Under the pieces are notes generated by a model. It ran no database searches. It was not told the origin of the DNA and saw only the letters and a program-made list of their open reading frames with translations. This document shows, piece by piece, positions 1-64,000 of a DNA stretch of 64,000 nt (positions within the stretch are counted from its first letter, which is position 1; each line of letters begins with the position of its first letter). The position numbers were made by a program, and so were the translations under genes. This DNA comes from Maridesulfovibrio sp. (GTDB lineage: Bacteria > Desulfobacterota > Desulfovibrionia > Desulfovibrionales > Desulfovibrionaceae), in assembly GCF_963677005.1 (NCBI RefSeq), contig NZ_OY781616.1, forward strand, positions 1,619,501 to 1,683,500. The letters are read 5' to 3'.

Positions 1-1
1 A

Positions 2-907
2 GTGGTTGAACGGGTAAGTTCCTATGCCGACATCGGAAAATCCGGAGTCATGGGCCGCACAGAAGATCTTCCTGTCATAAAGGGCACTTATGAAGAGATA
101 AGCGCAAAAGGTTCAGCGCTGAATCCTGCACAGTTGAGCCTTGAGGTGCCGTACGAAGGCCAGCCGCTGTGGTGGATGCCCTCTGAAATGTTTGACGGGG
201 CCGCGCATGTTCCTTCCATGCTTCCGGTGCAGCATATTTTTCTTTTCTGCAACCTTGATGAACAGAGCCTGTTCAGTGGGCTGAGCTCCACAGGGCTCGC
301 ATCCGGCAACACCATGGCCGAAGCAAGGCTGAGTGCCCTGCTGGAAGTTCTGGAAAGGGACAGTGATTCCACCATTCCCTTTGACATGGACAGATGCTTC
401 ACCGTTGAAACGGACGACCCGGCCATCAGCAAGCATCTTGCAGACCTTGAGTCCTGCGGCATAAAAGTATGGTTTCAGGACACAACATCCGAGTTCGGAA
501 TTCCCTGCTACAAGGCCTTTGCCATCGGCAAGCACGGCGACGTGAACAAAGGCGGAGGGTGCTCCCTGAACGCCAAAAGGGCACTGATCTCAGCCCTGAC
601 CGAAGTGCCCTACCCGTTCCCCGGCCCGCCCACATCCGAGCTTCCGCAAGGATTGCCCGTACGCTCTCTGGAGTCCCTGCCCGACTTTTCAACCGGAAGT
701 GCGGAAGGCGACCTCATGGTGCTGGAACAGACCCTCGCCGCAAACGGATTCTATCCCCACTACGCCAACCTGACGCGCAAGGACCTGCAGATTCCTGTAA
801 CAAGGGCAGTTGTTCCGGGTCTGGAGATAGTCACCGATTTCGACAAGTTCTCACGCGTAAGCAAGAGGCTTTATCGCAACTATCTCGACATCAAGAATCT
901 TCTGTAA
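2..907 (+). CDS. YcaO-family protein, 3' part only
   Basis: The reading frame is open at the left edge, so the N-terminus lies outside the window; 301 residues are visible. Seen: a conserved block around residues 100-120 with LASGNTMAEARLSALLEVLER, which matches the YcaO pattern in which Glu and Arg residues of the 'A...AL.E..ER' helix contact ATP/Mg. A second block, CSLNAKRALISALTE, and the late PVTRAVVPGLE stretch are also typical. Family knowledge: YcaO enzymes activate peptide amide oxygens with ATP (azoline or thioamide formation), and the E. coli-type stand-alone YcaO is linked to RimO-dependent S12 methylthiolation. No precursor peptide or RiPP partner is visible here, so a housekeeping YcaO is the more likely reading. 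It stops 60 bp before the tRNA-Leu gene. Confidence 0.8.
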   Translation: MVERVSSYADIGKSGVMGRTEDLPVIKGTYEEISAKGSALNPAQLSLEVPYEGQPLWWMPSEMFDGAAHVPSMLPVQHIFLFCNLDEQSLFSGLSSTGLASGNTMAEARLSALLEVLERDSDSTIPFDMDRCFTVETDDPAISKHLADLESCGIKVWFQDTTSEFGIPCYKAFAIGKHGDVNKGGGCSLNAKRALISALTEVPYPFPGPPTSELPQGLPVRSLESLPDFSTGSAEGDLMVLEQTLAANGFYPHYANLTRKDLQIPVTRAVVPGLEIVTDFDKFSRVSKRLYRNYLDIKNLL

Positions 908-966
908 TAAACTGCAGCCAAACTTGACTATGTAAAACACAAAGTATATCAAACACTACTTTCCGT

Positions 967-1053
967 GCCCGGATGGCGGAATTGGTAGACGCAAGAGACT
1001 TAAAATCTCTCGAGCTTACGCTTGTGCGGGTTCAAGTCCCGCTCTGGGTACCA
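967..1053 (+). tRNA. tRNA-Leu (anticodon UAA)
   Basis: A complete class II tRNA. The acceptor GCCCGGA pairs with TCTGGGT (two G-U pairs), the anticodon stem AGAGA/TCTCT closes the loop CTTAAAA with anticodon TAA, a long variable arm follows, and the T-arm is GCGGG-TTCAAGT-CCCGC. CCA is encoded. Its 3' half from the anticodon loop onward is also one border of the integrated island, so the insertion kept the tRNA intact. Confidence 0.97.
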
Positions 1054-1056
1054 AAA
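999..1056 (+). repeat. Left attachment site (attL) in tRNA-Leu 3' half
   Basis: 58 bp running from the anticodon loop to four bases past CCA are identical to 20664-20721. Direct repeats of a tRNA 3' end are the usual footprint of tyrosine-integrase site-specific insertion. Confidence 0.93.
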
Positions 1057-1061
1057 AAATT

Positions 1062-1108
1062 AAGGGTTTCCGAACAATCTTCACAGATTGTTCGGAAACC
1101 CTTTTTTT
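1062..1108 (+). terminator. Intrinsic terminator after tRNA-Leu
   Basis: A perfect 19-bp stem (1062-1080 with 1085-1103) with a 4-nt loop, followed by a T run. It lies just inside the island, so it was presumably brought in by the element. The original tRNA terminator is probably the hairpin now at 20725-20769 beyond the right border. Confidence 0.88.
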
Positions 1109-1245
1109 GTGCGCAGCGCCATTTTGAGCCTTAATGGGGCGACACCGAAGAAAGGGGCGCCAGCCCGATTGATGATATTTCAACATTCATCTTGAACAAT
1201 GCTATCATTACCCGAAAACATAACACCTGACGGCAAACTCTTTGA

Positions 1246-1476
1246 AACAAGAACAATGTGGGAGTTGAAAAAGCCGAAGCTGCAGCAAAGGCTGTAGGCG
1301 GGATATCCATTGTTCCCAGGTTTACCGCATCAGAACGAGAACAGGGGCTGAGTGACTTTAACGATCTGCACAAGTCCAGCGGGCTTGGAGAAGTCCAGAA
1401 TCAGCTCTCAGGGCTGTTCAAGCAGCAGAAAAAGGTTGTTCAGAAACAGACCACGGCTAAGGCCATGGCGATGTAA
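1246..1476 (+). pseudogene. Toprim-domain protein remnant (primase-like C-terminus)
   Basis: The frame reads NVGVEKAEAAAKAVGG followed by RFTASEREQGLSDFNDLH, which matches the C-terminal part of the Toprim domain of plasmid and phage primase-like proteins. In-frame stops at 1243 and 1222 and the lack of any Toprim E or DxD motif upstream show that the N-terminal part is gone. A GTG at 1258 could start a 72-codon frame, but no ribosome site is seen. Most likely a dead end left beside the left border of the island. Confidence 0.6.
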
Positions 1477-1483
1477 AAAAAAC

Positions 1484-1515
1484 TTCAGATGGACTCTGAG
1501 GGGGGACCATCTGAA
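1484..1515. other. Hairpin A with conserved 14-nt loop
   Basis: Stem TTCAGATGG / CCATCTGAA (9 bp) around the loop ACTCTGAGGGGGGA. Exactly the same loop recurs in hairpin B at 2344-2371 on an unrelated stem. On the minus strand this copy is followed by a T8 run and could terminate leftward transcription. Confidence 0.7.
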
Positions 1516-1584
1516 AGATCGAAGGCTTTTCTTTTCTAAGGGTAAAAGGTAGGTTGGAGATACGTACAAACAAGGAGAAATTAT

Positions 1585-1812
1585 ATGGCAAAAATGACCC
1601 GTGAAGAAAAATTTCAAATCATTCAGGAAATAAGAAAACTGGATGCAGAAGGCAAGCATGATGAAGCTTATGAACTGAGATACAAGCTTCCTCTTGCGCC
1701 GCACTTGGCCAAGGCATTGAAAGACACTGTTGGAGCTGAGGAGTTACGTAGTTCAAAATTTGACCTTTCGGAGGCTAACGAAGCATATGGGCAAAACTGG
1801 CTTACTGTTTAA
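1585..1812 (+). CDS. Small hypothetical protein (75 aa)
   Basis: A good ribosome site (AAGGAG, 8 bases before ATG) supports the start. The product is charged and helical (MTREEKFQIIQEIRKLDAEGKHDEAYELRYKL begins the protein after MAK), with no membrane segment or metal motif. It overlaps the start of the next gene by 26 bp, in a different frame, with that gene's GGAGG site inside this one, so the two are probably translated together. Function unknown; small charged proteins of this kind are common near the replication or mobilization genes of plasmids and integrative elements. Confidence 0.62.
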   Translation: MAKMTREEKFQIIQEIRKLDAEGKHDEAYELRYKLPLAPHLAKALKDTVGAEELRSSKFDLSEANEAYGQNWLTV

Positions 1813-2344
1813 GTTAGGTTCTAAACTTAACGATGATTGGGAAGCATACCAGCAAAAAGAAAACACACCTGAAGCCATTGCTTTCCAGAATGGCCTCAAG
1901 GATACTTTGGGGATGTACAAGGAACTGGCTGAATACCAAGATCCCGAAGCCATTCTGAAAGCTGAACAAATTGCACTGATTCAGGAAAAGGAATTTGCCA
2001 ACTCGGCAGAGATGGTCAACAGTATCAAGCCGGGCTTAACCCAGCTTGATGAGGCCAGACAATCTCTGGAGCTGGTCCATGACAGCGAAGCGTACCATAA
2101 AGCGGCTTCCACATACGCCGGTAAACGAAAACAAGGCGGCCTGCCACTGGACGGTTTCAGGAAGTTCATAAAAAGCCATCAGGCTAGGCTGACCAACCGC
2201 CTCAAGGCTGACGGCTCTCACGAAGAAAAAAACATCCTCCGGCAACGCAAGGCCAATCTCAAGGTCGCAAATGAGGCCTATATCAAATTACAGAAAAAAG
2301 CCCTCGGCATGGGTAACGCCAAGGGCATGGTCATGACTAGGTAG
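1787..2344 (+). CDS. Hypothetical helical protein (185 aa)
   Basis: The start at 1787 is chosen because GGAGG lies 12 bases upstream inside the preceding gene; an earlier in-frame ATG at 1730 has no such site. The product is rich in Glu, Lys, Ala and Gln and looks almost entirely alpha-helical or coiled-coil, ending GNAKGMVMTR. No known domain is recognised. It forms a coupled pair with the 75-aa gene and is followed within a few bases by hairpin B. Possible roles such as DNA-binding accessory or structural factor of the element are guesses. Confidence 0.6.
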   Translation: MGKTGLLFKLGSKLNDDWEAYQQKENTPEAIAFQNGLKDTLGMYKELAEYQDPEAILKAEQIALIQEKEFANSAEMVNSIKPGLTQLDEARQSLELVHDSEAYHKAASTYAGKRKQGGLPLDGFRKFIKSHQARLTNRLKADGSHEEKNILRQRKANLKVANEAYIKLQKKALGMGNAKGMVMTR

Positions 2345-2371
2345 CAGGGAACTCTGAGGGGGGATTCCTGC
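2344..2371. other. Hairpin B with conserved 14-nt loop
   Basis: Stem GCAGGGA / TTCCTGC (7 bp, one G-U) around the loop ACTCTGAGGGGGGA, identical to the loop of hairpin A while the stem is entirely different. It overlaps the last base of the 185-aa gene's stop codon. No T run follows on the plus strand. Confidence 0.7.
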
Positions 2372-2411
2372 AAAAAACACAAAATTAAGCCTATAAAACT
2401 TATTTTATTTA

Positions 2412-2762
2412 TTAGTATTCTTCATGCTCAAGGCTATTTTTGCCAAGATCAACCACCTGAGAATGGATCACGACGTCAAACCATTTTTTAAAAAGCCTTC
2501 TATCCCGATTCTTGGGCCACAAGTCAACCCTCAGATCCCATGATTCCAGCTCAAGTTCAAATATTTCCCTACTGTTCTTTAAAATATATTCTAGAGCCTT
2601 GCCATTGTCCTCATAGTCCGGAACCAAAAAAGTCATGCAGTCATCGCGAAGATCCGCCAAGGTTACATCGGGCACTTCTCCCGCATCGGGAAGCGACTTA
2701 GCCCAATCCACAAAAGGCTGTCTGGGCTTCACAATTGCAACAATCCTATTAATTACTTTCAT
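2412..2762 (-). CDS. Hypothetical protein (116 aa) downstream of the FGE gene
   Basis: The frame can be extended upstream to a GTG at 2849, but that extension lies in the repeated block that follows both FGE genes, so the ATG at 2762 (MKVINRIVAIVKPRQPFVDW) is preferred. It contains LESWDLRVDLWPKNRDRRLFKKWFDV, a mixed basic/aromatic stretch, and an acidic C-terminus. No domain is recognised. It is last in the minus-strand operon with the MoxR and FGE genes, separated from the 266-aa FGE gene by the 75-bp hairpin repeat. It does not resemble the Avd accessory protein of retroelements. Confidence 0.65.
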   Translation of the reverse strand: MKVINRIVAIVKPRQPFVDWAKSLPDAGEVPDVTLADLRDDCMTFLVPDYEDNGKALEYILKNSREIFELELESWDLRVDLWPKNRDRRLFKKWFDVVIHSQVVDLGKNSLEHEEY

Positions 2763-2821
2763 ATTACGCTTCACTTCGGTTAGACGTTCTTTGGCAATCT
2801 TAAAATATTCGTACTTTAGCC

Positions 2822-2896
2822 CCGTCCCTGACCTTGGCTGCTGCTCCACTACTCAGCCCGCCAGGGTCTCACCTCTTCCTGCTGCGCCTCCGGCTA
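2822..2896 (-). repeat. Block 1 of repeat following FGE gene, with hairpin
   Basis: Shares a 26-bp exact match at its far end (2822-2847 = 3791-3816) and a 14-bp exact match covering the stop codon (2883-2896 = 3850-3863) with block 2. The middle differs in sequence but keeps CCCTG...CAGGG pairing around a shorter inner stem. Diversity-generating retroelement targets have such a conserved hairpin just past the variable region. Confidence 0.65.
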
Positions 2897-3694
2897 TCCT
2901 TTATGGCCTAAAAAAAAACGAAAACCGATGCTATTAGAACGAACTACAGGCTGGGATCTGAGACGACTGGCAGAACGCACGTTCCTGCTGACGTCGATCC
3001 AGCCGCCACCACGTAAAATGCGGAACTCGCCTGAATCAGACCTTTCAGGATAAACGCTAGCACCTTCCGAATATTCTCCATACCAATCCTGACACCACTC
3101 CCAAAGATTACCGTGCATCTGGTAAAGCCCCCATTGGTTGCAGGGAAGAGCCTTAACTGCTACGGTACTATCTATATGGACAGAACCGTAATAATTAACT
3201 TGCTCTGTAGTTATTTTATGCCCGAATGAATACGGAGTCAGCGTCCCTGCTCTACAAGCGTATTCCCATTGGGATTCGGTCGGATGCCAGAGCTTCAGAC
3301 CGTTTAATTTATCATTCGTAATCCTCAAAAATTCCTGACAGTCATTCCAGGAAACAGAATCAACTGGAAGCTGCTCCTCTCCCTTGAACTGGCTAGGGTT
3401 ATTGCCCATAACCTTTTCCCACAATTTCTGAGTACAGGGCGTGTCTGCCAGCCAGTAACCTTCAGTCAAAGTCACTTTGTGCAAAACTTCATCACTAGAA
3501 CGCCCTGGTTCGCCGAAAGGCGAACCCATCAAGAAAATACCAGGACGTATCCAGCGCATGACCTGTACCACACCTTCAATCAGCAAAGAAGCCCAAAGGC
3601 CATACTTATCCTGCCCCCATGAGTTGGCCCATAGTGGAGGAAAAGGATTTGGAGGCACGCAATTATCTATAAAACCTAACTTATTTGAACTCAT
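2894..3694 (-). CDS. Formylglycine-generating-enzyme-like (SUMF1/C-type-lectin fold) protein, likely DGR target
   Basis: 266 aa, almost entirely one FGE-sulfatase domain: MRWIRPGIFLMGSP near residue 45, PVDSVSWNDCQEF, TESQWEYACRAG, MHGNLWEWCQDW and a C-terminal RGGGW...RSASR...IGFRF block. It is a close paralog of the C-terminal domain of the 959-aa protein encoded just upstream. The two differ most in the last 35 codons at positions typical of retroelement variable regions. No lone cysteine pair typical of true formylglycine enzymes is evident, so a binding role is more likely than catalysis. Genes with this fold in MoxR/vWA conflict systems are thought to bind ligands or invader proteins. 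A run of nine T's in the coding strand near the end could be slip-prone. Confidence 0.85.
   Translation of the reverse strand: MSSNKLGFIDNCVPPNPFPPLWANSWGQDKYGLWASLLIEGVVQVMRWIRPGIFLMGSPFGEPGRSSDEVLHKVTLTEGYWLADTPCTQKLWEKVMGNNPSQFKGEEQLPVDSVSWNDCQEFLRITNDKLNGLKLWHPTESQWEYACRAGTLTPYSFGHKITTEQVNYYGSVHIDSTVAVKALPCNQWGLYQMHGNLWEWCQDWYGEYSEGASVYPERSDSGEFRILRGGGWIDVSRNVRSASRLRSQPVVRSNSIGFRFFLGHKG
2897..3013 (-). other. Putative DGR variable region 1
   Basis: Codons from RGGGW to the stop. Compared with region 2 (3864-3980), six variable codon pairs keep third base C while the first two bases differ: GAC/TAC, GTC/GAC, AGC/GGC, AAC/GAC, CTC/AGC, TCC/GAC. This is what adenine mutagenesis of AAC template codons gives. 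The invariant framework is RGGGWI, R.VRSASR, P, R, IGFRF. No template repeat or reverse transcriptase is in this window. Confidence 0.6.
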
Positions 3695-3790
3695 TTTGTT
3701 CCCGAACTTATCGCATCATCTCGAAATTCTGGCATGGTAAAAAAAGCATACCTCATCACACCTCCACTCTCCATATTTGCGGACCCCACG

Positions 3791-3863
3791 CCGTCCCTGA
3801 CCTTGGCTGCTGCTCCGCGACGCAGCACGGCAGGGCCTTGCTCCCATTTTGCGCCTCCGGCTA
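3791..3863 (-). repeat. Block 2 of repeat following FGE gene, with hairpin
   Basis: Partner of block 1 at 2822-2896. The minus-strand hairpin uses CCCTG/CAGGG outside and TGCTGC/GCAGCA inside. It lies between the stop of the 959-aa gene and the start of the 266-aa FGE gene. Confidence 0.65.
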
Positions 3864-6740
3864 ACCTTTTTGGCCTAGGGAAAAACGAAAACCTATATCC
3901 CTGAAACGGATGACCGGCCGGTCCCTGCTGCGGCTGGCGGAACGCACGTCCCTGCCGTCGTAGATCCAGCCGCCACCACGCAGAACACGGAGCTCGCCTG
4001 AATCAGGCCCTTCAGGATTAACGCTGGCACCCTCCGGATATTTTCCATACCAATCAGAGCACCACTCCCAAACATTCCCGTGCATCTGGTAAAGTCCCCA
4101 TTGATTGCTGGGAAGCTCCTTCACAGCTACGGTACGTTTTCTATACACTCCTTTGGCCTCACCCTTGCCTGGATTATTGTCGTCATAATTCACTTGATCC
4201 GTAGTTATCTTATAACCAAATGAAAACGGAGTTTGTGTTCCTGCTCTACAAGCGTATTCCCATTGAGCTTCGGTCGGAAACCGAAGCTTCGACCCGTTAA
4301 GTTTGTCGTTAGCAATCCTCAAGAATCCCTGACAGTCATCCCAGGACACGGAATCAACTGGTAGCTGCCCCTCACCCTTGAACTCACTTGGATTACTACC
4401 CATAACCTTGTCCCACAATTCCTGAGTGCAGGCCGTGTCCGCCAGCCAATAACCTTCAGTCAAAGTCACTTTGTGCAAGACTTCATCAGCAGACCTATCT
4501 AGCTCGTCTTTCGGGGAACCCATCATAAATGTGCCGGGCTGTATCCAGCGCATGCGTTGTTTTACGCCTAAAATATTCAGATCAGCATAAAGGCCATATT
4601 GATCAAAGCTGTAAGATTCTGCCCAGGATATGTCAGGTATTTCGGTAGACAGTATGCTCTCGTATTGAGATTGATTAAACCAGAATCCATTTTCGGTATT
4701 ATTTTCCGATGTATGTTCGAGAATTATTCCGCTTAATAATGAAGTAGCATTTAATTTTGGTAATCCGCCTTGCTTTAATTCGCCACCTAGAGAAGACTCA
4801 TCTAATATAAAAGTTTCCACGGATTCAATTTCGCTTGGAAGAACATGTTTTATTATAGAATCGTTAAATGGGAGGGCAGCATACAATCCAGTGGCATCGC
4901 GATAGATTGATTCGGCCCAGTCTGGTTTTGGTTCGGCAGCAAGAGTGATGGATTCAAACTTTGATTTTAAAACAAGATTGTTTTCAAAAGGAATAGGAAT
5001 GCTGAGTCCCTCAGTAAAGGTACATTGTTTTAAAGCATCTCGAGATCCATGTTTAATTAACCGATGCCCCTTGATTGACACTAGCGGAAGACCATTCCGC
5101 CTCTGATGGGCTTTACTGAACAAATGAAGCCCGGTCCCGACCTGACGCACTTCCCATTGGTCCGTTGCACCATCCTGCCTCTCGTCCGAATCAAAATCCT
5201 CTTCGGTCAAAAAGGATGGTATAGTCTTACTCTCGCGGGAAGCCCATTCCTCCTCAAAAACTTTTGCAGCAGTCTTAAGCAATTTATCTGCCCCATCCAC
5301 CCCTCTGACATGATCAAGCTGTCGCCAGCACATACGTTTTACCCATGCCTTAAAAGCAGATGCCTCCGAACTATGGGCCTTATCAAGGCACCCTCCTATC
5401 CACGAAAGATAATCTTTTAGTTCTTCAGGAATAGGCGCATGAACATCAAACTCCTTGCGCAGAACATGCTGAGTCAACCTCTCTTCCAACTGCACTTCCG
5501 GAGCCAAGAATTCATGATGGGTTTCTATCAACTTTAATGCTCTTTCTTTCTGTCCCTCCGGGAGCAAAGCAAATCTATTTCTATATCTTCGCTGCTCGTC
5601 AGGTTTGAATAAAATGGATTTATAAAAAGTGTTAACAACCTCATGATTCCAGACCAAAGCTTCTGTTCCGACACTGGCTGCTGGAAGAAAACTACGCATA
5701 GAACGCACTAATCCAGTATCAATATATACTGCCGGAGAAAGTAATGTCAGAAGACTTTCAACATAATCCTGCTCTTCTTCATCCCCCTGTTCGTCCCAAA
5801 TCTTCTCTTCACTTTTATTAGCCGAAGGATGAACAAAATCGTCTAATGAAATCTGCCGAAACAGATTCGAATGATCATCATCCCACATGTCTTTTGAAGC
5901 CGGGGTCAATACAACCGGCTTAATTCCCGAATCACGCAAAGTTCGACCAAACTGCACCCACTGACTACGCTCAAAAGAAGAGCCAAACACTCCCAGATCG
6001 GAAAAAATTAATAAAGGGGCACCACCTTGATTGATTCTGACAGGCTTGAATTCTCCATATTCAGGATAAAAAGCACGTTGTAATGGACCGTCACTAAGAC
6101 AACAAAATTCCAACCGCGATGGTCCGGTAAGCTTCCGCACACCGGCAATTAGCCAATGAAAATCATCTCGAAAAGGAGATAAGCACCGAGAACCATCCAT
6201 TATAATCTGTGAAAAGGAAGCCCAAGTCTTACGCTTTTTTAATGGGATATGAGTAAAAGCCTCACCGCGGGAAAGAACACGCAAAACTTCCCGCTCATCA
6301 GGCTGAGTGGAATGAATGTCTCCCTGCAAAATCCCTTTCAAGACAGGCCAAAGCCGTCTCCAAGGAACTATCGGTTCTTTTGGTGGAGGGACTGAATTAT
6401 CAGACAGCTTGGGTAGAGAAGGCTGGGATTTGCTTTCCTGTACCTTTGAAGCCTTACCTTGCTTCCAGTTATGCATTTTCCGCTCTTTGACATACCAGAA
6501 TCGCGGATTCAACGTACTATCCCAACCAGTAGTAAGCGGAGCTTCTCCAATAAATGCCCCCCCTTCAGATTTTTCACCACCTAACGCATTATTCTGAGGT
6601 GATTTTTGGGGAGCCGTATATTTATACCCCAGTATATCCGCTAAAACATCCTTCGGAGGATCTGGAAATCTATTCAATATACGGACTAAGTCACTCCGCC
6701 CTACAGCACCAGAGGAACCAAATTTATCTGACTTACCCAT
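3861..6740 (-). CDS. vWA-like (SAV2336-type) / FGE fusion protein, likely DGR target
   Basis: 959 aa. Residues about 150-330 look like a divergent von Willebrand A domain of the SAV_2336 type: IIMDGSRCLSPFRDDFHWL at the metal-site position, then LLIFSDLGVFGSS and KPVVLTPAS. A charged helical middle region follows. Residues about 700-959 form an FGE-sulfatase/C-type-lectin domain (MRWIQPGTFMMGSP, PTEAQWEYACRAG, MHGNVWEWCSDW) ending in a variable-region-like tail. It starts 7 bp after the MoxR stop, so the two are surely co-transcribed. Known biology: MoxR ATPases work with vWA proteins, and comparative genomics describes MoxR/vWA/effector sets as conflict systems whose FGE domains are often retroelement targets. 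Inference: this is the sensor or adaptor arm of such a system. The exact domain limits are uncertain. Confidence 0.8.
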   Translation of the reverse strand: MGKSDKFGSSGAVGRSDLVRILNRFPDPPKDVLADILGYKYTAPQKSPQNNALGGEKSEGGAFIGEAPLTTGWDSTLNPRFWYVKERKMHNWKQGKASKVQESKSQPSLPKLSDNSVPPPKEPIVPWRRLWPVLKGILQGDIHSTQPDEREVLRVLSRGEAFTHIPLKKRKTWASFSQIIMDGSRCLSPFRDDFHWLIAGVRKLTGPSRLEFCCLSDGPLQRAFYPEYGEFKPVRINQGGAPLLIFSDLGVFGSSFERSQWVQFGRTLRDSGIKPVVLTPASKDMWDDDHSNLFRQISLDDFVHPSANKSEEKIWDEQGDEEEQDYVESLLTLLSPAVYIDTGLVRSMRSFLPAASVGTEALVWNHEVVNTFYKSILFKPDEQRRYRNRFALLPEGQKERALKLIETHHEFLAPEVQLEERLTQHVLRKEFDVHAPIPEELKDYLSWIGGCLDKAHSSEASAFKAWVKRMCWRQLDHVRGVDGADKLLKTAAKVFEEEWASRESKTIPSFLTEEDFDSDERQDGATDQWEVRQVGTGLHLFSKAHQRRNGLPLVSIKGHRLIKHGSRDALKQCTFTEGLSIPIPFENNLVLKSKFESITLAAEPKPDWAESIYRDATGLYAALPFNDSIIKHVLPSEIESVETFILDESSLGGELKQGGLPKLNATSLLSGIILEHTSENNTENGFWFNQSQYESILSTEIPDISWAESYSFDQYGLYADLNILGVKQRMRWIQPGTFMMGSPKDELDRSADEVLHKVTLTEGYWLADTACTQELWDKVMGSNPSEFKGEGQLPVDSVSWDDCQGFLRIANDKLNGSKLRFPTEAQWEYACRAGTQTPFSFGYKITTDQVNYDDNNPGKGEAKGVYRKRTVAVKELPSNQWGLYQMHGNVWEWCSDWYGKYPEGASVNPEGPDSGELRVLRGGGWIYDGRDVRSASRSRDRPVIRFRDIGFRFSLGQKG
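3864..3980 (-). other. Putative DGR variable region 2
   Basis: C-terminal codons RGGGWIYDGRDVRSASR to the stop of the 959-aa protein. Framework positions match variable region 1; exposed positions differ, mostly in NNC codons. Some differences are not explained by adenine mutagenesis, so the two copies have also drifted in the ordinary way. Confidence 0.6.
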
Positions 6741-6747
6741 AACTCAA

Positions 6748-7668
6748 TTACAAGGCATCTTTTTTTAAAGTGAAGGATGAAATGGTCTCAAAGATGTCAT
6801 TTGCCTGATCCTTAGTCAGATTCTTAGACTTGTTACTTAAATCAAAGGCGCTGACAAAATCCAGATACTCTGACAAACCCGGCTTATATCTTCCCCGAAA
6901 TCCTTCTCTGTCCTTTAAAACAAACTTAGCAATATCATCCAAGGGAAGCGTATTGGAGAACTTATGAGCGATAGCCCTATCAACAAGCCATTTAACGGGA
7001 TTGCCTCCTTTTTTTTCATCAGGAATAGCCATTTGCAAGACAAGGCATCTCCGTAAAAAAGCCTTGGGCAACTCACGCTCTTCATTTGTCGTAATTATTA
7101 TCAATGGATTTGGTACACCGGCACTAATAGCTACCGGGTCATCAAGATATGGGACTTCAAACTTACCTTCAGCCAATGCCTCCAGCATGGAATTAGGTAC
7201 ATCTGAATCAGCCTTATCAATTTCATCAATAAGAACAACCCAGCCATTAGCATTTACAGGCTGTTCTTTATTGTAATGCAAGGATGGGCAACAGCTCCCT
7301 TTACATTTTTCATACATACTTGCAGCCTGCTCAGGCTGAAAGGCCCACCACAAAATCCCAGGGGACAGATAATTTTCCTTATCGAGATTTATGCATTTTT
7401 TATCATTGTCATCCAAAGAGCACTTCAACTGGGCGTCGCTTAGACGTTTTACCCCATCGAACTGCCACATAAGATCATTGGGCTCTGTTCGTGCAGTCAC
7501 AACCTCTGAAATAAGCGTCCGGCCATATTTTATTGCTGCAGCCCTTGCTAGGGAACTCTTTCCCACTCCCGGTTCACCTCGCACAAGCAACGGCCTACCT
7601 AACTCGATTGCCGCCTCAACAACAAATTTGTGGTTGGGGTCCCATTCGTAATTGTAATTGTCGCTCAT
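6748..7668 (-). CDS. MoxR-family AAA+ ATPase
   Basis: 306 aa from ATG 7668, preferred over the in-frame GTG at 7680 because GAGGGG lies 5 bases upstream of the ATG. Seen: Walker A GEPGVGKSS near residue 35, Walker B VVLIDEIDKAD, sensor-1 IIITTNEE followed by the arginine-finger-like AFLRRC. Family knowledge: MoxR ATPases act as chaperone-like remodellers that activate vWA-domain partners. Here it lies between the 491-aa gene and the vWA/FGE gene with gaps of 8 and 7 bp, which makes it the motor of a three-component module. An insertion with CSLDDNDKKC and CKGSCC cysteines (residues about 85-140) is unusual and could bind metal. Confidence 0.9.
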   Translation of the reverse strand: MSDNYNYEWDPNHKFVVEAAIELGRPLLVRGEPGVGKSSLARAAAIKYGRTLISEVVTARTEPNDLMWQFDGVKRLSDAQLKCSLDDNDKKCINLDKENYLSPGILWWAFQPEQAASMYEKCKGSCCPSLHYNKEQPVNANGWVVLIDEIDKADSDVPNSMLEALAEGKFEVPYLDDPVAISAGVPNPLIIITTNEERELPKAFLRRCLVLQMAIPDEKKGGNPVKWLVDRAIAHKFSNTLPLDDIAKFVLKDREGFRGRYKPGLSEYLDFVSAFDLSNKSKNLTKDQANDIFETISSFTLKKDAL

Positions 7669-7676
7669 ATTTCCCC

Positions 7677-9152
7677 TCACTGTATTTCACATGTTGTCTT
7701 GATCGACCCTAACGCCGCAGTAAAATAATCAATATTAAGCAAACGCAAAGCATCCTGGCTCTCACTTCTAAGTATAAATCTCACGGGTTGAAACCTACTA
7801 CTTAAATGTGACATAATTTCAATGCCATGCACTTCTTCTTCCAACATAATATAATAATATCTTGGCTGTTTACGCTTTGAGCTAGACTTCAGCTCTTGTT
7901 TTATTATTTCATCAGAAAATACGGTATCATTCGATCCAAACATTGAAACGCACAATTCCTTTGGGCAATGCTCGTTAAAATAATCATACGTTTCTCTTGG
8001 CACTGCGGAACTTATTCCTAAGCCAAGGCCTAGTTCATCCAAATATTCTCTGGACATATTTTCTAATCCCATCCCAACTTCTCCAATAGAAATAACCTTA
8101 GAACAAGGATTGGTCGGATCAGGGACACTCATGGTAACAGTGGAAATAATTATCTCAACCTCGTGCTTGGCAACCGTTCGGCACTTAAGCGCAAAGGATG
8201 CATTTACATTGTAAATATTTTGAGAAGACAATTTGAACTCTTCACATTCGGAAATAAATTTCAAAGCTAGACAAAATGCTATTTCCTTATAAAAATGAGC
8301 CTTATCACCCTCTTTAACAGCTCCTTCTGGGCTCATTTTGCACAAATCTAAGGCGTCATTAATATCATCTTTAAAAGACCAAAATCCAACCTCTTGCAAA
8401 TATTTTAGATATGCTTGTTCTGAAGGATTTCGCATTTCCGAACTTGGCACAACACAATCAGCCAATTTATTTTTGTAAAAATTATCATTAAGATATTTAT
8501 GATCTAGAAACATTATTTTACTTGCAGACACATTCAAAATAACTTCTATAAATCTCTCTCTAAAGTGACTGTCCATACATTCAGACACACTTGTAGCCGA
8601 ACAACTGGAACAGACAGTTTGCATCTCTGCAAATGATGTTGAAGTATTTACTTTCTCTTCAATTCGATCGCTTAATATAGATATTGACAGTAAATCCCTA
8701 TTCTTAGAACTACTGCAAACAAACACACTGAAATATCCACACAAGCACCTTATAAATTTTCCGGAGATATTATCATCAAGACCACTGTCTTCATAAAATT
8801 TTCTTTTAACGTCATTATAAAGTTCACTATGCTCAAAACTTTTTCCAGAAATATAAATTTTTACTAAATCTAAAATTTGTTCAGTATCAATTAAGTTCAG
8901 CCTCTCAAAGCACTTATCAGTATTAACTTCATCATCAAAAAATATTCTACGAACAAACTTTGATTTGAAAGATGAAAAATAGCCTTCCGAGGGCAAAATT
9001 AAAGATCTATATGTCTCTATATTTGCTTTGATAGAACTGTCATATTCTCCCTTTCGGCTACTAGCGATATTTTTCAAAAGGAATAAAACACTAACCATCG
9101 GCTTTGCATTCTTAATAGCGAGCTTACCAATTGCAATCCAGTCTAAGGTCAT
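7677..9152 (-). CDS. Unknown protein of the MoxR operon (491 aa)
   Basis: Start chosen at ATG 9152 (MTLDWIAIGKLAIKNAK), with GGCGGG 6 bases upstream; an earlier ATG at 9209 has no ribosome site. No domain is recognised. Seen: a hydrophobic stretch near residues 15-30 (AKPMVSVLFLLKNIA), a CSSCS cysteine cluster near residue 180, and a C-terminal half of mixed beta/alpha character. It is the first gene of the operon with MoxR and the vWA/FGE protein. By position it should be the third component or effector of the system. The DNA is AT-rich compared with the flanking chromosome. The 231 bp upstream, to the IS element, hold only the promoter region. Confidence 0.6.
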   Translation of the reverse strand: MTLDWIAIGKLAIKNAKPMVSVLFLLKNIASSRKGEYDSSIKANIETYRSLILPSEGYFSSFKSKFVRRIFFDDEVNTDKCFERLNLIDTEQILDLVKIYISGKSFEHSELYNDVKRKFYEDSGLDDNISGKFIRCLCGYFSVFVCSSSKNRDLLSISILSDRIEEKVNTSTSFAEMQTVCSSCSATSVSECMDSHFRERFIEVILNVSASKIMFLDHKYLNDNFYKNKLADCVVPSSEMRNPSEQAYLKYLQEVGFWSFKDDINDALDLCKMSPEGAVKEGDKAHFYKEIAFCLALKFISECEEFKLSSQNIYNVNASFALKCRTVAKHEVEIIISTVTMSVPDPTNPCSKVISIGEVGMGLENMSREYLDELGLGLGISSAVPRETYDYFNEHCPKELCVSMFGSNDTVFSDEIIKQELKSSSKRKQPRYYYIMLEEEVHGIEIMSHLSSRFQPVRFILRSESQDALRLLNIDYFTAALGSIKTTCEIQ

Positions 9153-9413
9153 CTCTTTCCCGCCAATATTATGATATCCTGAACGACTACTGAATTCCCA
9201 TCTAGTCATTATCTAAAAACTAACAAGAATAATTAACAAACAAATATAACAACTTCAACAGGATTACTATTGTCGTGTGACTGACCAGAGGGGCATAGTA
9301 AATTTACAACAAATTCATTCTAGAACAGATCATCGCCCATTCTTAAGAGAACGTCCCTTACGTCGAATTTCATTCCCCGCAACTGATCCTGCCACACTTT
9401 TCTGGACAGTCAG

Positions 9414-10295
9414 CTAAGCCACAAAGAAATTTTCCTGACAGTTGATTTCAAATTCAGCAGGTGACACCCATCCATTACTGGAGTGTCGTCTTCTGCGGTT
9501 ATAATAGGCCTCAATGTATTGAAAGAGAGCAATTTCAGCTTCCTGCCTGTGTGTAAATTTTCTATGATAGACCATTTGCGTTTTAAGGGTATGGAAAAAG
9601 GATTCGGCAACCGCATTATCCCAGCAATTCCCTTTGCGGCTCATGCTTTGGGTGCAACCATATTTTGCCAGCAATTTTCTAAATTCTCGACTGGCGTACT
9701 GCACCCCTCGATCGCTATGAATCATCAATCCTTTCGGTGGTCGACGCCTTGCAATTGCTTTTTTCAAAGCGCGGATTACAGAGCTTCTATCTAATGAGGC
9801 ACTCAAATCCCAGCCAACTATTATCCTAGAAAATAAATCTATAAAAACAGTGAGATAAAACCATTTCTTGCCAACTTTAATGTATGTAATATCCGTAACC
9901 CAAGCAGTATTCGGCTTGTATGCCGAGAACCGACGGTCCAGCAGGTTGGGGGCAACCGGCTCCTTGTGAGAGGAGTCTGTGGTGACCACGAACTTTCTTG
10001 TCGTTTTACACTGGAGTCCCATCGCCTTCATTTTTCTAGCAACTCGAACACGACTGACCGAGCAGAACCGTTCTTCATCATGCAGGTCGGCTGTGATCAT
10101 GGGACTTCCCGCCATTTGACCATGCTCATAATAAAGCTCCTGAATACGCTGGCACAATACTTTGTTTTCAATAGCTCTTTTTGATTCAGGTCTCGATAAC
10201 CACGCATAAAAACCGCTCCTGGAAACGTCCAGAGTTAGGCACATCTTCTTCACCGGAAAACTGGAGCGGTTCGCTTTTATAAATTGGAACGTCAT
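9414..10295 (-). CDS. IS3-family transposase OrfB, copy 1
   Basis: 293 aa with an HTH_21-like N-terminal region and an rve integrase core. The DDE triad is visible as D in WVTDITY, D in IHSDRGVQY and E in NAVAESFFH. It overlaps orfA by 4 bp (ATGA). An A7G slippery run within orfA could also give an OrfAB fusion by -1 frameshift, as in other IS3 elements. Compared with copy 2 it has Val instead of Ala in CSVSR(V/A)RVARK and Thr instead of Ala in HRKF(T/A)HRQ. Confidence 0.95.
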   Translation of the reverse strand: MTFQFIKANRSSFPVKKMCLTLDVSRSGFYAWLSRPESKRAIENKVLCQRIQELYYEHGQMAGSPMITADLHDEERFCSVSRVRVARKMKAMGLQCKTTRKFVVTTDSSHKEPVAPNLLDRRFSAYKPNTAWVTDITYIKVGKKWFYLTVFIDLFSRIIVGWDLSASLDRSSVIRALKKAIARRRPPKGLMIHSDRGVQYASREFRKLLAKYGCTQSMSRKGNCWDNAVAESFFHTLKTQMVYHRKFTHRQEAEIALFQYIEAYYNRRRRHSSNGWVSPAEFEINCQENFFVA

Positions 10296-10597
10296 TTCGG
10301 TGCGCTGCTGAAGATGGCCAATGCTTTTTTTAGGATATCACGCTCAGTTTCCGCATCGCGTAATTTTTTCTCCAGCTCTTTGATCCTTCGTTTCTCATCA
10401 GTCAAAATTCCATTTTCCTGTCCGGTAAACGCATTCCCACCGTTACGGAAATATTCACGACGCCACCGATAAAGAATATTGGGGGAGATCCCAAGACTGT
10501 CTGCAACTTCGGTATGAGTTCGGGATGGATCTTCACTTAAAAGGACTGCATTTCGTTTAAATTCCGGATCGTAATTCCGACGTTTGGATTTGGTCAT
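10292..10597 (-). CDS. IS3-family transposase OrfA, copy 1
   Basis: 101 aa: helix-turn-helix (RNYDPEFKRNAVLL through LGISPNILYRWRREY) followed by a leucine-zipper-like coiled coil ending ILKKALAIFSSAPK. Identical in protein sequence to copy 2. It binds the terminal repeats and guides OrfB. Confidence 0.95.
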   Translation of the reverse strand: MTKSKRRNYDPEFKRNAVLLSEDPSRTHTEVADSLGISPNILYRWRREYFRNGGNAFTGQENGILTDEKRRIKELEKKLRDAETERDILKKALAIFSSAPK

Positions 10598-10628
10598 TCG
10601 CTTCTCCTGTGAAAGTCAGGATAGCGGC

Positions 10629-11330
10629 TTAAGTTCGTGTCCACAATCTTGTAGCAGGATCAAATTGCCGGGCGTCATCAATAAGGACATTATCTTCTAG
10701 TACATGTTCACCATATTTACTAAGCCCAGACACTTGTCCTGTCTTAATGGTTAGCTCTTCTGGCTTATATGATTGGTCAATGCCGAATGCATTTAATGCT
10801 GTTTTAATCGCATTTTCCTGTGCCCATTCTTTATTTGGTGTAGGCCGCAGTTTAGGAATTTGGCTCACAGTATTGTTTAATGCATTAATGTTTTCTGGGA
10901 ATTCAGCCAAAATTTCTATTATGTTAGAACTTAGTTTTGGTGAAAGCATGGATGTAGCATTTTGGACTGGAATCTTATCCATGAAAGCCGAGTAGAATCT
11001 TGAAATTGTTATGAGGTCGGATAGCTCCTCAAAGGAATTAGGAACGATTCTTTGCAAACCAGTCAAGGTTAGCCGTGACTCCAACGTTGAAACGGCTCTT
11101 TTCCTTGCTACAACCCCGATGAATAGTTTTACTTCATGATCATCAATGAATTCTACTAAGCAAAAAGTAGGTGTCCTGAAATTTTTAAAACTGTCATGAC
11201 GTCTAGTGAAAGTTATATGCTCTAGCCCTCGTCTAGAGTATAGCAAAGAGTGAGAATCTGCTTCATCAAATGAAATGAGGATGAGAGGTTTTTTTTCAAC
11301 CCAATTTGCTATGTCATTTATAACGTCCAT
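10629..11330 (-). pseudogene. Last gene of the HsdM-DAC operon, 3' end lost to IS insertion
   Basis: Native sequence is 10663-11330 (about 223 codons); the final residues DPATRLWTRT come from the IS end, exactly as in the truncated relaxase. A ribosome site GGAG 6 bases before ATG 11330 and the 29-bp gap to the gene upstream support an operon position. The visible part has LILISFDEADSHSLLY at the N-terminus and a late HVLEDNVLIDDARQF stretch. From memory, similar stretches precede nuclease-like domains in other proteins, which would make the lost part catalytic, but this is weak. The rest of the gene is not found elsewhere in the window. Confidence 0.6.
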
Positions 11331-11359
11331 TAGTGCTCCAGATATATTGAGGAATGAGC

Positions 11360-12367
11360 TTATTCTTCGGCATTCACGATAAACTCGACTATTGAAACTC
11401 CACCACTGTCTTCAGGATAATCCGGCTCTTCTGGCCAGCCCCCATCAAAATTGGGAGGCCCATCATTACTGTTGTGGTCTGAGAAATTATGACTGCTTTG
11501 CATGTCGTAGCACTCTTTTAATAAAGAGTGCTTTGAGCTTGCTCCGGCAAGAAATACTCCGCTTTTTTGAAAGGTCATCGCATCAAAGGATGCTGAAGCT
11601 CGATCCGTAAAAACACTTACACGGTCTTTTGTTGCTGAAATTAAGTCGTTTACGACTTGATCCCACCCACCTTTTCCTAGTCGTGACGTATCGTAAGGCT
11701 TACCAGCATTACCTTGAATGAAATTGAATAATTCATGAATGAAGCATTGGTGACGACTTAATTTGGGAGTGGTCGGCTGAGCTGTTAGCAGTCCACAGTT
11801 GTCACATCTGATCTGATGGCGTAGTTCAACTTTTTCGAGTTCATACTGTTCTGCACACCCCGCGCCGTTGATGAATAAGTATTTTGCAGCGTCGTACATG
11901 TCTGGTTCGCAAATATATCTTTGTTCACCCATCAGGTACCCCGACCTGCGTCCATATATGAATGGTGGCCAGTTAGAATATAGGTGCCACTGGTTTTTAT
12001 TGTCAGCCTTGCTGTATTTATTTCCTTTCTTGGCTTGTAACAGTAGTGCATTTTGCTTTGTGATTCTGTCGTTTGAAACCATCGTTTGTAAAAGCAACAG
12101 ATCACCAATCTCAACTGATCCAGGAATTTTGTCTGGAAAAGTTTTACAAATAACTAAAGGGAGAGCATGAACAAAAGCTCCATTTACCGAAATTCTTATA
12201 TTATTACTCTGAGCAATTCGGTTAATATAGCGCGGCAAAAGACATACTAGATTTGCAACTAGCTGAGGTTCATTTTGAGTCATATCACTAAAGGCAGAGT
12301 TTACTGCATAAGTAATAGCTCTTAATATCCTATTAGAATCATCCTTTCTAAATAGAAGATTTATCAT
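11360..12367 (-). CDS. Unknown protein of the HsdM-DAC operon (335 aa), possible zinc site
   Basis: Start at ATG 12367, 4 bp after the HsdM stop, with GGAG upstream; the frame extends further up but inside hsdM. A likely metal site is seen in the middle: IRCDNCGLL followed by HQCFIHE. The C-terminus is acidic and rich in Pro, Asp and Gly (GPPNFDGGWPEEPDYPED). No nuclease or specificity-subunit motif is recognised. It lies between the methyltransferase and the truncated last gene, so it probably works with the methyltransferases. It could supply the target-recognition or effector role that HsdS/HsdR would normally provide, but nothing in the sequence proves it. Confidence 0.65.
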   Translation of the reverse strand: MINLLFRKDDSNRILRAITYAVNSAFSDMTQNEPQLVANLVCLLPRYINRIAQSNNIRISVNGAFVHALPLVICKTFPDKIPGSVEIGDLLLLQTMVSNDRITKQNALLLQAKKGNKYSKADNKNQWHLYSNWPPFIYGRRSGYLMGEQRYICEPDMYDAAKYLFINGAGCAEQYELEKVELRHQIRCDNCGLLTAQPTTPKLSRHQCFIHELFNFIQGNAGKPYDTSRLGKGGWDQVVNDLISATKDRVSVFTDRASASFDAMTFQKSGVFLAGASSKHSLLKECYDMQSSHNFSDHNSNDGPPNFDGGWPEEPDYPEDSGGVSIVEFIVNAEE

Positions 12368-12371
12368 TACT

Positions 12372-13862
12372 TTAGAGCTCCTTCTCCAACATATCCAAAA
12401 GCTCACCCATAGATTCACGGAGAGCAACAGAATTCTCCCGCCAATCCGCAACAGCCTTTTTCAAATCAACCTGCTCAGTCTTACAGTTCCCGTTACCATT
12501 CCCATTCTCCGTACGAACATAAAGCGGAATGCTGAGATTGCTTCCCTGCTTTAGGATGTCTTCATTACCAATGATTTTTGAGAAGCCATCTTCATCACTA
12601 AAGCTATTGTATGCGTTAACAATCCGTTTAATGTGATCGTCAGTCAAAAAGCTTTGAGCCCGTTCTCGTGTAACTTCGTTAACGGCATTGATGAATTGAA
12701 CTTTGCCTTTCCGCTCAGTAGGCTTGTTCATCGCACAGATGATGACACAGGCCTCCATAGGTGAGTTGTAAAAGAGGTTAGGTCCAAGACCGAGGACGCA
12801 TTCAACTACGTCATGCTCAATCAATTTTTCACGCATGGAGCTTTCTTCATTACGGAAAAGAACCCCATGAGGGAAAAGAATCGCGCAGCGTCCGTTTTCA
12901 GTGTTCATGCTTTGGATGATGTGTTGCCAGAATGCGTAGTCCGCACGCCCCTGCGGGGGAGTTCCATAAATATTCCGCCCCCAGGCATCAGAAGACCATG
13001 CTTTACGATCCCACTGCTTAATTGAGTAAGGCGGGTTGGCAAGAACGACGTTGAACTTCATAAGCTCATCGCCTTCAGTGAAGGCTGGACTGGACAGAGT
13101 GTCACCTCGGACGACCTTGAAATCTTCAATGCCATGCAGAAAGATGTTCATCTTGCCGATGGCGGAGGTCAGCAGGTTACGTTCCTGCCCGAACAGGCGA
13201 AGGTTGCGCCATTCCTTATTCTGCCGCTTGAGATGAGCAACGGCAGAGAGCAGCATACCCGCAGATCCGCATGTTGGATCATAGATGGATTCACCAGGTT
13301 GGGGCTTCAGTATTTCCGTCATCAAGTGGACAACTGTGCGGTTGGTGTAAAATTCAGCAGCAGTGTGCCCTGAGTCATCAGCAAATTTTTTGATCAGGAA
13401 TTCATAACCAATGCCGAGTTCGTCTTCTGGACAGTTAGCAATAGAAAGAGTCTGAGAGCTAAAGTTTTCAATCAGTTCACGTAGCATGTGGTCCGGCAAA
13501 CGGTCTTTGTTGGTCCACTGAGCATCGCCAAAGACACCAAATAGGGTGTCCGGATTTGCTTTCTCAATAGCACGCAGAGAATCCTGAATAGCCTTACCGA
13601 CGTCTTTGACCTTGGCGCGGGTAGCAGTCCAGTGCGCATCAGCAGGAATTTGAAAGCGGTGCTGTTCCGGCAGCTCTGCATATTCTTTATCGCCGCCGGA
13701 TTCCTCAAGAGCTTCAGCTAGTTCTTCATCATAAACGTCGCAAAGACGCTTATAAAAGAGCATAGGAAAAATGAACTGCTTGTAGTCCCCGGCATCAATG
13801 TATCCGCGTAAAAGGGTGGCTGCACCCCAGAGATATGATTCTAGTTCTGTTTGGGAGATCAT
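12372..13862 (-). CDS. hsdM: Type I-like N6-adenine DNA methyltransferase (HsdM), copy 1
   Basis: 496 aa, the usual HsdM length. An N-terminal HsdM helical domain (YLWGAATLLRGYIDAGDYKQFIFPMLFYKRLCDVYDEE) precedes a class I methyltransferase core with SAM motif YDPTCGSAGML near residue 192 and catalytic NPPY in VVLANPPYSI near residue 278. Uses SAM to methylate adenine N6 in DNA, normally within an M2S complex. There is no hsdS or hsdR nearby. It begins 3 bp after the DAC-like gene. It is clearly paralogous to the second HsdM at 15119-16642 but well diverged, suggesting that two different M subunits act together or at different sites. Confidence 0.93.
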   Translation of the reverse strand: MISQTELESYLWGAATLLRGYIDAGDYKQFIFPMLFYKRLCDVYDEELAEALEESGGDKEYAELPEQHRFQIPADAHWTATRAKVKDVGKAIQDSLRAIEKANPDTLFGVFGDAQWTNKDRLPDHMLRELIENFSSQTLSIANCPEDELGIGYEFLIKKFADDSGHTAAEFYTNRTVVHLMTEILKPQPGESIYDPTCGSAGMLLSAVAHLKRQNKEWRNLRLFGQERNLLTSAIGKMNIFLHGIEDFKVVRGDTLSSPAFTEGDELMKFNVVLANPPYSIKQWDRKAWSSDAWGRNIYGTPPQGRADYAFWQHIIQSMNTENGRCAILFPHGVLFRNEESSMREKLIEHDVVECVLGLGPNLFYNSPMEACVIICAMNKPTERKGKVQFINAVNEVTRERAQSFLTDDHIKRIVNAYNSFSDEDGFSKIIGNEDILKQGSNLSIPLYVRTENGNGNGNCKTEQVDLKKAVADWRENSVALRESMGELLDMLEKEL

Positions 13863-13865
13863 AAG

Positions 13866-15131
13866 TTATGAGAGCCTTACTATTTCTTCTTTGTCACGAT
13901 TGATAGCTTTGATATACCCGTCATTAGAAATTTTTATGCCGAGGCCGTATTTTGCAACAGCTACGGTTGCAGCTTGCCTCCCTCCACTTGAGCTGCCTCC
14001 TTCAACAGAGAGAATAGCACCTGTGGCAAGAAAATTACCTTCATGATCAAGTACAGTCGCACCATCTATAGAAACGAGTTCAAGCCTGAGGAGTCTATCA
14101 AGGTTTTGAAATTTAGTGTTTTTGATTAAATAGTTTAAAGCTTTGGATTTTGATGTTGTTTGTTTTTCTAAAAGGTCCTTGTCGTTTATAAGTCCTTTGC
14201 TGATAGCGGTGGGCTTACTCCTTGCGTTCAATACTCCAATACACCCTCCTGTCTTTGCAAAGGAAACATCAAGAGCGGTTAGATATATTTCTTTCCGCAA
14301 TGTTTCAGACGATTTCCTTCCCATTGCTTTGTTTGTAAGCCTTTTGATAACTGATTCATGAGCAAAGTAACGCCAGTATCCTCTTCGTTTGGCAAAGCAT
14401 AAATTCCCATCTTTAAATATGAGTATTTCGCCCCCACGGTTCAGCGAAATAATAATGTTTTCAGTGTCTTTGGTCCATGCTGCTAACTTGGAGAATCTAA
14501 TTGGGGAATACAACTCACTCACATCATAATCGTCATCAAAAATTTTGTGACTAACTAATAGCCCTTCATCATCGAAGATTAACGCAGTATCATGCCCGTT
14601 ACTCATTACTTTAAAAAAATCGTGGTCTTCTAAGTCTTCAAAATGGAGACTTCCTCCTTTTCTACTTCCTGAAATGCCAAGAGAAAAAACAATTCTGTCG
14701 CCTTCATATGTTTGCTGGGACCATTCAGACAAAGTAGAAATTATCTTTAACACGAGCTGTGGATTTGATGGATTAATGCTTTTCGAAACGACTTCCGACA
14801 TAAATGATTGAGCTGTATCTTTGGCAAAAGGTTTTCTCCAATCTTTTAGTACTCTTTCAATGTGGTCTAGAAAGCAGTCCATGATTTTTAATTCATGAGG
14901 AGTAAAAGGTTGTGTTCGCTCAATCTGGCATCTGACTTCTCTGTGATTTTTTAGAGTTAGTCTGGCTTGGCCACTGTTTCTTACTTGGATAGCCAATTTG
15001 CGCATTTTTCGTCGAGGAGGGGAAACCCACGTAGGGTCACTAAAATTTGTTCCTGGAAATAATGGGAATAATAGTTGTTCAATAACTTGTCCGAACGATT
15101 TACGCCTTATTTTTTGTTCTAGGAGTGCCAT
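13866..15131 (-). CDS. DisA_N/DAC-like nucleotide-sensor protein between two HsdM genes
   Basis: 421 aa. The C-terminus resembles the diadenylate cyclase (DAC) fold: SIDGATVLDHEGNFLATGAIL (DGA motif, D near residue 356), then SSSGGRQAAT where active enzymes have GTRHRAA, then YGLGIKISNDGYIKAI where they have SEExGxIS. The RHR triad is broken (only one Arg, near 385), so cyclase activity is doubtful and a sensor or pseudo-enzyme of the DACNV kind is more likely. The middle part (HDTALIFDDEGLLVSHKIF and IIISLNRGGEILIFKDG) looks like an accessory beta domain. It overlaps the upstream HsdM by 13 bp, with GAGGG before its ATG. Inference: it senses a nucleotide made or depleted on phage infection, or links it to the methyltransferases. 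Confidence 0.62.
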   Translation of the reverse strand: MALLEQKIRRKSFGQVIEQLLFPLFPGTNFSDPTWVSPPRRKMRKLAIQVRNSGQARLTLKNHREVRCQIERTQPFTPHELKIMDCFLDHIERVLKDWRKPFAKDTAQSFMSEVVSKSINPSNPQLVLKIISTLSEWSQQTYEGDRIVFSLGISGSRKGGSLHFEDLEDHDFFKVMSNGHDTALIFDDEGLLVSHKIFDDDYDVSELYSPIRFSKLAAWTKDTENIIISLNRGGEILIFKDGNLCFAKRRGYWRYFAHESVIKRLTNKAMGRKSSETLRKEIYLTALDVSFAKTGGCIGVLNARSKPTAISKGLINDKDLLEKQTTSKSKALNYLIKNTKFQNLDRLLRLELVSIDGATVLDHEGNFLATGAILSVEGGSSSGGRQAATVAVAKYGLGIKISNDGYIKAINRDKEEIVRLS

Positions 15132-16642
15132 AGTCCCTCTTTTTTAAGCAATGCAGAAAGCTTATCTTCAGCCGTATAAGCCGCATCCAGAGATTTTTTC
15201 AAATTTTCAACTGCTTCCTCAACGGTGATGGATTCTTCCTCAATAATAGGCTCTACATAACGAGGAATATTAAGGTTGAAATCGTTCTCCTTAATTTCAT
15301 CTAACCCAACAACCCTGCATGCACCTTCGACATCTTGGTAATCTTCATACCAATTGTGGATGGCATCTACATGGGCAGGAAGCAGTTCGTTTTGTGCGCG
15401 TCCTTTCTTAAATTCATTCGACGCATCGATGAAAAGTATTTTGCCTTTTTTAGCTTCAGGCTTTCTTTTACGAAAAATTAAAATACAAGCAGCCAGTCCT
15501 GTTCCATAGAAAAGATTCTGTCCAAGCCCGATAACAGCTTCAAGTATGTCCATTTCCAGCAAGGCCTTACGGATTTTACCTTCTTTTGCCATGCGAAACA
15601 AAACACCATGAGGCAGTACAACCGCCATACGTCCGGTCTTGGGGGCCATGGATTTAATCATATGCTGCACCCAGGCGAAGTCTCCGGAATTGGCCGGAGG
15701 AATACCAGCAAAGCAACGGCCATATGGATCATTGCCCCAGATATCGTCTCCCCATTTTTTTAGCGAGAATGGAGGATTGGCTATGACACAATCAAATTCA
15801 GATATGCTGTCGCCAGAATAAAAAGCAGGCTGCCGGAGAGTGTCTCCACGTTCAATGTGAAAATCTTCGGCTCCGTGTAGAAAAAGGTTCATCCGGGCAA
15901 TGGATGAGGTGGTGAGGTTCTTTTCCTGACCATAGAGCTTGCCGAGCATGAGATTTTCATCACCACCATGCTCTTTTACATAATGGATAGCCTCAAGCAG
16001 CATGCCCCCTGTTCCGCATGCAGGGTCATAAATTGTTTCACCCGTTTGCGGAGCAAGTATTTTTACCAGAAGTGATACAACGGAACGCGGGGTATAGAAT
16101 TCACCGGCTTTTTTGTTGGTCAGGTCGGCAAATTTCTTAATCAGATATTCATATGAATGCCCAAGAATATCGGCCCTGCAAGCTTTGTTGCCAAGATCTA
16201 ACGAAGAAAAATGTTCAATCAGATCTTTGAGGAGCGAGTCAGAAAGGCGGTCCTTGTTTGTCCATTGGGCATCACCGAAAATTCCATGAAGGGTCTCAGG
16301 GTTTGCTTGCTCAATGCACCGCATTGCCTTTTGGATGGCATAGCCAACATTATCGACTCGTGCACGGACTTCTTTCCAGTGGCATTCTGGAGGGATCTGA
16401 AAGCGGTGGTTTTCAGGAAACTGTGCGTATTCGAAATCACCGTCTGATTCTTTTAAAGCAAGGGCCAGTTCTTCATCATAAACATCTGACACGCGTTTAA
16501 AGAAGAGCAGTGGAAAAATGTAAGTCTTGAAATCAGCAGCATCAACAGGACCGCGCAGGATGTTGGCAGCTTCCCAGAGATGATTGGAAAGGGAGCCGGT
16601 TTCGGTGTCGGTTGAGATATTATTTCCGTTATTCTTATTCAC
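15119..16642 (-). CDS. hsdM: Type I-like N6-adenine DNA methyltransferase (HsdM), copy 2
   Basis: 507 aa from a GTG at 16642, the only reasonable start; the ribosome site is weak. HsdM N-domain (NHLWEAANILRGPVDAADFKTYIFPLLFFKRVSDVYDEE), SAM motif YDPACGTGGML near residue 208, catalytic CVIANPPFSL. First gene of a five-gene minus-strand operon. Compared with copy 1 the catalytic motif is NPPF instead of NPPY; both forms are active in known families. The 425-bp divergent region upstream carries phased CAAGA-type repeats that may control it. Confidence 0.93.
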   Translation of the reverse strand: MNKNNGNNISTDTETGSLSNHLWEAANILRGPVDAADFKTYIFPLLFFKRVSDVYDEELALALKESDGDFEYAQFPENHRFQIPPECHWKEVRARVDNVGYAIQKAMRCIEQANPETLHGIFGDAQWTNKDRLSDSLLKDLIEHFSSLDLGNKACRADILGHSYEYLIKKFADLTNKKAGEFYTPRSVVSLLVKILAPQTGETIYDPACGTGGMLLEAIHYVKEHGGDENLMLGKLYGQEKNLTTSSIARMNLFLHGAEDFHIERGDTLRQPAFYSGDSISEFDCVIANPPFSLKKWGDDIWGNDPYGRCFAGIPPANSGDFAWVQHMIKSMAPKTGRMAVVLPHGVLFRMAKEGKIRKALLEMDILEAVIGLGQNLFYGTGLAACILIFRKRKPEAKKGKILFIDASNEFKKGRAQNELLPAHVDAIHNWYEDYQDVEGACRVVGLDEIKENDFNLNIPRYVEPIIEEESITVEEAVENLKKSLDAAYTAEDKLSALLKKEGLWHS

Positions 16643-16751
16643 TTAAATAAAACCTGTCGTTTGAAAATATGTATTTAGGACCCAATGAATAAATAGGACC
16701 TGCTGACTTATAAGGTAATCGAAATTTTGTCGACCGAACATATCGATATTT

Positions 16752-16828
16752 TGCGAGATTATGCAAGAACTAACAAGAGCTTTCAGGATTTAACAAGACT
16801 CAACGAGAACAAACAAGAATCAACAAGA
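16752..16828. repeat. Seven 10-bp-phased (A/T)(A/G)C(A/G)AGA repeats
   Basis: Heptamers start at 16752 (TGCGAGA), 16762 (TGCAAGA), 16772, 16792, 16812 and 16822 (all AACAAGA) and 16802 (AACGAGA). They sit on an exact 10-bp grid with one position (16782) empty, which puts all of them on one face of the helix. They lie between the divergent hsdM copy 2 and the Rha-like gene. Possible operator array, iterons or part of oriT. Confidence 0.7.
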
Positions 16829-16897
16829 AATAACAGTAATAATTAAATAAATTTAAATTTTTCCGCTAAATCGCTTATACTCCTGCGGAGTCCGAAG

Positions 16898-17028
16898 GCA
16901 GGACAGGTAAGGTAGGACCACCTTTTCAGGTGGTCTCCCTTACGTCCTGCTCAGCCTTGGGGCTGAGGTTGACTTATTCGCCTTCGGCTCAACGCAAGTT
17001 GCTTGCGAAATTCAGGACTCCTGAATTT
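16898..17028. other. Cluster of hairpins upstream of mobilization genes (possible oriT)
   Basis: (a) 16898-16950: nested stems GCAGGAC/GTCCTGC, GTAAGG/CCTTAC and GACCACC/GGTGGTC, nearly perfect over 53 nt. (b) 16951-16966: TCAGCC/GGCTGA. (c) 16993-17007: CGCAAG/CTTGCG. (d) 17008-17028: AAATTCAGGA/TCCTGAATTT with one central base. It lies directly before the Rha, MobC and relaxase genes. Dense inverted repeats are usual at transfer origins, but a replication origin or structured RNA is possible. Confidence 0.6.
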
Positions 17029-17067
17029 TGCGCTGATATAAACTGCAAACTATGTGGAGTATGTGAG

Positions 17068-17883
17068 ATGAGCGAAAAAGACAGTAAAAACATATTGTTA
17101 TCGACTGTAATTGAACTGATTATGGAGAATGATCAGCCGATGGCTTCTTCATTGCTGGTGGCTGAACTCTTTGAAAAACGTCATGATAACGTCCTTCAAT
17201 CAATAAATGATTTGGATGTCCCAGATGATTTTAGACGCCTTAATTTTCAGGAGTCCTCTTATATAAATAAGCAGAACAAAGAGCAGCCTTCATTCAACAT
17301 GACCCGCGACGGCTTTTCCCTTCTCGCCATGGGATTTACCGGCAAGAAGGCAATGGAGTGGAAGATCAAGTTTCTTGAGGCCTTTAACGCCATGGAGGCC
17401 CAACTGACAATTCCTCCAGTGGAGGGAAAGATTCAGTATAGGAAGGCAACTCCGGAAGCTGTGAAGTCCTTTGAGGGTGTCGCGCGTTACTGGTGTTTTC
17501 TGGAAGGGCTCAACTGGGAACAGGGCAAAAGACAAATAGAAGGGGCAATCCGGGTTCCTGATCTTTATGAAATGGATGCGTTGGCCATGAGCAGTGCATG
17601 GACTTATCTCAGGATGTGCATGCGCATTGTTCCGCCTAAAATGCGCGGTAAGGATATATGCTCGAAAGACGAATTGTCTCCGGTCAACGGGTTGCTTGAT
17701 TACTGGGCTTATTGCGGCCAGTCCACACGTGACGAGCTGCTTGCAAATTTATGTGGAGACATGTGCATTGACTCATTGGAGTGCCTGCCTAAATCGTATG
17801 TACCTCATGCTGTAAGTCTTATCTGGGAAGGCATTAACCATGAATCAGGTAAAACGAATGCCCTCAAAGAAGCAAGTTATTAA
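17068..17883 (+). CDS. Rha-family phage regulatory-type protein
   Basis: 271 aa from ATG 17068, with GGAG 9 bases upstream; the frame is open further up but only through the hairpin cluster. The N-terminal 110 residues match the Rha domain: SSLLVAELFEKRHDNVLQSI, then NFQESSYINKQNKEQPSFNMTRDGF and GFTGKKAMEWKIKFLEAFNAME. Family knowledge: Rha proteins (phi-80/P22 type) are phage regulators that block growth in some hosts. The C-terminal half is not recognised. It overlaps mobC by 44 bp and so belongs to the mobilization operon. Confidence 0.85.
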   Translation: MSEKDSKNILLSTVIELIMENDQPMASSLLVAELFEKRHDNVLQSINDLDVPDDFRRLNFQESSYINKQNKEQPSFNMTRDGFSLLAMGFTGKKAMEWKIKFLEAFNAMEAQLTIPPVEGKIQYRKATPEAVKSFEGVARYWCFLEGLNWEQGKRQIEGAIRVPDLYEMDALAMSSAWTYLRMCMRIVPPKMRGKDICSKDELSPVNGLLDYWAYCGQSTRDELLANLCGDMCIDSLECLPKSYVPHAVSLIWEGINHESGKTNALKEASY

Positions 17884-18175
17884 AGCCTACGTTTCTAAAG
17901 AGGAATATAAGCAGATAAGCGCGACCGCGCAGCAATGCAGCTTGTCTCTTTCCGCTTTTGCCAAAGCTGTTTGTCTCGGCCATGAAATCAAAAGCCGCAC
18001 TGACCATCAGGCGCGGCGTGAGCTTTTGAAAACAAATGCTGATCTTGGTCGTCTGGGAGGTTTGCTCAAGATGTGGATTCTGGATGATGACCAGTACCGT
18101 ACGGATGTTGAAAGGCTTCTTGAGGACATCCGTCAGACTCAAAAACAGATAGTTGATAAGGTCCGTTCCATATGA
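17840..18175 (+). CDS. mobC: MobC-like mobilization accessory protein
   Basis: 111 aa. The N-terminal part (KKQVIKAYVSKEEYKQISATAQQCSLSLSAFAKAVCLG) looks like a ribbon-helix-helix DNA-binding domain, followed by helices with LKTNADLGRLGGLLKMWI, the pattern of MobC proteins. Binds oriT and helps the relaxase open the DNA. GGGAAGG lies about 8 bases before the ATG. Its stop overlaps the relaxase start (ATGA). The last base of the operator region or oriT would be expected upstream of the Rha gene. Confidence 0.85.
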   Translation: MNQVKRMPSKKQVIKAYVSKEEYKQISATAQQCSLSLSAFAKAVCLGHEIKSRTDHQARRELLKTNADLGRLGGLLKMWILDDDQYRTDVERLLEDIRQTQKQIVDKVRSI

Positions 18176-19311
18176 TCAGCCGCCGAATTGCTTGCAAGCC
18201 TCAGAACGATAACTATCGGAGGCTGGCCGATTACATTGCCGATGCCAAGAACAAAGGTGAGAAGACCTTGATGTCCTGGTGTGCCGGTTGCTGGGCAGGC
18301 GATGACTACGAGCTGGCGATTCAGGAAGTTCTGGATACGCAGGAATTGAATCAGCGCACCGGCAAGGAGAAGACCTATCACCTGATAGTTTCCTTCAGGC
18401 CGGAAGACGAGGCCGTCCTCTCTCCTGACGATTTCAAAGAAATCGAGCAGGAATTTTCCAAAGCCCTGGGCTTTGAGGATCATCAGCGGCATTGCGGAGT
18501 TCATAAGAATACCAACAACATCCACATGCATATCGCTTACAACATGGTTCATCCGGAAAGATTGACTCGGTACGAGCCGTACCGTGATTTCTACAAGCGT
18601 GACCGGCTACACCGCGAACTGGAGCTGAAGTTTGGCCTGAAGTTCGACAACGGCAGGCAGAAGGATCAAGAACCCAAGCGCAGCAATGACCGTGCTGCCA
18701 CCTATGAGGCCCATTCCGGCCAGCAGTCCTTCGATTCGTATGTGAAGGAACGCAAGGATTATATTCTGAAATCACTGGATAAGGCCCAAAACTGGCAGGA
18801 GTTTCACGAAGCCATGGTGCAGATCGGGATTGAGGTCCGGTTGCGCGGGAGTGGCTGCAGCATCAAAGACCGACATTCCAGGACGGCCATCAAGGCCAGC
18901 AGGCTTGACCGGAATTTTACGAAATCCAAGCTTGAGTCCAAACTCGGATGTTTTCAGCCTCCTTTTGAGACGAGGACAGAGGAGAGGGAAAGATATGTTG
19001 CCCGGCCCCTGCATAAACATCAGGGAGAGTTGTATGCCGAGTACCGTGCGGCCATCTCCGGCAGGAAGAAGGCCTACGAGGACCTGCGTGAAGAACAGGA
19101 TAGTCGCCGTGGCCAGGTCTATTCTCATTGGGACGGCAAGATAAAGGGACTTAGAAGTGACCGCAAGCTACGGCCAAAGGATCGCAGCCGGTTGATTGCT
19201 CTGGCGTCCGGCAGAAAGACCGAGGCTATGGAAGCCCTTAAAAAGGAAATGTCCGGAAAACGTGCGGAACTGCGTGTTGATCCTGCTACAAGATTGTGGA
19301 CACGAACTTAA
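18172..19311 (+). CDS. MOBP-type relaxase, C-terminus truncated by IS insertion
   Basis: Native part 18172-19277 (about 368 codons); the last residues DPATRLWTRT are encoded by the IS end. Relaxase/VirD2-like domain: a Tyr-containing N-terminal helix (NYRRLADYIADA), then the metal-binding motif HKNTNNIHMHIAYN near residue 110 (HxxxxNxHxH). The nicking domain is complete, while the C-terminal tail, which usually carries primase, helicase-like or secretion-signal functions, is lost. Overlaps mobC by 4 bp. The truncation probably abolishes mobilization in its present state. Confidence 0.88.
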   Translation: MISRRIACKPQNDNYRRLADYIADAKNKGEKTLMSWCAGCWAGDDYELAIQEVLDTQELNQRTGKEKTYHLIVSFRPEDEAVLSPDDFKEIEQEFSKALGFEDHQRHCGVHKNTNNIHMHIAYNMVHPERLTRYEPYRDFYKRDRLHRELELKFGLKFDNGRQKDQEPKRSNDRAATYEAHSGQQSFDSYVKERKDYILKSLDKAQNWQEFHEAMVQIGIEVRLRGSGCSIKDRHSRTAIKASRLDRNFTKSKLESKLGCFQPPFETRTEERERYVARPLHKHQGELYAEYRAAISGRKKAYEDLREEQDSRRGQVYSHWDGKIKGLRSDRKLRPKDRSRLIALASGRKTEAMEALKKEMSGKRAELRVDPATRLWTRT

Positions 19312-19342
19312 GCCGCTATCCTGACTTTCACAGGAGAAGCGA

Positions 19343-19648
19343 ATGACCAAATCCAAACGTCGGAATTACGATCCGGAATTTAAACGAAATGCAGTCCTTT
19401 TAAGTGAAGATCCATCCCGAACTCATACCGAAGTTGCAGACAGTCTTGGGATCTCCCCCAATATTCTTTATCGGTGGCGTCGTGAATATTTCCGTAACGG
19501 TGGGAATGCGTTTACCGGACAGGAAAATGGAATTTTGACTGATGAGAAACGAAGGATCAAAGAGCTGGAGAAAAAATTACGCGATGCGGAAACTGAGCGT
19601 GATATCCTAAAAAAAGCATTGGCCATCTTCAGCAGCGCACCGAAATGA
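19343..19648 (+). CDS. IS3-family transposase OrfA, copy 2
   Basis: 101 aa, protein identical to copy 1: HTH domain plus coiled coil. AGGAG 6-7 bases before the ATG. Contains the A7G run near its 3' end where frameshifting can occur. Confidence 0.95.
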   Translation: MTKSKRRNYDPEFKRNAVLLSEDPSRTHTEVADSLGISPNILYRWRREYFRNGGNAFTGQENGILTDEKRRIKELEKKLRDAETERDILKKALAIFSSAPK

Positions 19649-20526
19649 CGTTCCAATTTATAAAAGCGAACCGCTCCAGTTTTCCGGTGAAGAAGATGTG
19701 CCTAACTCTGGACGTTTCCAGGAGCGGTTTTTATGCGTGGTTATCGAGACCTGAATCAAAAAGAGCTATTGAAAACAAAGTATTGTGCCAGCGTATTCAG
19801 GAGCTTTATTATGAGCATGGTCAAATGGCGGGAAGTCCCATGATCACAGCCGACCTGCATGATGAAGAACGGTTCTGCTCGGTCAGTCGTGCTCGAGTTG
19901 CTAGAAAAATGAAGGCGATGGGACTCCAGTGTAAAACGACAAGAAAGTTCGTGGTCACCACAGACTCCTCTCACAAGGAGCCGGTTGCCCCCAACCTGCT
20001 GGACCGTCGGTTCTCGGCATACAAGCCGAATACTGCTTGGGTTACGGATATTACATACATTAAAGTTGGCAAGAAATGGTTTTATCTCACTGTTTTTATA
20101 GATTTATTTTCTAGGATAATAGTTGGCTGGGATTTGAGTGCCTCATTAGATAGAAGCTCTGTAATCCGCGCTTTGAAAAAAGCAATTGCAAGGCGTCGAC
20201 CACCGAAAGGATTGATGATTCATAGCGATCGAGGGGTGCAGTACGCCAGTCGAGAATTTAGAAAATTGCTGGCAAAATATGGTTGCACCCAAAGCATGAG
20301 CCGCAAAGGGAATTGCTGGGATAATGCGGTTGCCGAATCCTTTTTCCATACCCTTAAAACGCAAATGGTCTATCATAGAAAATTTGCCCACAGGCAGGAA
20401 GCTGAAATTGCTCTCTTTCAATACATTGAGGCCTATTATAACCGCAGAAGACGACACTCCAGTAATGGATGGGTGTCACCTGCTGAATTTGAAATCAACT
20501 GTCAGGAAAATTTCTTTGTGGCTTAG
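19645..20526 (+). CDS. IS3-family transposase OrfB, copy 2
   Basis: 293 aa, DDE integrase core (WVTDITY, IHSDRGVQY, NAVAESFFH), overlapping orfA by ATGA. Two residues differ from copy 1. Full length, so this copy could still supply transposase. Confidence 0.95.
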   Translation: MTFQFIKANRSSFPVKKMCLTLDVSRSGFYAWLSRPESKRAIENKVLCQRIQELYYEHGQMAGSPMITADLHDEERFCSVSRARVARKMKAMGLQCKTTRKFVVTTDSSHKEPVAPNLLDRRFSAYKPNTAWVTDITYIKVGKKWFYLTVFIDLFSRIIVGWDLSASLDRSSVIRALKKAIARRRPPKGLMIHSDRGVQYASREFRKLLAKYGCTQSMSRKGNCWDNAVAESFFHTLKTQMVYHRKFAHRQEAEIALFQYIEAYYNRRRRHSSNGWVSPAEFEINCQENFFVA

Positions 20527-20663
20527 CTGACTGTCCAGAAAAGTGTGGCAGGATCACTAATAGACTTTACCGGCGGTAAGGACAGAGTAATATCCAATGA
20601 ATCCGTTGAATTCAAAGCGGCTAGGGACGTTAAATCACACATGGCTGATTCTTTTTCTACGGG

Positions 20664-20721
20664 CTTAAAATCTCTCGAGCTTACGCTTGTGCGGGTTCAA
20701 GTCCCGCTCTGGGTACCAAAA
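20664..20721 (+). repeat. Right attachment site (attR), duplicate of tRNA-Leu 3' half
   Basis: 58 bp identical to 999-1056. It holds only the anticodon-loop-to-CCA part, so it is not a functional tRNA. The 107 bp between the IS end and this site carry no recognisable integrase remnant. Confidence 0.93.
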
Positions 20722-20724
20722 GAA

Positions 20725-20769
20725 ATAATAAAAGCGGTTAATTGCCTTGCAATTAACCGCTTTTATTAT
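20725..20769. terminator. Bidirectional intrinsic terminator
   Basis: A perfect 21-bp stem (ATAATAAAAGCGGTTAATTGC with its complement) and 3-nt loop, A/T-rich on both sides. It probably served the intact tRNA-Leu before the island inserted and now ends the leftward sulP transcript. Confidence 0.85.
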
Positions 20770-20854
20770 GTTAAGCCATTTTCAATATTTTTATTTCATT
20801 ACTGTGCCGCCATTACAGCCACGGCTGTTAACGGAATCTCTACAGTTCTTCCGA

Positions 20855-22585
20855 TTATTCCGCTGCAGCAAGTCTTTTTCTGCTTTCCTCCACGGCACAT
20901 CCGCGATCACCGATATCATCTTCCTTTTCCGGCAGTATTCCCTTTGAAATAGCTGTAGAAAAATCGGGAAAGATATTCTCATCCCCGATCAACTTATCCG
21001 TACCAAGACGTTGCATTATTTTCATAATGCGGGGGTGAACTCCGGAAAGAAGCACCTTGATACCATTATCCTGCGACTTGCGGACAACGGTTTCCAAAGC
21101 TTCAATGCCGGTTGCATCCATAGTAGGCACTAGACGCATGCAGAGAACTATTATTTCGGGTTTTTTACGCGTGAAGCTCATTACGTTGACGAATTTCTGG
21201 GCCATACCGAAAAACATGGGACCGGAAATTTCATAGACGACCACCCGCTCCTGTCCGTTGCTGCGGTTGATATTTTCCTCTTTCGGCAGGGCTTCGTCCA
21301 GACTGTGGATATCCGATAGCTGACTCATGCGCTTCATGAACAGCATCGCAGCCATAACAACGCCGACCTCAACGGCGACTGTAAGGTCTACAAAAACAGT
21401 CAGCAGCAAAGCTATCAACATTACAACCGAATCCGACTTCGGTGCGAAAAGAAGACGTTTGATGCGGTGAACCTCACTCATATCCCATGCGACCAGCATC
21501 AGGACCCCGGCAAGACTGGCAAGTGGAATCATGGAAGCAAGCGGAGCGCACACCTTGACGAACAGGATAAGGGTCAAAACATGTACAACTCCTGCCAAAG
21601 GCGAAAACGCCCCGGCACGGATATTAGTGGCTGTGCGGGCGATTGCACCTGTGGCGGGCAGCCCTCCGAATAAAGCGGAAGCAACGTTTGCCAACCCCTG
21701 CGCGACAAGTTCATTTGAGGAATTATGACGGTCACCGCTCATGCCATCCGCAACTGTGGCACTGAGCAGGGATTCAATACCAGCAAGAATGGCAATGGTC
21801 ATTGCCTCCGGGATCAAATTTTTCAGATGCTGCAGATCAATATTGGATAAGGATATGTAACTAGGCAAAGAGTCCGGAATTCCACCGAATTTGCTGCCGA
21901 TGGTTTCCGTATTCAATCCCAGCAGATATGATACTATAGTTGCAATAGCGATACCGACAAAAGGAGCCGGAATTCTTGGAATAAATCTCCTGACAAGAAG
22001 CATCGAACCTACTGTCAGCAATCCCAATCCCAAAGTCGACGGGTCTGTTGTCGAAATTCCGTCCACACATGCCTTGATTCGCGGCAGGAAATCAGAAGGA
22101 ACATGGGCAAGCTGCAGGCCCAAAAAGTCTTTAATCTGAGTGGAAAATATAAGCAGTCCGATGCCGGAAGTAAAACCTGTCGTAACCGGATATGGAATAT
22201 ATTGCAGCAACTTGCCAAGACCAAAAGCCCCCATCACAACCAGAATCAATCCGGCCATGATGGTAGCGACTACCAGCCCGTCATATCCATGCCGGGAGAT
22301 AATCCCAGAAATGATAATTACAAATGCCCCGGTAGGCCCGCCTATCTGAAATCTGGTTCCCCCGAGAGCAGATATAATAAATCCGGCTATAATCGCAGTG
22401 AAAAGGCCGGTTGCAGGAGTCGCCCCTGAAGCGATTGCAAAAGCCATGGACAAAGGCAGTGCCACAATACCTACAGTTATACCCGCTGCAATATCCTGCC
22501 GTATAGTCGCCGGACTGCCTGCTTTTATATATTTTATGCTGGTTGGAATAAAACGATTCAGTCTGGAAAAGACGCAACTGTCCAT
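20855..22585 (-). CDS. SulP-family anion permease with STAS domain
   Basis: 576 aa. The N-terminal 400 residues are hydrophobic with about 10-14 membrane segments and SulP signatures (GITVGIVALPLSMAFAIASG, GPTGAFVIIISGI, GLANVASALFGGLPATGAIARTATNIRAGA). The C-terminal STAS domain from about 435 contains RLVPTMDATGIEAL. It carries sulfate, bicarbonate or related anions across the inner membrane. In a sulfate reducer sulfate uptake is plausible, but SulP substrates cannot be told from sequence alone. GGGAGG lies upstream of the ATG. Single-gene unit. Confidence 0.92.
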   Translation of the reverse strand: MDSCVFSRLNRFIPTSIKYIKAGSPATIRQDIAAGITVGIVALPLSMAFAIASGATPATGLFTAIIAGFIISALGGTRFQIGGPTGAFVIIISGIISRHGYDGLVVATIMAGLILVVMGAFGLGKLLQYIPYPVTTGFTSGIGLLIFSTQIKDFLGLQLAHVPSDFLPRIKACVDGISTTDPSTLGLGLLTVGSMLLVRRFIPRIPAPFVGIAIATIVSYLLGLNTETIGSKFGGIPDSLPSYISLSNIDLQHLKNLIPEAMTIAILAGIESLLSATVADGMSGDRHNSSNELVAQGLANVASALFGGLPATGAIARTATNIRAGAFSPLAGVVHVLTLILFVKVCAPLASMIPLASLAGVLMLVAWDMSEVHRIKRLLFAPKSDSVVMLIALLLTVFVDLTVAVEVGVVMAAMLFMKRMSQLSDIHSLDEALPKEENINRSNGQERVVVYEISGPMFFGMAQKFVNVMSFTRKKPEIIVLCMRLVPTMDATGIEALETVVRKSQDNGIKVLLSGVHPRIMKIMQRLGTDKLIGDENIFPDFSTAISKGILPEKEDDIGDRGCAVEESRKRLAAAE

Positions 22586-22930
22586 TGAGAAACCTCCCTG
22601 GTTTGGTGGTGTCTCCGGGGGGCTCAGTCAGTGGTAATGTTTTGAAATCAGGATTGCCAGGGGCTGGGTCTCACGCGGAAAAAAATCGCCTTGTTAATTG
22701 GGTTGTCCAGCGCTGTCAACAGTACTCACATAATAACATGCTTGCACAGCCAACCGGGCTTCCGCTCGGATTCTCCTATGATATGGTAGTATGGCGGTGG
22801 GGCTCTACGCATGGAACCACCGGTCCTAACTGATTCCGGTTTGCACCTCGCCGCCGTGCCTCACACAAAAAACGGCCGCATCCTTCGATACGGCCGTTTG
22901 GCAATATTCCATATTTACATATTGTTGCGA
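22586..22930. other. Intergenic region between sulP and the chemoreceptor
   Basis: 345 bp. Holds the sulP promoter and leader near its left end and the chemoreceptor terminator near its right end. No gene or RNA is recognised in between. Confidence 0.5.
22866..22904 (-). terminator. Terminator of the chemoreceptor gene
   Basis: Stem AAACGGCCG/CGGCCGTTT with a T run on the minus strand, about 30 bp past the stop codon. Confidence 0.8.
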
Positions 22931-25072
22931 CTATTCAGCTTTTAGGTCTTCCACAACCATCTGCATTTCAGAGACCTGCTCTGCAAGGGACTCAAGGGCC
23001 ATAGTAAATTCCCTTGTTCCTTGGACTGTTTCCCCGGTAATACGGCTGATTTCATCAACAGACCTGTTGATCTCTTCCGAAGTGGCTGACTGCTCCTCTG
23101 CTGCTGCGGCTATACTCTGAATCTGAACCGCACTTTCTTCTGCATCCTTTACTATCTCCTGCAGCACCTCGCCGGAACTTTCCGAGAACTCATTGGCCTC
23201 ACCAATATGCCTGTAAACAATTTCCATGGATCGGATATTATCCCCGGCGACTCGTTGAATGGCTCCTATGGAGCTGGAAACTTCACCGGTGGCTATCATG
23301 GTTTTCTCCGCCAGTTTGCGGACTTCATCGGCAACAACTGCGAAACCACGGCCAGCTTCCCCGGCACGGGCCGCTTCAATTGCGGCGTTGAGCGCCAGCA
23401 GGTTGGTCTGGTCGGCAATATCGGTAATTACGCCGATAATGGCCTCTGTTCCCTTGGCCTGCTTTTCCAGTTCTCCCATGTTTCCTTTAAGATTGTTAAC
23501 CTCGGTCACCGTCTGATCAAGAGCATTTTTAGATTTTTTGACAACAGAAGCGCCGTTTTTGGCTTTATCCTGAGACTCATTGCCAGCTTCTGCGGCAGAC
23601 CCTGCGTTACGGGCAATCTCCAATACCGTAGCATTCATTTCCTCCATGGCTGTTGCTGTGGAGGTAATTCGGTCGCTCTGGATTTCCGCACCGTGGAGAA
23701 GCTCATTGGACTGAACGGACATCTGCTCGGAAGCAGCCACCACACGCATCAGGATCTGCTCAACACGGTCGGCGGCAAGATGCAATCCCTCTGATTTAGC
23801 CATATCCGCCTTCACACGAGCCTTTTCCGCTTCGGCTGTCGCCTTCCGGGCTTTTGCGGATTCCTCTTCGGCCTTACTTGTCTCATCTTCAGCCCTGCTG
23901 ATGGTCTTTTCCAGCTCTCCGACCATCGCTCGCAGGGAATCGGCCATGCGTCCGATCTCATCTTTCTGGTTAATATCCAGAACAGCATCAAGACTACCTT
24001 CTGAAACCTTATTGGTATATGCGGCAGTTTTAAGAATCGGCCTGCTGATCACCCCGGCCAAAACAAAAAGAATACCCAGAAGAACAAGTATGGCGACTAC
24101 ACTGATGATTATGCTCTTGTGTGCGATGGCATCGGCCTGTGCCTCCACTTTGTTCATGGGAATAACCAGTGCGATGGACCATGGAAAAGTCGTCTTCCCG
24201 ACCTTGATCGGGGTGTAAATAATGTATTGCAACTCGTTGTTATCAGCTTCGGTGATGTAGGAATATTCTCTGCCATTTTGGATGGCATCCATGATTTCCT
24301 GTTTGTTCCTGCCATCTATGACATCACGAAGGTTCTTGGCCAGAAGCCCTGAATCGGGATGAGCCACGATATTGCCTTTGTTGGTCAGCAGATATGCGTA
24401 GCCGGTTTCAAAGGGCTTGATTTTCAGCACTGTTTCCTGAAGGTCATTAAGATAGAAATCTACCCCGACAACCCCAATGTTTCTGCCGTTCTTCTTGACT
24501 GGAATTCCTGTAGAGCAGAGCCAGAATGTTTTTCCATTCACCTCCCACGGGTATGGTTCGGTGATTGTCTCCACATTGCCGGACATTGGATTCTTATACC
24601 AGCCTACGTTGCTTACATCCTTATTACCGACAAAAAACTCCGCAATGCGTCCTTCATCGCGATGATACCAGTTGCGATAAGCCCCTTTGTATTTATCCTT
24701 ATAATGGTCCTCTCTCCCATCATATACTTCGGGAGGAAAGGCACACCACGATCCAGCAAGGCCCGGATGACGTTCGAGAACTCCTATCAAGACAGAGTCA
24801 AGGTATTCCCGGTCAGGCACAACGCTGTAGTTTGCACCCTCGTCAAACATGACCCCCAATGTTCTGGTCACAGTCAGGGCTTTTCCCATTGTTTCCGAAA
24901 TTTCATTGCCATAACCTTTCGCGATGTGGCCTGCGGCTTCTCTTGCCTGTTTCACAGCCATCTCTTTTGCCTGATAGGTCATAACCATAGTGCTGGCGGC
25001 CAGGATAAGGGCCACAACAAAAAAGGTAGGAATGATAATTTTTGATTTCAGGCTCCAGTTTTTAAAACTCAT
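22931..25072 (-). CDS. Methyl-accepting chemotaxis protein with dCache sensor
   Basis: 713 aa. Membrane segment at residues 12-32, periplasmic double-Cache domain about 35-320, second membrane segment about 322-345, HAMP about 345-400, coiled coil and MCP signalling domain (hairpin tip [27 protein letters not shown]). The Cache part has YRNWYHRD and a later GVDFYL, close to the residue pattern known for amino-acid-binding dCache domains, so amino acid or amine sensing is a fair guess. No C-terminal NWETF-type pentapeptide. It passes signals to CheA/CheW, which are not encoded here. TGGAG precedes the ATG. Confidence 0.93.
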
Positions 25073-25594
25073 GAATACTCCATTTTTATGACAGTTCTGG
25101 CGTGTTCAAGACTATTCTGTCGTGTTTCTCTTTTTATTACATATAGTTATGCGACATAGAGTATTTATTCGCTAATGTTTCAAAAAAAGTAAAGGGAATA
25201 AGGGATAAAATTGAAAAACAATGAAATTTGGAAATAATCATGCAAATGAAAATGGCCGCATCATTTGATGCGGCCACTTCAGATAGTGTACAAGACACTA
25301 TACATTTGGAGAACTTTTCTTACCCTCTGCTGCAGCAGTTGATACCATCATAGCAAATCACAGAAGAACTATCTCTATATGTAATCCACCAGAGACATAG
25401 TATGCCTGTGCCACAAAAAGCTATGAATCTGGATGCGTAAAGGACAATGCTATATTTAATCTCCATAATATGCACGGAGACTAAACCGGCTTTACCCGAT
25501 AAAGGATTCCTGGGATAATAAAATACCATCCGGCACCAACGGGCGATACAAGACCGCAGGGCTTGAAAATCTCGCCATAAGTAGACAACAACGA
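25073..25594. other. Intergenic stretch left of the 97-aa gene
   Basis: Holds the chemoreceptor promoter region (AT-rich, 25080-25200) and a hairpin at 25253-25276. Open frames in 25320-25594 have no ribosome site and overlap the 97-aa gene in another frame; I see no gene here. Confidence 0.5.
25253..25276 (-). terminator. Hairpin, likely leftward terminator
   Basis: Stem TGGCCGCATC/GATGCGGCCA with 4-nt loop; a TTTTC tract follows on the minus strand. It would end transcription from the 97-aa gene. Confidence 0.65.
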
Positions 25595-25888
25595 CTAGTG
25601 TCCTTTGCAGACATGGTTGCTTGGCGCCCATCCTTCCATATACCATGCTCTGGCACCGAGTACCTGCAAACCGTGATAGCGCACATACTCAAGCTGCTCC
25701 TCGGAGTAATCATGTCCATCAACAGGACGGATTGCCAGTATATCAGCGGGTCCATAAGCTTCTGAGGAGGAATCTGCAACAAACACCGGATGCCCGCAAG
25801 AACCCGAAGGATGCTTGGTTGTCAACATTCCCTGCCCAATTCCCTCTGCCATGCATGGGACATCTATGTCTTTTGTTATATCATCCAT
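25595..25888 (-). CDS. Hypothetical protein (97 aa)
   Basis: GGGAG 7 bases before the ATG supports a real gene. Soluble, with four cysteines (VPCMAEG, SGSCGHP, HVCKGH) and several His, which could bind a metal; no known motif. Contains SEEQLEYVRYHGLQVLGARAWYMEGW. It stands alone between the chemoreceptor and the STAND-like gene. Not recognised. Confidence 0.6.
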   Translation of the reverse strand: MDDITKDIDVPCMAEGIGQGMLTTKHPSGSCGHPVFVADSSSEAYGPADILAIRPVDGHDYSEEQLEYVRYHGLQVLGARAWYMEGWAPSNHVCKGH

Positions 25889-26414
25889 TTCAACTCTCCC
25901 TGAATTTATTGAAAAAACTTAACTATACAAAGCCTCTGCCGATGCCTTGCTGCCAGTCACCACGTATTAATCACAACCGGGCAAGACACTCTGAACTGTA
26001 TTCAAAAATCAACACGCCGACACTGAACCATACAAATGCCATAAAAACAACACCCTAATATATTCTGACCGGGGAAGCTGATTCATATACGGAGGTTGTG
26101 CCCTCGCCTGCCGAATTTATACCTGATGCGGCCAGGATGGCATAGTCTTTCGGGCAGGGCTTAACGTCTGAAAATAAAGGATAGGATCCACAGCCGAACC
26201 GGCCGTTCAGCATAAAATAATTTCTTCAATATTAAACGTCAGTAAACATGAAACAAAATTAATACACACAAATTATAGCTTATTAAATATACTTATCTAT
26301 GTATTTAAAAAGAATTTGACGTTTGTTTTCAGATAACATAGTTACTGTTTTTGTTGATTGACTAATGGTGTAATAATTTTTTAAAAAACTATTATGTTTG
26401 AATAACTAAAAATT
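25889..26414. other. AT-rich promoter region of the STAND-like gene
   Basis: 526 bp, strongly AT-rich from 26215 onward, with several TATAAT-like and TTGA boxes but no single clear promoter. No gene is seen. The base composition change suggests the start of acquired DNA. Confidence 0.45.
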
Positions 26415-29400
26415 ATGGATGATAATAAAAAAAAGGATAATCTCGAATACGCAGCCGCACCGCGTAATGACAAAGAGTTTGAAAAACATTGTTTAGAGAT
26501 AATAGAAGACTGGACAGCTAAGTATCATCCTGGAAAAAAGTTTAAAATAAAAAATGCAACACCGTCTCCGGTTGATATAGTTCTTATTGAAGATAATGGT
26601 GAACCTGATTTTACAGAGAATTTAAATGGAGAGGTTTATACATATGGCCTTAAGAACGAGTTTAAGAACGCTTATTTTATTGAATGTAAATTCTACTCAA
26701 GAAAAATTGAATTAGACAAACTGGCTAAATCAATACTTGTTGCTATCAGACATAAACCACAATCTTTAACATTAGGAACTCGTACTCATTTATCTTCACA
26801 AGCAGAAGAATATTTGAGTTTTTTTACCGGTTCACGTTTGTTTTGGGGAAACACTGATTTTCACATATGGCTTCCATTGTCAGATAAATCAGGTGTACAT
26901 TTACCCGATATACTTGCCGCAGAAAGTGAAGATCCAACGCTTAGCGGCACATATGATGTGGTCCATTATTCTCTATATGTGGAAGATGTTTTTTATAAGA
27001 TAAACATTGACCCGCATAAGGGTGATGACCTTTCAGTTAACCGAACGCAGCATATTTTGTTTAAAGCGCTGATTACACCTCCAACCCATACTAAAATAAA
27101 AAGAATTGATCGTGCGTATCTAGTTGTCACAAGCAAGGCCGGGGATGAGGTTCAAAGCCCTCTTGAAATAGAGAGATTGAAAGGGAGTACAAATTTAAAT
27201 CTCAAGACCAAGATTGCAGGCAGCCAGTTTGCGCCAGACATAAACTATGAAAGCTGTAAATTGTGCCTGTATTCTGGAAAACAACATCTTGAAAAGATAT
27301 ATCTGAAGCCTTTTCCAAATGTTCTTACAGACAAATACTTTCCTGTTTTACCGGACTTCAGAGAAAAGGAGACTTCTTCAGCCTATGAAAGATGGAAAAT
27401 TTCCGGAATGCCCCTGACTCTTGTCAGTGGAGAAAGTGGGATAGGCAAATCTTATTTTTGTAAGGAGATATGCAGAAAAGCAACTATAGATGGGTATACT
27501 GCTATTGAAGTAAGTATGTTAGGCGATGTCGATATTGGTTTTATTTCAGCCCTTGCCTGGGCTGTTGTCAGCCCTGACATGCAATTGATCCTGAAAAAAA
27601 ATAAGCAGACATTGAAAGATTTCATTAAGACTTGGTGTATAGCTAGCAGTACGGAAGATATACCGGAATATGAAATTGAAATTCTTACAACTCTACTAAC
27701 TAAGGGCACTATTGAAGAGATTGCTTCTGATGCATTGCTTGAAAATTTATCAAGAATGATTGTAAACAAGGGCATTCCAATTGTCTTTTATGCTCATGAT
27801 CTACATAAAACCAGCCCTGCCGTTGCCGGATGCCTTTTAAAACTAATCAAAGGTTTTTCCGATACTGGCTGGGGAAGAATAAAAATTCTCCTTGAACAAA
27901 GATTTCCGGCAGAACAAAACAACAATCTATGGGAAATCATACATGCCAACTATGGTGCAAGTATTTGGGATTGTGATAGTGTAGAACCTTTATCAGAACA
28001 ATTTGTTTCCCGAGAACTAGAAAAGTTATTACTATGCTCTGATGCAAAAAACGTCGCGAAGAAGATCGCTGCAAAAAGCGGACGAGACTTACAACATCTC
28101 ACCGTAAACTTGCAAACGCTCCTACACCGGGGAGCTATAGAACTGCATGCTCATCCATCCAGCAAGAAAGGGTGTTCGGCGTATGCTGTGTCGAATTTAA
28201 CAAACTTGGATAATTGCCTTTCTCGCATTCCTTCAGTTCGTGATAATGCTATCCATAATCTTTTGTCAGAGACACATGATAAATTAATTGCAGAAGGACT
28301 GAATCTTGGGTGCTACCTGCTTGGTTTGTTGGCAATTATCCAGTTAAGCCCAGGCGTGGGGCTGCTTTCAGGTTTGACCGGAAAATCCATTGCTGAAATG
28401 CAAGATGAATTAGATGCTCTAGTCGATGAACAGTTTCTTGTTCAGCGTAGAGATCAATACAAATTTACGCATGAATCATATAGAGAGGCTGCTCTTCCCT
28501 GGTTAGAAAAACAATCTAGAATCAAATCGTGGATCAGAAATAATGCGACACAGCCATGCGCACCTGTCAGTTTCGAAGAGTGTATAGTCAGGGGAAGAAT
28601 ATGGCGATATCTTAATTCGACCTCTGAAGCATTTGAGGCATTGAATGCAGCAATAAGCTTCGCCGGAAGCAGTTTTATATTTAAAATTGATGCTCATAAA
28701 GAAATGCACAAACTACTGAAGATAGATAGAGACCATGGCCGACATCATGAATTTTTTGAAAATTTTTCTGCTATCGGGTGGTATGGTCATTACACTTTAC
28801 CCGTAACAGAACAGATTGCGTTGACCGATGAAGCTATCGAATTTCATGGAAGCATTAGTATACTGGATTATCCAGACCCATATTACAAATACAAGTTATC
28901 AGAATTACACCGGATTAATACATGGCTTCACATTCAGAATCTGGATCAGCGGAACTACCTTCACTCAGCTGAAGAAGCCTTGAATTCAACTACAGACATA
29001 CACGAAATCGGCATGATGCTGAATCGCTATATACTGATCTGCCGGAATTGGGGGATGTATTCTTGTGGCATAAGAGGAGCTATGGCTTCTATCGTTCTTT
29101 GCGATGAAGTTTCGCATGAAAAGGATTCTGATTTACTCTCTGTAAACTATGCCATGTCAGCGCCTCTTATAGCCGAATCCGAATTTGGCAGAGAAGGCAG
29201 ACTAAGCTTCACCCAAGCTGCATGTGATAATCCTCATGCCTCAAAACGTGAACTGGCTCACGCCCACCTAGCCCATGCGGACTCTTTGACGATATGCGGA
29301 AACCTAGATGACGCTTCCAGTTGCTTGAGTTTTTCAAAAAAAGTAATGGAAGACTTGCGCATGGACAGTCTTAGTATCAGTTATCATCAAAGTCTGGGGA

Positions 29401-29972
29401 TGTGGCTCGCAGCCAAAGAAGAGTGGCATATTGCAAGTGATGCTTTTAAAAGGTCATTAGAAAAAGCTTCATGGCTGGGACAAAGACTGGAGGCTCTCAA
29501 GGCCGGGCAAAATCTACTGCTAGCCCATGTAAAAAACAACAGCTTTGCTGAAGCTGAAAAAATATATCAAATTGTACTCAAGCAATGTGTTGAAAATTTA
29601 GCCGAACCAGAATTCAAAGCAGTGGAAACGCTCTTAAATGGTATGATTGATAAAAGCCATGAATTGCTGCGTGGGCAAAAGCTTTTAAAAAATGATGAAG
29701 AAATAACCACTCGCATCGATTCCTTGGCAGCGAAGTTAGGCATACAAATCCCCAATAACAATAAGAGCTGTTCCAGTGTGTTCTTTACTGTTCTTCACAA
29801 TGCTAAATCGCTATCTATCGCATTTCCTGAATATTTCCATTTTTCAGACGATTTTGACAACCTTTTAAATCATGAAAGTCACGCCGGCATGGTCTCCCGT
29901 CCGGTTAACGGAATTTTCTGTGAAATAATGAATAGGGATAACGAAAGCTATCCTTTTTTGGTAATAGTTTAA
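26415..29972 (+). CDS. Nuclease / STAND-like NTPase / helical-repeat protein, Avs-like defence candidate
   Basis: 1185 aa. N-terminal PD-(D/E)xK-like nuclease: PVDIVLI (Asp near residue 53) and AYFIECKFYSRK (E-x-K near 91-93). Central P-loop NTPase: LVSGESGIGKSYFCKE (Walker A near 337-346) and PIVFYAHDLHKTS (Walker B-like near 455), with winged-helix-like sequence after it (SPGVGLLSGLTGKSIAEMQDELDALVDEQFLV). The C-terminal 450 residues are helical and TPR-like (RELAHAHLAHADSLTICGNLDDASSCL and so on). This domain order matches antiviral STAND proteins, where the repeat region recognises a phage protein and triggers the nuclease. Single gene with no clear ribosome site before the ATG; AT-rich compared with neighbours, suggesting horizontal origin. 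Confidence 0.8.
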   Translation: MDDNKKKDNLEYAAAPRNDKEFEKHCLEIIEDWTAKYHPGKKFKIKNATPSPVDIVLIEDNGEPDFTENLNGEVYTYGLKNEFKNAYFIECKFYSRKIELDKLAKSILVAIRHKPQSLTLGTRTHLSSQAEEYLSFFTGSRLFWGNTDFHIWLPLSDKSGVHLPDILAAESEDPTLSGTYDVVHYSLYVEDVFYKINIDPHKGDDLSVNRTQHILFKALITPPTHTKIKRIDRAYLVVTSKAGDEVQSPLEIERLKGSTNLNLKTKIAGSQFAPDINYESCKLCLYSGKQHLEKIYLKPFPNVLTDKYFPVLPDFREKETSSAYERWKISGMPLTLVSGESGIGKSYFCKEICRKATIDGYTAIEVSMLGDVDIGFISALAWAVVSPDMQLILKKNKQTLKDFIKTWCIASSTEDIPEYEIEILTTLLTKGTIEEIASDALLENLSRMIVNKGIPIVFYAHDLHKTSPAVAGCLLKLIKGFSDTGWGRIKILLEQRFPAEQNNNLWEIIHANYGASIWDCDSVEPLSEQFVSRELEKLLLCSDAKNVAKKIAAKSGRDLQHLTVNLQTLLHRGAIELHAHPSSKKGCSAYAVSNLTNLDNCLSRIPSVRDNAIHNLLSETHDKLIAEGLNLGCYLLGLLAIIQLSPGVGLLSGLTGKSIAEMQDELDALVDEQFLVQRRDQYKFTHESYREAALPWLEKQSRIKSWIRNNATQPCAPVSFEECIVRGRIWRYLNSTSEAFEALNAAISFAGSSFIFKIDAHKEMHKLLKIDRDHGRHHEFFENFSAIGWYGHYTLPVTEQIALTDEAIEFHGSISILDYPDPYYKYKLSELHRINTWLHIQNLDQRNYLHSAEEALNSTTDIHEIGMMLNRYILICRNWGMYSCGIRGAMASIVLCDEVSHEKDSDLLSVNYAMSAPLIAESEFGREGRLSFTQAACDNPHASKRELAHAHLAHADSLTICGNLDDASSCLSFSKKVMEDLRMDSLSISYHQSLGMWLAAKEEWHIASDAFKRSLEKASWLGQRLEALKAGQNLLLAHVKNNSFAEAEKIYQIVLKQCVENLAEPEFKAVETLLNGMIDKSHELLRGQKLLKNDEEITTRIDSLAAKLGIQIPNNNKSCSSVFFTVLHNAKSLSIAFPEYFHFSDDFDNLLNHESHAGMVSRPVNGIFCEIMNRDNESYPFLVIV

Positions 29973-29974
29973 AT

Positions 29975-30943
29975 TTATTTAAGATTATCCCAACTGTTCT
30001 GAATGCTTGAGCAGTATGAGTCATGAAATATCTGTTTAAACCCGTAGGTTAAACTTTTATGGAGTAGTCTTTCATAAAACGGCGTTCTTCTAGCATACAT
30101 CCACCACTTTGCTGCATACGGTTCATTGGGTTTTTGTGTCGGCTTTTGTCCTGCAAAATGTATGATGTAAGCATTATCTAAAAGATGTTCTATCTCTGAG
30201 TCAGATAAATTACGCATTTTTTCTCTTTCAAAAATCAACCCCCAGAACACATTCCACAATTGGTCGAGTACAAATATTTTACCATCATATGCCGCATTCA
30301 GCACATCCTGATCGCCAAAATATCCTTTGTTCTTGTGTGCAATATCAACAACTTTATCGTAGATGTTTGCTTCATTTATTTTTTGGATATTAAAGACAAC
30401 AATCCCGGAATTAACATAGTTAGACATATCTTTGAATCCAAGATCATCGCATAAGTGTTTTGCGACATTAAGATCAGCTGCAATATCACAGTTAGGATCT
30501 AAAGCAGCAGCGCAGCAGTGGTTTCTAATGTCTATTCTCAGCAGGTTGGAAATGTCAGTTTGCACTAAAGTATCACAGTCAAGATAGATTACTTTTGAAT
30601 AGTTACACGCAACCAGTGGGGTAAACAAGATATAGTACGATGCTGGAGAAAGCGACTGCGGCAACTTCCACGTTTCGGAATTACTTTTTTTTACAAAATC
30701 AGTTACTGAAAAAAAACGTAATGAGATGTTAGGTTTACCCTGCAAAATGGTTAACAGGATCTGTTTAGAATATTTATTTATGCCATCTTCAAGAATAACG
30801 ATATCGTAGTTGTTCTCTTCTGATGAATTATCAACTAAAGAAAGAATAGACACAGACAGCATGTCTACATAATTATCGTCAGAAGTATAGAAAATGGGAA
30901 TATTGTTTTTATTGAAAGCGGGTTTAAGATCTGTTGCACTCAT
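29975..30943 (-). CDS. Glycosyltransferase family 8 protein
   Basis: 322 aa from ATG 30943 (GGAG 10 bases upstream, which itself forms part of an in-frame TTG further up). GT8 features: IPIFYTSDDNYVDMLSVSILSL at the N-terminus, the DxD motif in VIYLDCDTLVQTD, YVNSGIVVFNI, DQDVLNAAYDG and IIHFAGQKPTQKP. Transfers a sugar, typically galactose or glucose, onto lipopolysaccharide core or a similar surface glycan (LgtC/RfaI type). Follows the GT9 gene by 15 bp. Its 3' end meets the STAND gene tail-to-tail with 2 bp between them. Confidence 0.88.
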   Translation of the reverse strand: MSATDLKPAFNKNNIPIFYTSDDNYVDMLSVSILSLVDNSSEENNYDIVILEDGINKYSKQILLTILQGKPNISLRFFSVTDFVKKSNSETWKLPQSLSPASYYILFTPLVACNYSKVIYLDCDTLVQTDISNLLRIDIRNHCCAAALDPNCDIAADLNVAKHLCDDLGFKDMSNYVNSGIVVFNIQKINEANIYDKVVDIAHKNKGYFGDQDVLNAAYDGKIFVLDQLWNVFWGLIFEREKMRNLSDSEIEHLLDNAYIIHFAGQKPTQKPNEPYAAKWWMYARRTPFYERLLHKSLTYGFKQIFHDSYCSSIQNSWDNLK

Positions 30944-30958
30944 GCTTACTAACTCCAA

Positions 30959-31897
30959 TCAGATTTCATACTTCAGCTTTTTAATTGAACTTGAGACTTT
31001 ATCAACTATGCGCAATAGTAATTTTTCACCATCGTAGTCATCCGGCATGATCGCAAGGTTTGTATTGAACGGATATGCCCATCTTAACATCACAGATGGA
31101 ACAAAAACTTTCTTGTACTTAGCCTCATAAGTATATTTGTTTTCCATGTGAAATATTGAAATAAGATCTTTATTTAAAGCTGTTGCAATGTGCATTGGAC
31201 AACTATCAAAACCAATATAGAAGTCTGAAGCCCAGATAAGTGCAATTGCTTCACGCAAGGTGCGTCCAGGGTTTTCCAAGCCAAGATCCTGATCTACAGA
31301 ATTCTTTCTTCCAATTTGAAAGAAAGAAGCTCTGTCTTGTAGTATCTCTGTTAATTTCAGCCAGTTTTGCACATTCCATGGACAATTACCCGGACTGCTG
31401 GTTGTTCCCCCTGGATGCAGGCAAACTAATGGCCTCGGTAAATGTTGTAATGCTCTTAGTGCCCAAGCCTTCTCTGTTTTTGTTAAGTATAGGGAAGGCC
31501 GCAAGACTCGGGGGCGAATGCCATATGCAAAACATATATTTTCAATGACATGACTGAGTTGGACTAACGAAAGTTCTTCACTATTCACACCGATAAAGCC
31601 TTCCTGGTCGACTTCATCTGCGTTTATTATTTTTCCGATGAAAGGATTGTTTTCAAAAAAAGGATAGGGAGACTCGTTAGGTACAACACCAACTTTGGGT
31701 GAAATAGGTGCGGTAATTATAGAGATTGGCCTACCAAGACTCATTGCGTAATCATCTATTAATCTGGTGTAGACTAAGACGTTTCCTAGGCCGCTTCCTG
31801 CACAATTTGGAATAGCCAAGTCCGCATTATGTTTACGTGCATAGCTTTTTGATAAAGGCAAAAGCCCCGATTCAACCGACACATTCTTTTGCAGCAT
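30959..31897 (-). CDS. Glycosyltransferase family 9 (heptosyltransferase-like) protein
   Basis: 312 aa. GT9 signature elements: LVCLHPGGTTSSPGNCPWNVQNWLKLTEIL, then FFQIGRK and the late FYIGFDSCPMHIATALNKDLISIF where heptosyltransferases have GxDSGxxHxA. Likely adds a heptose or other sugar to a surface glycan. The usual N-terminal Rossmann start is shortened. Ribosome site not evident. It lies 20 bp after the recombinase gene and 15 bp before the GT8 gene on the same strand. Confidence 0.75.
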   Translation of the reverse strand: MLQKNVSVESGLLPLSKSYARKHNADLAIPNCAGSGLGNVLVYTRLIDDYAMSLGRPISIITAPISPKVGVVPNESPYPFFENNPFIGKIINADEVDQEGFIGVNSEELSLVQLSHVIENICFAYGIRPRVLRPSLYLTKTEKAWALRALQHLPRPLVCLHPGGTTSSPGNCPWNVQNWLKLTEILQDRASFFQIGRKNSVDQDLGLENPGRTLREAIALIWASDFYIGFDSCPMHIATALNKDLISIFHMENKYTYEAKYKKVFVPSVMLRWAYPFNTNLAIMPDDYDGEKLLLRIVDKVSSSIKKLKYEI

Positions 31898-31917
31898 AAT
31901 TTTTAGTTATCGATACA

Positions 31918-32847
31918 TCACTCCCTCAAAAATTTCTTCCGCGGATGCTTCTGTGCTAGTATGTCCCGTTGAGACGAGAGGCTTACGTGGGTGTAGATCT
32001 CCGTTACCGACAACGAACTATGACCTAGTAATGTTTGGATATTTCTAATATCTACACCGTTTTCAAGCAACATTGTGGCTATTGTATGGCGGAACATGTG
32101 CGGGGTGATGTGCTCGGTTACCCCGGCAATTTGGCTGTATTTTTTGATAATTCTTCTTACGGACTGGTCGGAAAGAGGACGCATATCTCTATTAAGGAAA
32201 AATGACGGAGAATCATGCAGTGTTGATGCATATAGGCGGGAATATTCTTTTAAAATATTGAGCGAACTTTTTTCACAAAGAGGGATAAGCCTTTGTTTGT
32301 TACCTTTACCATTTATTTTTAATGTATTATTTTTTAAATCTATTTCAGATGGTGAAATGCTGCATAGCTCTGATACTCTTATCCCCGTTGCGAACAACAA
32401 TTCTATTATGCAGATATCTCTGGTTGTTTGTTTATAACCAATACTGTTCGGATTAAATTTATTTTTTTCTATATAAGCATATTTAATAAGTCTCAATAGT
32501 GATGTTTTTTTAATTGTTTTTGGCAGCTCTGTCGATCTGCCTATCTTTATATGAAGCTTTCTAAAAGGTGAAAATTGAATTTTATCTTCTCTTTCAAGAA
32601 AATTTAGAAAAGACTTAAGTGTTGCCAGCTTTCTCTTTAATGTTTTTGGTTTATATATTCCATTAATTTCTACCAGATAAGACCTTATTAAATCCTTATC
32701 CAGATCAGTTACATTTATTTCTCCAACATTTGTTATTTTTTTAAATTGCTCCAAGTCCATATTGTATGCTTGTATAGTTAATGAAGAGAGACATCTTTCT
32801 AAAGAACAGTATTGCAGGAATGATTTTATGGCGTGATTCAGTTTCAT
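31918..32847 (-). CDS. Tyrosine recombinase (XerC/XerD-like integrase)
   Basis: 309 aa from the ATG at 32847; AAGGAG sits 9 bases upstream, whereas an ATG at 32856 directly abuts it. SAM-like N-terminal domain and a complete catalytic domain: R in [10 protein letters not shown] in GKGNKQRLI, HxxR in HMFRHTIA, H in LGHSSLS and the nucleophile Y in TEIYTHVS. It is not the integrase of the tRNA-Leu island, which lies 11 kb away. It may be the integrase of a second element containing the GT and STAND genes, or a recombinase acting on a local switch; no att repeats were found by eye. Confidence 0.92.
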
Positions 32848-33250
32848 ATATAGCATCTCCTTCTTTTTGTTGTTTTTTCATGCGACAAAAAGATTGGATG
32901 TACAATTGCTATAAATTCAATAATTTAGATCAAATGAAACATTGGTCGGTGAAAATAAGCGGAAAAAGAACTGTCGGTAACACGCAGCCGGATATCAGCA
33001 TGGAAAGGCTAAAATTATGGATTCATGGAAACGTGCAGCTGATTTCTCGAACGTAAGTGGGGACACTTGAATCTTGGATCGGTGGTCAATATTCAGCCGC
33101 CCCTGGAAGATCAATGGCTATGAGATGTCTTGGACAGCAGGGGCCGCAGAATCAATCTGACTTAGAGTCAGCCAAAATGTTCATATTGCGGACAGTAAGC
33201 CGGCTTGTAGAAAGAAGTAATGACGGGGAAATATTATCCGTGAAAAGAAT
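32848..33250. other. Intergenic region between the recombinase and the secretion operon
   Basis: 403 bp. Contains the recombinase promoter. Short frames exist but none has a convincing start or codon pattern. No repeat or RNA is seen. Confidence 0.5.
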
Positions 33251-35251
33251 CTAAAATTCGATGTGACTTTCCTGCAATATGCTCTTCCCTGCCGGGGTGT
33301 AGATTACTGCCCCAAGTGCTTCGATTACAGAACTGTCGTATTTCTGGTCAGCCATGCTTTGCAGAATTTCTACTGCCTGCCTTGCGGTTTTGGCTTTTCT
33401 GTAAGATCGTTTCTGAACCAGCGCGCTGAAGGTATTGGTTACACCTAGAATTCTGGCCAACATGGAAATTTCGTTTCCCGACAGCCCATTGGGATATCCC
33501 GACCCATCAAGATTTTCCTGCATCTGCCATATTGTCTGTGGAATGGGCAGATCAAACTCCACCCCCTCGAGAATCCTGCAGGTATGCTCTATGTAACGCT
33601 GGGTTTCCCTGATCTCTTCCGGAGTAAGTTTACCCTGTTTTTCCATTATCTCTCTGGGCACAAACGTTTTGCCCACCTGAGAAAGAATTGCAGCGGCCTC
33701 CACTGTTGCGCAGTCAGTATCGGAAAGAAGCAGTGTTTCCGCTATTTCAAGGGCCATTTTACGCATGAGTGAAGTGTGTCCGTCAAGGAAAGGTACGCTT
33801 TCCACTGCCCGGATCAGCGCGTTTATGACCTGCTGACGAACTTCAACGGCTCGTTTTGATGCGTTTTTATCAGAGGTAATATCCCTGTAAACAGTCAGAA
33901 CGGCATCTCCATCCTCTTCTACGGTGCAGGGTACAGAGGTAACCTGGAGAACCGAAGAACCGGCTCTGCCGGGCATGACCATTTCCTCACTGTATGCGGA
34001 ATTGGACATGGTCGCCATCTGGTCCCCGTGAGAAATGGTTTCCGCATTGATTTCTCCGAAAACCTGTTTATCAGTCAAACCTAGTGCAGCCCGGCTTTCC
34101 AGCCCACCCATTTTCGCAAACGATTTGTTTACGAACAGAAATCCCCCATCACCGCTGTTTTTTACACTGACAGGGGTAGGCATGGTGTTGCAGACAAGTT
34201 TGAGAAGCCTGTTTTCGCTCCGCTGCTGAATCAGATTTTCTTCATTTTTTGTGGAGGATAAATAATACCTGCGAGTTGAAACAATGAATTTAATCGTCAG
34301 GACAAAAAAGACTACGCATCCAAGCGCAAGGGCCGCGATAAGGGCTGTCCCTGTTTTGAAAATATTCAGATCATCATTTGCAGCCGCAACATCAGTTTCC
34401 ATGAGTACCCACCAGTTGATCGCAGGGATAAACTCGGCAGAGGAATATACCATATCTGAATTCTGCAGATTTTTCCTTTTTCCGAACTCAACTTTGGTTA
34501 TCCCCGAAAGGTCGGCGCTGACGTCCTGCAACTCCAGATTATCCGAATGTCCCAGTATAACATCCTGATAAGCTGAACCGTACTGCTGTATCAGATGTAT
34601 GCGACTGCCGTTTTCAAGTTCGCGTGCAGCAGCAAGAAAGGACCTGAGAATATCACTCAGGGGTACGGTGAGCACCAGCACTTTAGTTGGTTCAACCTCG
34701 GTAGAAAGAGCTTCGGCCGGGAACACAGGGAGAAAAAGATCCGAAGTCAATATTCCTGAATTCTCACGGAGAGGGGAAAAAACCGGAATCCTGTTTTTCA
34801 ATACAAGCTCGACCAGTCGGCGATATTCTCCAGCGCCTCCTTCCAACTGCCGCCCCGATGTGGAGTAAAGACTGCCGTCAAGATTAAACAGATAAGCTGA
34901 ATCAAAACCGGAAACCTTCACAAAATTGCCAAAGTCCTCGCGGGCTTCTTCCCTGTGTTTTTTATCCGCGCCTGCAAGTCCCTTTACGGCGAACCTGAAA
35001 ATTCGAGCCCTGGCCAGTTCCCTGCCCCGGATCACATATTCCACCAACCTAGAACTGAGTAATTCTACGTCGTCACTTATTACTGCCGCCTGATATTCAC
35101 TCAACCGCTTGGCGGCCTCGGCTTCCTTATCCCGCCAAAGTTTATCCACTCCGTAGTAAAGACATCCTGCTACCGCCAGAAACAGCAGAAGAAGAGCAAT
35201 ATTGCGCAGGTTGAACAATCTTTTCACTATATCAAATATTTTTATTAACAT
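33251..35251 (-). CDS. Membrane sensor with PAS and degenerate HD-GYP domain
   Basis: 666 aa. Membrane segment about 15-35, extracytoplasmic sensor region to about 290, second membrane segment about 295-320 (ALIAALALGCVVFFVLTIKF), PAS about 345-455, HD-GYP-like domain about 460-655. The GYP part is present (DGSGYPNGLSGNEISMLARIL near 582), but the HD dyad is replaced: AAILSQVGKTFVP stands where active enzymes have AAxLHDIGKixxP. The metal-binding HHE before GYP reads MQE. It probably cannot hydrolyse cyclic di-GMP and may bind it or signal by protein contact. Last gene of the adhesin secretion operon, 35 bp after the HlyD gene, so it likely regulates adhesin export. Confidence 0.85.
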   Translation of the reverse strand: MLIKIFDIVKRLFNLRNIALLLLFLAVAGCLYYGVDKLWRDKEAEAAKRLSEYQAAVISDDVELLSSRLVEYVIRGRELARARIFRFAVKGLAGADKKHREEAREDFGNFVKVSGFDSAYLFNLDGSLYSTSGRQLEGGAGEYRRLVELVLKNRIPVFSPLRENSGILTSDLFLPVFPAEALSTEVEPTKVLVLTVPLSDILRSFLAAARELENGSRIHLIQQYGSAYQDVILGHSDNLELQDVSADLSGITKVEFGKRKNLQNSDMVYSSAEFIPAINWWVLMETDVAAANDDLNIFKTGTALIAALALGCVVFFVLTIKFIVSTRRYYLSSTKNEENLIQQRSENRLLKLVCNTMPTPVSVKNSGDGGFLFVNKSFAKMGGLESRAALGLTDKQVFGEINAETISHGDQMATMSNSAYSEEMVMPGRAGSSVLQVTSVPCTVEEDGDAVLTVYRDITSDKNASKRAVEVRQQVINALIRAVESVPFLDGHTSLMRKMALEIAETLLLSDTDCATVEAAAILSQVGKTFVPREIMEKQGKLTPEEIRETQRYIEHTCRILEGVEFDLPIPQTIWQMQENLDGSGYPNGLSGNEISMLARILGVTNTFSALVQKRSYRKAKTARQAVEILQSMADQKYDSSVIEALGAVIYTPAGKSILQESHIEF

Positions 35252-35286
35252 TGCGGCACCATAAAATTTTTTCTTGTCCTCAAACT

Positions 35287-36579
35287 CTACCGGGTGGGAT
35301 TTTCCGAAAGCGCCCCGCGCATTCCTCTGGTAATGGGAGAGAGCAGATATTCAAGTACACTTTCCTCTCCGGACAGAATATTGACTTCCACGATCATCCC
35401 GGGAAGAAAATCACTTACTTTTCCCGAATCATCGCCGACAGTGTCCAATATGACGCGGTAATACCAGCTGCGGGTAAGGTCATCAAAATAGGTCTTGGCC
35501 GAAATATTTACTATTTCAGCTTTGAGCATTGTTTCATCGGAAAATTCATATGACGAAGGGCGGATCTTTGCCTGCATGCCGTTCCAGATTTTAGTGCGGT
35601 CACTGGGCTGGACCTTGCCCTCAATGCGTATGGATGCGTTTGAAGGAACAATTTCCGCAAGCGACTCTCCGGAGCGCACTATTCCACCCACGGTGTTGGC
35701 GCTGAGCCTGTAAACAGTTCCATCAACCGGGGCTCTGATCACACTGCGGACAATCTGTTCGTTGGCGGCCTTCAATTCCTCACGCACGGCTTGCAGATCG
35801 GAGCTTACAGTGTTGATCTCCTCCCTGATGTCTCGATAGAAATCAAGCCGTTCCTGACTGATGCGCTGACGCAGTTCCCTGATTTCAAGAGCATACTCGT
35901 CACGCTTGTTGTAGGTCTCCGCTATGCTGGTCGTGATCTTGGCCAGTTCGGTCTTGCGCTGCAAAAGAAGCTGGCGCGAGCCTATGCCCTTTTTTACCAT
36001 AGGTGCCAGCATGTCATACTGTTCTTTAAGCACCTTCTGCTCGTCCAGCAGGTTTCTTACGTGATCCTCACTAGCTGCAAGTGCGGCTTCCGTCTGCTGA
36101 ATCTTTGTTTCGAGAATATTGATCTTCTCATCCAGAGCTTCGCGGCGGAAACGGGCAAACTGCAATTCACTGCGCTCTTCCGGGGTACTCACGCTCTTTT
36201 CAAAGTCATCGGTGCTGTCGGTACTTTCCGCCATGAGCCGGGCAAGCCTTGCATGGAGACGTTTCAACATGATCTGGGACTTGTTGCGCTTCTCGGTTAT
36301 ATTGGTGTTGGCTATGGCTACAAGCTCCTGCCCCTTTTTAACCTTATCCCCTTCCTGAACAAAAACCTTTTCAACTACTCCGCCTTCAAGGTGTCCGACA
36401 ATCTTATCTGTAAGATTGGTTGCCACAACTCCCTGGGCACGAACCGTCTTTTCAATCTTGTTGAAATGAGCCCAGATCAGAAAAGAAACCATAAAAACAA
36501 AAATGAGAATCAGCACAATACAATTGCCGAAACTGTTCTCCAACGACCAGAGCAGATTGCTTTTCCAGCTTCGTCCCAT
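35287..36579 (-). CDS. HlyD-family type I secretion membrane fusion protein
   Basis: 430 aa. One N-terminal membrane segment (about 18-38), the biotinyl-lipoyl start KTVRAQGVVATNLTDKIVGHLEGGVVEKVFVQEGD, a long coiled coil (about 100-280), the second lipoyl half (RAPVDGTVYRLSANTVGGIV) and a beta-barrel end. Joins the ABC exporter to TolC. Its ATG overlaps the ABC stop (TAATG). LapC-type adaptor of an adhesin exporter. Confidence 0.93.
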   Translation of the reverse strand: MGRSWKSNLLWSLENSFGNCIVLILIFVFMVSFLIWAHFNKIEKTVRAQGVVATNLTDKIVGHLEGGVVEKVFVQEGDKVKKGQELVAIANTNITEKRNKSQIMLKRLHARLARLMAESTDSTDDFEKSVSTPEERSELQFARFRREALDEKINILETKIQQTEAALAASEDHVRNLLDEQKVLKEQYDMLAPMVKKGIGSRQLLLQRKTELAKITTSIAETYNKRDEYALEIRELRQRISQERLDFYRDIREEINTVSSDLQAVREELKAANEQIVRSVIRAPVDGTVYRLSANTVGGIVRSGESLAEIVPSNASIRIEGKVQPSDRTKIWNGMQAKIRPSSYEFSDETMLKAEIVNISAKTYFDDLTRSWYYRVILDTVGDDSGKVSDFLPGMIVEVNILSGEESVLEYLLSPITRGMRGALSENPTR

Positions 36580-38873
36580 TATTTCGCCCTGCCCTGCTGC
36601 TGAGAAGAAGCTCTGGACATCTGCTTGAGAATCTCGTCACGCGAACCGTCAGCGACAATCCGTCCCTGATCAACCACTATAATCCGATCCACAATCTGCA
36701 GAATCTGGGGCCGATGGGTGACGATGAACATTGTCTTGCCGTCCATGGAATTTCTTATGCGTTCGATAAGCAGCTTTTCCTGTGTTGAATCCATGGAACT
36801 GGTCGGCTCATCCATAAGCATCAACGGCGGATTACCGATAAGAGCCCGGGCGATTGCCACAGCCTGTCTCTGTCCGCGTGAAAGGTTTTTACCTCCCTCC
36901 AGAATCTGCATCTTGAGCCCCAGCGGGTGCTGGGAAACAAATCTGCCCACACCTGAAATAGTCAATGCGTTCTGCAGGGTTTCCTGAGTTACCGTACGGG
37001 CTCCCATAAGCAGATTGAATTCCAGTGTTCCGTGAAAAAGGACCGGAGACTGCGGAACGACACCCATAAACTCCCTTATCTTCTCCACGTTTAGAAAAGA
37101 CATGTTGTGTCCATCCAGCATGACTATGCCTTCGGTGGGATCGGACAGGCCGGCCAACAACTTGATAAGGGTGCTCTTCCCGCTGCCCATGGGACCGATG
37201 ATCCCTACCTTCTCACCGGGCTGCACTTTGAAGGAAGCATTCTCAAGGGCATAGGGAGATTCGGGATGATACCGAAAAGAAACGCTGTCAAATTCGACTC
37301 CGCCATGCAGTTGCTGCACCTTGAACTGCTTGGATTCACAGTTTTCCTTATCAAGGCTGAGCAGTTCCTTGAGATCCTTGTAGGACCGTCTGGCGAAAAG
37401 ATATGTGGTAATCAGATTTGCCGTGCTGGCAGTTACGGCAATGCAACGGCTGGAAAGAACCATGGTCGTCAGCAATCCCCCACTGCTCATTCCCCCGCTT
37501 TTGATCAGAAAAAAGGCCACGATAAGCAGTCCGGCCGAATTAAGCTGTCCCAGCAGACCGGTCGTCATGGAACATCTGGCCTGTGCAAGCCTGTACTTTG
37601 AAGACATCTCCCCGGCTTTTTCCACCTCGGTGGACCAGCGGGAAACAAACAGCCGCGCCGCATTGGTGGTCTTGATGGATTCCACTCCCTGAAAGACCTC
37701 GTTCAGAAAAGATGTCTTGCGGGACTGGAGCCTGCTCTGAGCCGAAACATTGTGATCTATGAAAAAACCGTAGACGGCGGACACCACCAGAACAAGAAAG
37801 GACACTGTCGCCGGGACGATTACAAGGACACCGCTGTTGAGGTAAATCACCAGCAGGAAAAAAAACAGAAAGGAAAAATCTATGGACCCTATAACCAACT
37901 GGGTGGTGAAGAGCGACTTGATCCGCGAAAACTCCTGCATGGCATGAGTCAGATGTCCGGCAGAGGAAGGTAGCCGTGAAAAAGTCGTGTCCAGTATCTT
38001 TGCCAGCAATTGGGGTTCCGCCTCCCGCTCTACACGCAGGGCGGCCTTTTCCACTAGAGCTGTGCGTACGTTTTTCAGTATATAATCGAAAAAAAGTACA
38101 AAAACAGCTCCGGTTATAAGTACCCTCAGAGAATTTTCAGCCAGATTCGGCAGGATACGGTCATAAAAAATACCCATCAGCAGCGGGACAACCAGCGTAA
38201 AACAATGGACTATAATAGTAGCCAGCACAACCTGAGAATAAATCGGCCACATCCGTCCGACCTGCCCGGTAAACCATTGCAGGCTTAAAAAAGGGACTCT
38301 ATCGGTTTCGAACTCCTGCTGCATCGTACAGGACCAGTTATTGAACTGCCCAAGCCCGGAAATTTTATTTTTTACAACCTCCTGATGTCCGTTCCAGACA
38401 GAAAGACTCCTGCCGACCTTTTCTTCAATAACCGCGAAACTGCCATCCTGATACTGAACAATCATCGGCAGGCTGTCGGCTCTTACTTTTGGCGGGAGTT
38501 CCCCTGTTTCCGCAACAAGTCCCATATTATCGCCCTGCAGGCGCAGATACTCGGACAGAGGTGAGGTATTGCCCAACTGCAACGAATTTTCCGTTACAAC
38601 TATTCCAAAGCTGTCTGCCACCTTTTTAAGGCAGGCCGTAATGGCTACCCCTCTTTCTTCAGTCCGGCCGGGCTCGAATATACCGGAGGGCTCAACAGCG
38701 GCAGCAGACACCGGACCATTCTCCCCGCCATTATCATGATTCCCGCCAACAGGCTGAACGCGACCGAAATTATTCCTTTCCGGTGCGGCGTCTTCTCCGG
38801 CAACCATGGCTTCGCGGTCCTGTCCAAAGGTTTTCTCTTCATTCGAAACCGATAAATCAGTATTATCCGGCAT
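36579..38873 (-). CDS. Type I secretion ABC exporter with degenerate C39-like domain
   Basis: 764 aa from ATG 38873, placed 1 bp after the MotB-like stop with AGGA upstream; an earlier in-frame ATG would overlap that gene. Acidic N-terminal extension, then a C39-like domain without catalytic Cys (ITACLKKVADSFGIVVTENSL), six membrane segments and an ATPase: Walker A GPMGSGKSTL, Q-loop VPQSPVLF, signature LSRGQRQAVAIARAL, Walker B LMLMDEPTSSMD, H-loop VTHRP. LapB-like exporters of large repeat adhesins have the same make-up. Energises export of the 3105-aa protein. Confidence 0.93.
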   Translation of the reverse strand: MPDNTDLSVSNEEKTFGQDREAMVAGEDAAPERNNFGRVQPVGGNHDNGGENGPVSAAAVEPSGIFEPGRTEERGVAITACLKKVADSFGIVVTENSLQLGNTSPLSEYLRLQGDNMGLVAETGELPPKVRADSLPMIVQYQDGSFAVIEEKVGRSLSVWNGHQEVVKNKISGLGQFNNWSCTMQQEFETDRVPFLSLQWFTGQVGRMWPIYSQVVLATIIVHCFTLVVPLLMGIFYDRILPNLAENSLRVLITGAVFVLFFDYILKNVRTALVEKAALRVEREAEPQLLAKILDTTFSRLPSSAGHLTHAMQEFSRIKSLFTTQLVIGSIDFSFLFFFLLVIYLNSGVLVIVPATVSFLVLVVSAVYGFFIDHNVSAQSRLQSRKTSFLNEVFQGVESIKTTNAARLFVSRWSTEVEKAGEMSSKYRLAQARCSMTTGLLGQLNSAGLLIVAFFLIKSGGMSSGGLLTTMVLSSRCIAVTASTANLITTYLFARRSYKDLKELLSLDKENCESKQFKVQQLHGGVEFDSVSFRYHPESPYALENASFKVQPGEKVGIIGPMGSGKSTLIKLLAGLSDPTEGIVMLDGHNMSFLNVEKIREFMGVVPQSPVLFHGTLEFNLLMGARTVTQETLQNALTISGVGRFVSQHPLGLKMQILEGGKNLSRGQRQAVAIARALIGNPPLMLMDEPTSSMDSTQEKLLIERIRNSMDGKTMFIVTHRPQILQIVDRIIVVDQGRIVADGSRDEILKQMSRASSQQQGRAK

Positions 38874-38874
38874 A

Positions 38875-39759
38875 CTATTTTTTCCTGCCGCCAAGACTGA
38901 TAACGACCTGGTTTGTTCCGGGCACACCGTCACTAAGCGCCTTGAACCGGATAAGATTCTTGGGAATGCCGCCTTCCGTATTTATCACCCGGATCAAGCC
39001 GTAAAGCCGCTTGAACGAAACGGAATTCGACATGCTGGAAGAGACCCCTGCGTGATTGAGTGTAGCCGTAAGCTGCAATCCGCTCTGCCGGATGGCCGCC
39101 TCGTTGAGTTCAATCCAGTCCAGAAGCTCTTTTCTGGTCTCATCTTCAAGGGTGCTCGTGAGCTGATTGAAAAGAACAATTACCCTGTTCTTGTTGTTGA
39201 TACCCTTAACCAGTTTAGTGACAAACGGAGCCGGTTCGAAGGTTTCCTTTGTCTTGATTTTCTTATCAACGGCACCTTCGGCCTCCAGACGCTTAATCTT
39301 GGCCAGCGCCTGCTTCAGTTGCTCAGCCACTCCGGGATCGTAATTCTTCTTGAGTTCATCCAGTTCACGTCTGGCTTTACGGGCCTTATTCTCGGCCACG
39401 GCCACACGCATGGTCAGATCCTTTTTCTCCCGGCGCAATTTGTCCAGATCTTCTTCATTCACAACCTGCGCCGGAGCAATATCCTCACTGCTCAGTTCGG
39501 CACTGCTGCTCATTGCCTGCTGCAACCTATCCATGGAAGAAGGAGGCTCCAGAAAAGACAAATCCTGAGAAGCCGCAACCTTTGTTTCAACCTGTTCTGT
39601 TGAAGACGCTGCCCCGGGAGTAACTTCCTTCAAAGCTACTATGTAAGAAAGTGTACCGGTAACCAGCACCATGAGAAGTGTGAAAAAAACCATCATCATA
39701 AGTACGGTCGACAACGCATCGACAAACCCCGGCCACGGCGGCCCACTATCAGCAGACAT
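38875..39759 (-). CDS. MotB/OmpA-like protein of the adhesin operon
   Basis: 294 aa. One N-terminal membrane segment with an acidic residue in the MotB position (WPGFVDALSTVLMMMVFFTLL, Asp14), a coiled coil (about 85-165) and a degenerate OmpA-like C-terminal domain that lacks the usual NxxLSxxRA motif. Partner of the MotA/ExbB-like protein at the head of the operon. Together they should form a proton-driven stator-like complex. Adhesin secretion operons with such a pair are known; the job is unclear and may be adhesin release or cell-wall coupling. Lies 48 bp after the adhesin gene. Confidence 0.8.
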   Translation of the reverse strand: MSADSGPPWPGFVDALSTVLMMMVFFTLLMVLVTGTLSYIVALKEVTPGAASSTEQVETKVAASQDLSFLEPPSSMDRLQQAMSSSAELSSEDIAPAQVVNEEDLDKLRREKKDLTMRVAVAENKARKARRELDELKKNYDPGVAEQLKQALAKIKRLEAEGAVDKKIKTKETFEPAPFVTKLVKGINNKNRVIVLFNQLTSTLEDETRKELLDWIELNEAAIRQSGLQLTATLNHAGVSSSMSNSVSFKRLYGLIRVINTEGGIPKNLIRFKALSDGVPGTNQVVISLGGRKK

Positions 39760-39807
39760 ATCTATTTACCTTATATTTTATGAAATATTTCAACAAACTA
39801 ACTATTC

Positions 39808-42800
39808 TTATGCAATACCGTCAATATGGTCAGTATGAACGGTAACTTCAAGATGCACATCATCAGTTGTGATTGCATCGGACCCGCCTGAATCTCCTCC
39901 TGAATCACCATCTGAATCACTGCCGGAATCAGCAGACTCAGTTCCGGAATCCGTTCCCCCGCCATCGCCGCCGGAATCCAGCACACCGTCAAGCAGGGTA
40001 AAGTCGTAGGTGGATTCACTCTGAGCGGTTATGACATCCCCGGAACTGTCCAGTCCTTCCAGCTGCAGGGTGTAGTGTCCGTCCTGCAACTCGGAAAGGA
40101 AATCCATGGTCCATGTATTGTCCGCGCTGACGGAGGCAGTTCCTTCTATGGTAACATCCGTCGTACCGTCGTTGTCATAGTCTCCGGTCAGGGTGACATT
40201 AATGGTGGCGACATCGGCATCAGAGTCGCTATCAGTGAAAGTATAAGAAGGGTCCGAACTGTCCTCGGATGAGGCGGAAACCGTATCCGGCGTTACTGAA
40301 TTGCCGTCAAAATCGATATAAGTTGTTTCCGACTCGTTTCCGGCACTGTCGATGATCGTAATACCCACATAATCATAGTTACCGATCGTGGATGAACTGA
40401 CGTATTTCCCGAAAGAACCGTCAGAATCTATATCAACATATGATTCCGAGGATGAAGCACCGTCATCGGTATAGTAGACAACTTCACATTTATAATCGCT
40501 TGAGGAAAAACTGACATCGTCTCCGAAATAATCGCCGGTTATGAACACACCGCTGGACCCAAGTGACTGCGTGCTAAGTTCAGGAGAGTGATCAAGCAGC
40601 CCGGCTGAATCGTTATCAATCACAAAATCGGTTGTGCTGGTGTGGGAATTCCCGGCCAGATCGGTAGCGGTTACCGTTGCCGTATAGTCTCCGCTGGCCA
40701 GGTCATGTCCGGCTGAACCGAACGTAACCTCCCAGGTTCCGTCATCATGAAGTGTTATATGGTCCGACCCGAAAGTCTGCGACACTCCGGTATCGGTATT
40801 GGTCAGGGTAACGTGATAATCGGCTATGTCGGTGCTGAAATCACCGTCTTCCTGTCCGGCACCGAGCTCCTGTATAGTACCTGAAAGGGTAATCAGGTCT
40901 CCGCTGGTGAGATTGTCGGAATCGGAAAAACCGTGATCCGAACCACTGTCCAGAGCAATATCGGTGACCGGCTTTACGGTGTCCACAACCATATCGAACG
41001 TGTAATCCTGGGTCGCATCATAGTTGTGCGCCTGGTCACGGTACTGGATGGTGATATCCGAATACTCGCCGTCAAACTTGTACACACCGGAATCAAGACT
41101 GAAGGTTACGTATCCGTCCCCGTCTGTATCGTATACCCAGCCTGTTTCAAAATCCGTATCACTACCGTCCACATTGTATCCGTCTATATTCAGGATTCTG
41201 GCCGCTGTGCCCGGCTCGACCTGAATGGTTATGTCGGCGGTATTGCTGTTGGTGTAGTATGTTTCACCGGTTCCCTTTGTTCCTGAGGTAATGCTAGGGT
41301 CGGACTGAAAATCAGGGGCATCGGTATCGATTGTAAAAACTAAATCATCGGCCACCTGAACATTCCCGGCTCTATCCACAGTGACCAGTGTATAGGTATG
41401 TTCGCCGTCAGTAGTGAAGGTGGGGGTATAAGTTGCCGTGGAACTGCTGTTGAATGTTCCTGTGGCCACAGGGTCTGACTCGCCGTCGATGTACAGCAGC
41501 CAGACGGAATCGCTGTCGCCGTAAAGGGTGAAAGTTGGAGTTGTATCCGGCGTATAGTTGCCTTCGTAATCATCATTAAGGACAATCTCGGCCGTCCTGG
41601 TTGCATTGGCATCCACATACACACTCAATGAATCAGCCTGCAACTCATTCCCGGCGGTATCGGTACAGGTTACCTGAAAAGTATATAAACCATCCGAAAG
41701 AGTGCCTGTGTCATAAGTCCAGGTCCCGTCTGCATTGGTAACAGTAAATACGTCTGTGGTGGTTATCAGCTCTCCGTCCTTGTAAATCTCAATCTGTACA
41801 AGAGAACCCGTGTCTGCCGTTCCGCTAAGCGGAAATGAATTCTCGCTGGTATAGCCGTCAACGATAGTCGAGATGAAATCGGCAGGCAGGTGGCTGCGCA
41901 AGGCATTGCCGGCAACTGTTCCATCGGCCTGAAGAATGGCACCATCAGCATTTACACTCACCGCCGTGTCATAAGCATCCGGCAGATCAATTGTCGGCTT
42001 GCTGAACCCGGTATCTATGACAAGGGTCTCTTCCGAGCTGGACGCCTCATTACCTGCGAGATCGGTTGTTGTAACCTGAATTGCATATTCACCGTCAGAC
42101 AGTTCGGAAAGCGTATAGGTATAGGACCACGTGTCTCCGTCTTTGGTCAGGTTTTCGGGGGCAATGGTTATTGTAGTAACATTGTTGTAGATGTCCGTTG
42201 CCGTTATTACTACGGTTGCCCCTTCATCAACGACCCCGGTAATGGTGGGAGCAGATGTGGTCCAGTCCGTTGCGGTATTGTTGGAATCCTCGGCAATCCA
42301 ATCGTTATCGACCCCGGTATCTTCAACCAGTTCGAGAGTCGGCGTAATGGTCTGCGTATCAACCACAAGCGTCAACAGCTCGTCGGAAGTATACCCGGCA
42401 TCGTCGGAATATACACTGGTGGCGTAATAATAATAGCTGCCGTCCGCCAATGTTCCGTCAAGCTCATAAGTCCAGACACCGTTGGCTCCGGCCTCCACTG
42501 TGTCCAGCAGTTCTCCGCCGGTCCGGTCGGTATCTCCCTCCGTGGTCTTGTATATTTTAACGTTGCAGTATGACTCAGCTATGCCGGTAAGGGTAAGCCC
42601 GGAGTTATGATTGGTGACAGCGTCAGTGCCGATATTTGAATCATCGGCACTGGAAAGATTGATAGTCGGCGGAACAGGAGTTTCGCCGGTAATCTGAAAT
42701 TGAGCGGAACCTTCAGCCTCGTTACCGGCTTCATCCGTGCTTGTAATCGAAACATTGTAAGAACCGTCATTGAGAGCGTCTCCGGGTTCAACCTGATAGG

Positions 42801-45800
42801 ACCATTTACCATCGGCATCGGTAGTTGTGGTGAAGAACAGCACATCACCCTCAACGCCTATTTCACTGATGGAGATGGTCAGTGTACTGTTGGCTTCAGC
42901 CTCCCCCTCAAAGAAAGGCGTGTTATCGGTCGTTCGCGTAGTGGTCTCTATGGTGTTGTCCACTCCCCCATCTGAAAGCACGAAAGTAGGAGTCTGGGGA
43001 GGCGTGGTATCAAGATCGATAATAATGTACTTGACCTGCCTGTTACCGGCCTCGTCTTCGGAAACCACAGTAACTTTGTAGTACCCGTCTTCGCCGAGAT
43101 CGGTAGGAGTATACTCCCATGTGGAATCATCATCCGCGAGGACCAGTTCGGTAACATAACTGTCCCCGAGAGCCGCTGCAGCCGCTTCCTCACCTGTGGA
43201 GTAGCGTTCACTTATGTAAATTCTCAGTTTACTGCCCGCTTCGGCAGTACCGGTCAGCAAGGGCCGTGTTTCGTAGGTCAGTCCGTCACTGTCACTCACG
43301 CCGGAATCGTAATCGGAGTCTATGGATATTGTCAGATCATCTGCGGAATACTCTGGGTCTATGGTTACCACCTGGGTGGTTTCACTGGTATTTCCGGCAC
43401 TGTCGGTGGAAACGAAACGATAGGTATAGGTTCCTTCTGCAAGGCCGCTTAAAGAAACCGTAAGTATGCCGTCACCGGTATTATCACCGATAGCGACTGA
43501 TAAATCCGCCTGAAGAACACCGTCAACATAGACATCAAGGCTGGTATGCGCCTCCGTGGTAACAGTAAAAACAGGCGAAGTATCACTGGTAACGTAATCG
43601 CTGTCGGTCCCGAAGAATTCCCCCTTGGTATCCTCATCCATGGAAATTGTCGGAACCATGGGATCGGTATCAATTCTGATGCTCTGGGTGATTGTAGCCT
43701 CATTATCGGCAGCATCGGTGATAACAGCTGTGAAGACATAATCTCCGTCTTCATCCAGAATTCCATCAGGTACGGTTACAGACCAATTGCCGTCATCGTC
43801 CGCTGTAACGGTGCCCACGGCCTTGGACTCATCGCCAACCATCACCGAGACCACCAGAGTAGCATTTGCCTCGGTTGTCCCGGTAAGGGTCGGGGTCATG
43901 TCGTTGGTAGTAAAATCTCCCTTGTAGCCGGAATCGGATTCATCGGCCAGCAGGATAACTCCTGCAGGGGAAACTTCGGAATCAACTTCAAGTATCTGGG
44001 TAAAAGTTGTTACGTTCCCGGCCTGGTCTACGGCCTCAACCTTAATCGTATTATCGCCGTCATTGATACCGCTGTCGATATCAAGCCCGGAGAGGTCGAA
44101 AGTCCATTCCCCGTTTTCGCCAACGGTTATATATCCGTCTGTACCGGTCGCATCGTTAGTGACACTGACTTCCATGTCATTAACGTAAACAAAAAGGTGG
44201 ACCCCGGCCTCGGCCGTTCCTGAAAGCACCAGCCCTTCGGCAACTTTCTCGTCATTGGTCAGCCAGTCATTATCAGTGCCGGAATCAGAATCGTCTGCAA
44301 GTTCGACAGTCAACGCAGGCGATTCATTATCGATCACTACGACTACCTCTTCGCTGACTTCGTTCCCGGAAGCATCGGTAATCACGGTGTTACCGGCCGT
44401 ATCGGTAAAAACGGCCTTGAACGTGTATGTTCCGTCTTCAAGCGAGTCCGCTACCGGCACAGCCCAGGAATTATCTCCGCTTGGAGAGTCCACGTTGTAG
44501 TAGCTTTTAATCAGATTCCCTTCGCTGTCGTAAATGGAGATGGTCGCGGTAAGATTTTCTCCGGCAGTCCAACTGAATCCCGGATTGCGGGTCTGGGTAT
44601 TGTGGTCGTCCAGTTCGAAACCGGTGTCGTTGTCCACATCCTGGATCATATCGAAGCCGACCGGATCAATGCTGGTATCCACTGTAAAACTGTAGGATGT
44701 ATCAGTTGCCACGTTACCGGCATAGTCGGTTGCGGTAACTTCCACCGTGTACACGCCCTCGCCCAGTTCGGACTCGGTCACCGGATAATCCCAACTGCCG
44801 TCCGCCCCGGCAACGACCGTTCCTGTGGACGCAACGTTCTCACCATTCAGGATAGTCACAACAACAGAGGAATAGGCTTCAGCATAGCCGACAATATGAG
44901 GCTCTGTTTCGCTGGTGATGTTGTCATCCAGAGAGCCGGAATTGGAAGTATCCGCCAGCTTCACACCGGAAATATTCTCGGCGAAAGTATCAAGCTCAAA
45001 ACTGTATGTAGCCTCATCGGAGACATTACCGGCCTCGTCGACTGCCACGACGGTGATTGTTTTCGTCCCATCGTCGCTCTTGTCGGAGGCAAAGTCCTCT
45101 GGATCAAACGAATAGCTGCCGCTGGCATCGACCACCACGGTTTTCACGGAAACCCCGTTGATCTTGATATTAAGGCTGGTGCCTTCCTCAAGATTGGAAA
45201 TCGTGAACTCCGGATTGACTTTATTGGTATACACAGTGCCGTCATGCACCGGATACTCTGCAGCGTCGTCGAGTGTTATTGTAGGGGTTGAGGGCTTGAT
45301 GCTGTCCACTTCCACCGGCAGAATAGAGGACGAAGCGGACTCGGTTCCAGCCAGATCCACATATCGCACGTAAAATTCGTGGGTTCCCTGTCCCACATCA
45401 TCTCTTGCCACGGTTATGGTCCAGGATGTGTCATCTTCGCCGACTACGACCGAGCCGACAGGATCATCGGTTCCCACAACGTACAGATAGACTGTGGACC
45501 CTTTTTCTACTCCGGACGATTCCACGGCACCCGTAAAGGTAAGATTTTCGGAACTCGTAATGTTGTCCGAATCCGTTCCCACACTGAAAGAGCCGTCCGT
45601 ATAAGACGTATCCGACCCGGTTGTAAGGTCTATGTCACCGGGGGTATTCGTGGTGCGGTCAATGGTAACATCCACGCTTGCGGTGGTTTTGCTGTTACCG
45701 GCCACATCGCTGGTAACCGCATAAAATTCGTAATCTCCGTCCGCGGAAATAAATGAATTCGCCACCGTGTATTCCCAGTCGGCAGCGGATGCGACAAAAG

Positions 45801-48800
45801 ACCCTACTATCGTATCGTGCCCTTCGGAATCCACCACATGGACTGTAACCGTATCCCCGATATCGGAGGATCCTTCGAAAACCAGTTCAGTCGCTTTGGT
45901 GATCCCGTCATTGGTAATCCGGCCGGTATCGGAACTGTCCTCACCAGAAGTAAGTACAAATGTCGGATCGGAAATCGAGCGATCTATGGTTACGGGCAGC
46001 GCGTCCAGAACCGTCTGGTTTCCGGCGTTGTCTTCCACCACGGCTGTATAGGAATGCGAACCTTCGGTGATGTAATCGGATGCGTCTGTCGATCCTTCAT
46101 CACCAATGGAGAATTCCCATTTGTATCCGTCAGTCTCGTTTCCGCTGACTGTTGCCTCGCCGATCTCGACCCCGTTATCGTAAACGGTTACCTTGACCGC
46201 GTTCGCACCTTCCTCAAGAGTTCCGCTGATCAGAATTTCCCTGGCATTGGTTATTTCATCATCGGCATATGTCCCGAGATCATCCGATGCATCCAGGTCT
46301 ATGGCTCCGGCCACAGGATCGGAATCATCCAGAGTCATGGTGTAGGTGGTGTATTTGCTGTTGCCGGCCATATCTGTAGAAACAGCCACAAACGTAAGTT
46401 CTGTTGTTGTGCCGGCGTATGCAGATGCGTCAAAAGAGACCAGAGGCCAGTCGCCGGAATCGTCCACCACGGAATCGACCAGTATCCCGGACCCGACACT
46501 GACCTCTCCAGAAACAATCTCCACTGCTCCGTCCGCAGATGAATCAAGCAGATAGACGGATATGGTTGAATCCGTATCACCGGATATCTTAAAGCTGATT
46601 TCCTTGCTGGAATCGCCGTCAGGATAAGCGGTGTAATCGTCACTTTCCGTGCCCGCAGGTCCGCCTGCGGAATCGAATCCCGGAGCTAAATCGATAGTAG
46701 GCGCGTCAATAGTCTGGTCGGAACGGATTTCGAAAGTTTTGGAATCAAGGCTGGTATTCCCGGCAAGGTCTTCAACAGTAGCAACAAAAGTATATGTCTC
46801 ACCATCGGTGAGATTGCCGTAATCGTAGGACCAGCTGTAGGTTCCGTCACCGTTGTCGGTTATGGAAACATCACCAAGCGCACCGTTATCGGCAAGGCTG
46901 TTTGCAATGACGGTTCTGTTTCCATCAGAGTCCACCTGATAGAGAACCAGTACAACCTCTGAACTGCTCTCGGTTATTTTGCCTGTAAGCACGGCAGAGT
47001 CATTGCGTACGGTGGCAATATCCTTATCCAGATTGGTATCGAGCGTTCCAAGCAGCTGATCTTCACCGGAAGAAGGAAGCCCTATGGTGGGCCGGTCAGG
47101 GTCTGTATGGTCAACGGTAACAGTCAGGGTTTCGTCGGCAGCGTTATCTGCTGCGTCGCAGACTTCGGCACGAAAAGTAAGCTCTTCCGAACCGGATGTG
47201 CCATAGGAGGAAACATCATAAGTGTAAGTCCAGTTTCCAAGGCCGTCCGTGGTTATTTCTCCATCCGATATCTGTTTCTCGGTACCGTCACCGACAGTAA
47301 GATAAATATTTATGGGCGCACCGACCTCGGCCGTGCCTTTCAGGGTAACCGTATTTGAACTGGTAATGTCGTCCTCATCGGTTCCCCCTAAATCCGGGCT
47401 GCTGGTAGTAGAGTCCGATCCGGAATCAAGGTCTATTGTCGGTTCAACCTCCGGAGGGGTGCGGTCGATAACAACATCGAGCGAGGCGTGTATGTTCCGG
47501 CCTTCCACGTTTCCGGCGTAGTCGGTGAGCTCTGCCACGAACCGGTAGGTGCCGTCGTCGCTTATCACACCTTCGGCAACAGTATACACCCAGTTTCCCG
47601 AACTGTCCTTGGCAGCATCTCCCACATAAGTATATGTGCCGTCCTCTATCAGGTAGATGCTGACCTTTGCGGTATCATCACTCGCACCGACAACAGTGAG
47701 GTCAATTGTCTCCTTGTTGGTAAGGTTATCACTGTTCGTGCCACCGGCATCTTCATCGTAAGAGTCGGAACCGGCCACTAGATCAAGCCCGGTAGAACTC
47801 GGGTCGGTGGTTTTCAGCGTAACCCCGCTCAGATAAGTGGCCCCGCTGGATACGTTGCCCGCAAGGTCCTCGGCAGTAAGCTTGAATGTATATTCACCGT
47901 CGGTAAGAGCCTGCTCCTCGGTCAGGGTATAGCCCCATGATCCGTCACTACCCACGGAGACAGTGGCAAGTTCTGTATAGTTTACTCCATCGGTGGAGTA
48001 CGAAATGGTTACCCGGCTGTCTGGGTCGCCACCAGTACCTTCAAGGGAAAGCGTGCTGTCATTGGTGTAAATTCCGGCAATGGTCCCTACCTTGGTATCG
48101 GACTGAGAGGTAAGCTGCATGGTCGGCACACCGGGCGCAGTGGCATCGACTTCAACGCTGAGAACTACCGAATCCTCGGAAACTGTTTCACCGATGGAGG
48201 CAACGGCATAAATCTCGTAATCTCCGTCATTAAGTCCTGCGATGGTAACAGAGTAATCACCGTTCTCATCTGCAACTATAGTGTCCTTAAGCTCATCATT
48301 GACGTAAATTTTTACGGTTGCACCACCATCAGTTTCACCTTCAAAAGTCGGATTCTGCGAACTGATAATACCATCATCATCAGAATAACCGTTATCTTCG
48401 CCTTCAGCCAGATGGATGGTCGGTCTGCTTACGGTATCCGGATCAGGACTGTCTTCATCCGAAGCGTTGTCGCTGTCCGAGGTTTCTTCCGGAGTCTCCT
48501 CCTGAGTCTCCTCTTCCGGTATATCTTCGGTAGTATCTTCCTGTTTCTCCTCGGAATCAGGGTTGTCAGTAGTCTCCTGTTTTTGGGCGGAACTGGGTTT
48601 TACTGTGCTGGAAAATGTTTCTTCGCTGGTAGCGGAAGAACTGCTGCTTTTAATAAGCGCAGTCTGAGTTGAAATTATGGCTCTGCTGGAATCGACAGAA
48701 AGCTGGGCGGAAGCAGAGGTAAGGCTGCTGATGCCAAGCTCAGGCTTTGAACTTCCGGAAGGATTCAGGCCGTCTCCGTCAAAAGAATTACCGGTGGTTG

Positions 48801-49125
48801 AAGCAGGCGCAGGAGGACTGTCCTGAACTTCCCAGGTGGAACTCTCCTCTTCCTTTTCCGAATCCTGCATCTCTGAACGATCGAAAAGCTCCTTTGACTC
48901 AAGGCTTTCACCATCGGAAAACTCCATGTCCACCTTGCCGTCAAGGCTCATGATGTTCCCCACGAACATGAACACCTGTTCATGGTTGTCCTTGTCTACA
49001 AGGACAAGGTCTGCCCCGCGAAGAACATATCTGTAGTCGTCAGGGCTCCCCTCTACCTTGTAGACAGTAGACGGCGGGACTCTGTTCTGCTGAGAATCGT
49101 TGGTATCTTCGGCCATATCATTCAC
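39808..49125 (-). CDS. Giant Ig-like-repeat adhesin, type I secreted (3105 aa)
   Basis: N-terminal 230 residues: folded start (PSTVYKVEGSPDDYRYVLRGADLVLVDKD) then a Ser/Thr-rich and an acidic Glu/Asp/Thr/Pro linker (about 170-235). Then roughly 25 or more tandem Ig-like repeats of about 95-110 aa with the signatures DGTYTF.A..TD.AGN and D...P..PTI.L (BapA/Big-type domains), up to about residue 2950. The C-terminal tail is Gly/Asp/Ser-rich and ends HLEVTVHTDHIDGIA, presumably the secretion signal. There is no signal peptide, as expected for type I export. No RTX nonapeptide array and no LapG-type di-alanine cleavage site was noticed. Surface adhesin for biofilm or attachment. Starts 18 bp after the tolC gene. 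Confidence 0.93.
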   Translation of the reverse strand: MNDMAEDTNDSQQNRVPPSTVYKVEGSPDDYRYVLRGADLVLVDKDNHEQVFMFVGNIMSLDGKVDMEFSDGESLESKELFDRSEMQDSEKEEESSTWEVQDSPPAPASTTGNSFDGDGLNPSGSSKPELGISSLTSASAQLSVDSSRAIISTQTALIKSSSSSATSEETFSSTVKPSSAQKQETTDNPDSEEKQEDTTEDIPEEETQEETPEETSDSDNASDEDSPDPDTVSRPTIHLAEGEDNGYSDDDGIISSQNPTFEGETDGGATVKIYVNDELKDTIVADENGDYSVTIAGLNDGDYEIYAVASIGETVSEDSVVLSVEVDATAPGVPTMQLTSQSDTKVGTIAGIYTNDSTLSLEGTGGDPDSRVTISYSTDGVNYTELATVSVGSDGSWGYTLTEEQALTDGEYTFKLTAEDLAGNVSSGATYLSGVTLKTTDPSSTGLDLVAGSDSYDEDAGGTNSDNLTNKETIDLTVVGASDDTAKVSIYLIEDGTYTYVGDAAKDSSGNWVYTVAEGVISDDGTYRFVAELTDYAGNVEGRNIHASLDVVIDRTPPEVEPTIDLDSGSDSTTSSPDLGGTDEDDITSSNTVTLKGTAEVGAPINIYLTVGDGTEKQISDGEITTDGLGNWTYTYDVSSYGTSGSEELTFRAEVCDAADNAADETLTVTVDHTDPDRPTIGLPSSGEDQLLGTLDTNLDKDIATVRNDSAVLTGKITESSSEVVLVLYQVDSDGNRTVIANSLADNGALGDVSITDNGDGTYSWSYDYGNLTDGETYTFVATVEDLAGNTSLDSKTFEIRSDQTIDAPTIDLAPGFDSAGGPAGTESDDYTAYPDGDSSKEISFKISGDTDSTISVYLLDSSADGAVEIVSGEVSVGSGILVDSVVDDSGDWPLVSFDASAYAGTTTELTFVAVSTDMAGNSKYTTYTMTLDDSDPVAGAIDLDASDDLGTYADDEITNAREILISGTLEEGANAVKVTVYDNGVEIGEATVSGNETDGYKWEFSIGDEGSTDASDYITEGSHSYTAVVEDNAGNQTVLDALPVTIDRSISDPTFVLTSGEDSSDTGRITNDGITKATELVFEGSSDIGDTVTVHVVDSEGHDTIVGSFVASAADWEYTVANSFISADGDYEFYAVTSDVAGNSKTTASVDVTIDRTTNTPGDIDLTTGSDTSYTDGSFSVGTDSDNITSSENLTFTGAVESSGVEKGSTVYLYVVGTDDPVGSVVVGEDDTSWTITVARDDVGQGTHEFYVRYVDLAGTESASSSILPVEVDSIKPSTPTITLDDAAEYPVHDGTVYTNKVNPEFTISNLEEGTSLNIKINGVSVKTVVVDASGSYSFDPEDFASDKSDDGTKTITVVAVDEAGNVSDEATYSFELDTFAENISGVKLADTSNSGSLDDNITSETEPHIVGYAEAYSSVVVTILNGENVASTGTVVAGADGSWDYPVTESELGEGVYTVEVTATDYAGNVATDTSYSFTVDTSIDPVGFDMIQDVDNDTGFELDDHNTQTRNPGFSWTAGENLTATISIYDSEGNLIKSYYNVDSPSGDNSWAVPVADSLEDGTYTFKAVFTDTAGNTVITDASGNEVSEEVVVVIDNESPALTVELADDSDSGTDNDWLTNDEKVAEGLVLSGTAEAGVHLFVYVNDMEVSVTNDATGTDGYITVGENGEWTFDLSGLDIDSGINDGDNTIKVEAVDQAGNVTTFTQILEVDSEVSPAGVILLADESDSGYKGDFTTNDMTPTLTGTTEANATLVVSVMVGDESKAVGTVTADDDGNWSVTVPDGILDEDGDYVFTAVITDAADNEATITQSIRIDTDPMVPTISMDEDTKGEFFGTDSDYVTSDTSPVFTVTTEAHTSLDVYVDGVLQADLSVAIGDNTGDGILTVSLSGLAEGTYTYRFVSTDSAGNTSETTQVVTIDPEYSADDLTISIDSDYDSGVSDSDGLTYETRPLLTGTAEAGSKLRIYISERYSTGEEAAAAALGDSYVTELVLADDDSTWEYTPTDLGEDGYYKVTVVSEDEAGNRQVKYIIIDLDTTPPQTPTFVLSDGGVDNTIETTTRTTDNTPFFEGEAEANSTLTISISEIGVEGDVLFFTTTTDADGKWSYQVEPGDALNDGSYNVSITSTDEAGNEAEGSAQFQITGETPVPPTINLSSADDSNIGTDAVTNHNSGLTLTGIAESYCNVKIYKTTEGDTDRTGGELLDTVEAGANGVWTYELDGTLADGSYYYYATSVYSDDAGYTSDELLTLVVDTQTITPTLELVEDTGVDNDWIAEDSNNTATDWTTSAPTITGVVDEGATVVITATDIYNNVTTITIAPENLTKDGDTWSYTYTLSELSDGEYAIQVTTTDLAGNEASSSEETLVIDTGFSKPTIDLPDAYDTAVSVNADGAILQADGTVAGNALRSHLPADFISTIVDGYTSENSFPLSGTADTGSLVQIEIYKDGELITTTDVFTVTNADGTWTYDTGTLSDGLYTFQVTCTDTAGNELQADSLSVYVDANATRTAEIVLNDDYEGNYTPDTTPTFTLYGDSDSVWLLYIDGESDPVATGTFNSSSTATYTPTFTTDGEHTYTLVTVDRAGNVQVADDLVFTIDTDAPDFQSDPSITSGTKGTGETYYTNSNTADITIQVEPGTAARILNIDGYNVDGSDTDFETGWVYDTDGDGYVTFSLDSGVYKFDGEYSDITIQYRDQAHNYDATQDYTFDMVVDTVKPVTDIALDSGSDHGFSDSDNLTSGDLITLSGTIQELGAGQEDGDFSTDIADYHVTLTNTDTGVSQTFGSDHITLHDDGTWEVTFGSAGHDLASGDYTATVTATDLAGNSHTSTTDFVIDNDSAGLLDHSPELSTQSLGSSGVFITGDYFGDDVSFSSSDYKCEVVYYTDDGASSSESYVDIDSDGSFGKYVSSSTIGNYDYVGITIIDSAGNESETTYIDFDGNSVTPDTVSASSEDSSDPSYTFTDSDSDADVATINVTLTGDYDNDGTTDVTIEGTASVSADNTWTMDFLSELQDGHYTLQLEGLDSSGDVITAQSESTYDFTLLDGVLDSGGDGGGTDSGTESADSGSDSDGDSGGDSGGSDAITTDDVHLEVTVHTDHIDGIA

Positions 49126-49143
49126 CGTGTTTCCTGATCAAAT

Positions 49144-50616
49144 TCATTTAGCTAAATCTGTATCCAGCGGCAGTCCGAGCACTTCCTCAAGGCGGCCTTC
49201 TTCAAGAAAAATATTCAGCCCGGCGCGCATACGGGCAAAGCGGGCATTGACTTCCCGGACGGAAGCAGCAGTCTGCCCTTCCCGCGCAGAGATGAGGTCC
49301 AGCATGGTACGTATTCCAAGGTCGAATTCGCTTAAATAAAGGCTCATGAGATTTACACTTGAATCATAAGCGTCTCTGGCAAGCTCGAATTCCTTTTCAG
49401 ACGATTTGTATGCATTATACGCATCCGAAAGTACGTTCTGCACCTGCAACGCGGTGGCGTCTTTGGTGGCTTTCAGCCTGTTTAGAACGGCAGTCTCCTT
49501 CCGGACTCCCTCATCAGTGGAAAAACCGCTGAAAAGATTCCAATTGACTGTAACCTGGGCATCGAGCGAGTTTTCATATCCGTCTATTTCCTGAAATTCA
49601 CTCTTTGCGTTCAACTGGTAGCCGAAAGAAGGATAATAATCGGCTCTCAACGTATCCACGGCCTTTGCCTGAGAATCTATTTCCGCCTGAAAAGCCCGCA
49701 GACTCATATTATTGGCAAGGGCCCGGTCACAGACTTCTTTGAGGGACTCCACAATTTTCATATTCAAAAGGTTGGTGTCCGCGGCAACCTTTTGCACCGG
49801 CTGCTTTATAATATTCTCAAGAAGAAGGCGCGCAGTGGTTAACTGCTGATTTTGGACAGTTATCTGCGACTGCGTGGAACGTAGGGAAACCTCAACTTTC
49901 TGAGCATCGGCTCTGGAGGATATCCCGGCATTATATCGCTCCCAGAATGTATCCAGAAGCTTCTTGTAAAAATCGAGTGCATCGTTATAGACATCCAGCA
50001 ACTGCTGGGACTGCAAAACGGACAGATATGAATTGATTGCAAGCGCAGCAATATCCTCGTTGGTACGGGCCAGCCTGTACCGGGCCCCTTCCGCTTTGAG
50101 CCGCGCACTTTCGACGCTGTCGCTGAGCCCCCCGAAATTATACAATGTATGGGTCAACGAAATATTGCTCTCCCCATATGACGTTGTATGGGTATCAAGG
50201 TTGTGTGAAGGACCGGCCTGTCCCTGAAAATCGATGCGCGGATAATATACACTCCTGGCCATGCCGTAGTCCGCCATCTTTTCCATTCGCGAATATCTGG
50301 AACTGGCAACCAGCGGGTGCTTTTCAACAGCAAGCCTGCATGCTTCATACAGGGTCAACACCTTCTGCGCAGTGGCGTTTTCAGGATGTTCCTGTAAAGA
50401 ACTGTTGTGATTCCCCTGAAGGCGTATTTCGAGAGTCCCGTTTTTCGGGGAATCAATACTTACCGACTCAGGACGCCCGCCGCCGTTAAAATTGATATCG
50501 GATAATTTTCCAGCCGACGCCAGAAAATCAGCAGCTCCAGCCCCACCGGCCATGCACAGACATGCAAGGCAGGCGAAAACAGCTAAAAAAACGAACCGTT
50601 TTACATAATACAGCAT
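49144..50616 (-). CDS. TolC-family outer membrane channel
   Basis: 490 aa from ATG 50616, which gives a clean signal peptide (MLYYVKRFVFLAVFACLACL ... GAGAADF); the frame extends 33 codons upstream without reason. Two OEP repeats with long helical coiled coils (ALTLYEACRLAVEKHPLVASSRYSR-like start and DTLRADYYPSFGYQLNAKSEF in the second half). LapE/AggA-type partner of the ABC/HlyD exporter. Confidence 0.92.
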   Translation of the reverse strand: MLYYVKRFVFLAVFACLACLCMAGGAGAADFLASAGKLSDINFNGGGRPESVSIDSPKNGTLEIRLQGNHNSSLQEHPENATAQKVLTLYEACRLAVEKHPLVASSRYSRMEKMADYGMARSVYYPRIDFQGQAGPSHNLDTHTTSYGESNISLTHTLYNFGGLSDSVESARLKAEGARYRLARTNEDIAALAINSYLSVLQSQQLLDVYNDALDFYKKLLDTFWERYNAGISSRADAQKVEVSLRSTQSQITVQNQQLTTARLLLENIIKQPVQKVAADTNLLNMKIVESLKEVCDRALANNMSLRAFQAEIDSQAKAVDTLRADYYPSFGYQLNAKSEFQEIDGYENSLDAQVTVNWNLFSGFSTDEGVRKETAVLNRLKATKDATALQVQNVLSDAYNAYKSSEKEFELARDAYDSSVNLMSLYLSEFDLGIRTMLDLISAREGQTAASVREVNARFARMRAGLNIFLEEGRLEEVLGLPLDTDLAK

Positions 50617-50665
50617 ACTTACCAAACTACTATATTCAAAAAGCCACCTATTCCGTAGGCAACAC

Positions 50666-51739
50666 TCAATTTTTATTATCAAAAGCTTCGACACTGCGTT
50701 CCAGGGCCACAGCAATCTGCCGCGACTCTTTTATAAGCCTCCCGGTAAGCTCATTACCCAGCCCTATCTCTTTGGTGGTTTCGATGGACTGACTCTGCAT
50801 AACGTTGATTGCGTCTGCGGACTTCTGTTGCAAAAGGGTCATCTTAAGTAAAAATTTATTCGTATTTTCAATCGCTTCAAGCATAGCAGTGTTATTCTTT
50901 TCCAACTGTCCTGATATAGCCGCCAATTGCCCTGTAATGTCCGCATCCACAGGGAAAGCAGCGGAATCAGTTTGACCGGATCTGTTTGTGGCTGAGTATT
51001 CAATATTCTCGTTAAGCCACTCCTCAACTCTTAGTGTAAGCTGGTCATGCATTCGGCTGAGCAGAATAGCCAGAATGCCGATTATACCACTGCCCGAAAG
51101 ACCGAAAAGAGATGTGGAAAACGCCGTCCCCATGCCGGCCATGGGATTTTTCAGTTCAACGATCAGTTGTATCATTACCTGCATGATGGACGTATCACTG
51201 GCGTCACTCAGCCCTCCAGCGAGTTCAGTCAGAATATTACCCATTGATTTAAGGGTAATGGTAAGCCCCAGAAAAGTCCCCATAAGCCCCAGAAGGACCA
51301 GAAAACCACCGAGAAAGGAAATGAGCGATGTGCGGGAAGAAATGCTCTGCTCCATCCCTTCGATTATTGAACGGCTGTCACTTGTCGAACCAAGAACAAG
51401 CACTCCGTGGTCTTTTATTGAACAACTGATGGGCCAGAGCGAAGGACCGAGCAACCCTTTCTTGAACTCATTTTCATTAAAGGAATTCTCTTCCGGGTCC
51501 CTGCACCAGACAGTAAACTCATCAAAAAGAGCAAGATCGCGGCGAACAGACAGAATGTATCGAAAAATTCCTATCACACTGCCGGTAAAAACAGTCACGA
51601 TGACAGTGTTGATCACAACCGAAGTCGAAAACAATGATTCCAGAAAAGCAAAACTGAACACCGTACACCCGACCAGGGCAAGCATCAACAGGACAGACAG
51701 ATACAAATATAATTTAAACTTATTAAAACCGGTTAACAT
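50666..51739 (-). CDS. MotA/TolQ/ExbB-like proton channel protein
   Basis: 357 aa, first gene of the operon. Two N-terminal membrane segments (about 10-32 and 40-62), then a large cytoplasmic part, then a pair of membrane segments typical of MotA/ExbB: LISFLGGFLVLLGLMGTFLGLTITL near 140-165 and GMGTAFSTSLFGLSGSGIIGILAILL near 205-230. A long helical tail follows (QLAAISGQLEKNNTAML and so on). The GTFLGL and GMGTAF..SLFGL patterns are those of ExbB/TolQ/ZorA proteins. Works with the MotB-like protein encoded three genes on. Confidence 0.85.
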   Translation of the reverse strand: MLTGFNKFKLYLYLSVLLMLALVGCTVFSFAFLESLFSTSVVINTVIVTVFTGSVIGIFRYILSVRRDLALFDEFTVWCRDPEENSFNENEFKKGLLGPSLWPISCSIKDHGVLVLGSTSDSRSIIEGMEQSISSRTSLISFLGGFLVLLGLMGTFLGLTITLKSMGNILTELAGGLSDASDTSIMQVMIQLIVELKNPMAGMGTAFSTSLFGLSGSGIIGILAILLSRMHDQLTLRVEEWLNENIEYSATNRSGQTDSAAFPVDADITGQLAAISGQLEKNNTAMLEAIENTNKFLLKMTLLQQKSADAINVMQSQSIETTKEIGLGNELTGRLIKESRQIAVALERSVEAFDNKN

Positions 51740-52223
51740 AACTTAACTTAAACCTTATATAACAAATAACATTTCAGAAAAAAAGAGTGATAAGCTGGCC
51801 GACCAACCAGCCATCTTCAAGGAAAAATAACTACAAAGTTCACTAAATGTCACTAACCTTTTTGTGATGTAGTAAACTGGATATAGATTGAATTTATATT
51901 ATAATTAATTATAAGATACAAAGGGGAGCCTATTCTCAGAAGAATTACACATATGCATAGGGCTATATTAAGTAAATCCTGCACGCACCCGGATCAACAC
52001 AGCAGCAAAAATATTCAGCAACGATTCTGTCACGCCTATCCATCTATTTTATTGATACATAACGACTACGTACACCATATAAACAAATAGTTCGTAATAA
52101 GGCTGCGTGGAACCCGATTTTGTTTTGTAATTAAAATTAACGACCAGAATAACTATAAAGCCAAATAATATATAATACACTAAAACAAATTGATTTCATG
52201 CACTTTTTTTTAATATTTTTCAA
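51740..52223. other. Intergenic region between the adhesin operon and feoA
   Basis: About 480 bp, AT-rich, divergent promoter space. The adhesin operon promoter must lie here. No gene or repeat recognised. Confidence 0.5.
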
Positions 52224-52252
52224 TTGACATCTATTATCATTCTCACTATCGT
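52224..52252 (+). promoter_or_regulatory. feoAB promoter overlapping a Fur-like box
   Basis: TTGACA at 52224-52229 and TATCGT at 52247-52252, 17 bp apart. The spacer and -10 hold TATTATCATTCTCACTATC (52232-52250), which matches the 19-bp Fur consensus at 13 positions. Fur with iron bound here would block polymerase. The transcript would have a leader of about 170 nt before feoA. Confidence 0.72.
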
Positions 52253-52426
52253 TCAGCTTGTTTTTCGGCGGGTCCAATTTGAAACCTGTATCAGGTCCTG
52301 TCCAAGGCAACCACTCCTCGGATAAAAGACTGAACTGTGCTGCTTGAATGCAATGGATCGCTTAACTGGGCACTGGCTGTCACTTATCGGTGATAAAGAT
52401 TATTAATTTCAAACTCAAGGAAACTC

Positions 52427-52669
52427 ATGAATAACTCTTTCGTTTTAAGAACGGCTAGGGTGAATCAGCATCTTGTTATCAAAAAAGTTCAAGCAGAAGG
52501 GGAGCTTGGACGGCGCATAAGGGATATGGGACTTATCCCCGGAACCGAATTCAGGGTCCTTGGCAGAGCGCCGCTTGAAGATCCCGTCGCCCTCAGGCTG
52601 AAAGACTTCACCCTGACCCTGCGCAACAGCGAGGCCGACCACATAATTGTAACGGAATGGGAGAACTGA
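52427..52669 (+). CDS. feoA: FeoA, ferrous iron transport accessory protein
   Basis: 80 aa SH3-like FeoA domain: EGELGRRIRDMGLIPGTEFRVLGRAPLEDPVALRLKDFTLTLRNSEADHIIV. A cytosolic partner that helps FeoB work. AAGGA precedes the ATG. Its stop is 2 bp before the FeoB start, a classic feoAB operon. Confidence 0.96.
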   Translation: MNNSFVLRTARVNQHLVIKKVQAEGELGRRIRDMGLIPGTEFRVLGRAPLEDPVALRLKDFTLTLRNSEADHIIVTEWEN

Positions 52670-52671
52670 TT

Positions 52672-54858
52672 ATGACGGACATAACCTTAGGAATTGCGGG
52701 CAACCCGAACTGCGGTAAAACCACCATGTTCAATGCCCTCACCGGCGCACACCAGCATGTGGGAAACTGGCCCGGAGTTACTGTTGAAAAAAAATTCGGC
52801 TATATAAAAAACAACGGCGTCAGAGTGGAACTGGTTGACCTTCCGGGGACATACTCACTTACCGCCTACACCCAGGAAGAACTTGTAGCCCGCGATTTTC
52901 TCGTTGATGACCGCCCGGAAGTGGTTATCGACATTCTTAATGCAGATGCCCTTGAACGCAACCTCTACCTTGCCGTTCAGATAATGGAACTCGGCGTTCC
53001 GCTGGTTCTGGGACTCAATATGATGGATGAGGTCCGTAAAAATGGAAAATCCATCGACAGTTCCAAACTGGCCATGCTCGCCAATTGCAAGGTAGTGGAA
53101 ACTGTTGCCCGCAAGGGTGAGGGATCAAACGAGCTGATACAGGCATCAATGGATCTCGCTGTTGAAAAAAAAGGAGAATGGAAACCGCTGAACATATCCT
53201 ACGGCCCCGACCTTGATCCTGTCCTTGCCGAAATGGAAGCTCTTATTACTGCTGAAAAATTCCTGACCAGCAAAGTCCCGGCCCGCTGGACCGGGATAAA
53301 ATACCTGGAGGAAGATCAGGACGTCATAGCCAAAGGACATGCCCTTAACCCGAACCTTTCGGAAAAACTCCGCAGCATGGCCGCAAAGGTCACCGCACAC
53401 ACCGAAAAGACCCTGAACTCAAGCCCGGATGCCATAATAGCAGACTACCGATACGGATACATCGCCGGACTCATAAAAGACGTTGTCTCCTACCCGAGCA
53501 GCAGCGAAGAACGGTTGAGCCGTTCGGATGCCATGGACAAAGTGCTCACCCACAAATTATTCGGCCCCATAATTATGGTAGGCATCATTTACATGATCTA
53601 CAAGGTCACCTTCACTGTCGGTGAAATTCCCATGGGCTGGCTTGAGGATCTCTTCGGAATGCTCGGCGATGCAGCCACAGCAACAATACCGGAAGGCTAC
53701 CTTCAATCTCTGGTTGTCTCCGGCATAATCGACGGCGTCGGCGGAGTGCTAGGATTCGTTCCGCTGATCATGTTCATGTTCCTCATGATATCAGCTCTGG
53801 AAGACTCCGGATACATAGCCCGCATGGCCTACATGCTTGACCGGGTATTCAAGACTTTCGGTCTGCACGGAACATCGGTCCTGCCGTTCATCGTTTCCGG
53901 AGGCATTGCCGGCGGCTGCGCTGTTCCCGGCGTAATGGCCGCCAGAACCCTGCGCAGCCCGAAGGAAAAACTGGCAACCCTGTTTGTGGCGCCGTACATG
54001 ACCTGCGGAGCAAAAGTCCCGGTATTCCTCATGCTCACTGCAGCATTTTTCCCGCAAAAGCAGGCAACCATAATGCTGCTCATCACCCTGGGGGCCTGGG
54101 CAATGGCACTTGTTGTCGCCAAGATTCTGCGCTCAAGCGTCATCAAGGGTGATCCTACCCCGTTTGTAATGGAACTTCCTCCTTATAGAATTCCCACCCT
54201 GCGCGGAGTGCTCATTCACACATGGGACCGCACCTGGGAATACGCCAAAAAGGCCGGTACCGTAATCCTGGCCATTTCCATACTTATCTGGGCCATGATG
54301 ACCTTCCCGGAACTGCCTGAAAACGTAACCGCAAAATACGAAGCCATGCGCGCACCTGTAGCGGAACAGCTTGCCGCCCTCGGTGAGAACGGTGACGCAG
54401 AAGTCAAAGCCGCCCTTGAAACAAAGCTTGAAGATATTGCCAACGAGGAATCCGAAGAAGCCGTCCGTTATACTCTGGCAGGACGCATCGGAACCTTCCT
54501 TGAACCGGTTACCGAACTTGCCGGATTCAACTGGCGGGTCAACATTGCCCTTACCGGTGGCTTCGCAGCCAAGGAAGTCATTGTATCCACCCTTGGAACA
54601 GCCTACTCCCTCGGTGAAGTGGACGCGGAAGAAGCCGCCCCGCTTTCGGAAAGACTGGTTGCAGACCCGCTCTTCACTCCTGCCGCTGCTGTGGCCCTGA
54701 TTCTGTTTACCATGCTTTATGCCCCGTGCTTTGTAACTGTAGTTACCATGGCCCGCGAATCAAGCTGGAGCTGGGCTATGTTCAGTGTGGTCGGTTCCAC
54801 GGCTCTGGCCTTCGGCGTGGCTGTAGCGGGATACAATATAGCAAAAGCAGTTCTCTAA
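52672..54858 (+). CDS. feoB: FeoB, ferrous iron transporter GTPase
   Basis: 728 aa from ATG 52672, preceded by GGGAG; the frame opens 5 codons earlier inside feoA. G-domain: G1 GNPNCGKTT (residues 10-18), G3 DLPGTYSL, G4 NMMD. Then a helical linker and about ten membrane segments with Gate motifs (PFIVSGGIAGGCAVPGVMAAR near 410 and APYMTCGAKVPVFLML near 445) holding the conserved Cys residues. Imports Fe2+ across the inner membrane. The likely iron source for the storage-type cluster that follows. Confidence 0.97.
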   Translation: MTDITLGIAGNPNCGKTTMFNALTGAHQHVGNWPGVTVEKKFGYIKNNGVRVELVDLPGTYSLTAYTQEELVARDFLVDDRPEVVIDILNADALERNLYLAVQIMELGVPLVLGLNMMDEVRKNGKSIDSSKLAMLANCKVVETVARKGEGSNELIQASMDLAVEKKGEWKPLNISYGPDLDPVLAEMEALITAEKFLTSKVPARWTGIKYLEEDQDVIAKGHALNPNLSEKLRSMAAKVTAHTEKTLNSSPDAIIADYRYGYIAGLIKDVVSYPSSSEERLSRSDAMDKVLTHKLFGPIIMVGIIYMIYKVTFTVGEIPMGWLEDLFGMLGDAATATIPEGYLQSLVVSGIIDGVGGVLGFVPLIMFMFLMISALEDSGYIARMAYMLDRVFKTFGLHGTSVLPFIVSGGIAGGCAVPGVMAARTLRSPKEKLATLFVAPYMTCGAKVPVFLMLTAAFFPQKQATIMLLITLGAWAMALVVAKILRSSVIKGDPTPFVMELPPYRIPTLRGVLIHTWDRTWEYAKKAGTVILAISILIWAMMTFPELPENVTAKYEAMRAPVAEQLAALGENGDAEVKAALETKLEDIANEESEEAVRYTLAGRIGTFLEPVTELAGFNWRVNIALTGGFAAKEVIVSTLGTAYSLGEVDAEEAAPLSERLVADPLFTPAAAVALILFTMLYAPCFVTVVTMARESSWSWAMFSVVGSTALAFGVAVAGYNIAKAVL

Positions 54859-54894
54859 CCCCTGACAGGAATGTAACTCCTGCATCCCGCTCCC

Positions 54895-54956
54895 AGCGGG
54901 TGGCTGACCGGAACAAACGGATATTTATTCATCAACTTTTCCGTCAGCCACCCGCT
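54895..54956. terminator. Long hairpin after feoB
   Basis: 14-bp stem AGCGGGTGGCTGAC/GTCAGCCACCCGCT plus a CGGAA/TTCCG extension with one bulge. No T run follows, so it may act as an mRNA 3' stabiliser or partial terminator between feoB and the ATPase cluster. Confidence 0.6.
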
Positions 54957-55019
54957 AAATGAAAAGGAATATTAAATTCAATTCCAAAAAGATCCGCAAC
55001 AGATAGAGCAGAATACAGA

Positions 55020-57227
55020 ATGAACCAGAACATCAGCATACGTCACAGCATTCCCGGACGAGTCAGATTCAGAATCAGAAGCATGAGCAACAACCCGTCT
55101 CTGGCCGAAAAGCTGGACAATGAACTAAAAAAAATAAGCCATATCGAGTACATCCGTCCAAATATACATTGCGGCAGCCTCACGATTCGCTTCAATCCGG
55201 AACTGGAAGACCTGACCGCCCTTGTGAGTTGCATTCAGGAACTGGCCGGAAACGGAAAACCGTCCGGCGCGGGCACTCTTTCCCCCTGTGCCTCATCCAT
55301 GTGCGAATGCAAAGCCTGCAGGACAACAAACGCCGGATGTAATCCGGTAAAGTCTTCACTGGTCCGGTTTCTCGCGGTCAGTTCGGTCATGGGCGTGGTG
55401 TTCGTTCGCACAACAGTCATGGGACTCGCAGTTGCGGAAACGGCTCTGAGCCCACTGGGGTTGATAGCCATAGGACTTTCACTGCCGCTGTTCAAGAAAG
55501 CGTACCACCAGTTGAAGCAGAAGCGTTTCACTCTGGAAGCATTCCTGGGAGCCAGTTGTGTTGCAGCGGTAGCAGCAGGCGAAGCGCTGACGGCGTTTGA
55601 AGTGCTCTGGATCAATTCCGGGGCGGAGCTGGTCAAGTCGTGGATAACGGAACGTTCACGCAAATCCATCAGCAGCATTCTGGAAGTAACCTCCCACCAC
55701 ACCTTTGTTCTGGCTGACGGTGTGGAAGTGGAAAAAGAGGTCCGGGACCTGCGCAAGGGCGATACCGTTGTGCTGCACACAGGTGAAAAGGTCTGCGTGG
55801 ACGGCGAAATTGTGGACGGAGAAGCCCTTCTGGACGAATCCCCCATTTCCGGACGCTCCGACCTCATTCACAGAAAATCCGGCGACAAAGTTCTGGCCGG
55901 AACCTTTGTCCGCCAGGGAGTAATATACGTCAAAGCCCGGGAAGTCGGAGACAGGACCTATCTGTCGCGCATCCTGAAAATGGTTGAAGACTCCCTTGAA
56001 AACCGGGCCCCGATCGAAGGGGTAGCGGACAGACTGGCCGCAAACCTGATCCGTCTGGGATTTGTGACCACGGCCGGGACATGGCTGCTGACCGGAAGCC
56101 TCTACCGGGCCTTTACCGTGCTGCTGGTCATGGCCTGCCCCTGCGCAACAGTGCTGGCCGCGTCGACGGCGGTTTCCGCAGCCATAAGCGCAGCCGCAAA
56201 ACGCAACATACTCATCAAAGGAGGCCGTTACCTTGAAGAAGCTGGCAGGACGGAAATCATCTGCTTCGACAAGACCGGCACCCTGACCACCAATGAGCCG
56301 ATCCTCTCCGACATAGTTCCCCTTAACGGGACCGAACAGAAAATTCTGCTGCAGACCGCGGTTTCCGTGGAGATGCACAATCACCACCCACTGGCCCAGA
56401 CCATAAAGCACGAAGCGGACAAACAGGGAATCGAGCCTAAAGCCCACACTGTCTGCGAATATCTTCCGGGCATGGGGATGCGTGCGGAAATCTCCGGCAG
56501 CGAAATACTTGTCGGCAACGGCAAGCTTATGGACCGCTACGAAGTGGATACATCCGCTGCAGCAGCAGAGGCAGCCCCGCTGCATTCCCGAGGCCGTACT
56601 GTTCTTTTTGTTGCCGACAGCAAACGCGTTACCGGGCTGCTGGCCTTTGACAACATGATCCGCCCGGAAAGCCGCGAGGCGGTGAGCCGTCTGCGCACCG
56701 GCGGAGCAAAGGACATCATCCTCATAACCGGTGACGAACGGAACACGGCCATGGAACTGGCCGGGAAACTGGGCATAACCGAAGTGCACGCCTCGGTCAT
56801 GCCGGAAGACAAGGCCGGCATCGTAGCAGAACTTCAGACACAGGGAGCGGCGGTTCTCATGATCGGTGACGGGGTGAACGATGCCCTGGCCCTGGCACGT
56901 GCCGATGTGGGCGTGGCCATGGGTGCAGGAGGAAGTGAAGTAGCCATAGAAGCCGCGGACATAGCTCTTGTGAACGATGATCTCGGGGGGCTCGTATACG
57001 TGCAGTCCCTCAGCAGAGAGACTCTGCGGGTGGTCCACCAGAACTTCTGGATTGCCTCCGGGTCAAATCTCGCCGGAGTTGTTCTGGGTGCAATGGGACT
57101 GCTCTCCCCGGTGATGGCAGGACTCATTCATATCGGACACTCCCTCGGAGTTCTGGCCAACTCGGCACGACTGCTGCGCTATGACCCGCCTGCACTTGAA
57201 ACAAGCAACACCCTACCGGAGCAATAG
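55020..57227 (+). CDS. Heavy-metal-type P-type ATPase 1 with altered A-domain motif
   Basis: 735 aa. N-terminal HMA-2-like domain without CxxC but with HSIPGRVRFRI, then a Cys-rich linker (CASSMCECKACRTTNAGC, about 92-110), membrane helices, CPC in M4 (VMACPCATVLAAS near 373), DKTGTLT (near 417), HHPLAQ and GDGVNDALALARAD. In the actuator domain the nearly universal TGES is replaced by SGRS (DESPISGRSD near 276), so the dephosphorylation Glu is missing. The C-terminal helices (NLAGVVLGAMGLLSP...HIGHSLGVLANSARLL) are like CtpC/P1B-6 pumps. Probably moves or senses iron or another metal. It starts the ATPase cluster 160 bp after feoB. Confidence 0.88.
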   Translation: MNQNISIRHSIPGRVRFRIRSMSNNPSLAEKLDNELKKISHIEYIRPNIHCGSLTIRFNPELEDLTALVSCIQELAGNGKPSGAGTLSPCASSMCECKACRTTNAGCNPVKSSLVRFLAVSSVMGVVFVRTTVMGLAVAETALSPLGLIAIGLSLPLFKKAYHQLKQKRFTLEAFLGASCVAAVAAGEALTAFEVLWINSGAELVKSWITERSRKSISSILEVTSHHTFVLADGVEVEKEVRDLRKGDTVVLHTGEKVCVDGEIVDGEALLDESPISGRSDLIHRKSGDKVLAGTFVRQGVIYVKAREVGDRTYLSRILKMVEDSLENRAPIEGVADRLAANLIRLGFVTTAGTWLLTGSLYRAFTVLLVMACPCATVLAASTAVSAAISAAAKRNILIKGGRYLEEAGRTEIICFDKTGTLTTNEPILSDIVPLNGTEQKILLQTAVSVEMHNHHPLAQTIKHEADKQGIEPKAHTVCEYLPGMGMRAEISGSEILVGNGKLMDRYEVDTSAAAAEAAPLHSRGRTVLFVADSKRVTGLLAFDNMIRPESREAVSRLRTGGAKDIILITGDERNTAMELAGKLGITEVHASVMPEDKAGIVAELQTQGAAVLMIGDGVNDALALARADVGVAMGAGGSEVAIEAADIALVNDDLGGLVYVQSLSRETLRVVHQNFWIASGSNLAGVVLGAMGLLSPVMAGLIHIGHSLGVLANSARLLRYDPPALETSNTLPEQ

Positions 57228-57232
57228 ACAGA

Positions 57233-57544
57233 ATGGATTTCCAATTACTGATGGAACTCAGAAACTATCTGACCATAAAACACCACATCCCCGGACGCAT
57301 CCGCATTCAATTTTCTCCCGGACTTCTGGGGGACCGGCGCGCCGGAAAACTGAGGGAGAAAGCAGGAGAAGAGCTTCCTTCGTGCATCCGAAGCAGCAAG
57401 CTGAACATGTTCACCCGCAACGTGATTATTGAATACGATGCCGAAACCATTGTGCCCGAAAAACTGCATGAAGCACTGATCACCAAGGACCCGGAGCGGT
57501 TTGAAAAACTGGCGGCGGAACTTCAGGCGATAATGGAAAGATAA
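57233..57544 (+). CDS. Small HMA-2-like protein (103 aa)
   Basis: Starts 5 bp after the ATPase stop, with GGAG 11 bases before the ATG. The core HHIPGRIRIQFSPGLL ... NMFTRNVIIEYDAETI mirrors the N-terminal domain of the ATPases, with the same Arg-rich 'PGR.R' motif and no CxxC. Likely a stand-alone copy of the metal-associated domain that binds the pumps or the membrane. Confidence 0.78.
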   Translation: MDFQLLMELRNYLTIKHHIPGRIRIQFSPGLLGDRRAGKLREKAGEELPSCIRSSKLNMFTRNVIIEYDAETIVPEKLHEALITKDPERFEKLAAELQAIMER

Positions 57545-57569
57545 ACCCAACACATTCAGGAGTATGAAA

Positions 57570-58298
57570 ATGGAAGAAATGAAAATGACAGGAGAAACCC
57601 CAGCAGGAGGCATGACCGGCATGCAGTCCCAACCGGATGCCGAAAACTCCGCATCCATGTCCGGCCAGCAGCAGAGTCAGGGGACACAGGCTGTATACGG
57701 AACAATGGGTTCTGCCCCCATGCAGGGCGGACTTTACCAGTACGTACCAGGATCAGGCTTTTTCCAGGTCCAGCCGCAGTCGAGCCAATCTGTTCAGGGC
57801 GTTGCCGGGACCCAGCAGGGTTACGCCGCGCAGGCGGTTTCCCAGCAGCCTTACGCCGCATACGGTTCTCAGGAAACCATGAGTGCTGCCCAGCCTTCCG
57901 CAGCATATGGTGCTCAGGAATCCATGGCCGCTTCACAGGCCTCTACAGCATACGGAACGCAGGCCGCCGGTGCGATGGACGGCGCGGCACAGTCCGGCAT
58001 GTACGGCCAGGCCATGCCTGAAGGCACCCAGCCGAAATTCGACCAGAATAAATTAGGTCAGATGTACGGAGTCATGACCGATGTGATGAACGGGGAAGCT
58101 GATCCGGCCAAAATCATGTCGCTGCTTCAGGATAGCGGAGCCGATTTCTGGAAAGGTGCCGTGGTCGGTGCAGTCGGCGCTCTGCTGATAGGCAACGCAA
58201 CCGTGCGCGGGGCTGTTGCCGGAGCATTCGGCTCCATGTTCGGAGAATCCGACCCCGAAGGTCCGCAGGTAACTGTTGGCGGAACCGCAGAAGACTAA
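57570..58298 (+). CDS. Low-complexity Gln/Ala/Tyr-rich membrane protein
   Basis: 242 aa from ATG 57570 (AGGAG about 9 bases upstream; an ATG 6 bp earlier is too close to it). Residues 1-150 are low complexity with repeated AAYG(A/S)QE(T/S)M and YGTQ units. The C-terminus has a hydrophobic GA-rich stretch DFWKGAVVGAVGALLIGNATVRGAVAGAFGSMFGE. That stretch resembles the C-terminal part of the 124-aa protein two genes on (KGLALGAGVALVATNPTVQKAVVSGA). Perhaps a compartment-surface or scaffold protein. No enzyme motif. Confidence 0.75.
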   Translation: MEEMKMTGETPAGGMTGMQSQPDAENSASMSGQQQSQGTQAVYGTMGSAPMQGGLYQYVPGSGFFQVQPQSSQSVQGVAGTQQGYAAQAVSQQPYAAYGSQETMSAAQPSAAYGAQESMAASQASTAYGTQAAGAMDGAAQSGMYGQAMPEGTQPKFDQNKLGQMYGVMTDVMNGEADPAKIMSLLQDSGADFWKGAVVGAVGALLIGNATVRGAVAGAFGSMFGESDPEGPQVTVGGTAED

Positions 58299-58335
58299 CA
58301 TTTTCCACCTGAAAAGAAATTCAAAGGAGATACAG

Positions 58336-58815
58336 ATGATCAAGCAGACCAAACCCCAGACCGGATCGGCACTCCCTGTCCTGGGACCGGCCCTGTTCGG
58401 GGCGGTAGTCGGCGGTACTGCCGCGGCAGCCAAAGGTATACGGCAGATAAGGAATAACGAGGCTTCCAAAAACGAAGTCATCAAGAACATTGCCCGGGAA
58501 ACCGGAACCACGGCAGTAGCTGCCGGAACAGCCGGAGCAGTTGCAGGTTCCCTGAAAATAGGCCCGGTGCTGTCCGGACTGACCCTTGTGGCTGTTGCCA
58601 CCGGCGTTAAATACGCAATGGATTCAATGTTCCCCCCGGCAAAGGCAGCTGCAGCCTCTCCAGACAAAAAACACGCTCCTCTGGTCATGAGCGAAGGGGC
58701 AACAAAACCCGCCAAATCCCCCAGAAAAAAGGCTGCCCCCAAATCGACAACCCAGAAGACAAAATCAACCGAAACAAAAACCGCTGAAGTAAAAACCGGC
58801 GACACTGAGGAGTAG
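58336..58815 (+). CDS. MamC-like (magnetosome Mms13-type) membrane protein
   Basis: 159 aa from ATG 58336 with AAAGGAG 7 bases upstream. Residues 12-100 follow the MamC plan: a Gly/Ala-rich helix (PALFGAVVGGTAAAAKGIR), a charged loop with QIRNNEASKNEVIKNIARETG, a second Gly/Ala helix and a closing LTLVAVATGVKYAMDSMF, where MamC has a very similar GVAAKYAWD. The C-terminus is basic and Lys/Pro/Thr-rich (about 105-159). In magnetotactic bacteria MamC sits in the vesicle membrane and its loop influences mineral growth. Here it may play a similar part in an iron-storing vesicle. Similarity judged from memory. Confidence 0.68.
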   Translation: MIKQTKPQTGSALPVLGPALFGAVVGGTAAAAKGIRQIRNNEASKNEVIKNIARETGTTAVAAGTAGAVAGSLKIGPVLSGLTLVAVATGVKYAMDSMFPPAKAAAASPDKKHAPLVMSEGATKPAKSPRKKAAPKSTTQKTKSTETKTAEVKTGDTEE

Positions 58816-58819
58816 AATC

Positions 58820-59194
58820 ATGAGTGAATACGTAAACCAGCCCCTGCCCGGCAGTTCCTCCGACGAAGGAGCATACCTGAAAAATCCGCAGCAGCCTTCC
58901 TACTATTTTCAGGACAGCAACCAGTACGGAACCGTCAACGCTCAGTCCGTTGCGCAGTATCCGGCAGAAGCGGCCGAATATTCCGCAATCTCCTCATGGT
59001 TCAACGTAACGAGCACTGACTATCTCAAAGGCCTCGCCCTCGGAGCCGGGGTCGCCCTTGTTGCCACCAACCCCACGGTACAGAAGGCCGTTGTATCCGG
59101 CGCGGTCAGGCTCTGGTCCGCCATACAGGGCGGGGTGGAAGAACTGAAGGAACAGGTTCAGGATGCCAAAGCAGAAATCAGCCGCGAGGACTGA
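58820..59194 (+). CDS. Small membrane-associated protein, YtxH-like
   Basis: 124 aa, starts 4 bp after the MamC-like gene (GAGGAG upstream). Polar N-terminus with Tyr/Gln, one Gly/Ala-rich hydrophobic stretch (STDYLKGLALGAGVALVATNPTVQKAVVSGAV, residues about 70-100) and an amphipathic C-terminal helix (GVEELKEQVQDAKAEI). This arrangement is found in YtxH-like proteins. Shares the KG...GA..AL...N.TV..AV..GA pattern with the 242-aa protein, so the two may assemble in the same membrane. Confidence 0.75.
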   Translation: MSEYVNQPLPGSSSDEGAYLKNPQQPSYYFQDSNQYGTVNAQSVAQYPAEAAEYSAISSWFNVTSTDYLKGLALGAGVALVATNPTVQKAVVSGAVRLWSAIQGGVEELKEQVQDAKAEISRED

Positions 59195-59198
59195 TGCC

Positions 59199-59420
59199 AT
59201 GAAAGATACCGGTGAAACGGCTTCCCGGCTGCCGGAAATATCGACAAAGACCAAAAGGACCATAGCCAAAGCCGGGATGGCTGTCTCGCTGGGCAGTCTG
59301 GTGGCTACGGGACTCATGGAAACAGGCAAGACCGAAACCCTGAAGAAAATACACCTTTGGTCCGGGTTCGCACTGGTCGGCTTTTCCTACTGGCACTATT
59401 CCCTGTACAACAAAAAATAG
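59199..59420 (+). CDS. Small two-helix membrane protein with conserved His (73 aa)
   Basis: ATG 59199 lies 4 bp after the previous stop with GAGGA upstream; the frame opens earlier inside the neighbour. Two membrane helices: AGMAVSLGSLVATGLME and KKIHLWSGFALVGFSYWHYSLY. The second has two His 14 residues apart, as in b-type cytochrome helices. Possible heme-binding or FezA-like component; not proven. Confidence 0.72.
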   Translation: MKDTGETASRLPEISTKTKRTIAKAGMAVSLGSLVATGLMETGKTETLKKIHLWSGFALVGFSYWHYSLYNKK

Positions 59421-59520
59421 CATGTACAAGAGAAAAGAATCCTACAAAAACACTGACTAAAACCATATTTTGATGCGGCTGTCGCTTTAGCCCCGCAGGC
59501 ACATTAAACTGTCAGGGATT

Positions 59521-59543
59521 CCAAAGGGGCGCGGACCCTTTGG
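59521..59543. repeat. CCAAAGGG inverted repeat
   Basis: 8-bp perfect stem with 7-nt loop, followed by GCCGCCGGCGGCGAAATC. Looks like the short intergenic repeats common in Desulfovibrio genomes; only one copy here. Confidence 0.5.
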
Positions 59544-59637
59544 CCGCCGGCGGCGAAATCAAATTATCAAAAGCGCAAAGCGCATCAAATGGAATTAATC
59601 AGTGCTCCCCTAACCCCGGGCTGTTCGTAAACGAGCG

Positions 59638-59719
59638 AAAGTCGTGCTCCGGGAGGTTCGATACCATGCGGCACCGCCGGTGCCCATGAAACCGGACCTC
59701 CCGGACTCGTACGACTTTT
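59638..59719 (+). promoter_or_regulatory. Nested hairpin, possible attenuator or structured RNA
   Basis: Three stems in series: AAAGTCGT/ACGACTTT (59638-59645 with 59711-59718), CCGGGAGGT/ACCTCCCGG (59649-59657 with 59696-59704) and GGCACC/GGTGCC (59670-59684). It ends with a short T tract about 35 nt before the ATPase start. No known riboswitch class recognised. Confidence 0.62.
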
Positions 59720-59755
59720 CCACTCGCCGGATAGCCCATAAACGCGGAGATGAAC

Positions 59756-61897
59756 ATGACCGCGAGAGCGGAACAGACAGGAAAAGCCTTCAAAATCGCC
59801 CATGAGGTAAAACACAGAATCCGGATGCGCAGCCGCAGACTGTTCGATCCGGCGCTGGACCTGAAATACCTTGAGGCCATGATTGAATCCCTGCCCGGCG
59901 TGGAGAGCGTGCGGACCAACAAGTGGGGATCAAGCATTGTCATACAGTACGACGGCAAAAGGAAAAACAGGGAACGCATTCTGGAACTTCTCGAAAACAT
60001 TCCCATGGAAGCATACATGCCCGGCGGTTCGGGCCATGATGATATAACGCTGCCCACAGTGGCGGCACAGGGAGCCGCTGCCGCACTGACTCCTTTCATG
60101 CCGCACGAAGCGGCTGCTCCGGCCAGTTGGATGCTCGGAATGCCCACCATGCTCGAAGGACTGCACACCCTTTTATATGAAGGAGTAAAAGTTGAAGTAC
60201 TTGATGCATCGGCGGTTGCCTTTTCCCTGCTGAGAAAGGACTACTTCACCGCCAATGCCATTGTGGCCATGCTGGGTCTTGGGTCCTACATGGAAAGCTG
60301 GACCGAAAAGAAATCCGACGATCTGCTGAAAAACCTCCTGCGTCCGCAGGTGGAAAGCGTCTGGGTGGAGAGGGACGCGAGAGAAGTTCAGGTGGAATTC
60401 AATGACCTGATTGTAGGCGATCTGGTAATCTGCGGAGCCGGAGAACTGGTTCCGGTAGACGGAGTTGTGGTGGACGGCGACGCCGCGCTGAACCAGAGCT
60501 CGATCACCGGGGAGTCTCTCCCCCTGCATGCCAGCGAGGGAGACGAGGTTCTCTCCGGGGCAGTAGTGGAAGAAGGACGCATAAAAATTGCGGCTAAAAA
60601 TGTCGGCGGGGAAACAAGCATGGCCCGCATCGGGCGATTCCTGCAGAACTCCCTGCGCAACAGGTCCGCATCCCAGAAGAAAACCGATGAACTTGCCGAC
60701 AGCCTCGTTCCGGTCACCTTCGGGCTCGGATTGGCCCTTTTCGCGCTCACCCGCGATGTCACCCGTGCGGCATCGGTGCTTACGGTTGACTATTCCTGCG
60801 CCATCAAGCTGGCCTCTCCCGTGGCGGTCAAAACCGGCATGCACACCGCCGGTCACTGCGGGGTACTGCTCAAGGGTGCACAGGCGCTGGACAACCTGGC
60901 CCGCATCGACACCATTGTTTTCGACAAAACAGGAACGCTGACCAGAGGCGACTTCATGGTCGCGGACGTAATCCCGGATAACGGCCTGGACCGGGACGGT
61001 CTTCTGGCGCTGGCGGCGGGAGCGGAAGAACACTACCACCACCCGGTGGCCCGTGCCGTAGTCTCGGAAGCAAAAGCGCGCAAGCTTGAACTGCCCCCCA
61101 TAAGCCAGGTCGACTTCATAGTCGCCCACGGCGTTTCCGCCTATGTGGAAGGGGAACAGGTTCTGGTGGGAAGCCGCCACTTTCTTGAAGACGATGAAGG
61201 AATAGACTGCTCGTCCATGAATGAACAGGGCAAAAAACTCCGCTCCGAAGGAAAATCGCTTCTGTACGTGGCCCGCTCCGGCAGGCTGCTGGGGCTGATA
61301 ACCCTTCGGGACGTACTCCGTCCGGAAGCATCCGAAGCACTTTCCATGCTCAAGGAACGCGGCATAGAAAAAATAGTCATGCTCACCGGAGACCATAGGG
61401 ACACAGCCAAATCCATAGCCGACGAACTCGGCTGCATTGACGAAGTCCACTGGGAGCTCAAGCCCGAAGACAAGGCCGAGCTGGTAAATAAACTTAAGGA
61501 ATCCGGATGCAGGCTGGCCTTCGCCGGTGACGGGGTTAACGATGCCCCGGCCCTTGTTTCCGCGGATGTAGGCATCTGCATGCCCGCCGGGGCCGACCTT
61601 GCCCGGGAATCCGCTCAGGTTGTTCTTCTTGAGGACGACCTGCGCATTCTCGCCGTGGCCAGAGATGTGGCCAAAAACACGGAACACATACTCAAGAGAT
61701 CGTTTCAGGCCGCCGTGGGCATAAACTCGGCGGTGCTGCTCGCTGCTTCTACCGGTAAGCTCTCTCCGGTACTCTCGGCATTTCTGCACAACACCAGCAC
61801 CCTCGGCATTCTGGCCTACGCTGCCGCAGCCGGAAGGCGCACACCGGATTCGGCAGTCAGACTGGGTTCGCCTACAAGTTACGGGAAGGAAGATTAG
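59756..61897 (+). CDS. P1B-type ATPase 2, ferrosome (FezB)-like
   Basis: 713 aa from ATG 59756 (GGAG 6 bases upstream; an ATG 6 bp earlier abuts the site). N-terminal HMA-2-like domain with EVKHRIRMRSRRLF, a second hydrophobic region, A-domain TGES (SSITGESLPL near 251), an M4 in which CPx is replaced (VLTVDYSCAIKLASP), DKTGTLT (near 389), HHPVARAV, TGDHRDTA and GDGVNDAPALVSAD. The SCA motif and Arg-rich N-terminus suit the P1B-6 group, which includes FezB of ferrosomes and CtpC pumps. Proposed to load iron into a membrane-bound compartment. Its stop is directly followed by the FeoA-like gene. Confidence 0.88.
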   Translation: MTARAEQTGKAFKIAHEVKHRIRMRSRRLFDPALDLKYLEAMIESLPGVESVRTNKWGSSIVIQYDGKRKNRERILELLENIPMEAYMPGGSGHDDITLPTVAAQGAAAALTPFMPHEAAAPASWMLGMPTMLEGLHTLLYEGVKVEVLDASAVAFSLLRKDYFTANAIVAMLGLGSYMESWTEKKSDDLLKNLLRPQVESVWVERDAREVQVEFNDLIVGDLVICGAGELVPVDGVVVDGDAALNQSSITGESLPLHASEGDEVLSGAVVEEGRIKIAAKNVGGETSMARIGRFLQNSLRNRSASQKKTDELADSLVPVTFGLGLALFALTRDVTRAASVLTVDYSCAIKLASPVAVKTGMHTAGHCGVLLKGAQALDNLARIDTIVFDKTGTLTRGDFMVADVIPDNGLDRDGLLALAAGAEEHYHHPVARAVVSEAKARKLELPPISQVDFIVAHGVSAYVEGEQVLVGSRHFLEDDEGIDCSSMNEQGKKLRSEGKSLLYVARSGRLLGLITLRDVLRPEASEALSMLKERGIEKIVMLTGDHRDTAKSIADELGCIDEVHWELKPEDKAELVNKLKESGCRLAFAGDGVNDAPALVSADVGICMPAGADLARESAQVVLLEDDLRILAVARDVAKNTEHILKRSFQAAVGINSAVLLAASTGKLSPVLSAFLHNTSTLGILAYAAAAGRRTPDSAVRLGSPTSYGKED

Positions 61898-62641
61898 ATG
61901 TATTCAAACCTGACTCATGCCCCATCGGGAATATCCCTGCTCATATCAAGGGTTACCGATGAGGAGCTGGAAATGAACCTGGGCCGCATGGGCCTTTTCA
62001 TCGGAGATGAAATTACAAGACTGGATGAAGATGTGGCCCTCCAGACCGTAAGGGTACGTGGTCCCAAGGGCGAAGTGGTCCTCGGCGGCGGAATGGGTGG
62101 CAAGGTTGTAGCCCACCTTGATGACGGCCGCATGGTTCCGCTTCTCGAAATGCAGCCCGGCGAAAAAGGACATGTTGAATGCGTGACCGCAGGAGGTCCC
62201 CTGCGAGAAGGAATGGAAGCTCTGGGAATCAGGGACGACGACCCCATAGAACTGGTACGCATCCTGCCGCCCATGGAATTCACGGCTCTGATCAAGGGCC
62301 GGGGACGCGTCCGTATGGCCGAAGGCATGGCTGCCAAAATACTCGGCCATATAGGGGAAATGGAATGCCAGTTCGCCAATGCCGCTACCGGAGCGGACTT
62401 TGTGGTGGACAAGATTATCGGCGGCAGGCGGGCCAAACGGGCCATATCCTCGCTGCAGATCGAACCGGGCATTATCATGCGGCTGGAATCGGTGGAAAAA
62501 GCCTCAAGCTTCCATCTGGCATGCAAGGACCGCTGCGTCATCAGCAGCAGTGAAGGCCTGCGCATCTTCCTGCGCCACGATCAGGCCGATTCAATAGTTG
62601 TTTCATACGACCAGCCCGAAAACGGGGATACCACGGAATGA
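61898..62641 (+). CDS. Multi-domain FeoA-like protein
   Basis: 247 aa; GGAAGGA upstream, start directly after the ATPase stop. At least two FeoA/SH3-like units are seen: residues 8-75 (ISLLISRVTDEELEMNLGRMGLFIGDEITRL ... GGKVVAHL) and 80-150 (VTAGGPLREGMEALGIRDDDPIELVRILP ... AAKILGHI). A third, less clear unit ends VISSSEGLRIFLRHDQADSIVVSYD. Single-domain FeoA partners FeoB. A tandem form between two ATPases suggests an adaptor that regulates the pumps. Overlaps ATPase 3 by 4 bp (ATGA). Confidence 0.82.
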   Translation: MYSNLTHAPSGISLLISRVTDEELEMNLGRMGLFIGDEITRLDEDVALQTVRVRGPKGEVVLGGGMGGKVVAHLDDGRMVPLLEMQPGEKGHVECVTAGGPLREGMEALGIRDDDPIELVRILPPMEFTALIKGRGRVRMAEGMAAKILGHIGEMECQFANAATGADFVVDKIIGGRRAKRAISSLQIEPGIIMRLESVEKASSFHLACKDRCVISSSEGLRIFLRHDQADSIVVSYDQPENGDTTE

Positions 62642-64000
62642 GCAGTCCCTTCCAAAACGCCCCGCGCGTGGTCCATGAGACACGAAACCGCCTCCGTATC
62701 CGCTGGAAAACGCTGCTTTCCCCGGAACTTGATTCCGACTATCTGGCCGCATGGATATCCAATCTGCCGGGGGTCCGCGATGTGCGGGTCAATCCACAGG
62801 GACGCTGTCTGATAATCCGCTACAACGGAACCCCGGAAAGCAGAAACGAAATATTGGAAGGGCTGAACCGCATTCCCCCGCAGGCCTTTTCAAGAGCAGA
62901 ACCAGCCGTGCGCAGGCGCAGACTCATAGATGCGGCCTGGAGTTCGGGACTGGCGGCCGGACTTCCGTTCATGCCCGCAACCATACAGGCTCCCGTTGCC
63001 ACGGCAATGGGAATGCCCGCCGTACTGGCAGGACTGGATACTCTCATCTCCGATGGCCCGAAGGCCCGTGTACTGGATATGACCACCATCGGGGCCAGCC
63101 TGCTCCGCGCAGATTACACAACGGCGGCATCCATCTCGTCCATGGTCGTAATCGGTGAATGCCTGCGCCAGATAACCGATGACCGCTCAAACTCCCTGCT
63201 CAAAAGCCTCACCGCATCCCCGGTAAAAGAAATCTGGGTGGAACAGGACGGAAAAGAAGTAAGTATCCCTTTTGAGAAGGTGCAGGCCGGAGATGTGGTT
63301 CTGTTCAGCAGCGGAGAACTTATTGCCGTGGACGGCACAATTACGGACGGCGAAGCGATTCTGGACAGGAGCTCGATAACCGGAGAATCCGCGCCGGTTA
63401 AGGTAAGCCCCGGTGATGAAGTGGTCTCCGGAAGCATACTGGTGGAAGGAGAATTACGCGTCAAAGCTGCCGGAACAGCTTCTGAAACCAGTATGGCCCG
63501 CATCACCCGGCTGATGACCGGAGCACTCTCGGAACAATCCGCGACCGAAAGGAAAAGCAGCCGCCTTGCCGATGCGCTGACACCGGTTACGCTGGGACTG
63601 GGAGCTGCCCTCTACGCCGCAACCGGCGACATGGAAAGAGCCCTTTCCGTACTGACCATAGATTTCGCCTGCGCAGTAAAATTCCCTGCTCCGGTGGTAA
63701 TCAAGACCTCAATGTACGCGGCAGCCAAAGAAGGTGTAATCTTCAAAAGCGGAACAGCCCTTGAATCTCTGGCCGAGGTAGATGCAATAGTCTTTGACAA
63801 AACAGGCACCCTGACCCGTGGAGAACTAGATGTTACCGACATAATCGTCTGCTCCCCAAGGAGTGAGGACGAGCTACTGAACCTTGCGGCAGCGGTTGAA
63901 AACCGCCACGGCCATCCCGTAGGACAGGGCATCATACGCGAAGCTGAAAAACGAGGACTCCCCCCCTTGCAGGCAACAGACACCGACCTGAGCATAGCCC
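62638..64000 (+). CDS. P1B-type ATPase 3, 5' part (runs off the window)
   Basis: About 454 codons are visible, starting at the ATGA overlap. N-terminal HMA-2-like domain with HETRNRLRIRW and PGVRDVRVN, Gly/Ala-rich helices, A-domain SSITGESAPV near 249, M4 VLTIDFACAVKFPAP (CPx replaced by ACA), DKTGTLT near 387 and GHPVGQG. Similar in plan to ATPase 2 but clearly diverged. Translationally coupled to the FeoA-like gene. The 3' end lies beyond 64000. Confidence 0.88.
   Translation, partial: MSSPFQNAPRVVHETRNRLRIRWKTLLSPELDSDYLAAWISNLPGVRDVRVNPQGRCLIIRYNGTPESRNEILEGLNRIPPQAFSRAEPAVRRRRLIDAAWSSGLAAGLPFMPATIQAPVATAMGMPAVLAGLDTLISDGPKARVLDMTTIGASLLRADYTTAASISSMVVIGECLRQITDDRSNSLLKSLTASPVKEIWVEQDGKEVSIPFEKVQAGDVVLFSSGELIAVDGTITDGEAILDRSSITGESAPVKVSPGDEVVSGSILVEGELRVKAAGTASETSMARITRLMTGALSEQSATERKSSRLADALTPVTLGLGAALYAATGDMERALSVLTIDFACAVKFPAPVVIKTSMYAAAKEGVIFKSGTALESLAEVDAIVFDKTGTLTRGELDVTDIIVCSPRSEDELLNLAAAVENRHGHPVGQGIIREAEKRGLPPLQATDTDLSIA

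What the first reader, a model, noticed from the sequence alone, without database searches (positions are those of the whole stretch)
10629..16642. HsdM-DAC-HsdM operon without HsdR or HsdS
Two diverged type I methyltransferase subunits flank a protein with a DisA/DAC-like C-terminus whose RHR triad is broken. Two unrecognised proteins follow, the last cut by an IS. No specificity or restriction subunit is present. A nucleotide-sensing pseudo-cyclase coupled to two adenine methyltransferases would be a new type of modification-linked immunity.
Basis: partly seen in the sequence, partly recalled or inferred. Interest (0 to 1): 0.82.

Follow-up and report, generated by a model that had tools for sequence, protein, structure and literature searches.

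The report
Truncated two-HsdM operon, DAC-like cargo
This is the likely remnant of a mobile type I restriction-modification operon: it stops at an insertion sequence, has two different DNA-methyltransferase genes and, between them, a gene predicted to have the fold of c-di-AMP-making enzymes but lacking part of their active-site motif; a related bacterium has the same three genes followed by the usual specificity and restriction genes, so the middle gene is likely an add-on to a known kind of defence and not a new stand-alone system.

Summary
The genes are real: HsdM-A, a DAC-like protein, HsdM-B, ORF4, and ORF5 cut by an IS. The DAC fold is supported: model pLDDT 95, and the 50 PDB matches shown are DisA/CdaA-type cyclases. 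RHR is lost in a conserved way: D356, R385, K400 and S402 are kept in 119-120 of 120 homologues, and the His position is never His. But 'no HsdS or HsdR' is not a property of the system. In a Desulfolutivibrio relative the same three genes run on into hsdS and hsdR. In a genome of the window's own genus, HsdM-A (90%) and HsdM-B (89%) are followed by hsdS-hsdR, with another gene in the DAC position. Of 17 two-HsdM operons read, the slot between the two hsdM genes is empty in 11 and holds four kinds of gene in 6. So the window is a likely IS-truncated copy, and the DAC-like gene is cargo, probably a nucleotide-binding guard or signal protein; its function is untested. A DAC in phage defence is in print (DS-2, PMC13092281); I found none in a type I operon. 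New variant of a known kind.

The parts
15119..16642 (-). HsdM-A, 507 aa, first gene of the operon; motifs DPACGTGGM and NPPF
   Evidence: HsdM_N 86.8 bits, N6_Mtase 352.6 bits; 81% identical in G095, 90% in G267; motifs
13866..15131 (-). DAC-like protein, 421 aa; overlaps hsdM-A by 13 nt; DGA kept, RHR replaced by R385-Q386-A387
   Evidence: PF02457 14.9 bits, below cut-off; model pLDDT 95.4; fold matches; motif counts
12372..13862 (-). HsdM-B, 496 aa; motifs DPTCGSAGM and NPPY
   Evidence: HsdM_N 78.8 bits, N6_Mtase 290.5 bits; 83% identical in G095, 89% in G267
11360..12367 (-). ORF4, 335 aa, possible PD-(D/E)xK-type nuclease; lies where relatives have slot-2 cargo or hsdS
   Evidence: 68 homologues; invariant E33, E86, D89, Q111 and nearly invariant K113; model pLDDT 81; no significant fold match
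10629..11330 (-). ORF5, 233 aa as read, of which about the last 11 residues are IS sequence; truncated
   Evidence: IS boundary at 10663; one other homologue, 33% identical; no Pfam match
9384..10663 (-). IS copy that ends the operon (two ORFs, 101 and 293 aa)
   Evidence: 99.8% identical to the copy at 19277-20556; third copy at C1:2574787-2576066
17840..18175 (+). small gene before the relaxase (111 aa), in the mobilisation region
   Evidence: G267 DNA similarity over window 17867-19082
18172..19311 (+). MobA-like relaxase, truncated by the second IS copy (379 aa as read; 558 aa in G267)
   Evidence: Relaxase 112 bits; 72% identical to the G267 relaxase
19277..20556 (+). second IS copy, inverted relative to the first

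Best explanation
The segment is a type I restriction-modification operon of a class with two different HsdM subunits that stops at an insertion sequence, where hsdS and hsdR were likely lost, and the DAC-like gene between the two hsdM genes is likely an accessory (cargo) gene whose product is predicted to bind a nucleotide and would act beside the restriction enzyme. Shown by the calls: gene order, IS boundaries, complete operons in relatives, a variable slot between the two hsdM genes, and an altered but strictly conserved DAC motif. Predicted by a model: the DAC fold. Inferred: in an intact operon HsdM-A and HsdM-B share one HsdS and methylate the two half-sites, HsdR restricts, and the DAC-like protein is a nucleotide-gated guard that answers to failure of the R-M enzyme or to infection, in the way PrrC does in EcoprrI. 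Without a matching HsdS the window's two HsdM should not modify DNA, so this copy is likely a remnant whose cargo genes may or may not still work alone.
For: G095: HsdM-A (81%), DAC-like (54%), HsdM-B (83%), HsdS (Methylase_S 111.6 bits), HsdR (HSDR_N, SWI2_SNF2) in one run. G267, same genus: HsdM-A 90%, 344-aa gene, HsdM-B 89%, 506-aa gene, HsdS, HsdR, with a relaxase 72% identical in the same divergent place. HsdS follows in 14 of 17 two-HsdM operons read; the three without are the window and two contig ends. No partner HsdS/HsdR in the genome (with G095 and G267 ringing in 91), none at the third IS copy. Slot cargo varies: DAC-like 2, PDDEXK_3 2, GmrSD_N 1, unknown 1 of 17; empty 11. DAC fold; motif. 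Type I M or S alone does not bind DNA (PMC3874165, passage). PrrC precedent (PMC3874165 and PMC12707154, passages).
Against: Only 2 of 17 operons have the DAC-like gene in the slot, and most near-full-length relatives of it are not in an hsd operon (2 of 14 places inside one, 1 near one). The DAC-like protein is far less conserved (54%) than its neighbours (81-83%) between the window and G095, so two separate acquisitions are possible. Loss of hsdS/hsdR through the IS is inferred; no target-site duplication was seen. No guard activity, nucleotide or effector is shown; RHR, needed for ATP binding in one DisA (PMC3328451, passages), is absent.
Confidence: 0.55

Rival explanations
1. The DAC-like protein is a passenger: a mobile defence-island gene that inserted in a tolerated junction and works (or not) independently of the R-M enzyme.
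For: Relatives sit on plasmids without hsd genes, at the end of an MZA locus, beside a CBASS and in chromosomal places; the slot takes unrelated genes; G267 has no DAC-like match at all although its HsdM are 89-90% identical.
Against: In both operons that have it the gene overlaps the hsdM-A end (13 nt in the window; 13 nt or, from the annotated start of P0004, 4 nt in G095), and the identified cargo at these junctions is mostly nuclease- or defence-like, as expected of helpers.
Confidence: 0.3
2. The DAC-like protein is an active nucleotidyltransferase with a changed active site that makes a signal (not necessarily c-di-AMP) for a co-encoded effector such as ORF4 or a slot-2 gene, as a DAC is needed in the CBASS-linked DS-2 system.
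For: Asp, first Arg, Ser and a new invariant Lys are kept in 119-120 of 120. In DS-2 mutating two predicted catalytic residues of the DAC abolished defence (PMC13092281, passages). A family member lies beside a CBASS.
Against: His and the second Arg of RHR are gone, and RHR to AAA abolished ATP binding and activity in one DisA. Match to the DS-2 DAC model is 10.3 bits against a cut-off of 630. G095 has the DAC-like gene with no slot-2 gene.
Confidence: 0.12
3. One reading: pseudo-cyclase plus two methyltransferases form a complete, HsdS- and HsdR-free immunity.
For: The window as it stands has no hsdS or hsdR.
Against: Complete hsd operons with the same genes in relatives; the operon ends at an IS that cuts ORF5; M subunits do not bind DNA alone (PMC3874165, passage).
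Confidence: 0.03

Closest known systems
Type I restriction-modification (HsdM-HsdS-HsdR)
   Same: Both HsdM have HsdM_N and N6_Mtase; relatives' operons carry HsdS and HsdR
   Different: Two different HsdM in one operon (usual model: two identical M per S, PMC3874165 passage); in the window HsdS and HsdR are absent
EcoprrI with embedded prrC
   Same: Accessory gene embedded in a type I operon; a nucleotide (dTTP) matters for PrrC (passages)
   Different: The DAC-like protein has a DAC fold, not PrrC's anticodon-nuclease architecture (recalled); no toxic activity shown
Diadenylate cyclases DisA / CdaA (PF02457)
   Same: Predicted fold, DGA motif, first Arg of RHR, Ser of the SE segment
   Different: No His or second Arg of RHR; an invariant Lys400; below Pfam's cut-off; N-terminal part not matched to these
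DS-2 (phospholipase, cGAS, DAC; PMC13092281)
   Same: DAC-type protein in phage defence; one relative of our family lies beside a CBASS on an A. vitis plasmid
   Different: 10.3 bits against a cut-off of 630; no CBASS here; a closer relative of the DS-2 DAC (78.5 bits, also below the cut-off) is elsewhere in the genome (L002)

Membership tests
Type I restriction-modification | HsdM with HsdM_N and N6_Mtase, motifs I and IV intact | tested here: met
   for both HsdM
Type I restriction-modification | HsdS and HsdR encoded with HsdM | tested here: not met
   absent in the window and no partner in the genome; present in relatives of the same operon: HsdS in 14 of 17, HsdR in 12 of 17. So: a remnant or relative of type I, not a working member by itself
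Diadenylate cyclase (DAC) | DAC fold | tested here: met
Diadenylate cyclase (DAC) | DGA and RHR motifs | tested here: not met
   DGA met, RHR not met: R385-Q386-A387; no His at the His position in 120 sequences
Diadenylate cyclase (DAC) | Pfam DAC gathering score 27 bits | tested here: not met
   14.9 bits
Diadenylate cyclase (DAC) | c-di-AMP synthesis | not testable with these tools
   needs an enzyme assay
DS-2 DAC (NF053872) | NCBIfam equivalog cut-off 630 bits; CBASS genes beside it | tested here: not met
   10.3 bits; no CBASS genes among the operon's neighbours that were scanned
MADS (methylation-associated defence system) | MAD2 methyltransferase model NF047738, cut-off 720 bits | tested here: not met
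   77.3 and 53.7 bits for HsdM-A and HsdM-B
PrrC-like guard of a type I enzyme | gene embedded in a type I operon | tested here: met
   complete operon in G095
PrrC-like guard of a type I enzyme | latent activity released when the R-M enzyme is blocked | not testable with these tools
   needs infection assays
PD-(D/E)xK nuclease superfamily (ORF4) | core fold and catalytic D...(D/E/Q)xK residues | tested here: inconclusive

The most novel reading that the evidence does not exclude
Two-HsdM type I enzymes are a distinct class with a heterodimeric methyltransferase core and plug-in cargo slots, and one plug-in is a new DAC-fold nucleotide sensor (R-x-A in place of RHR, invariant Lys) that couples the state of the restriction enzyme to a nucleotide signal of infection.
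Probability: 0.3. Interest if true: 0.75.

Novelty: new variant of a known kind. Interest (0 to 1): 0.5.

Why it matters
If the reading holds, type I operons with two different HsdM are a platform into which accessory defence genes are swapped at fixed junctions, and a DAC-derived nucleotide-binding protein is one of them. That would tie nucleotide signalling, which the DS-2 work links to defence through CBASS, to a classical restriction enzyme, and the complete Desulfolutivibrio operon makes it directly testable. It also corrects a tempting over-reading: the missing hsdS and hsdR are most simply the work of an IS.

Tried and rejected
Rejected: 'no HsdS/HsdR by design'. Rejected as unlikely: that the genome's other HsdS serves these HsdM; that locus has its own HsdM, 31% / 25% identical to ours, and its own HsdR. 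Rejected: that the lost tail sits at the third IS copy; tblastn of the G267 relaxase, 506-aa gene, HsdS and HsdR finds nothing in the 19.5 kb around it. Rejected: membership in DS-2 or MADS.

Led nowhere: PDB by sequence with the DAC-like and ORF4 profiles (best E 0.074, a gyrase; none for ORF4); viral contigs for both families; plasmids for ORF4; phages for the DAC-like protein gave one unannotated 6.6-kb record; the genome-contig scan gave 4 distant DAC-like loci; ORF5 has one homologue besides itself. An ORF4 relative in G096 shows no hsd gene in its 20 kb. Residues about 99-264 of the DAC-like protein are spanned by few fold rows, which shows nothing. dN/dS of the DAC-like gene against G095 could not be had (dS saturated). 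HsdM-A and HsdM-B are not strict clades on the tree (2 changes each; two single-HsdM rows fall with B; several long branches). In one search my ORF picker hid hsdM-B of L036 behind a longer opposite-strand ORF; searches corrected it. One search's outer IS ends were replaced. Of the 34 genomes, 10 hold a pair that I read and G020 shows HsdM-A alone at a contig end; two more loci (G205, G294) were read and have one HsdM; a 3.2-kb contig of G043 was fetched but not analysed; the other 20 were not read.

Not seen: the contigs of P0002, P0003 and P0005-P0019, the closest homologues besides G095's, as no tool gave their context. Galperin 2023 on DAC architectures is not held; I know it only as cited in PMC13092281.
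Full report
WHAT IS THERE. On the - strand, from 16642 down to 10629, lie five tightly packed genes: hsdM-A (507 aa), a DAC-like gene (421 aa), hsdM-B (496 aa), ORF4 (335 aa) and ORF5. The DAC-like start overlaps the end of hsdM-A by 13 nt, hsdM-B starts 3 nt after the DAC-like stop, and ORF4 starts 4 nt after the hsdM-B stop. Both HsdM have HsdM_N and N6_Mtase far over the Pfam cut-offs. ORF5 has no family and runs into an IS. Copies of this IS lie at 9384-10663 and, inverted, at 19277-20556, 99.8% identical over 1280 bases; a third whole copy is elsewhere in the chromosome. The right copy truncates a MobA-like relaxase (379 aa as read against 558 aa in G267). In the flanks printed I saw no target-site duplication, as expected if deletions started at the IS, but that proves nothing.

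THE OPERON IN RELATIVES. In G095 (a contig of 4155851 bases, the length of the contig of P0004, which its source names Desulfolutivibrio sulfoxidireducens) the order is HsdM-A (81%), DAC-like (54%), HsdM-B (83%), HsdS, HsdR. There the DAC-like gene overlaps hsdM-A by 13 nt, or by 4 nt from the start used in P0004. In G267, of the window's genus, the order is HsdM-A (90%), a 344-aa protein, HsdM-B (89%), a 506-aa protein, HsdS, HsdR, with a relaxase 72% identical to the window's in the same divergent place. DNA similarity between the window and G267 covers hsdM-A, hsdM-B and the mobilisation genes, with the DAC-like gene and everything below hsdM-B left out. In G024, of another family, HsdM-A and HsdM-B (80% each) abut; a YhcG-type PD-(D/E)xK gene and a Ymh gene lie between hsdM-B and hsdS, and a distant DAC-like gene (32%) lies about 4 kb beyond hsdR on the other strand.

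HOW GENERAL. A class search with HsdM-A (347 genomes) gave 34 genomes at E <= 1e-100, 10 with an adjacent A/B pair that I read (the window, G267, G103, G224, G110, G095, G024, G102, G040, G149). A phylum search with HsdM-B (395 genomes drawn evenly) gave 11 genomes at E <= 1e-140, 5 with a new pair (G362, G554, G542, G623, G649). Plasmids of Streptomyces hirsutus and Exiguobacterium aurantiacum add two; the other 18 plasmid records were not read. Of these 17 pairs the slot between A and B is empty in 11 (no ORF kept; up to about 200 bp) and occupied in 6: DAC-like 2, PDDEXK_3 2, GmrSD_N 1, unknown 344-aa 1. The place between B and S also varies: ORF4+ORF5, a 506-aa protein, YhcG+Ymh, Bro-N, DUF4062/HATPase_c_4/Fic-like_C; in G554 HsdM-B is fused to Methylase_S. 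HsdS follows in 14 of 17, in G542 in two pieces; the three without are the window and two contig ends (G149, G623). HsdR is seen in 12 of 17, in G554 as a 289-aa piece; G542 and G649 show none in the stretch held. HsdM-A has DPACGTGGM and NPPF in 18 of 18 (G020 included), HsdM-B NPPY in 17 of 17 and DPTCG(S/T)(A/G)GM in 16 of 17. On a tree of 40 rows the A and B labels need 2 changes each (shuffled means 13.5 and 13.1): old paralogues, though not strict clades.

WHERE ELSE THE DAC-LIKE FAMILY SITS. The class search with the family (348 genomes) gave 19 genomes with a match and 14 places near full length. Two are inside an hsd operon, one (G024) near one, and one (G167) lies downstream of an MZA-type locus with MzaC, MzaE and a methyltransferase. 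Six in genus g18 lie beside a 747-761-aa gene, SpoIIE/HATPase in the one scanned. Neighbours scanned at G093, G098 (second copy), G315 and G316 gave little: a HerA-like ATPase at G315, weak CARF hits at G093. On an A. vitis plasmid a 37.5% relative is next to CBASS genes. A phylum search gave 37 of 395 genomes with any match, most of them weak. So the family is wider than R-M and only partly a defence-island gene.

GENOME CHECK. The genome has one HsdS and one HSDR_N match, at C1:910-912 kb in another type I locus with its own HsdM; G095 and G267 rang as controls. The HsdR of G267 finds nothing (no control in that call). So no evident partner for HsdM-A/B exists here. Since neither S nor M binds DNA alone (PMC3874165, passage), this copy should not modify DNA.

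HOW IT LIKELY WORKS. In an intact operon HsdM-A and HsdM-B likely share one HsdS, and HsdR restricts. The DAC-like protein, likely made together with HsdM-A, is likely a nucleotide-binding helper. The nearest precedent is PrrC, embedded in EcoprrI, sequestered in the enzyme complex and released on phage T4 infection, with dTTP important for active PrrC (PMC3874165, PMC12707154, passages). I commit to a nucleotide-gated guard or signal protein; the links to R-M inhibition and to any effector are untested. ORF4 may be a nuclease: E33, E86, D89 and Q111 are invariant and K113 nearly so in 29 aligned members, and they fall where PD-(D/E)xK residues would fall (recalled pattern), but no fold match is significant; among six weak VIA rows the top is not a nuclease.

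IN PRINT. A DAC has been shown to be needed for phage defence in DS-2, together with CBASS genes (PMC13092281, passages). The two hsdM genes of Mycoplasma agalactiae belong to a locus whose HsdM are described as highly conserved copies (PMC9465063, passages), a different case.

Noticed in passing
window 3861-9209 (-): Three adjacent genes: a MoxR-like AAA ATPase (310 aa), a 510-aa protein with no Pfam match over its cut-off, and a 959-aa protein ending in an FGE-sulfatase domain; looks like a separate conflict-type operon.
   Followed up: no
window 16930-17883 (+): A phage Rha-type regulator gene lies between hsdM-A and the mobilisation genes; in G267 no such gene is in that place.
   Followed up: no
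L002 496-1926 (own genome, C1:1214322): A 476-aa DAC protein (PF02457 56 bits) is a relative of the DS-2 DAC model (78.5 bits, below its cut-off of 630); its RHR segment reads RFN.
   Followed up: partly
L067 7592-11719 (G691): A distant DAC-like protein (455 aa) follows a MoxR-like ATPase (32% to the window's) and a 187-aa gene, and precedes a 390-aa gene that was not scanned.
   Followed up: no
L157 8199-10889 (G554): HsdM-B fused to a Methylase_S domain in one 896-aa protein, beside a separate HsdM-A: a two-HsdM operon with an M-S fusion.
   Followed up: no
L105 742-4221 (G267): Beyond the relaxase of the related element lies a 1159-aa SIR2_2 / STAND-type NTPase protein, a further defence-like cargo.
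   Followed up: no
L065, L066, L068, L069, L070: A distant 424-428-aa branch of the DAC-like family stands alone among what look like ordinary chromosomal genes in several genera of the phylum; it may show the older function.
   Followed up: no
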